From Rickettsiales bacterium (lineage in GTDB: Bacteria; Pseudomonadota; Alphaproteobacteria; TMED127), in contig PALU01000055.1 of NCBI GenBank assembly GCA_002706585.1, positions 1 to 24,398 on the forward strand: DNA of 24,398 nucleotides, in the 5' to 3' direction. Positions 1 through 24,398 of the stretch are shown here, in pieces. A program made the position numbers and the translations under genes. The notes under the pieces were generated by a model. That model did no database searches. It saw nothing but the letters and a program-made list of their open reading frames with translations, and was not told the origin of the DNA. Numbering within the stretch: position 1 is the first letter of the stretch; each line of letters starts with the position of its first letter.

Positions 1-70
1 AAAATGCTAAAAATTTCTGAACTATATCTCCTATTCCATAAAATAAACTATTTTTAATTAAAGAGTAAAT
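1..70 (-). CDS. Start of a probable Wzx-type flippase (partial)
   Basis: The minus-strand frame running off the left edge reads LIKNSLFYGIGDIVQKFLAF. This resembles the first membrane segment of Wzx/MATE-like polysaccharide flippases, which often begin with a Lys-Asn-Ser then Tyr-Gly pattern before a long hydrophobic helix. A flippase directly after the last sugar-modifying gene would be normal for such a locus. The frame has no ATG, GTG or TTG between the preceding in-frame stop and this motif, and I see no clear ribosome binding site, so the start drawn here (an ATT at 70-68) is only a placeholder. About 20 informative residues are visible. It could be a remnant, a non-canonical start, or chance. 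Confidence 0.45.
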   Translation of the reverse strand, partial: MYSLIKNSLFYGIGDIVQKFLAF

Positions 71-114
71 TTTGCTTTTCTGTATTATAGTTAAAATTTT
101 AATAATTGCTTATC

Positions 115-1893
115 TCATAAATCAAATAATTCATTTTTTTTATTATCAAAAAACATTAAATACCATAATTGAAAATTGATTAGAGACATTAAAAAATTTA
201 GATTGTCTCCTGTCCACTTTTTTTTTGTGTCTGGTAGGTCAAGTATACTTTTAACAATTTTAACATCCATAAATTCTGAAATGATTTCATAATCTAGAAA
301 CTTCCAATAAGATCCCCAATATTTCTCATCATACAACCAATCACCATAAGGGCTAGAAAACCCAATTTTTTTCCTGTAGACAAAGTCTTTTGGGAAATAT
401 TTTTCAGCATATTTTTTAAATACATATTTACCATAACCTTTATGATCAATAGACCCATCCTTCATCGAAAATCTTGTATCAATAATGTTATTGGCAGTAA
501 AAGGGGGCCTACCCTCAATTCCACTTGCCATAAACATTCGATCATGCCTGGCTAATAATGAATGAAGAGAGCGTTTAATTGTTAAATAAGATGTTTTTTG
601 CGGATTTGACATATATTTAAATTCGTTTGATTCATTTAATTGTTGTATTTTTTTTAAATGATAATTTTCATCATTAATGTCAAATAATTCATGAATCAAT
701 TTATCAGAAACAAAAAATTTGAAAAGTGACATCAAATCTCCGTTGTAGTTCCAACCATCAAAATATCCATTAAATATATCATCAACACCTTCACCTGTAA
801 TCACCACCGAAACATGTTTTTTTATTTTTTTGGCTAATAAATAATATAAACTTGTGCTAGGGCCGGTTATTGGCGCTTCATTATACCAAATTGATCTTGG
901 TAGGGCTTTTTTGACTTCATTGGGTTGAAATAAATATAAATTAGAGTTAATTCCAAATTGATCAACAACTTCATCAATGTATTTTTTTTCAGACCTAGGT
1001 TTATAAAAGATACGTTCATCATCATTAAATATTACAGAAAAGGAATTGATCGGTTTTAAATTTAAAATTTTGCTACTCCATGCTGCAATCAAGGATGAAT
1101 CAATACCACCACTTAACTGAATACCTGTCCTTCTATCATTACGCCACGCATTATCCAAATTTTTAATTAATATTTCCCTTAGTTGCTCTGGGGATGAAGA
1201 AACTTCTCTTGATGGGTCAATTTTCCAAAATGAAACAAAATCAAGGTTGTGCCTATTGCCTATTTTAATTTTAAGATATGATGCTGGGGGGAAAACATAA
1301 ATATTTTTGAAAAAAGTATCAGGCAATTGTACTGACTGGAAAGCAAAAAATTCTGGGATTACGTTTTTATTGATTTCTTTCTTAACGGTAGGATATTCTA
1401 AGATTGGTTTTATTTCAGACGAAGCTATAAAAGTTTTATTGTTTACATAATAGTATAAAGGTTTAATTCCTATATGATCTCTAAAGTATGTTATTTCCTT
1501 TAAATGCTTATCATATATTGCATAAGCAAACATTCCTTCAAGTTTTTTTACAAAATCAACTCCTTCATTTTTGTAGCCCTCTATTAAAACTTCAGTATCA
1601 GTATCAGTTATAAAATGAGATCCATTGGTTTCTAGGTCATGCCTTAGAGCTCTGTAATTATATATAGCTCCATTAAAAATAATCTTATACCTTCCACATC
1701 TACTAGTAAATGGCTGGTCTCCATTTTCTGATAAGTCATGAATTCTTAGACGCCTAGCCCCTAAAGCAATTTCATGTTCAATAAAGATATTTCCACTATC
1801 AGGTCCGCGGTGATGAAGAAGATCATTTATTTTCTTAAACTCATTAGCTTCGAGTTGTATGTTTTCATCGACTATAGATATAAAACCGCACAT
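115..1893 (-). CDS. Asparagine-synthase-like glutamine amidotransferase (first of two)
   Basis: A 592-residue protein with the two-domain layout of glutamine-dependent asparagine synthetase. The class II glutaminase domain begins with the nucleophile Cys2 (MCGF) and has the HRGPD glutamine-site motif near residues 28-32. The synthetase domain has the ATP/pyrophosphate loop SGGIDS at 261-266. In polysaccharide loci such proteins (WbtH type) are thought to turn the carboxyl of a uronic acid into a carboxamide, using glutamine as ammonia donor and ATP. The nearby diamino-uronate pathway and the NeuB-type synthase both supply carboxylated sugars that could be acceptors. The ATG is fixed by the required Met-Cys start and lies 3 bases after the upstream LpxD-like gene, so the two are cotranscribed. 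Housekeeping asparagine synthesis is possible but less likely in this context. Confidence 0.88.
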   Translation of the reverse strand: MCGFISIVDENIQLEANEFKKINDLLHHRGPDSGNIFIEHEIALGARRLRIHDLSENGDQPFTSRCGRYKIIFNGAIYNYRALRHDLETNGSHFITDTDTEVLIEGYKNEGVDFVKKLEGMFAYAIYDKHLKEITYFRDHIGIKPLYYYVNNKTFIASSEIKPILEYPTVKKEINKNVIPEFFAFQSVQLPDTFFKNIYVFPPASYLKIKIGNRHNLDFVSFWKIDPSREVSSSPEQLREILIKNLDNAWRNDRRTGIQLSGGIDSSLIAAWSSKILNLKPINSFSVIFNDDERIFYKPRSEKKYIDEVVDQFGINSNLYLFQPNEVKKALPRSIWYNEAPITGPSTSLYYLLAKKIKKHVSVVITGEGVDDIFNGYFDGWNYNGDLMSLFKFFVSDKLIHELFDINDENYHLKKIQQLNESNEFKYMSNPQKTSYLTIKRSLHSLLARHDRMFMASGIEGRPPFTANNIIDTRFSMKDGSIDHKGYGKYVFKKYAEKYFPKDFVYRKKIGFSSPYGDWLYDEKYWGSYWKFLDYEIISEFMDVKIVKSILDLPDTKKKWTGDNLNFLMSLINFQLWYLMFFDNKKNELFDL

Positions 1894-1896
1894 TTT

Positions 1897-2787
1897 TTAA
1901 TCTTTTCTCCTTGCAGGATTACCAATCCAAATTTGATTTTTTGGTAAGTTCTTTGTTAGAACTGATCCCATACCTAAAACACCTTTTCTACCAACTTTTA
2001 AACCATCTCTGATAACACTCGAAGGTCCAATCCAAGACCCTTCTTCTATTTTAACGCTTCCGCAAATCGAAACGTTGGCCGTAATTATTACATCCTCAGC
2101 AATGTGTACGTTATGAGCAATATGAGAATTATTGTTTATTTTAACCCCATCACAAATTTTAGTTTCTGAAATAGAACCACGCGCAATAGAAACATTCGAG
2201 AAAATTTCTACATTTTTACCAATTTCAACTGAACCAATATGTTCAACTTTTTCATATATGTTTTCTTTATTTTTTACAAATCCAAATCCGTCAACACCAA
2301 TTACGCTTCCGGAATGAATGATGCAATTATTCGAAATATTAACATTATCATAGATTGTAACATTTCCAAAAATTTGACAGTTGTCACCTATTTGTGATTT
2401 TCCGATAATAGTGTTTTGACCGATAAAACAATTATTTCCAATAGATGATTTAATGTGAATTTGAGCTGATGGATGAATTAAAGGTGATTTAATTTTTTTA
2501 AACAAATTTTCTACAATTCTAGAAAATGCTAATCTTGGATTATCAACACAGATAAGGGTTTTATCATCTGGCATATCTAAATTAATTAATGATCTATCAC
2601 AAATGACAACTCTGGCTCGCGTTTCTTTAACTAATTTTTCTTTATTTTTTTTACTAGGGGAGATCCATACTAGCGAATTGTTCGATTCTTTTCCGAGTTC
2701 TTTTATATGATCGAACCAGTTATCTTCATTTCCAATTATCTGACATTTACCATTCAAGATTTTAGATATTTTATTTACCTTAATCAT
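1897..2787 (-). CDS. LpxD-like N-acyltransferase (left-handed beta-helix)
   Basis: A 296-residue protein with the layout of UDP-3-O-acylglucosamine N-acyltransferase. An N-terminal alpha/beta domain (about 1-100) contains the LpxD-like stretch VDNPRLAFSRIVE. A hexapeptide-repeat left-handed beta-helix (about 105-290) carries the family signature GVDGFGF at 164-170. SHIAHNVHI at 221-229 holds His225 at the position of the LpxD catalytic histidine. True LpxD moves a hydroxyacyl chain from acyl carrier protein to the amino group of a lipid A precursor. This protein is shorter than E. coli LpxD (about 341 residues) because it lacks the C-terminal helical extension. The dedicated carrier protein and dehydratase in the same operon suggest transfer of a special acyl group to an amino sugar of the polysaccharide, which is inference. 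The ATG overlaps the stop of the preceding gene by 4 bases (ATGA). Confidence 0.75.
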   Translation of the reverse strand: MIKVNKISKILNGKCQIIGNEDNWFDHIKELGKESNNSLVWISPSKKNKEKLVKETRARVVICDRSLINLDMPDDKTLICVDNPRLAFSRIVENLFKKIKSPLIHPSAQIHIKSSIGNNCFIGQNTIIGKSQIGDNCQIFGNVTIYDNVNISNNCIIHSGSVIGVDGFGFVKNKENIYEKVEHIGSVEIGKNVEIFSNVSIARGSISETKICDGVKINNNSHIAHNVHIAEDVIITANVSICGSVKIEEGSWIGPSSVIRDGLKVGRKGVLGMGSVLTKNLPKNQIWIGNPARRKD

Positions 2788-3521
2788 TTTAAAGCTTTCT
2801 TAATATTTAATCTTCCATCTTTTTTTAAGTCTGCATGGTATTTATTTAAAATGTTATTGGCTCTTCCGTTGACACATCGCTTTATTCTTTCAAAGGGTTC
2901 CATTTCTTTTTCAACCCACCACCCAGGGTGTGTCAATATGTGAAGATGTTTGTCCTCATTCTCATTTAAAACATTTTTTAATCTGCGAAATCTCCAATAT
3001 CCATTTGAATCAGAAATATAAGATATTTTATTTTTGAATTTTTTAGAGTAAGTATTTATTAAGCCTGCATATTTTTCTTTTTCACAAGTCAAAAGAAATT
3101 TTGTAGGATTATGAAAGCTGAATACAGAAGGTTTTATATTGAAAATGCTCTTAAACAAATCAATTTCATTTTTTAAATAATCTTTTAATTGATCTTCTTT
3201 AGAAACATTATAAAACTCGCTATCAAAATGAATGCCTATTTTATGTCCAAGTTCAATAATTTGATAAATAATTTGAGATTGGCTTTTTTCAAGTATATTA
3301 TAATACTCAGAATGAGGATTTATAAAATATGTAGAATTAATATCAAACTGGTTTTCTATGATTGCTAATTTTTTAGCCCTGTTCAATGATAAATCAATAT
3401 CATGCCTCCATATTACAAATTTTTTGTTGTAATCTATTTCATCATATAAAATGAATTCGTAATTTTTTTTTGCGAGACTTAACAACGATTTATATTCTTT
3501 AATTGTGAAATCGTTTTTCAT
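2784..3521 (-). CDS. Polysaccharide-deacetylase-like protein (NodB-type fold)
   Basis: A 245-residue soluble protein with no signal peptide. It has the metal-site pattern of a NodB/carbohydrate esterase 4-like domain: WRHDID at 38-43 supplies the His-Asp and Asp of motif 1, and GHKIGIHFD at 92-100 corresponds to motif 2. Later HNP (about residue 140) and HPGWW (about 200) resemble the remaining active-site loops. Such proteins remove N-acetyl or other acyl groups from amino sugars. Here one could free an amino group for the LpxD-like acyltransferase encoded next, an inference from adjacency. The ATG overlaps the LuxC-like stop by 4 bases and the stop overlaps the next ATG by 4 bases, so translation is probably coupled. 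The cytoplasmic location implies a nucleotide-sugar or other soluble substrate rather than finished polymer. Confidence 0.7.
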   Translation of the reverse strand: MKNDFTIKEYKSLLSLAKKNYEFILYDEIDYNKKFVIWRHDIDLSLNRAKKLAIIENQFDINSTYFINPHSEYYNILEKSQSQIIYQIIELGHKIGIHFDSEFYNVSKEDQLKDYLKNEIDLFKSIFNIKPSVFSFHNPTKFLLTCEKEKYAGLINTYSKKFKNKISYISDSNGYWRFRRLKNVLNENEDKHLHILTHPGWWVEKEMEPFERIKRCVNGRANNILNKYHADLKKDGRLNIKKALK

Positions 3522-4723
3522 AATATTTCAATACTCCGAGAAAGACTATTGATAATTGAGTAACCATCCCAAATGAGGGAAAAATCCATAGTCCTGCCAA
3601 TTGGTACAATTCTATCTATACCCGATGGTCTTAGTTGTTTCATAATCTCCACTAATTCTTTTCTTTTATAACCATAATACGATAAAGTCTGGTATTTCCT
3701 TTTTACAATTTTTGATAACTCCATGAGTGAGGACGCGTGATACTCTGAGAAATAACCGCTATCGCAACGAAATTGCTCTATATTCTCATCTAAGTCATTT
3801 AAAGTTATGCGCCAAATCATATTATCTTCATTTTGATTATAGCTAATATCCTTCAAGTTTATTGCCTGACTATAAAAGTTTGTAAGTTTATTTATTGCCG
3901 CAACAGGCTCAACTTTATACTTCTTTTTTACTAAAGTATAAAGTTTGTCCCAAAATATATTTTTTGCTTTTTTTACATTTGTTTTTGTACCAGTCCAAAT
4001 AAGTAAATGAGGAGATGTACAAGCGTTCTGGTCAAATAAATACGTGTCGTTATAAAAATCATTTGCAACTTTGTCAGGATTGCTATCATTTATAAACTGA
4101 TCTGCATTCAAAGCACACAATGAATAACGATCAGAAAAGGTAATATCAAATGCTTGCGGTTGAAGTGGGTTTTTTCTTACTTGATTGATAGTGTCATCTC
4201 CTCCCCATATAACTCGAACATCGCATTCTTCAGAAAATTTCTTTGTCAATTCACTATCGCGTTCATATCTAATAAGAATAATTCTTTCTGAGATGGTTTT
4301 ATATTGAGATAGCTCTCCAAGTCGATTTATTGTATCAGAAATGACTTCTATTTGATTAAATTTTCTAGATGGAACTCTAACAATATTAGCGTTACCTGCC
4401 AAAAGACCCATTATCAAAGTAAATGCAAAGTTCACAGGCACATTTGATGGCGCAATATGAAAAACTGTTCCCCTCCCCAATTTAACTAGGGTGCTTTCAT
4501 CAAATTTTTTTTTCAATTTTGAGATATTTGATTTTCTACAAAAAAACGCAAATGCTGCAACATCAGGATGTGTTCGTAAGCGAGGATCTTTTTTCAACTC
4601 TTTTGATAATGCATTTAAATAATCTACAATCTCAATTGAGAATGGCTTCATGGGACAAAGTTTTAAAAATTTATTGTAATCCAAGTTAGCAGAAAGATAA
4701 GTATATTCAGAATTGCTGCGCAT
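3518..4723 (-). CDS. LuxC-family acyl-CoA/acyl-protein reductase
   Basis: A 401-residue member of the LuxC family, related to aldehyde dehydrogenases. LuxC reduces an acyl group, received as a thioester on its own cysteine, to an aldehyde with NADPH. The likely acyl-accepting Cys235 lies in FDQNACTSPHL, matching the family pattern Asp-Gln-x-x-Cys-Ser/Thr-Ser-Pro. A nucleotide-binding type segment precedes it (HIAPSNVPVNFAFTLIMGLL from about 89). The gene starts within the last 17 bases of the LuxE-like gene and overlaps the following deacetylase-like gene by 4 bases. No luciferase (luxA/luxB) or LuxD thioesterase is present, so light production is not the role. The aldehyde product is more likely an intermediate for a sugar or ulosonate, which is inference. 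The true substrate chain length is unknown. Confidence 0.85.
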   Translation of the reverse strand: MRSNSEYTYLSANLDYNKFLKLCPMKPFSIEIVDYLNALSKELKKDPRLRTHPDVAAFAFFCRKSNISKLKKKFDESTLVKLGRGTVFHIAPSNVPVNFAFTLIMGLLAGNANIVRVPSRKFNQIEVISDTINRLGELSQYKTISERIILIRYERDSELTKKFSEECDVRVIWGGDDTINQVRKNPLQPQAFDITFSDRYSLCALNADQFINDSNPDKVANDFYNDTYLFDQNACTSPHLLIWTGTKTNVKKAKNIFWDKLYTLVKKKYKVEPVAAINKLTNFYSQAINLKDISYNQNEDNMIWRITLNDLDENIEQFRCDSGYFSEYHASSLMELSKIVKRKYQTLSYYGYKRKELVEIMKQLRPSGIDRIVPIGRTMDFSLIWDGYSIINSLSRSIEIL

Positions 4724-5786
4724 ATGTATCGCTGCACCCCCTTATTTCGGCATTTTTGATACGCCCAATTATTTTAAAATATTTTCCTAGCCGACCGCAA
4801 CTACAATTGTCTTCTCCCAATAAAATACCTTCATCCTCTGTAAGCAAAGAGTGGCCGGGATAACTCATTGGAAGAACCGATAGAGTTTGTATTATACCTT
4901 TCTCACCATTTTTAGCTAGAGAAAAATCGTGCGATCTTCTAATAAGAATATCAGAAAATATTGAGGCATGCATGTTGCCATGTTCACACTCCATATATAT
5001 TGAACCCGTTTGTTCTACCATGCCATAATAATCATGAACAGAAGTTATACCACACAGTTGATTTAATATTTTACGAAATTCTATCGTTGTAACAGATTCA
5101 TTTTCAAGTTTCTTCCAACCCCCACCATGAATTAAAACTGCACTAGAAAGGTCAAGTTTAATATTTTTTTTCTTGATCTCTTTTATGAAGTGTTGGTAAA
5201 TCATAAATGTAAAACCAAAAATAAAAATTCTTCTTCCCCGGTTTTGTTCAATGAATGAAATGACTTTATCAATATTTAACTCCATTTTATCATCTAGTGC
5301 ATATAATCTTTTAGTGCCAAAGATAGAAAATCCTAAAATCCCAGCACCTCGAGCTGAAAACATTTTTCTATTTTTTAACACAGACGAAGAGTCAATTATC
5401 AACAATGGAGTTCTTTTTGATCCAAGAAATGTAGACACAATTTTAGTAAGCACTTTTGACTGGTTTAATGCAGCATTTTTATCTAAAAATATTTTTGAAA
5501 CTGCTTGCCCAGTAGTTCCAGAAGATGTGATTGTTTTAAAAATCTCTTCTTGGGGAATGCTATATAAATCAAACATTTTAAATAGGCGTACAGGAAAAAA
5601 TGGTATATCAGATAGATGGCTTACACCTTTAAAGTCATATTTTAAACTATTAAGCATCTTTTTATAGTGGTGGCAATTATCATAATGATATTTTGTTAAT
5701 ACACTTAAATATTCAACTAGGAGTGAACTTTTATCCTTCCTATTTAAAGAATAAGGAGAAATAGAAAATAAAGGGTCTAACTTCAA
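4707..5786 (-). CDS. LuxE-family acyl-protein synthetase
   Basis: A 359-residue LuxE-type protein. It belongs to the adenylate-forming enzymes and activates a carboxylic acid with ATP before passing the acyl group to its own cysteine and then to LuxC. The phosphate-binding motif SSGTTG is at 88-93. The adenylation-type motif YGMVEQTG and the family stretch following it (ECEHGNMHASIF) are present. Cys351, nine residues from the end in RGCSDT, is in the place expected for the acyl-carrying cysteine of LuxE. The start is a TTG overlapping the TGA of the upstream ligase gene. No strong ribosome binding site is visible, so translational coupling is likely, and no other in-frame start occurs until Met44. 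Pairing with LuxC implies reduction of an acid to an aldehyde. Confidence 0.82.
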   Translation of the reverse strand: MKLDPLFSISPYSLNRKDKSSLLVEYLSVLTKYHYDNCHHYKKMLNSLKYDFKGVSHLSDIPFFPVRLFKMFDLYSIPQEEIFKTITSSGTTGQAVSKIFLDKNAALNQSKVLTKIVSTFLGSKRTPLLIIDSSSVLKNRKMFSARGAGILGFSIFGTKRLYALDDKMELNIDKVISFIEQNRGRRIFIFGFTFMIYQHFIKEIKKKNIKLDLSSAVLIHGGGWKKLENESVTTIEFRKILNQLCGITSVHDYYGMVEQTGSIYMECEHGNMHASIFSDILIRRSHDFSLAKNGEKGIIQTLSVLPMSYPGHSLLTEDEGILLGEDNCSCGRLGKYFKIIGRIKNAEIRGCSDTYAQQF

Positions 5787-7189
5787 TGATCAGTCAATTT
5801 GGAGTATATGGTTTTTCCTGAAGAATTTTTAGGAATTTCACTTATGTATCTTATGGTAAAAGCTCTTGGGTTAATACCAGTTTTTTGACAAAGGTAATTC
5901 TTCACTTCATCAACTCTACTTTTATCAGTTATATATACTATCATATCATCATCTTGCCCACTGGAAGCACAATCAGGTATTATATTTTTTATCAATCTTT
6001 CTGTTTCATCTAAATTAATTCTGTTACCAAATAATTTAATAAAACGTTTTTTTCGTCCAACTATATAATAGTATCCATCCGAATCTCTTTTTGCCATATC
6101 TCCAGTAAATAGCACACCATTGTTTTCGTCACCTTTAGAAAGATCTTCTAAGCAAAAAGCATAACCTAATGATACATTTTTACCTTTATATACAAGTTCT
6201 CCTTCAATGTTATTCTCTTCAATGGTGATTCCATTTTCATCAATCAATGAAAACTCCCCTCCTGGGATAGGAATACCTATGCTACCAATTTTAGAAATAG
6301 AATTTTTAAATGGAAGATAACTCATCCTAGCAGTTGCTTCGGTTTGTCCATACATTATAAAAAAACGTATTCTTTTTTTCTTACAAAATTCTGAAAACTC
6401 AGTATTTAAATTATCACTTAGTTTTCCTCCAGCCTGCGTTATAGTTTTTAAAAATGGCAAATTCATTTTAAAAAAACGGATTTTTTTTAAAATTTCAAAA
6501 GAATAGGGTATCCCTGATAAAGAAGTTGCTCTATGTGATTGCAAAAAGGACCAAAACTCTCTTTCAATTAAAGAATTTTTCGTTAGTAAAATAGTCGCAC
6601 CTTCTATCAAATGACTGTTAATTATTGATAATCCAAAAGAATAATGCATTGGAAGAGATGTGATTGGACGTTCGTTTTGGTCGATTGATAAATAATTAGA
6701 AATCGCCAGCGCATTCGAGTAAATACTTTCATATGTTAATCTCACTAGCTTGGGGCTTCCTGTACTTCCAGAAGTGGATAAAAGCAGCCCCAGTTCTTCG
6801 TGTAATTTATAAATCCTATTTTGAGATAGTTTAATTAAAGAATAACCTAAAATATTAAATTGTATTTCACCTCCAATAAATACAGAATTATTTTTTTCTG
6901 GAGCCCATATATATTTTGGCTTATAAGTATCAATTAGATTATCAAGTAGATCTTGATTTAAACTACTATCAAGCATTAGGGGAACAATATTGTTCGTTAT
7001 AAATGAAAGGTAGCCAACTAAAGAACCAATGGAATTTTCAGCTAGACAAAATACTAGAGATCTTTGTACAATTTTTTCACTTATCAAATGAGTGTAATCA
7101 ATTAATTGGCTGTATGAATATTGATTTTGGTCTGCAGTAATGACTGCAATATTTTTACTATAGACAGATATTTTACTTGAAGTAATTAT
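5783..7189 (-). CDS. AMP-forming acyl/amino-acid ligase with a non-canonical start
   Basis: A member of the acyl-CoA synthetase/NRPS adenylation superfamily. Counting from the only conventional start, a TTG at 7087, the P-loop STSGSTGSPK is at 104-113. MYGQTEATAR, the TGD hinge region (LFTGDMAKRDSDGYYYIVGR) and the C-terminal catalytic-lysine motif SSGKT also follow. The frame stays open upstream of the TTG and encodes what this family has there (IAVITADQNQYSYSQLIDYT), so the TTG is too late. A ribosome binding site AGGAGA at 7204-7199 sits 9 bases before an in-frame ATA (7189) and 12 before an ATT (7186). I place the start at the ATA, giving 468 residues, but a mutated or misread ATG is equally possible. 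The enzyme would activate a carboxylic acid for the carrier protein or for CoA. Confidence 0.8.
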   Translation of the reverse strand: MITSSKISVYSKNIAVITADQNQYSYSQLIDYTHLISEKIVQRSLVFCLAENSIGSLVGYLSFITNNIVPLMLDSSLNQDLLDNLIDTYKPKYIWAPEKNNSVFIGGEIQFNILGYSLIKLSQNRIYKLHEELGLLLSTSGSTGSPKLVRLTYESIYSNALAISNYLSIDQNERPITSLPMHYSFGLSIINSHLIEGATILLTKNSLIEREFWSFLQSHRATSLSGIPYSFEILKKIRFFKMNLPFLKTITQAGGKLSDNLNTEFSEFCKKKRIRFFIMYGQTEATARMSYLPFKNSISKIGSIGIPIPGGEFSLIDENGITIEENNIEGELVYKGKNVSLGYAFCLEDLSKGDENNGVLFTGDMAKRDSDGYYYIVGRKKRFIKLFGNRINLDETERLIKNIIPDCASSGQDDDMIVYITDKSRVDEVKNYLCQKTGINPRAFTIRYISEIPKNSSGKTIYSKLTDH

Positions 7190-7191
7190 AC

Positions 7192-8232
7192 TTACTTGTC
7201 TCCTTTTAAATCTTCCTCAGTAATCAAGATATCTTTTTCTACATCTCTAATAAGAGTTCTACCAATCAAATCATTTAATTTGCTTGGGGCAAATCCGGTT
7301 CCAGGTCTCTTAACATCAAGATCAGCTTTAACCAATTTTTCCCCAGCCTTCAAATCTTTAGAAGATACAACGCTTCTTCTCATAAGCTTTTTTTGCTCCA
7401 TTTCTGCCTGAAAAATAATCCTTTCTTTACCTCCAATGGCCTTGTGCACATTGTTACAATATTTTACGAGTTGAGACATCTCCTCTGGCTCTAAAGCCAT
7501 TTGGTTATCCATCCCTATTTTTGTTTTATCCAAAGTAAAGTGTTTCTCAATCATACATGCACCAAGAGCAATAGCAGCAGAGGGCACCTCAACACCTAGT
7601 GTATGATCTGAAAAGCCAATTGGGTAATCTGGAAATTGATCACGCAAACCTAATATGTTATTTAATCTTATGGTATCAATCTCTGGCGGATAAATCGATA
7701 CACAATGCAATAAACAAAGCCGCTTATTACCTTCTTCCTCAATAACGCTCACAGCATTTCTTATTTCATCCATTTGGCTCATACCAGTGGACAAAATGAT
7801 TGGCATCCCATATTTTGCTATGTAACGAAGATAGGCGTAGTTGTTCAAATCCATTGAAGCTACTTTAAGATATGGAACGTTCCCTAACTCCACAAGAAAG
7901 TCAACCTCAGCTCTTGAGTAAGGTGTTGAAGAAAAACTTATTTGATTTTTGCTGCAAAAATCAGACAATTCTTTAAGTTCATTCTTTGCAAAAGAGAATT
8001 TTTTTACAAATCTTTTAGCAATTGGGTTTTCGTTATAATATGATTTAGAGTATAAAGTATCTACAGACCATGATTGAAACTTAACACAATCACAACCAAC
8101 CTCTTTTGCTTTGAAAATCATTTTCTTGGCAAGTTCCACATCTCCAAAATGGCTTGTATTGACCTCAGCTACTATATAAGGCTTACCGAAGTCACTCAGA
8201 TGTTTAGAGTCATTTAATTGAATTTTAGCCAT
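7192..8232 (-). CDS. neuB: NeuB-family nonulosonate (sialic-acid-type) synthase
   Basis: A 346-residue protein of the NeuB/SpsE family. These condense phosphoenolpyruvate with an aldose, usually a mannosamine-type sugar, to give a nine-carbon ulosonic acid. The TIM-barrel domain covers about 15-270 and a C-terminal antifreeze-like SAF domain about 285-340 (RSVVSSKDLKAGEKL then KRPGTGF). Both metal-binding histidines are present with the canonical 21-residue spacing, in FSDHT and in EKHFT. The acceptor region after EKHFT reads LDKTKIGMDNQ, unlike the usual Gly-Pro-Asp-His of many relatives, so the acceptor may not be ordinary ManNAc. Neither NeuC nor NeuA is in the window. The gene sits between a ThDP enzyme and the acid-activating genes, which points to an unusual acceptor. 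The symbol indicates family only. Start ATG, with AGGAG rather far upstream. Confidence 0.88.
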   Translation of the reverse strand: MAKIQLNDSKHLSDFGKPYIVAEVNTSHFGDVELAKKMIFKAKEVGCDCVKFQSWSVDTLYSKSYYNENPIAKRFVKKFSFAKNELKELSDFCSKNQISFSSTPYSRAEVDFLVELGNVPYLKVASMDLNNYAYLRYIAKYGMPIILSTGMSQMDEIRNAVSVIEEEGNKRLCLLHCVSIYPPEIDTIRLNNILGLRDQFPDYPIGFSDHTLGVEVPSAAIALGACMIEKHFTLDKTKIGMDNQMALEPEEMSQLVKYCNNVHKAIGGKERIIFQAEMEQKKLMRRSVVSSKDLKAGEKLVKADLDVKRPGTGFAPSKLNDLIGRTLIRDVEKDILITEEDLKGDK

Positions 8233-8264
8233 TACTTCTACTATTGCTCCTAAAAGTAATACTT

Positions 8265-10049
8265 TTATTGATCAATGGGATCGATAATCATTTCTGAGAG
8301 GAAAATTTCTCTATCAAGAAAAGGGGCTTGATCTTCGATAGGCCTACGAACAAATCGCTTGTTGTTGTTTTTAGCATATGAGGTGCTAATATAATCCTGA
8401 TCATGTTTCGCCATTATCTCGCAGATTACAGGCCCTTCCATTTTAATGATAGCTTTTAATTTTTTAACCATTCCATCGCTGTGATTAATCTTTGTGAAAG
8501 GAATATCAAATGCATTTGCAACCTTTTTAAAGTTTGGGCAACTAATGCCATCACTGGGGTCGACTCCTATTGTGCGGGACCGAAACAGATCAACTTGCCT
8601 TTTTCGTATTACTGCATAAGCATTATTATTTATGATAAATATCTTAGCCGGTATATTATTGTACCTAATTGTTTCTAACTCTTGAAGATTCATCATTATG
8701 GAGCCATCTCCAATTACTGCAATTATAGGATTATTACTTGCATAGAAAGCTCCAACCAACCCTGGTAAGGCAAAGCCCATTGAGCCCTGAGACGCTGGAT
8801 GAATACATCGTTGCTCGGGTTTAAAGTTGATGTTTGTTGGTAGAATTAACTCGACTAGACCGGAATCGCTAACAAAAACAGAGTTATGTGGGAGAGCTTC
8901 AGAAAAACTTTCAGCAAGGTGATATAAGTCAATTTTTCCATCTGTTTTGTATTGTTCTTCGCATTTAGGAAATACTTGCTTCCAATGTAAGCATTTATCA
9001 CTCCATTCTTTGGATGCTCTTTTAATTTTATTATCTATTAATTTTACAAGAGTTTTCTTTACATCGGCAATAATGAGTCGATCAATTTTTATGCTTTTTT
9101 TGGAATGCTCAACAGGATCTATATCCACAACAATAACTTTCGCCATTCTTGCAAACTTATCTACTTCTTCTCCAGTTGTCATTGTAGACAACCTAGATCC
9201 TAGCACTATAAGAAGATCAGAATTTTGAATGGTAAAAGTCCCTGCACGTGAACAACCCATCATGCCCACTGAACCGATTGAAAGTGGATTATTTGAACCA
9301 TAAGTATCTGGCGCTGCGTTTGTAAAAGAGACTGGTATTGAAGTTTTTTCAATAAAATGTTCAAGTTCTTTTATTGCTCCAGACAAACGCACACCACTTC
9401 CAATCAAAATAGCGGGTCGTTGTGCATTTTGAAGAGACTTTATGATATAATCTACATCTTCAGGCGATGGCTCATAATCAGGTTCATCTTCTGGTAAAAA
9501 GTGCTTTAGTTCATCCGGATTTATCCTTTTGTTTTGGACATCTAATGGAACATCTATCCAAACTGGGCCTTTTCTTCCAGCTTTTGCTAGATATATTGCT
9601 TTTTCCATTTCATATGCTATCATATTAGGATCGGAAATCATTACTGCATACTTTGTAATTGTGTCAACAATTGGAATTATATCTGCTTCCTGCTGACCAT
9701 AAGTCCGAAGTGGTATTCCTGTAAAACGTGAGGTTTCATTTAATTTATTTTGACCTGAAATAAAAACACATGGTATCCCGTCTTGCCATGCATTTAGAAC
9801 TCCAGTCATTGCATTAGTTTCCGCACAACCTGTTGAGACTAAGCAAGCACCGAGCGTATCGGTGTAATCAGAGTATGCAACTGCAGCAAAAGATGCTGAC
9901 TGTTCATGGTGCATTGAAATACCATGTAAGTTTTCATTGGCGGCAACAGCATCTGAAAGAAACAATGCACCTCTACCGGTCACCATAAAAATATGCCTAG
10001 AACCATTTTTGTATAGCTCTTGCATAATATAATCTGCTACCCTAACCAT
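8265..10049 (-). CDS. Thiamine-diphosphate enzyme, acetolactate-synthase-like
   Basis: A 594-residue ThDP-dependent enzyme with the three-domain layout of acetohydroxyacid synthase and related decarboxylases. The cofactor-activating glutamate is Glu49 in HHEQSASFAA. A central domain (about 205-340) follows. The C-terminal ThDP motif runs from GDG at 447-449 to NNN at 474-476. Family members decarboxylate pyruvate or another 2-oxo acid and add the resulting unit to an aldehyde or ketone. YerE, which makes branched sugars, is a known sugar-locus example. With NeuB downstream and an aldehyde-forming LuxC/LuxE pair in the same operon, carboligation onto a sugar-like or aldehyde intermediate is the best guess, though I cannot name the substrate. 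It is not expected to be the housekeeping IlvB, since no IlvN partner follows. The ATG is preceded by AAAGGAAC at suitable distance. Confidence 0.82.
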   Translation of the reverse strand: MVRVADYIMQELYKNGSRHIFMVTGRGALFLSDAVAANENLHGISMHHEQSASFAAVAYSDYTDTLGACLVSTGCAETNAMTGVLNAWQDGIPCVFISGQNKLNETSRFTGIPLRTYGQQEADIIPIVDTITKYAVMISDPNMIAYEMEKAIYLAKAGRKGPVWIDVPLDVQNKRINPDELKHFLPEDEPDYEPSPEDVDYIIKSLQNAQRPAILIGSGVRLSGAIKELEHFIEKTSIPVSFTNAAPDTYGSNNPLSIGSVGMMGCSRAGTFTIQNSDLLIVLGSRLSTMTTGEEVDKFARMAKVIVVDIDPVEHSKKSIKIDRLIIADVKKTLVKLIDNKIKRASKEWSDKCLHWKQVFPKCEEQYKTDGKIDLYHLAESFSEALPHNSVFVSDSGLVELILPTNINFKPEQRCIHPASQGSMGFALPGLVGAFYASNNPIIAVIGDGSIMMNLQELETIRYNNIPAKIFIINNNAYAVIRKRQVDLFRSRTIGVDPSDGISCPNFKKVANAFDIPFTKINHSDGMVKKLKAIIKMEGPVICEIMAKHDQDYISTSYAKNNNKRFVRRPIEDQAPFLDREIFLSEMIIDPIDQ

Positions 10050-10077
10050 AATTTATTGTTCCTTTCCGTATTGCAAT

Positions 10078-10554
10078 TTATTTCGATGGTTTGAAACTAT
10101 TTAATATGTCAGGTATTGTGACTATAAACTCAGCACTGCACGCAGGTTCTCCTTTCACAAAACTTCTAGCATGCCCTTTTGCAATACCTCTTTTAAAAGA
10201 TTCAAGCCTTGCTTCAATATCAAGGCTTTCACCAGGTACAATTTTTCTTTTGAATTTTACTTTATCAATACTAATAAAATTAGTTTTCATCCCTTTATAC
10301 TCATCCATACAAAGAAAAGTCATTATAAAAGTCTGGACTAAGCATTCTACTTGTATAAAACCAGGTACATTTGGTTCATCATCAAAATGGGCAGGGAAAA
10401 ACCATTCGTTAAAAGAAAAACATTTTATACCAATTGCACTTTCCCCAGGAATAGCTTCTTTTATTTGATCGACAAAGAGAAGAGGATGCCTATTTCTTTG
10501 ACATTCTTGGATCCCTATAATATCAAAGCTAATTTTTTCAGAAATAGTTCCCAT
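10078..10554 (-). CDS. FabZ-like hotdog hydroxyacyl dehydratase
   Basis: A 158-residue single hotdog-fold protein resembling 3-hydroxyacyl-ACP dehydratase FabZ. The substrate-tunnel motif RHPLLFVD is at 22-29. The catalytic His56 lies in FFPAHFDDEPNVPG, and Glu70 follows in the central helix (PGFIQVECLVQ), the positions of the FabZ His/Glu pair. The region replaces the usual GHFPG with AHFDD, so it is divergent and may use an unusual chain. It dehydrates, or perhaps only binds, an acyl group on the carrier protein encoded 12 bases upstream. The operon lacks a ketosynthase and a ketoreductase, so it is not a complete fatty-acid cycle. ATG start with GGGGA upstream. Confidence 0.8.
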   Translation of the reverse strand: MGTISEKISFDIIGIQECQRNRHPLLFVDQIKEAIPGESAIGIKCFSFNEWFFPAHFDDEPNVPGFIQVECLVQTFIMTFLCMDEYKGMKTNFISIDKVKFKRKIVPGESLDIEARLESFKRGIAKGHARSFVKGEPACSAEFIVTIPDILNSFKPSK

Positions 10555-10566
10555 ATTAATTCCCCA

Positions 10567-10806
10567 TTATATTTTAATATCATACTTTCCTAGTATTTCC
10601 TTACCTTTCTCAAAACTTGAAAAATCGATAATATCATCTGTTTCTAATTCAATATTAAATGTATCCTCTAGTTCAGCAATCATCCCCATGTGACCTACAG
10701 AATCCCATTCTGGCACTGATTCATAAACTAGCTCTTCATTTAATTTACTTTTTTCAATTGAGAAGGAATTCATAAAAACGTCTTCATACTTTTTTTCATT
10801 TGTCAT
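10567..10806 (-). CDS. Dedicated acyl carrier protein
   Basis: A 79-residue acidic protein with the carrier-protein fold. Ser36 in EWDSVGHM is the expected 4'-phosphopantetheine attachment site (Asp-Ser followed by a hydrophobic residue). The downstream helix (MIAELEDTFNIEL) and the DII segment match helices II and III of the family. It would hold an acyl or aminoacyl chain for the ligase, dehydratase and possibly the LpxD-like transferase of the same operon. It differs from the house-keeping ACP in having DSVGH rather than the usual DSLD. Translation starts at an ATG with a strong ribosome binding site (AAGGTGATC) just upstream. The 69 bases before it, back to the NeuD-like gene, show no terminator. 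Confidence 0.85.
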   Translation of the reverse strand: MTNEKKYEDVFMNSFSIEKSKLNEELVYESVPEWDSVGHMGMIAELEDTFNIELETDDIIDFSSFEKGKEILGKYDIKI

Positions 10807-10875
10807 TTTTGATCACCTTTTTAGTTTAAGATTTCAAATTGGAATAGGCCATTTAAGACTTTTAGTTTGTACTTT

Positions 10876-11592
10876 TTAATCAACTATACCCAACTTTTTT
10901 GATTCCCAATGCTCAATTATTTTTCTCGGGACTTCATCTTTATTATAAACTTTAGCAGGGTTTCCAATAACGCAGTAACCAGGTAAGACATCTCTAAATA
11001 CCACCGAACCCACAGCGACCATTGAACCTGGACCAAGCTCAGTTTCTGGAGCTATTATTGCCCCTGTTCCAATAAAACTATTTGTCCCAATTTTTATGTC
11101 TGTAGCAGTAATTACACTGGCTGCGATTAAAGCATTATCACCGATGAAATTCTTAACACCAACTACCGAACATGCTGAGATTACAACATGATTACCAATT
11201 TTCGATTGAGGATGCACTACACAACCAGCGTGAATAATACACCCTTTCCCAATGTCTACATTATTGTATATTGTAGCGTTAGGATGAATTAAAGTATGGA
11301 AACGTTCAAAGGGAATTGAAAGTTTGTCAAGTAAGTCATAACGCATAAGTCGATTTTTAAAATTCCCGATCGCAAATACAAACTTAACTCCTTCAGGATA
11401 TTTATCCCATTGAGACAAACTTCCCTCAACTAATACTCCATCTACATATGTATTGTGAAGTTTTTCATTATCATCAAGTATCGCTATTAACTCATATTCA
11501 TGTCGCAAAGTATTCAAATCTTTTATCAAGGCTAGTGCCTCAGAACAGCCATATCCTGCACCTAAAATAACGAGTTGATGTTTATTATTCAT
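10876..11592 (-). CDS. NeuD/PglD-like hexapeptide transferase with altered active site
   Basis: A 238-residue protein with an N-terminal Rossmann-like domain (LVILGAGYGCSEA at about 8-20, as in PglD/NeuD) and a C-terminal left-handed beta-helix of hexapeptide repeats ending in VIGNPAKV. Family members acetylate amino groups or hydroxyls of nucleotide sugars or nonulosonates with acetyl-CoA. In PglD and NeuD a catalytic His sits in a Val-Val-Glu/Asp-His-Asp motif. The aligned turn here reads SVVGVKNFIGD at 142-152, so the His and its acidic partner appear to be Val146 and Gly145. The protein may use another residue (His121, His127 and His135 are nearby) or have another role. The ATG overlaps the preceding AsnB-like gene by 8 bases. 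Confidence 0.82.
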   Translation of the reverse strand: MNNKHQLVILGAGYGCSEALALIKDLNTLRHEYELIAILDDNEKLHNTYVDGVLVEGSLSQWDKYPEGVKFVFAIGNFKNRLMRYDLLDKLSIPFERFHTLIHPNATIYNNVDIGKGCIIHAGCVVHPQSKIGNHVVISACSVVGVKNFIGDNALIAASVITATDIKIGTNSFIGTGAIIAPETELGPGSMVAVGSVVFRDVLPGYCVIGNPAKVYNKDEVPRKIIEHWESKKLGIVD

Positions 11593-13462
11593 TTAAGGAC
11601 CCAATATATTCTTCAATATTAATTAAGGACCAGATTAAAAGCCTTCTGTTTTGTTCACCATTTATGTGTTGGTTTACTAAATTTTGAATAAATGAATGGT
11701 CTAAAAGATCATATATGTAAGCATTTTTATTAAATAGTTTTGATTTTACAAAATCTATACTCTCTCCTTTAAACCAGCTTGCATCTGGCGATGAAAAACC
11801 TTGCTTTATTCCATCAGTAATTGACTGAGGTACATAATTTCGCATCACATCTCTTAAAATTTGCTTACCATCATTTGTCTTTTCAAAATATTTTTTTGTC
11901 TTAATTCCAGAATCATTTTCATTAATTTGAATAATATTTTTCAGGTTATTGAGTTTTAGATTAATCGGACATTTCATGGCAAAATCCACTAAGTCATTAT
12001 CTAAAAATGGTACTCTGGTTTCCAAACTATGAGACATACTAATTTTGTCTTCAACTACAAGTAATCCATGAAGAAATGTTTTTGCTTCAAAATAAAGGGA
12101 ATGATTTATGTAATCTTCAGAGCTCTTTAATTCATTCTTATGATTTAAAAAAACATCACGAAATATATCTCTAGTCCAAACATCTTTGACTTCATCCCAA
12201 ATAGGTGCAAATACCTTACTTATTTCTTTGTTTGGTATCAATCTTTGCCAAAAATTATAATAATCGTCAATATAATGTTCAAAATCATTATTGCCCACGG
12301 TGCGATAATAACGCCAAGGATACCCAGCAAATAATTCATCTCCACCAGCACCTGATAAAACTACTTTTACAAATTTGCTAGCTAATTGAGCTACAAAGAA
12401 ATTAGGATAACTCTGACCAACTCTTGGCTCTTCCAAGTGGTATGATAATTTCTTAAGGCATCTTTCCATATCACCAGCTTTTAGCACCATTTCGTAATGC
12501 TCTGTTTTATATAGAGCAGACATGGCTTCTGCTTTTGGTCTTTCGTCAAAAGCCATTTCAAGACCAGATGCAGAGGACAAATCAAATCCGCAAGTAAATG
12601 TTTTAATATAAGGTAACTCTTTTGATGCTAATGCCGTAAGCGTACCTGAATCCATTCCGCCAGATAGATATGAACCCAATTCTACATCTGTAACCAATTG
12701 CCTGCTAACAGCTTGTTTAATTAACCTATCTAGTTCCTCTTGGTATATATGTTTATCTTTTTGATTGACCGGATCTTCAAAATGATAGTCCCAATATTGT
12801 GTAATTTTTAAAGATTTGCTTTTACCATATTGTATTTTCCCAATTGATGCTGGTTGAAGAAGTTTGATATTCTCAAGCAATGTATGATCTGTAAAAATAT
12901 TCTGAAAGGTAAAGTATTCTAAAAGTGCTTTTTTATCAATCACCTTTCTAGCTACGGGGTGCTCTAAAATTGCTTTCTGCTCAGAACCAAATAAAAGTGT
13001 ATTTCCCCAAAAGCCATAGTAAAGTGGTTTAATACCATAACGGTCTCTTACTAAAAAAAGCGTTTTTTTCTGTTTATCCCACACTGAGAATGCAAACATT
13101 CCATTAAAATGATGGATACAGTTCTCACCCCATGCGACCCATGCGTTTAAAACCACTTCCGAATCTGTTTTAGAAAAAAACTGATGACCAAGTCGTTCTA
13201 ATTCAATTTTTATTTCCTGGAAATTATATATTTCTCCATTATAGCTTAAAATAAATCGTTTATTTGCCGAAATCATAGGTTGGTGGCCAGCTGGAGATAA
13301 GTCTATAATTGCCAACCTACGATGCCCTAGGCCCAAAAAACCATCTATGTAGTGCCCTTCCCCATCCGGCCCGCGGTGAGAAATTGCGTTTGTCATTTTT
13401 TTTAAAATACTTGGCGAAACTGGTTCGCCATTTAGATTAAAAATACCAGCTATACCACACAT
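11585..13462 (-). CDS. Asparagine-synthase-like amidotransferase (second copy)
   Basis: A 625-residue AsnB-family enzyme. It has nucleophile Cys2 (MCGIAGIFNL), HRGPD at 29-33, a glutaminase domain to about residue 200, and the ATP-binding SGGMDS at 267-272 in the synthetase domain. It is not a recent duplicate of the gene at the left end: the two differ throughout and in length. In this setting it probably amidates the carboxyl of a sugar acid, with glutamine and ATP. It follows the DegT aminotransferase gene immediately, with its ATG one base after that gene's stop region, and overlaps the NeuD-like gene. A broken N-terminal copy of a close relative lies at 14738-14887, showing that this gene family has been reshuffled here. 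Confidence 0.88.
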   Translation of the reverse strand: MCGIAGIFNLNGEPVSPSILKKMTNAISHRGPDGEGHYIDGFLGLGHRRLAIIDLSPAGHQPMISANKRFILSYNGEIYNFQEIKIELERLGHQFFSKTDSEVVLNAWVAWGENCIHHFNGMFAFSVWDKQKKTLFLVRDRYGIKPLYYGFWGNTLLFGSEQKAILEHPVARKVIDKKALLEYFTFQNIFTDHTLLENIKLLQPASIGKIQYGKSKSLKITQYWDYHFEDPVNQKDKHIYQEELDRLIKQAVSRQLVTDVELGSYLSGGMDSGTLTALASKELPYIKTFTCGFDLSSASGLEMAFDERPKAEAMSALYKTEHYEMVLKAGDMERCLKKLSYHLEEPRVGQSYPNFFVAQLASKFVKVVLSGAGGDELFAGYPWRYYRTVGNNDFEHYIDDYYNFWQRLIPNKEISKVFAPIWDEVKDVWTRDIFRDVFLNHKNELKSSEDYINHSLYFEAKTFLHGLLVVEDKISMSHSLETRVPFLDNDLVDFAMKCPINLKLNNLKNIIQINENDSGIKTKKYFEKTNDGKQILRDVMRNYVPQSITDGIKQGFSSPDASWFKGESIDFVKSKLFNKNAYIYDLLDHSFIQNLVNQHINGEQNRRLLIWSLINIEEYIGSLNE

Positions 13463-14626
13463 TTATAAGTATTTAGCAACTGTTTTAATAACATAATCTT
13501 GTTCATGCTGTGTAATGCCGTTGAATAAAGGAAACGAAATACTGCAATTATTAGCAATAAATGCATTAGGAAAATCTTCAGGTTCTAATTCATATTTTTC
13601 TTTGTAGTATTGTAACATATGAACTGCATGAGTGGCTGGTCTCGTGGAAACACCATCGTTTTGTAAGTTGTCCATAAATGCATTACGATTTTGATTAATA
13701 ACTTTGATATTATCTATATTAGCTTTATCAATATCAAAAATACATGGATAAGACTGATAACCATGATTATAGTTAATATCATTGTAAGGCAATTGGAAAA
13801 AGTCTGTTCCCTGAAATGCTTTGTAATAATTACTTGCCAACGTTTGTCGTTCAATAACAATATCATCTGCTCTTTCCATTTGAGTTACCCCTAAAGATGC
13901 TTGTATATCAGTCATGCGGTAATTGTACCCAGCATACGGGTGTTCTGCTAATAGGTATGGTTTTGCCCCATGATGCCTTTGAAAATCTGACATAGCCGCG
14001 CCGTGATCTCTTATAGATCGCATTTTTTCAGCTAGTTTATCATCATTGGTAGTTATCATTCCACCTTCACCTGTAGTAATAGCTTTTCTTGGATGGAAAC
14101 TGAAACATCCAGTATCACCAAATGTACCTACATGCTTACCATTATATCTTGCACCAAAACCACAGGCTGCATCTTCGACTACCCATAAATTATGCTTCTG
14201 AGCAATATCCAAAATTGGACCCATATCTGCAGACAATCCAAAAAGATGAACTGGGATAATGGCTTTAGTTTTAGGGGTGATTTTTTCTTCTATTTGGTTT
14301 TCATCGATATTAAATGTCTTCAAATCAATATCGCAAAAAATAACCTTGGCATTTAAATGCTCAACTACGTTTGCTGTGGATATCCATGTAAATGCGGGCA
14401 CTATCACTTCATCATTTGGTTTTAAACCTAGCGCTGCAAGAGAAAGGTGAAGAGCCGTAGTGCAAGAAGTAACAGCTATAGAATGCTTTGAGCCAGTATA
14501 TTCATTCCATTTATTTTCAAACTCCTCAACATAAGGTCCTTGTACTACCCATCCACTTTCTAAAGGTTTTCTAATGATGTTAAACTCTTTTTTTGTTAAA
14601 TGGGTACGCGCTATTGGCACTTTCAT
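13463..14626 (-). CDS. DegT/DnrJ/EryC1-family PLP aminotransferase
   Basis: A 387-residue sugar aminotransferase. Pyridoxal-phosphate is expected on Lys181 in FHPRKAITTGEGG, with Asp152 in VVEDAACGFG contacting the pyridine nitrogen. TSCTTALH near 53-60 is the phosphate-binding region. Such enzymes transfer an amino group from glutamate to a keto-sugar nucleotide. The reading frame extends six codons further to a TTG, but GGAGGAAAG lies inside that extension, directly before ATG at 14626, so ATG is the start. The stop of a broken epimerase overlaps this ATG (ATGA), the same arrangement as at 16215. The partner that would make its keto substrate is not clear: the intact epimerase gene has the signature of an epimerase rather than a dehydratase. 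Confidence 0.88.
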   Translation of the reverse strand: MKVPIARTHLTKKEFNIIRKPLESGWVVQGPYVEEFENKWNEYTGSKHSIAVTSCTTALHLSLAALGLKPNDEVIVPAFTWISTANVVEHLNAKVIFCDIDLKTFNIDENQIEEKITPKTKAIIPVHLFGLSADMGPILDIAQKHNLWVVEDAACGFGARYNGKHVGTFGDTGCFSFHPRKAITTGEGGMITTNDDKLAEKMRSIRDHGAAMSDFQRHHGAKPYLLAEHPYAGYNYRMTDIQASLGVTQMERADDIVIERQTLASNYYKAFQGTDFFQLPYNDINYNHGYQSYPCIFDIDKANIDNIKVINQNRNAFMDNLQNDGVSTRPATHAVHMLQYYKEKYELEPEDFPNAFIANNCSISFPLFNGITQHEQDYVIKTVAKYL

Positions 14627-14743
14627 GAATTTTCTTTCCTCCAATCAATTAATTTCTGAAAATCTTGTTTTAAATCATATTAATACTTGAAGCCCAAATC
14701 TCGTTCGGCTTTTTTTACATCTAATGCGGTTTTGGACGAGGCG
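14579..14743 (-). repeat. Diverged direct repeat, copy B (epimerase end + DegT start)
   Basis: This 165-base segment holds the broken 3' end of an epimerase gene followed by the first 16 codons of the DegT gene. It matches the segment at 16168-16337, which has the same order and the same ATGA overlap. The copies are clearly diverged at the nucleotide level, so this is not a recent exact duplication. Together the two copies bracket the 1424-base insertion with the hydrolase. Confidence 0.7.
14623..14743 (-). pseudogene. Broken 3' end of a sugar epimerase gene
   Basis: The frame begins RLVQNRI, identical to seven residues of the intact epimerase encoded at 16212-17180, and then shifts frame. 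In the shifted frame the sequence continues DVKKAERDLGFKY, then a stop codon, then YDLKQDFQKLIDW, which matches KKDLGFRPKYDLNKGLQKLIEW of the intact protein. One frameshift and one internal stop show that this is a decayed C-terminal fragment of about 40 codons. Its TGA overlaps the ATG of the DegT gene. Confidence 0.8.
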
Positions 14744-14887
14744 ATGGCGACTGAGATCAACGTTGCCATCGATCGAGTGACCTTCATCGTCAAAACTGCG
14801 GTGGCCGATGGCTTTAGTCATTTTGTGCAGATTCGCCAAGTAGACAGATTCGCCGTTGAGATTAAGGATACCAACAATGTCACACAT
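14738..14887 (-). pseudogene. N-terminal fragment of an AsnB-like gene
   Basis: Fifty codons beginning MCDIVGILNLNGE align without gaps to the start of the intact AsnB-like protein encoded at 11585-13462. By my count 29 of 50 residues are identical. The glutaminase motif HRGPD is changed to HRSFD and Gly3 to Asp, so the active site is lost. After codon 50 the frame passes directly into the epimerase fragment. The ATG lies 3 bases after the hydrolase stop, as in a working operon. Base composition is high for this locus (32 G or C in the 60 bases 14761-14820), shared with the hydrolase gene, which suggests that both came in together. Confidence 0.8.
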
Positions 14888-14890
14888 TAG

Positions 14891-16024
14891 TTAAATGGGC
14901 TCCAATTTCATTGTGATAAAATCACGGATCTCCTCAACAGGAAACACATGACCGCCATCATGAGACATACATTCTATGTTGTCGCACTTATGCACAAACT
15001 CTTGGCAAGTCTGCATCTCTTTAGCCTCTATGTAGTAGGTACCGATTTCTAATTCACCCCAACTAAAGAAAAATTCAGTTCGCATTTGGTTAATGCGTGT
15101 AGTAAGAGAATCTAGCCTTAGGATAGAAGAAATTCCGGGAATTATGATTTGTTGGTGCCCGGCCCACTCTACTTTTTCATTGATCAAAGAAAAGCCAGAA
15201 GCAATGATAACAGCGCTGGGCTCAGACTGCAAAGAATTTAATAACGCTGCAGTGCCCCCTTGCGAAACGCCTGCAACAACCAATTCAGAGTATTTCTCTT
15301 TCAGGAATTTGCTGAAAGCAAGTGACTGGGCAATATAGCTGGCAGAATAGGATCCGCCACGGTTCAGGTGCCAGTTTACAAACATATCATCACATAGTTT
15401 ACTTTGACCATCATGAAACGCCAAAATATCTTCGTTAGGTTTGATATAGACATAAACATCAAAGCCTTCATTGAAGGCTTTTAACACGCCATTATGATAG
15501 TTCGTGGAATCTTGCTCATGAATACTAGATGACTGATTCAGGCCGGTTCCTGGAATAATTAGGACGGCATTCTTGTTTTCTAGATGGCTGCGAATTGGGC
15601 CATAAGCAAATGCCTGATATTCTCTGTCTGCAAGCTGATAAGCCACCTCAGTCACTGTTGTCTTACCATCGTCTAGCTGGAACGTTCGCTGACCCTCTAG
15701 TTGAATATCCATATAGGCTGAGAAAAAGTGCTGGACCGGGAGGTAAATCGATTCGTTGGATTGACTAATTCTATCCAGAGATGTGATTGGTTGATAAAGT
15801 AGCTCTCCGGAAATGACAGGGTCAGTAAAAGCGTATTGAATAAGTTCCGCATCTCCAGCGAGTGGTACTCGCCTCTTATCTTCGGACTGTGTAACCACCC
15901 AAGATTTGGCTGTTGCAATCTGATTAAAAGGGTACCATCTGTAATGACCCACATAAATCCCAAAAGTAAATCCTAATGCAATGACAATAACATACGGAAC
16001 GATGTTTTTACGCTGTCTTCTCAA
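14891..16024 (-). CDS. Membrane-anchored alpha/beta hydrolase
   Basis: A 377-residue protein with a basic N-terminus and one hydrophobic segment at about 8-27, probably a signal anchor that leaves the rest in the periplasm. The catalytic domain shows an alpha/beta-hydrolase oxyanion strand (VLIIPGTG at 154-161), the nucleophile elbow GVSQG with Ser254, and a C-terminal His359 in DGGHVFP. I cannot name the substrate; deacylation or esterase activity on exported glycan is possible. The start is a TTG with AGGA upstream; the frame is open further 5' but without a better site. The gene is richer in G+C than its neighbours (27 of 60 at 15601-15660, against 19 of 60 at 16441-16500 in the epimerase). 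It is flanked by gene fragments, indicating acquisition by transfer. Confidence 0.75.
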   Translation of the reverse strand: MRRQRKNIVPYVIVIALGFTFGIYVGHYRWYPFNQIATAKSWVVTQSEDKRRVPLAGDAELIQYAFTDPVISGELLYQPITSLDRISQSNESIYLPVQHFFSAYMDIQLEGQRTFQLDDGKTTVTEVAYQLADREYQAFAYGPIRSHLENKNAVLIIPGTGLNQSSSIHEQDSTNYHNGVLKAFNEGFDVYVYIKPNEDILAFHDGQSKLCDDMFVNWHLNRGGSYSASYIAQSLAFSKFLKEKYSELVVAGVSQGGTAALLNSLQSEPSAVIIASGFSLINEKVEWAGHQQIIIPGISSILRLDSLTTRINQMRTEFFFSWGELEIGTYYIEAKEMQTCQEFVHKCDNIECMSHDGGHVFPVEEIRDFITMKLEPI

Positions 16025-16167
16025 TTTAAATATCCTATTGAGTGTTTTTGTCGGAAGAAGTGTACAACGGCTAACCCGATATAGGCTATATGATATTGGT
16101 AATTTTTAAGCGACATTGATGAGACAAAGGCATTGATAATATTTAACGTTCCGAAAATACCAGGCAT

Positions 16168-16215
16168 CTTAAAATCTTTTTTAGTTAAGTGAGTACGTTC
16201 TGTTGGTAATTTCAT
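16168..16215 (-). pseudogene. N-terminal fragment of a DegT aminotransferase gene
   Basis: Sixteen codons, MKLPTERTHLTKKDFK, match the first 16 of the intact DegT protein (MKVPIARTHLTKKEFN) at 12 positions. They keep the same ribosome-binding region (GGAGGGGGG before the ATG) and the same ATGA overlap with the epimerase stop. Similarity ends abruptly after codon 16. The open frame continues to 16021 with sequence I do not recognise, apart from a faint AsnB-like MPGIFGTLN right after the break. The 143 bases from here to the hydrolase start hold nothing else I can support. Confidence 0.78.
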
Positions 16216-16337
16216 GTATTTACCCCCCTCCACTCAATTAACTTTTGTAAGCCTTTATTCAAATCATATTTAGGCCTAAATCCTAAATCTTTTTTAGATT
16301 TTATTGTGCATCCAATTCTATTTTGCACCAATCTTCT
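16168..16337 (-). repeat. Diverged direct repeat, copy A (epimerase end + DegT start)
   Basis: This 170-base segment comprises the 3' end of the intact epimerase gene from its RRL codons plus the 16-codon DegT fragment. It is the partner of 14579-14743, the same gene junction in the same orientation. In copy A the epimerase side is intact and the DegT side broken; in copy B the reverse holds. Confidence 0.7.
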
Positions 16338-17180
16338 TGCATCATCTTCATTGTAAGGATTGTATTGGACTTTTAAGTTTGATTGCCTCATAGCTAATAT
16401 GGTATCGCATAGCTCTTTAATACTTGTTTGTACACCTGTGCCTACATTGTAAAATTCATCCTTCGTTTCACTTTTAAGTGCACAAACATTATATCTTCCA
16501 GCATCTTCAACATAAATAAAATCATACGCCTGACTCCCATCGCCATTGATAACTGGTTGTTCATTGGTATCGATTTTATTCAGCATAATTGGGATAACAC
16601 CTGTGTAAGCTGCTGTTTGATCTTGATGGGGTCCAAAAACATTCATGTATCTTAAACCAATATATTCTAACCCATAGCGATCATAAAACGCCCTGCACAT
16701 GGCCTCTCCTGCTATTTTGGTCGCACCATAAAAATTTCTATTATTAAATGGATGAGTCTCAGTCATTGGAACTTCTACAGCATCTCCGTAAACGGAGGCA
16801 GAGGAGGAATAAACAAGCCGTTTAATTTTGTTTTTAACACATGCTTCAAGAACATTAAACGTACCTTCTATATTAACATGGAATGCCGTTCTAGGATAAT
16901 CTTTACAGTGCAACAACCACATTGCCGCTAGATGTATAACACCATCCATCCCCTTCATTGCATGGTTCAAAAGATCTATATCTCTAATATCACCGCCATT
17001 TGGATAAAGGGAGCAACGAGGATCTTCCAAACTTTTTTCGATATTGCTTTTTTTACCACGGGTCAAATTATCATATACAACTACTTGACCAATATCTGTT
17101 TTCAGTAATTCTGAAATGACATGACTACCAATGAACCCTGCCCCACCAATAACTAAAACCTTAGAATTATTTATTTCCAA
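16212..17180 (-). CDS. NAD-dependent sugar epimerase (extended SDR)
   Basis: A 322-residue extended short-chain dehydrogenase/reductase. The Rossmann motif GGAGFIG is at 12-18, and the catalytic Tyr151/Lys155 pair is in YGATK. SSASVYG precedes them, which is the epimerase type of serine motif rather than the Thr-Asp-Glu of 4,6-dehydratases. It probably interconverts UDP-hexoses or UDP-N-acetylhexosamines at C4, though C4 specificity is inference. The first codon is TTG with GGGGAT 7 bases upstream, and the Rossmann fold begins a few residues later, so the start is credible. The stop overlaps the ATG of a DegT fragment. In the ancestral arrangement it was probably followed by the complete DegT gene now at 13463-14626. 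Confidence 0.85.
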   Translation of the reverse strand: MEINNSKVLVIGGAGFIGSHVISELLKTDIGQVVVYDNLTRGKKSNIEKSLEDPRCSLYPNGGDIRDIDLLNHAMKGMDGVIHLAAMWLLHCKDYPRTAFHVNIEGTFNVLEACVKNKIKRLVYSSSASVYGDAVEVPMTETHPFNNRNFYGATKIAGEAMCRAFYDRYGLEYIGLRYMNVFGPHQDQTAAYTGVIPIMLNKIDTNEQPVINGDGSQAYDFIYVEDAGRYNVCALKSETKDEFYNVGTGVQTSIKELCDTILAMRQSNLKVQYNPYNEDDARRLVQNRIGCTIKSKKDLGFRPKYDLNKGLQKLIEWRGVNT

Positions 17181-17201
17181 TTGTTAATCCCCATAAAATT
17201 A

Positions 17202-17705
17202 TTAAATGACATTTCCTCTTTTATCAACTTCGCCAACAACACGACCTGGATTACCTACAACTAAAGCAAAGGCAGGTACATCCTTTGTTACAACAGCTCC
17301 AGATCCAATGAGAGCGTATTCTCCGATAGTTACCCCACAAACAATAGTAGCATTAGCTCCAATACTTGCGGACTTTTTAACAATTGTTTTTGAGTAAAAC
17401 TCACTTCCTCTTTGCGGAAATTCTGATCTTGGAAGTTTAACATTTGTAAAAACCATAGAAGGTCCGCAAAAAACATAATCTTCTAGCTCTACACCCTCAT
17501 AAACGGAAACATTGTTTTGGATTTTAACTCCATTCCCTATTTTAACATTATTACCAATATTTACATTTTGACCTATGGAGCAATTTTCGCCAATTTGAGA
17601 TCCATTTTGAATATGAGAAAAGTGCCAAATCTTTGAATTGTTTCCAATAGATACACCATTATCAACATATGATGATTCATGTACAAAATATTTATTATTC
17701 TTCAT
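17202..17705 (-). CDS. wbpD: WbpD/WlbB-like nucleotide-sugar N-acetyltransferase
   Basis: A 167-residue hexapeptide-repeat acetyltransferase forming a left-handed beta-helix across nearly its whole length, with the family's WHFSHI near residues 27-32 and a terminal [10 protein letters not shown]. WbpD/WlbB acetylates the 3-amino group of UDP-2-acetamido-3-amino-2,3-dideoxy-glucuronate, using acetyl-CoA. It follows wbpA, wbpE and wbpB homologues, and its ATG overlaps the wbpB stop by 11 bases, which supports the assignment. It is somewhat shorter than P. aeruginosa WbpD. Its product would be the UDP-2,3-diacetamido uronic acid. Confidence 0.85.
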
Positions 17706-18669
17706 TATTATCTAATTGCTCGCTTGCTTCTATTAATATTTCCATTACTTCCAATGCATGTTGACCGTTTGCAACTTTTGGAATTTTATTATTCAAATGA
17801 TTCGAAAAGTAAATCATTTCTTCCGTTAATGCCATTTTGTGTTCATAGTCAATAAGAGTAACTGGACCGTCTACTTTTTCGGGTGCTCCTTGATCCATAT
17901 TAAACTTTTTTGCGTATAATTTAAGAGGATTTCCTTTAGATGAGTCCTCAAAGGTAATCATCGCTTCCGATCCAATAACAACCAAACGATGCTCCTTAAA
18001 AGGATGTAACCAACTAACAAAAATATGCCCCTCTATTCCATTAGGATATTTAAGCTGTGTTAAGGTTGAGTCATAAATTTTTTCCTGCAAAAAAGAACTT
18101 CCTCTCGAATAAACTTTTTCTGGAAAAGAATCTGTGAAATACTGAAAAATTGAAATATCATGAGGGGCCAAACTCCAAAATACATTTTCCTCTGTCCTAA
18201 CTTGACCAAGATTTAAACGATTGCTGTAAATGTATTGAAGTTTTCCAATTTTTCCTCCTTGAATAAGGCTTTTAATTTTTTTTATCGCTGGATGAAATAG
18301 AAGAACATGCCCTACCATCAAATTGATATTATTTTCTTGAGATAATTGAACAAGTTCTTTAGCATGATCATTTTGAAGTGTAAATGGTTTTTCAATTAGA
18401 ACATGTTTCTTTGCTTCTATTATTTTTTTAGCTAGCGAATAGTGTGTTGGAGCAGGGGTAGCAATTGTAAAACCTAAAAAGCTTTCTTCGCGTAACGCTT
18501 GATCTACAGAAAAAAATCTTTTTACTTTGGGGTATTGATTTGCAAAACTATTTAGCGTTGCTTTGTCGGACTCAACAATACCACCTAGATATCCTAATTC
18601 ATTAAGGGTTCGTATATGATTGTTCCCCCAATAACCCGCACCAACAACACAGATTGTTCTTTTATCCAT
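17695..18669 (-). CDS. wbpB: WbpB/WlbA-like UDP-GlcNAcA 3-dehydrogenase
   Basis: A 324-residue Gfo/Idh/MocA-type oxidoreductase. The N-terminal NAD-binding domain has [11 protein letters not shown] at about 8-18, and the catalytic-lysine motif EKPF follows at about 94-97. The C-terminal alpha/beta dimerisation domain covers the remainder. WbpB/WlbA oxidises C3 of UDP-N-acetylglucosaminuronate to a 3-keto sugar, the substrate for the aminotransferase encoded immediately upstream. The ATG overlaps the wbpE stop by 8 bases and its own end overlaps wbpD by 11. Gene order wbpA-wbpE-wbpB-wbpD identifies the pathway more firmly than the single sequence does. Confidence 0.86.
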
Positions 18670-19777
18670 TATTTAAAGAATTTAAAATGCTATCTTGTTC
18701 ATGCTTAAGTAAGTAGGGATGCATGGGTATCGAAAATATTTGATTTGCACTTTTTTCAGATATTGGAAAATCACCTTTATGATACCCTAAACTTTTGAAG
18801 ACTGTTTGCAAATGGAGTGGGCGTTTATAGTAAATCATACTTGGAATGTTTGCATCCGATAGAATGGACATAACCTTGTTCCTTTCAGATTCCGACTTTG
18901 TCAAAATTGAGTATTGTGCCCATGAGGAAACATAATCCTTTGGGATGAAGGGAATTTTAAAACTAGAACGGATATTTTTTGAATAATAGTCTGCTATCAC
19001 ATTCCTTGATTGTAGTTCTTCATCAAAAATAGATAGCTTTTCTAATAAGATTGCAGCCTGCATTGTATCGATCCGACCATTTAAACCTAATCTTACATTC
19101 TCATATTTATCAGAACCACTACCATGAATTCTAATTGATCTCATTTTAAACGCAAGTTCCTCATCATTAGTAAAGATAGCTCCACCATCTCCATAGCACC
19201 CAAGGGGTTTTGCTGGAAAGAAACTGGTAGAGGCCACATCTCCAAAAGAGCCTGCTCGCTTTCCTTTAATGACACCTCCAAACCCTTGTGCAGCATCTTC
19301 AATAACCACCATATTATATCTTTTAGCTATTTGATTGATCATGCGATATCTAGCTGGAAGGCCAAATAAATCAACAGGTATGATCGCTCTTGGATTTAAA
19401 CCTTTATCTTTTGAAAATTTAATTGCATCCTCAATACCGTCAGGGTTGATATTGTACGTATCCTCATAAATGTCCACAAACACTGGTTCCGCGCCAAGAA
19501 GAGAAATCACTTCAGCAGTTGCAATATATGTAAATGGAGTAGTAATTACTGCATCTCCAGGTCCGATACCATACGCCATTAATGGGATTAACAATGCATC
19601 TGTACCAGAAGAACAAGATATACAATATTTCATGTCAACATACTCGCAGAGTCTTTCCTCGAGTTCATACACTTCAGGGCCCATTATGTATTTACCATGG
19701 TCTAGAACATTCTTAACTCGTTTATTTATTTTGTCACGAATTAAATTCTGTTGAGCTTTTAAATCAATGAAATCCAT
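18662..19777 (-). CDS. wbpE: WbpE/WlbC-like 3-keto-sugar aminotransferase
   Basis: A 371-residue DegT-family PLP aminotransferase. Lys190 in FFPAKPLGCYGDGG is the expected cofactor-binding lysine, Asp161 is in VIEDAAQGFGG, and SCSSGTDAL near 54-62 binds the phosphate. The FFPAKPLG form is typical of the WbpE/WlbC/DesV branch. It should convert UDP-3-keto-GlcNAcA to the 3-amino sugar with glutamate as donor, working with the WbpB-like partner. The ATG overlaps the wbpA stop by one base (TAATG) and the 3' end overlaps wbpB. Confidence 0.88.
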   Translation of the reverse strand: MDFIDLKAQQNLIRDKINKRVKNVLDHGKYIMGPEVYELEERLCEYVDMKYCISCSSGTDALLIPLMAYGIGPGDAVITTPFTYIATAEVISLLGAEPVFVDIYEDTYNINPDGIEDAIKFSKDKGLNPRAIIPVDLFGLPARYRMINQIAKRYNMVVIEDAAQGFGGVIKGKRAGSFGDVASTSFFPAKPLGCYGDGGAIFTNDEELAFKMRSIRIHGSGSDKYENVRLGLNGRIDTMQAAILLEKLSIFDEELQSRNVIADYYSKNIRSSFKIPFIPKDYVSSWAQYSILTKSESERNKVMSILSDANIPSMIYYKRPLHLQTVFKSLGYHKGDFPISEKSANQIFSIPMHPYLLKHEQDSILNSLNNG

Positions 19778-21075
19778 TATGATTTGACCACTTTTTCTGA
19801 TTTCTTAAATCGCCCTCGCGTATCAACAATCATTGTAGATTCTTCTTCAATTAAATCATAATCAAAGTCATCATGATCTGTAGCAAGCAATACTAAATCA
19901 ACAGATTTTAAAATATCAGACGTTAACTCTTTTGAATTGAGCTTAATTTGATGCTTCCGCGTATTTGGAATTGAATCAAAGAAAGGATCACAATAATCAA
20001 CTAAAGCACCTTTATCAATTAAAATATCAATTAATTCTAGAGAGGGTGATTCTCTTAAATCATCAATATTCTTCTTATATGAGAGTCCCAAAACAAGTAT
20101 ACTACTTCCCTTAATAGATTTTCCAATAGAATTTAATGATTCACTTACTTTTTGAATTACATACTGAGGCATAGCTGTGTTAATCTCTCCTGCTAGCTCA
20201 ATGAACCGTGTATTCATACCTACTTCTTTAGCTTTCCATGAAAGATAAAATGGATCAATAGGAATACAATGCCCGCCAAGACCCGGTCCAGGATGGAAGG
20301 ATGTAAAACCAAAGGGTTTTGTAGCAGCAGCTTGAATAACCTCATTAATATCGATATCCATTTTATCAGCTACCATTTTCAATTCGTTTACCAAGCCAAT
20401 ATTTACAGCTCGGTGAATATTTTCCAATATTTTTGTCATTTCCGCTACCTGGGTAGAGGAAACTGGAACTGTTTCATCAACAATTTCGTCATAAAGTAAT
20501 TTTACCAGTTCTAAACAATTGTGCGTGTGTCCACTAACTATCTTGGGAATAGTTTTCGTAGTAAAACTTTCATTACCAGGGTCTTCTCTTTCTGGTGAGT
20601 AGCCAATGTAGAAAGTTTTTCCAATTTCATAACCAAGCTTTTCAATAACAGGGACAATCTCTTCTGAAGTAGTTCCTGGATAAGTGGTACTCTCTAAAAT
20701 GAGAATTTGATTTTTCCGTATATCATTTCTTAATAATTCCAAGGTGCTTTTTATATAGGTTAAATCTGGTTCATTATGAATACCTAGAGGGGTTGGCACA
20801 CAAATTACAATCGCATCAATACTATTTATCTTTTCAAAATCAGTAGTAGCAATGAATCCTTGGTCTACCATCTTGGTTATTGATTTTTTTGGGATATGTT
20901 TAATATATGATTCTTGATTATTAAGCTGATTGACTTTTTTCTCATCGATGTCAAAACCAACAACCCTAAAGCCGACATCAGAAAAACGAAGTGCCAGCGG
21001 AAGGCCAACATATCCTAGACCGATAATACCGATTATCGCTTCATTATTTTGAATTTTAGATTTTATAATGTTCAT
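19777..21075 (-). CDS. wbpA: UDP-N-acetylglucosamine 6-dehydrogenase (WbpA type)
   Basis: A 432-residue nucleotide-sugar dehydrogenase of the UDP-glucose/GDP-mannose dehydrogenase family. The NAD motif GLGYVG is at 19-24. The active-site Cys270 is in GPGLGGHCIPIDPFY, and the C-terminal UDP-binding domain contains LGLSYKKNIDDLRESPS. It performs the two-step oxidation of UDP-GlcNAc at C6 to the uronic acid, the first step of the four-gene pathway that follows. The GGHCIPIDP form is that of the WbpA/WecC-like branch rather than of UDP-glucose dehydrogenase, but substrate choice rests mainly on context. Eighty-five AT-rich bases separate it from wzz, with no convincing terminator. Confidence 0.88.
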   Translation of the reverse strand: MNIIKSKIQNNEAIIGIIGLGYVGLPLALRFSDVGFRVVGFDIDEKKVNQLNNQESYIKHIPKKSITKMVDQGFIATTDFEKINSIDAIVICVPTPLGIHNEPDLTYIKSTLELLRNDIRKNQILILESTTYPGTTSEEIVPVIEKLGYEIGKTFYIGYSPEREDPGNESFTTKTIPKIVSGHTHNCLELVKLLYDEIVDETVPVSSTQVAEMTKILENIHRAVNIGLVNELKMVADKMDIDINEVIQAAATKPFGFTSFHPGPGLGGHCIPIDPFYLSWKAKEVGMNTRFIELAGEINTAMPQYVIQKVSESLNSIGKSIKGSSILVLGLSYKKNIDDLRESPSLELIDILIDKGALVDYCDPFFDSIPNTRKHQIKLNSKELTSDILKSVDLVLLATDHDDFDYDLIEEESTMIVDTRGRFKKSEKVVKS

Positions 21076-21160
21076 AGTTCTTTTTTGTTAAATATTAATT
21101 TTAAATGATTAGTGTAGAGAAAAAATTATAGATTATTAATAATGCTAATTTTATTATTGA

Positions 21161-22240
21161 TTATTTTAATTTTCCTCGAAAAAGTTCAGAAATATTTTTT
21201 GATATTAATGTTGAAGCCTTGGAAATCTTGTCTTTTTCTTCTTTTTTAGCATTTGCTATAAGATCTCTAAGAAATGCCAATATTATCCCTATTCCAATTC
21301 CTGAAAGTCCCGCCAGAATAATCATAAGCTTTTCATTAGGTTTAGATTTCGATAAAGGAATTTCTGGCGGATCTACTATAACTACGTAATCTGACTTTTT
21401 AACCTCTTCTATCTTAACGGTTTCCAATTGCTGCTTCAATGTTGTAAAAACTCCTGTTAATACGGAGACTTCTCTAAAAAGCCTTTCTTGCTCTAACTGA
21501 AGTGTAGGTGAGTTTTCAATACGCCTGTTTCTATCTCTAAAGACCTTAAGGTCTTCCTCAGCATTTATTAAATCATTTTCCACACTCTCAATACGTTCTA
21601 GGATAAATTGTTTAGTATCGCTTGTTTTAGCTTTGTTGTACGTCAGCTGATGCATATCCAGTTCTTTAATTAGGGCATGATTAACATCTGCTGCAAAGGT
21701 TGGGTTTGATGCACTAATTCTCAATGTTAATATGCCTGTTTTATTGTCTTCGGAAATACTGATCATTCTTAGAAGTTTATTTACAGCTACAATCTCAAGG
21801 GTATCTAAACCCACCTGAGGATCACCATTTCCGTAAGTCAAAATCTGAAATAGTTGTTTCTGTGGACCAAATTTTTCTGTATCAAATTTTTTCTTTAATA
21901 GAGATTTTGCCAATGTTCTACTTTTAATGATTTCAGGATAAACCCAAATTGGTTCTGATTGACCAGTTGGAATATTAATTCCAAACTGAGCTGCAAGGCC
22001 TATGGCTTTTGATGTTCCTCCTCCAGATGATGACATTATTTTTGAAACTGATGTATAAACAGGTTGTGCAAAAAAATAAACATAAATGATAGCATAAATG
22101 CAAAAAGCTATTGGGGTGATTATAATTATCTTCACCTGACGCGCTAAAGTGAGCATTATATTAGTCAATAGAATGGCATCATCATTAGAGCTATCAGGCA
22201 ATGAAGCAATATTGGAATTGGGTTCAGATTGGTTAGACAT
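21161..22240 (-). CDS. wzz: Wzz-type polysaccharide chain-length regulator
   Basis: A 359-residue inner-membrane protein with the Wzz/polysaccharide co-polymerase layout. A short cytoplasmic N-terminus is followed by a membrane helix at about 36-58 and a long periplasmic helical region with heptad-like segments around 205-275. The Pro-rich PPEIPLSKSKPNEK precedes the second helix (about 303-323), and a short charged tail closes the protein. No C-terminal tyrosine-kinase domain is attached, so it is a plain Wzz rather than a Wzc. It sets the number of repeat units made by a Wzy polymerase, which implies a Wzx/Wzy export pathway. As the first structural gene after the long leader it probably marks the head of the operon. 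Start ATG. Confidence 0.85.
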   Translation of the reverse strand: MSNQSEPNSNIASLPDSSNDDAILLTNIMLTLARQVKIIIITPIAFCIYAIIYVYFFAQPVYTSVSKIMSSSGGGTSKAIGLAAQFGINIPTGQSEPIWVYPEIIKSRTLAKSLLKKKFDTEKFGPQKQLFQILTYGNGDPQVGLDTLEIVAVNKLLRMISISEDNKTGILTLRISASNPTFAADVNHALIKELDMHQLTYNKAKTSDTKQFILERIESVENDLINAEEDLKVFRDRNRRIENSPTLQLEQERLFREVSVLTGVFTTLKQQLETVKIEEVKKSDYVVIVDPPEIPLSKSKPNEKLMIILAGLSGIGIGIILAFLRDLIANAKKEEKDKISKASTLISKNISELFRGKLK

Positions 22241-22469
22241 ATAGAAAGTTTAGACTGTACAGCAACTTTATTAAAATTTTCTATTTAAATATAGATTTGA
22301 ATAATTGGAACAAATGTAAATTAATTTAATTTTATATCCTATTAAGTAATTGCAGCACTATATATTGATTCTCCAGTTTTATTTTTTTTATAACTTTTTA
22401 TACTTATTCAATTAATTAAGTTTTTGAACTTCATCCTCTATTATCTCAAATCTATATTTGCATAAAGAT

Positions 22470-22480
22470 AGAGCTCCGCC
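22470..22480 (-). promoter_or_regulatory. ops-like element (possible RfaH/NusG-paralogue site)
   Basis: The minus strand reads GGCGGAGCTCT. The ops element recruiting RfaH in enterobacterial polysaccharide operons is GGCGGTAGCNT, so this site differs by one missing T and later mismatches. It lies in the leader just downstream of a candidate promoter and before wzz, the position expected of such an element. With so short a motif, chance is a serious alternative. Confidence 0.25.
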
Positions 22481-22494
22481 TTCTCAGTCACATG

Positions 22495-22522
22495 ATCATC
22501 AAGGAAACAGATGAAAAGTCAA
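22495..22522 (-). promoter_or_regulatory. Candidate sigma70-type promoter for the operon
   Basis: On the minus strand TTGACT (22522-22517) is followed after 16 bases by GATGAT (22500-22495). The -35 box is five of six to TTGACA; the -10 box is four of six to TATAAT. It points toward wzz. If the organism is a Bacteroidota member, whose promoters have different boxes, this match may mean nothing. Confidence 0.3.
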
Positions 22523-22568
22523 CTGTCTTGCAGCATAAAAAGCACACTTAGTATTGAATGACTAAAGA

Positions 22569-23114
22569 TTACTTTTTTGATACAGGACTGCCCCAAATGA
22601 GAAGGGCGCTATCCATATTTAATTGCGACCAAAGCGATCGCAACTCTTCTACTGTAAGTACCATAGGCCTGATTTTTCGAGCAATGTCCTTACCACGCCT
22701 TTCGGCAATTTGATCAAGTTGAACTTTATCAATATTGCCAATGAAAATCATATCAATTAATCCCGAATCAATTCCTTGTGCATAATCGCCAACCAGATAT
22801 GCAGATTCAACATCTCCAAGTTTTTTTATAAGTTTTTCTACTAAGTTATCTATACCGGCGTATTTCCGGACTAACGCCTGAAGTTCATTAAATAGAGAAT
22901 GCTTTTCATTGGCATGATACTGGATTGTACGCCCGACATTTTCAGCAGAAATAATTTTTGCTTTTGAAAGGCGGTTTAGTTCCACACGAACACCATTGGT
23001 AGACTCTTCAAACTCTGAAGCCAGCTCCCTAAGGTATGCTCTAGTGCCTGGATTTAAGAAGAACTTCATTAGAAGTTTTACTCTGGTTTTTGAAGTGATT
23101 AATGAATCAAGCAT
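22569..23114 (-). CDS. Winged-helix regulator with nucleotidyltransferase-like domain
   Basis: A 181-residue protein. Residues 1-70 form a winged-helix DNA-binding domain of ArsR/MarR type (LITSKTRVKLLMKFFLNPGT, then RELASEF and VRVELNRLSKAKI). The second half contains YLVGDYAQGIDSGLIDMIFI, which resembles the core of a minimal nucleotidyltransferase fold with the catalytic residues altered. I associate this family with the front of polysaccharide loci in Bacteroidota-like genomes, from memory and unchecked. It may sense a nucleotide or control the operon from the adjacent leader. A TTG at 23126 would add four residues, but the ATG at 23114 gives the usual MLDSLITSK start. Its composition is somewhat richer in G+C than the genes beside it. 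Confidence 0.7.
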   Translation of the reverse strand: MLDSLITSKTRVKLLMKFFLNPGTRAYLRELASEFEESTNGVRVELNRLSKAKIISAENVGRTIQYHANEKHSLFNELQALVRKYAGIDNLVEKLIKKLGDVESAYLVGDYAQGIDSGLIDMIFIGNIDKVQLDQIAERRGKDIARKIRPMVLTVEELRSLWSQLNMDSALLIWGSPVSKK

Positions 23115-23176
23115 TATAAAATTCAATTATGAGTAATTAATTTACTCTTAATTATGTTTAATTGAAAAGATTAAAA

Positions 23177-24364
23177 CTATTTACCTAAATATAATTTCAC
23201 AATATACTCACCAATTGCGAATGAGCTTGTTGCTGCAGGGGATGGTGCATTAATTACATGAATCATATTTCCAATATTTTTAATAACAAAATCATCTACA
23301 AGACTACCATTAGCAGAAAGAGCTTGAGCTCTCACTCCTGATGGACTATACACAATATCGTCTGATGTTATATCTGGAATCAATTTTTGTAATGCATTCA
23401 CAAATGCGGCCTTTGAAAATGAGCGGTAATACTCCCCTATAGCAGCAGGCCAATATTTACCTGCCATACGCCAAAAGCCACCATAAGATAAATAGTCATA
23501 CATCTCTTTAAGGTTTATATCAGTCTTTTTATAGCCCTCTCTAGCCCAAGCCAAAACTGCATTCGGGCCTGCCTCGATACCACCATCAATTGTACGGGTA
23601 AAGTGCACACCTAGAAAAGGATAGCGGGAATCTGGTACAGGGTAGATAAGATTTTTTACCAGATGACGGGCATGTTTCTTTAGCATATAGTATTCCCCTC
23701 GAAATGGAATAATTCGCACATCACGTTTTATACCAGCAAACTCAGCGACTTGATCAGAAAAAAGACCAGCACAATTAATCAAAAATTTGGTTTTATATTC
23801 CGTATTATTTGTGGAAATAATAATACAATCTGAGCTATCATGAATATCAATAACAGGAGAATTCGTTAATATATCACATCTCTTATGATTATGCTTAGAT
23901 AATTTATCAGCAACTTGTGAGTAATCAACAATCCCCGTTTCAGGACAATAAAGCGCAGATCGCCCATCAACGTGAGGCTCATATTCGCTCAGTTCTTGTT
24001 TCAAAATTTTCTTTAAGCCTTTGATGCCATTTCCCCTACCGCGTTCATATAGAATTTCAAGCGATTTTTCTTCCTTATTATTTGCTGCTACGATTACTTT
24101 TCCACAAAATTCATAGGGTATATTATGTTCATTACAAAATTTTAAAAGCAGCTTTATACCTTGACGACAGTTTAAAGCTTTTAATGAATTTGGTTTGTAA
24201 TATATGCCAGAATGGATTACTCCACTGTTGCGTCCAGTCTGATGTTGTCCAACATTAAATTCCTTTTCAAGTATTAATAATTTTAGATTAGGATTGTGAT
24301 TCAGTAGAGCATGACTTGTAGCCAAGCCCACAATACCGCCGCCGATTATTGCTACATCATACAT
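23177..24364 (-). CDS. lhgO: L-2-hydroxyglutarate oxidase-like FAD enzyme
   Basis: A 395-residue FAD-dependent oxidoreductase of the DAO superfamily, LhgO type. The dinucleotide-binding motif GGGIVGLA is at about 8-15. The LhgO-characteristic TGRNSGVIHSGIYY is near 43-56, and the C-terminal SPSGVRAQ region (about 344-351) lies in the FAD pocket. LhgO oxidises L-2-hydroxyglutarate to 2-oxoglutarate and passes electrons to quinone. It lies 50 bases or so upstream of the regulator gene with no clear terminator between, yet has no evident role in sugar synthesis. A metabolic link, recycling a by-product of 2-oxoglutarate chemistry, is conceivable but unsupported. The ATG start is complete inside the window. 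Confidence 0.85.
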   Translation of the reverse strand: MYDVAIIGGGIVGLATSHALLNHNPNLKLLILEKEFNVGQHQTGRNSGVIHSGIYYKPNSLKALNCRQGIKLLLKFCNEHNIPYEFCGKVIVAANNKEEKSLEILYERGRGNGIKGLKKILKQELSEYEPHVDGRSALYCPETGIVDYSQVADKLSKHNHKRCDILTNSPVIDIHDSSDCIIISTNNTEYKTKFLINCAGLFSDQVAEFAGIKRDVRIIPFRGEYYMLKKHARHLVKNLIYPVPDSRYPFLGVHFTRTIDGGIEAGPNAVLAWAREGYKKTDINLKEMYDYLSYGGFWRMAGKYWPAAIGEYYRSFSKAAFVNALQKLIPDITSDDIVYSPSGVRAQALSANGSLVDDFVIKNIGNMIHVINAPSPAATSSFAIGEYIVKLYLGK

Positions 24365-24398
24365 TTTATTAAAAGAAATATTTTATTTTTACCTAGCA

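What the first reader, a model, noticed from the sequence alone, without database searches (positions are those of the whole stretch)
1897..10806. Carrier-protein, acid-activation and aldehyde-forming block wrapped around NeuB and a ThDP enzyme
Within one run of overlapping or close genes lie a carrier protein, a FabZ-like dehydratase, a ThDP carboligase-like enzyme, a NeuB synthase, an AMP ligase, LuxE, LuxC, a deacetylase-like protein and an LpxD-like transferase. The usual NeuC and NeuA are absent from the window. LuxE/LuxC make aldehydes from acids, ThDP enzymes add two-carbon units to aldehydes, and NeuB adds a three-carbon unit to an aldehyde. This fits an ulosonate-like or branched-chain moiety assembled from a carrier-bound acid rather than from UDP-GlcNAc. 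The gene families are recognised from motifs; the pathway itself is inference.
Basis: partly seen in the sequence, partly recalled or inferred. Interest (0 to 1): 0.75.

Follow-up and report, generated by a model that had tools for sequence, protein, structure and literature searches.

The report
Conserved acyl-building module with unusual NeuB
Seven enzymes that recur side by side in bacteria of many phyla probably build an unusual acid group on a small carrier protein and hang it on an amino sugar of the cell surface, using a relative of sialic acid synthase that seems to have taken on a different job.

Summary
In detail: nine minus-strand genes of the named families at 1897-10806. Seven (ACP, FabZ, ThDP enzyme, NeuB, AMP ligase, LuxE, LuxC) recur together in 42 of 53 ThDP-selected loci of at least 20 kb, 53 of 80 overall, across 11 phyla. 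The NeuBs form their own clade (100/99) and those tested fall below the NeuB and PseI cut-offs. In 24 genomes a CMP-sugar transferase gene lies within 10 kb of the module NeuB in 1 of 24, against 9 of 13 other NeuBs, so a CMP-activated ulosonate is unlikely. Sugar genes around the module vary; transaminases and acyltransferase-type genes often recur. I propose: LuxE/LuxC make an aldehyde from a small acid, NeuB and the ThDP enzyme extend it, and ligase and ACP carry the product to an amino sugar, as in an elaborated Pseudomonas viosamine island. Product and order of steps are inferred.

The parts
10567..10806 (-). acyl carrier protein (79 aa), phosphopantetheine Ser in DSVGHM
   Evidence: NCBIfam ACP 24.6 bits, below cut-off; PF00550 17.4 of 20.8; Ser in 61 of 61 relatives
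10078..10554 (-). FabZ-like hot-dog dehydratase (158 aa) with His/Glu dyad
   Evidence: PF07977 59.4 bits; His in 89 and Glu in 94 of 96 rows
8265..10049 (-). ThDP-dependent carboligase/decarboxylase (594 aa); closest solved relative 8rph
   Evidence: three TPP domains; family profile scores 8rph 440 bits against 290 for the best acetolactate synthase
7192..8232 (-). NeuB-clade PEP-dependent synthase (346 aa) with NTSHFG and GMDNQMA motifs
   Evidence: PF03102 260 bits plus SAF; own clade 100/99; below TIGR03569 and TIGR03586 cut-offs
5783..7087 (-). AMP-forming acyl ligase (434 aa; TTG start uncertain)
   Evidence: PF00501 114 bits; A10-type Lys in 65 of 68 rows, the other 3 gaps
4707..5786 (-). 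LuxE-type acyl-protein synthetase (359 aa)
   Evidence: PF04443 196 bits; Cys of RGCSD in 64 of 69 rows, 4 gaps, 1 Leu
3518..4723 (-). LuxC-type acyl reductase (401 aa)
   Evidence: PF05893 110 bits; Cys of QNACTSP in 63 of 63
2784..3521 (-). carbohydrate esterase family 4-like deacetylase (245 aa)
   Evidence: model pLDDT 92.9; Foldseek hits to CE4-type deacetylases, TM 0.34-0.49; no Pfam hit at cut-off
1897..2787 (-). LpxD-like N-acyltransferase (296 aa)
   Evidence: PRK00892 subfamily 212.7, cut-off 207; best PDB relatives are LpxD
10876..11592 (-). NeuD/PglD/VioB-like sugar N-acyltransferase (238 aa), probable accessory
   Evidence: TIGR03570 158.9, just under the cut-off 160.8
13463..14644 (-). 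DegT aminotransferase that could supply the amino sugar (393 aa)
   Evidence: PF01041 390.6 bits; below the NCBIfam cut-offs listed
115..1893 (-). asparagine-synthase-like amidotransferase at the end of the run (592 aa)
   Evidence: TIGR01536 360.8, cut-off 267.1

Best explanation
The seven-gene core is a portable pathway that builds a short, probably hydroxylated or branched acid group and delivers it on a dedicated carrier protein as an N-acyl substituent of an amino sugar in surface glycans. Proposed steps: (1) LuxE activates a small acid and LuxC reduces it to an aldehyde; (2) the NeuB-clade enzyme condenses the aldehyde with PEP to a 4-hydroxy-2-oxo acid; (3) the YerE/JanthE-like ThDP enzyme makes a second C-C bond, using that 2-oxo acid as donor or adding a pyruvate-derived unit to it; (4) the AMP ligase loads the acid onto the ACP, where FabZ can dehydrate it; (5) a local N-acyltransferase (here the LpxD-like or NeuD-like protein, after the deacetylase or the DegT enzyme has provided a free amine) moves it to the sugar. 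Shown: families, conserved catalytic residues, co-occurrence across phyla, separate NeuB clade, usual lack of a nearby CMP-transferase. Inferred: substrates, order of steps 2 to 4, and the product.
For: All seven in 42 of 53 loci of at least 20 kb and 53 of 80 overall, 11 phyla. Pairwise distances of NeuB track those of ThDP, ligase, LuxE and LuxC (r 0.71, 0.71, 0.72, 0.77; ligase-LuxE 0.90). Catalytic residues conserved in the seven families. NeuB keeps NmNeuB Glu25, Gln55, Thr110, Lys129, Tyr186, Ser213, His215, Glu234 and Arg314 and lacks the Asn74 stretch (alignment; residue list from Table 3 of PMC6795526, passages). PF02348 within 10 kb in 1 of 24 against 9 of 13. The nucleotide-sugar genes beside the core differ: WecE-type transaminases in L006 and L047, CDP-glucose dehydratase in L016, a UDP-sugar-type dehydrogenase and WbpB/E/D-like genes in the window, while acyltransferase-type genes lie in 41 of 53 long loci. 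L015 (fetched again as L140) has DegT-NeuD-ACP2-FabG-FabH directly before the core, the kinds of genes called vioA, vioB, acp, vioR, vioS in P. syringae, where vioR removal leaves flagellin glycans without the N-(3-hydroxybutyryl) viosamine (PMC3927599, abstract and passages). LuxE ORFs of 785-798 aa in L011, L058, L077, L078 read as LuxE-LuxC fusions; metallo-beta-lactamase and ligase domains in one ORF in L049. ErwE, a YerE-like enzyme, prefers donors such as 4-hydroxy-2-oxo acids (PMC12247030 section 6), the product type expected of NeuB chemistry.
Against: No product, substrate or glycan structure of a module-bearing strain was found. If the ThDP enzyme decarboxylates the NeuB product, the carboxylate for the ligase must come from elsewhere, so steps 2 to 4 do not close neatly. 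FabZ and LuxE/LuxC would also suit a lipid or polyketide chain. NeuB distances correlate less with FabZ (0.38) and ACP (0.50) than with the non-core DegT (0.57), so the mirror-tree result does not single out all seven. The acceptor-pocket argument is limited: PseI also has Ser at the Asn184 position and, by the printed alignment, Val at the Phe288 position (with a Phe next to it), and Arg314, which contacts ManNAc, is kept. Transaminases and acyltransferases are common in polysaccharide loci and no background rate was measured; 11 of 53 long loci had neither of the types counted. The DegT, NeuD and FabH proteins of the viosamine-like block score below their family cut-offs. Five loci with more distant ThDP enzymes (L049, L071, L077, L078, L079) keep ACP, LuxE and ligase but lack NeuB and FabZ, so the trio is not obligatory.
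Confidence: 0.5

Rival explanations
1. The ThDP enzyme works like YerE/ErwE: it attaches a side chain to a 4-keto nucleotide sugar. NeuB and LuxE/LuxC build the donor 2-oxo acid, and the product is a C-branched or higher-carbon sugar.
For: Closest solved relative is 8rph, whose printed sequence shows the CDG motif that PMC12247030 gives for JanthE, a YerE-like enzyme; ErwE prefers donors such as 4-hydroxy-2-oxo acids. CDP-glucose synthase-like or 4,6-dehydratase genes in 10 of 80 loci (one dehydratase checked by family, the synthase group named by eye).
Against: Such genes were not seen in the other 70 loci or the window (some loci are short); 0 of 9 DegT proteins of module loci tested reach the RfbH cut-off. 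This leaves the ligase, ACP and FabZ unexplained.
Confidence: 0.2
2. NeuB makes a new ulosonic acid that is incorporated as a sugar, and the acyl genes decorate it.
For: NeuB fold (1xuu, TM 0.80) and PEP/metal residues kept. The ACP-FabG-ligase-LuxE-LuxC block sits beside a real Pse pathway in L135 (PseB, PseC, PseF and PseI cut-offs met).
Against: PF02348 within 10 kb in 1 of 24 module NeuBs against 9 of 13 others; in five genomes the only PF02348 match is on another contig. In L135 the NeuB is a true PseI, not the module clade. Incomplete genomes and short contigs weaken absences.
Confidence: 0.12
3. The acyl genes (ACP, ligase, LuxE, LuxC) and the trio FabZ-ThDP-NeuB are two pathways that merely travel together in glycan islands.
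For: Of 10 LuxE regions outside the module that I fetched (of 18 LuxE places, one of them the module's own), the acyl block occurs without ThDP and NeuB in several: L131 with split transketolase, L134 with split transketolase and FabZ (no ligase detected), L132 (no ACP detected), L135 and L136 with FabG, L133. NeuB-FabZ distance correlation only 0.38.
Against: NeuB distances correlate with LuxC at 0.77 and LuxE at 0.72. FabZ>ThDP>NeuB are adjacent in 57 of 80, and ACP, ligase, LuxE and LuxC mostly lie in the same runs. In L131 and L134 another carboligase takes the place of the trio, which suggests one pathway with exchangeable C-C steps.
Confidence: 0.1
4. A lipid or fatty-aldehyde component of a glycolipid, as suggested for flagellin islands that carry LuxE/LuxC (a 'liposugar').
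For: PMC4875605 section 9 and passages of PMC7874193 propose a liposugar from the gene families.
Against: LuxE and LuxC are far below the long-chain equivalog cut-offs (83.3 of 550; 51.6 of 750). NeuB and a carboligase have no obvious role in a fatty chain. The unknown moiety reported for Aeromonas AH-3 is small (102 Da).
Confidence: 0.08

Closest known systems
Viosamine island of Pseudomonas syringae (vioA, vioB, vioS, vioR, acp)
   Same: Carrier protein, dedicated chain-building enzymes, aminotransferase and an acyltransferase make an N-acylated amino sugar (PMC3927599, abstract and passages). L015/L140 has the same kinds of genes directly before the core.
   Different: No NeuB, ThDP enzyme, AMP ligase, LuxE or LuxC is named in the passages read. 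No KASIII or FabG was seen in the window.
ACP-FabG-ligase-LuxE-LuxC block of flagellin glycosylation islands (Aeromonas group II, Enterobacteriaceae, Dickeya)
   Same: Same carrier, ligase, LuxE and LuxC families (passages of PMC7874193, PMC4875605 and PMC7575072).
   Different: Those have FabG, or FabG plus tktA/tktB, where the window has FabZ-ThDP-NeuB; the NeuB beside the Aeromonas block is PseI. Function there is also unproven.
YerE-like ThDP lyases (YerE, ErwE, JanthE)
   Same: Best solved relative by far; ErwE donors include 4-hydroxy-2-oxo acids.
   Different: Canonical GDG motif in 81 of 83 rows with a letter, not CDG; CDP-sugar partner genes seen in only 10 of 80 loci.
NeuB and PseI nonulosonate synthases
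   Same: Fold, SAF domain, PEP and metal residues.
   Different: Separate clade, distinct motifs, Asn74 stretch missing, CMP-transferase rarely near.
LpxC-LpxD step of lipid A synthesis
   Same: The window pairs a deacetylase with an LpxD-like N-acyltransferase, as if to deacetylate and re-acylate (inference).
   Different: CE4-like rather than LpxC; below the LpxD equivalog cut-off (189.6 of 242.5).

Membership tests
N-acetylneuraminate synthase (TIGR03569) | curated cut-off 399.65 bits | tested here: not met
   window 315.8; L016 305.7, L063 313.4; non-module L081 504.9 and L082 455.7 meet it, L085 359.1 and L057's second copy 348.4 do not
Pseudaminic acid synthase (TIGR03586) | curated cut-off 340.25 bits | tested here: not met
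   window 262.2; non-module L084, L087, L105 meet it
Nonulosonic acid pathway | CMP-sugar transferase (PF02348) beside the synthase | tested here: not met
   no hit in the 20 window proteins scanned; 1 of 24 module genomes within 10 kb. Short contigs limit the count
Nonulosonic acid pathway | PEP- and metal-binding residues of the synthase | tested here: met
Biosynthetic acetolactate synthase (TIGR00118) | curated cut-off 538.35 bits | tested here: not met
   324.6
YerE-like lyase | nearest solved homologue is a YerE-like enzyme | tested here: met
   8rph; its identity as JanthE is inferred from the CDG motif
YerE-like lyase | cluster with CDP-3,6-dideoxy-4-keto sugar genes | tested here: not met
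   CDP-glucose genes in 10 of 80 loci, none seen in the window; RfbH cut-off reached by 0 of 9 DegT tested
YerE-like lyase | carboligation to a keto sugar | not testable with these tools
   needs an enzyme assay
LuxE / LuxC (PF04443, PF05893) | Pfam cut-offs and conserved cysteines | tested here: met
   the catalytic role of these cysteines is recalled
Long-chain LuxE / LuxC equivalogs (NF052244, NF052251) | curated cut-offs 550 and 750 | tested here: not met
   83.3 and 51.6
FabZ equivalogs (TIGR01750, NF000582) | curated cut-offs 155.15 and 113 | tested here: not met
   99.5 and 104.4; PF07977 and the His/Glu dyad are met
LpxD | equivalog TIGR01853 cut-off 242.5 | tested here: not met
   189.6; the broader PRK00892 is met, 212.7 of 207
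Viosamine-type acyl island | aminotransferase, NeuD-family acyltransferase, ACP, KASIII, FabG | tested here: inconclusive
   window has DegT, NeuD-like and ACP, no KASIII or FabG seen; L015/L140 has members of all five kinds by cluster, with the DegT, the NeuD and the cluster's tested KASIII (L017) under their curated cut-offs

The most novel reading that the evidence does not exclude
A cross-phylum, unnamed biosynthetic route in which a distinct NeuB clade has left sugar chemistry and, with a YerE-like ThDP enzyme, elongates aldehydes derived from LuxE-activated acids: a PEP- and thiamine-driven alternative to malonyl-based chain building, feeding unknown N-acyl groups into cell-surface glycans. 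The C-C step is exchangeable (transketolase halves or the FabZ-ThDP-NeuB trio).
Probability: 0.38. Interest if true: 0.85.

Novelty: new variant of a known kind. Interest (0 to 1): 0.68.

Why it matters
Relatives of this NeuB carry source names such as N-acetylneuraminate synthase or sialic acid synthase SpsE, and relatives of the ThDP enzyme acetolactate synthase (names shown). If this reading is right, a recognisable clade with NTSHFG- and GMDNQMA-type motifs is mis-annotated and may be counted as sialic acid capacity where there is none. It would also make testable what the LuxE/LuxC blocks of flagellin and polysaccharide islands are for, which the two surveys I saw leave at 'liposugar'.

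Tried and rejected
Window genome: not held, so no genome-wide search of the host. Plasmid collection with the ThDP protein: no match at 1e-100. Sampling one phylum: module NeuB (E <= 1e-100) in 1 of 249, the centre itself, so it looks rare and patchy; other phyla were not sampled. A flagellin-specific role: rejected as general. 20 of 24 genomes have a Flagellin_N match and 4 do not; comparing coordinates, a flagellin gene lies within 13 kb of the module NeuB in L016 and L018. A CMP-activated ulosonate. Cispentacin AmcE/AmcH resemblance: 33.7 of 140 and 82.5 of 370 bits, not pursued. The Treponema denticola flagellin glycan (450.2 Da, mentioned in a passage of PMC9481697; its acyl structure is recalled) would be a known product of similar chemistry, but the structure paper is not held, a term search found nothing and no Treponema genome was reached. 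Literature searches for this gene set listed no paper that I could recognise as describing the combination with NeuB and a ThDP enzyme; of the listed papers I read passages or a section of three (PMC7874193, PMC4875605, PMC7575072) and saw the rest as listings only; the library lacks most subscription papers. PMC13317340 (Clostridium flagellin glycosylation) was searched for LuxE, LuxC and carrier terms: no occurrence. Mirror-tree correlations are confounded by shared ancestry and were not tested against a null. Group c11 looks GNAT-like by eye only; no family match, and no PDB match below E 0.02.

Full report
WHAT IS THERE. The block is real and correctly placed. On the minus strand, in transcription order, lie ACP, FabZ-like, ThDP enzyme, NeuB, AMP ligase, LuxE, LuxC, deacetylase-like and LpxD-like genes from 10806 down to 1897, followed 3 nt later by an AsnB-like gene. 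The five genes from the ligase to the LpxD-like gene overlap by 4 to 17 nt. Upstream on the same strand lie NeuD-like, AsnB-like, DegT, epimerase, WbpD/B/E/A-like and Wzz-family genes, so this is a surface-polysaccharide region. The deacetylase, without a Pfam hit at cut-off, models confidently and matches CE4-type deacetylases with modest TM-scores of 0.34-0.49.

CONSERVATION. In the species-level genome collection 262 stretches matched two ThDP peptide patterns, 240 encode a relative, and the best 80 were kept. Counting blastp matches above 40 bits, the core genes are present in 71 (ACP), 69 (FabZ), 80 (ThDP, the bait), 71 (NeuB), 69 (ligase), 65 (LuxE) and 64 (LuxC) of 80; all seven in 53 of 80, and in 42 of 53 loci of at least 20 kb. 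A stricter count that resolves overlapping ORFs gave 40 of 80 and 29 of 53, mostly through lost small ACP genes. The 53 complete loci come, by record titles and tree labels, from Verrucomicrobiota, Fidelibacterota, Thermodesulfobacteriota, Bdellovibrionota, Pseudomonadota, Elusimicrobiota, Bacillota, Melainabacteria, Nitrospirota, Bacteroidota and Campylobacterota. FabZ, ThDP and NeuB are adjacent in that order in 57 of 80 and LuxE-LuxC in 60 of 80; ligase-LuxE in 40 and ACP-FabZ-ThDP in 28 of 80 by the same stricter count. The position of the ligase-LuxE-LuxC part relative to the trio varies. L002, a Neomarinimicrobiota record, shares also the WbpD-epimerase-DegT-AsnB-NeuD run upstream. The module looks rare: of 249 genomes sampled from one phylum only the centre has it.

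CO-INHERITANCE. Pairwise protein distances of NeuB correlate with ThDP, ligase, LuxE and LuxC at 0.71 to 0.77 and ligase with LuxE at 0.90, but with ACP at 0.50 and FabZ at only 0.38, below the non-core DegT at 0.57; ThDP correlates with ligase at 0.39 and LuxE at 0.42. So the correlations support a NeuB-ligase-LuxE-LuxC unit better than a tight seven-gene unit, and no null was run.

THE NEUB. Against a profile of the window's family, module NeuBs score 461 to 650 bits and other NeuBs at most 264 (five fragment matches were left out). 68 module sequences, labelled by motif, form one side of a branch with support 100/99 against 16 others (some of those 16 are long branches). Motifs of the NTSHFG and GMDNQMA type stand where other NeuBs have GxNHNG and, in the nearest ones, GPDHKAS. 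Mapping to the Neisseria enzyme by the printed alignment, with contact residues from Table 3 of PMC6795526 (passages): Glu25, Gln55, Thr110, Lys129, Tyr186, Ser213, His215, Glu234 and Arg314 are kept; the stretch with Asn74 is missing, Phe112 becomes Tyr, Asn184 becomes Ser, and Phe288 becomes Lys or Leu. PseI also has Ser at the Asn184 position and, by the printed alignment, Val at the Phe288 position with a Phe next to it, so these two changes are not special to this clade. The fold is NeuB. This suggests the same PEP chemistry and, less surely, a different aldehyde.

NO NEARBY CMP-SUGAR STEP. I picked 24 of the 80 loci and searched their genomes. A PF02348 gene lies within 10 kb of the module NeuB in 1 of 24 (G008, where a second NeuB lies nearer to it) against 9 of 13 other NeuBs of the same genomes (Fisher p = 5e-5). 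Eight PF03102 matches of at most 48 bits were left out before the count. In five genomes (G002, G005, G007, G013, G021) the only PF02348 match lies on another contig. Short contigs and incomplete genomes make absences less certain. LuxE lies within 11 kb of the module NeuB in 23 of 24, which mostly restates how the loci were picked.

VARIABLE SUGARS, CONSTANT CORE. DegT-type genes are near in 34 of 53 long loci and acyltransferase-type genes (NeuD, LpxD-like, WbpD-like, two GNAT-like groups, one of them named by eye) in 41 of 53; no background rate was measured. The amino-sugar genes differ: L006 and L047 have transaminases over the WecE cut-offs, L016, L024 and L018 have others, and L016 has a CDP-glucose dehydratase. 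FabG is in 25 and KASIII in 18 of 53. In L015/L140 the run is DegT-NeuD-ACP2-FabG-FabH-ACP-FabZ-ThDP-NeuB-MBL-ligase-LuxE-LuxC. The first five are the kinds of genes in the viosamine island of P. syringae, where a vioR mutant lacks the N-(3-hydroxybutyryl) viosamine on its flagellin (PMC3927599, abstract and passages). This is the firmest experimental anchor for the acyl reading, though it is an analogy: family scores of these proteins lie below curated cut-offs.

RELATED BLOCKS WITHOUT THE TRIO. Of 18 LuxE places in 17 genomes I fetched 10 outside the module. The block occurs as ACP-FabG-ligase-LuxE-LuxC in L135 and L136, without a detected ACP in L132, without FabG in L133, with split transketolase and two FabG in L131, and with split transketolase and FabZ but no detected ligase in L134; L130, L137, L138 and L139 hold more distant LuxE/LuxC. 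L135 matches the published Aeromonas group II layout, with PseB, PseC, PseF and PseI over their cut-offs (PMC7874193 passages). [quoted passage not shown] piscicola AH-3, a group II strain, both fit C4H6O3 (376.148 when it replaces one acetyl; a dihydroxybutanoyl or O-methylglyceryl group), whereas A. caviae Sch3N carries plain Pse5Ac7Ac with a diagnostic ion at m/z 317.1 (PMC9290775 passages). PMC7874193 names Sch3N among strains without glycosyltransferase genes between the pse genes; whether it lacks the acyl block I did not see. Other formulas fit, and one pair of strains proves nothing.

MECHANISM. LuxE/LuxC give an aldehyde; NeuB plus PEP gives a 4-hydroxy-2-oxo acid; ErwE, a YerE-like enzyme, prefers donors such as these (PMC12247030 section 6), and the module ThDP enzyme is closest to the JanthE-like 8rph. 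Ligase and ACP then carry the product to an N-acyltransferase. I hold the acyl-substituent outcome at 0.5; the order of the C-C steps is open.

NOVELTY. Searches showed the acyl block described in flagellin islands but no paper that I recognised as describing the seven-gene set with NeuB and a ThDP enzyme; most listed papers were seen as listings only. Hence: a new variant of a known kind, with a credible path to something newer.

Noticed in passing
window 14577-14716 and 16166-16305: A 140-nt direct repeat (74% identity) brackets a hydrolase-like ORF (14891-16024) in a stretch of higher GC (0.424 for 15001-16000). By eye, ORF 14675-14887 mixes an AsnB-like start with an epimerase-like end, and ORF 16021-16233 begins like the DegT protein: it looks like an insertion or partial duplication scar.
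   Followed up: partly
L014:506-3499 and L034:2854-4791: A second, very divergent NeuB domain in a longer protein (998 aa in L014, with a cupin domain), near another ThDP enzyme of 33-34% identity: a possible second NeuB-ThDP pairing.
   Followed up: partly
L042, L036, L058, L060, L065: Three to five FabZ-like ORFs beside the module in several Bacillota loci.
   Followed up: no
L074 (Candidatus Symbiopectobacterium endolongispinus): ThDP, NeuB, ligase, LuxE and LuxC genes each appear in pieces, as if the module decays in this symbiont, while the related L015 has an intact one.
   Followed up: no
L002:16559-18198: Directly after LuxC lie a deacetylase-like and a formyltransferase-like ORF (named by eye), in the place of the window's deacetylase and LpxD-like pair.
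   Followed up: no
window 23177-24364: L-2-hydroxyglutarate oxidase (534.6 bits, cut-off 299) at the edge of the polysaccharide region.
   Followed up: no
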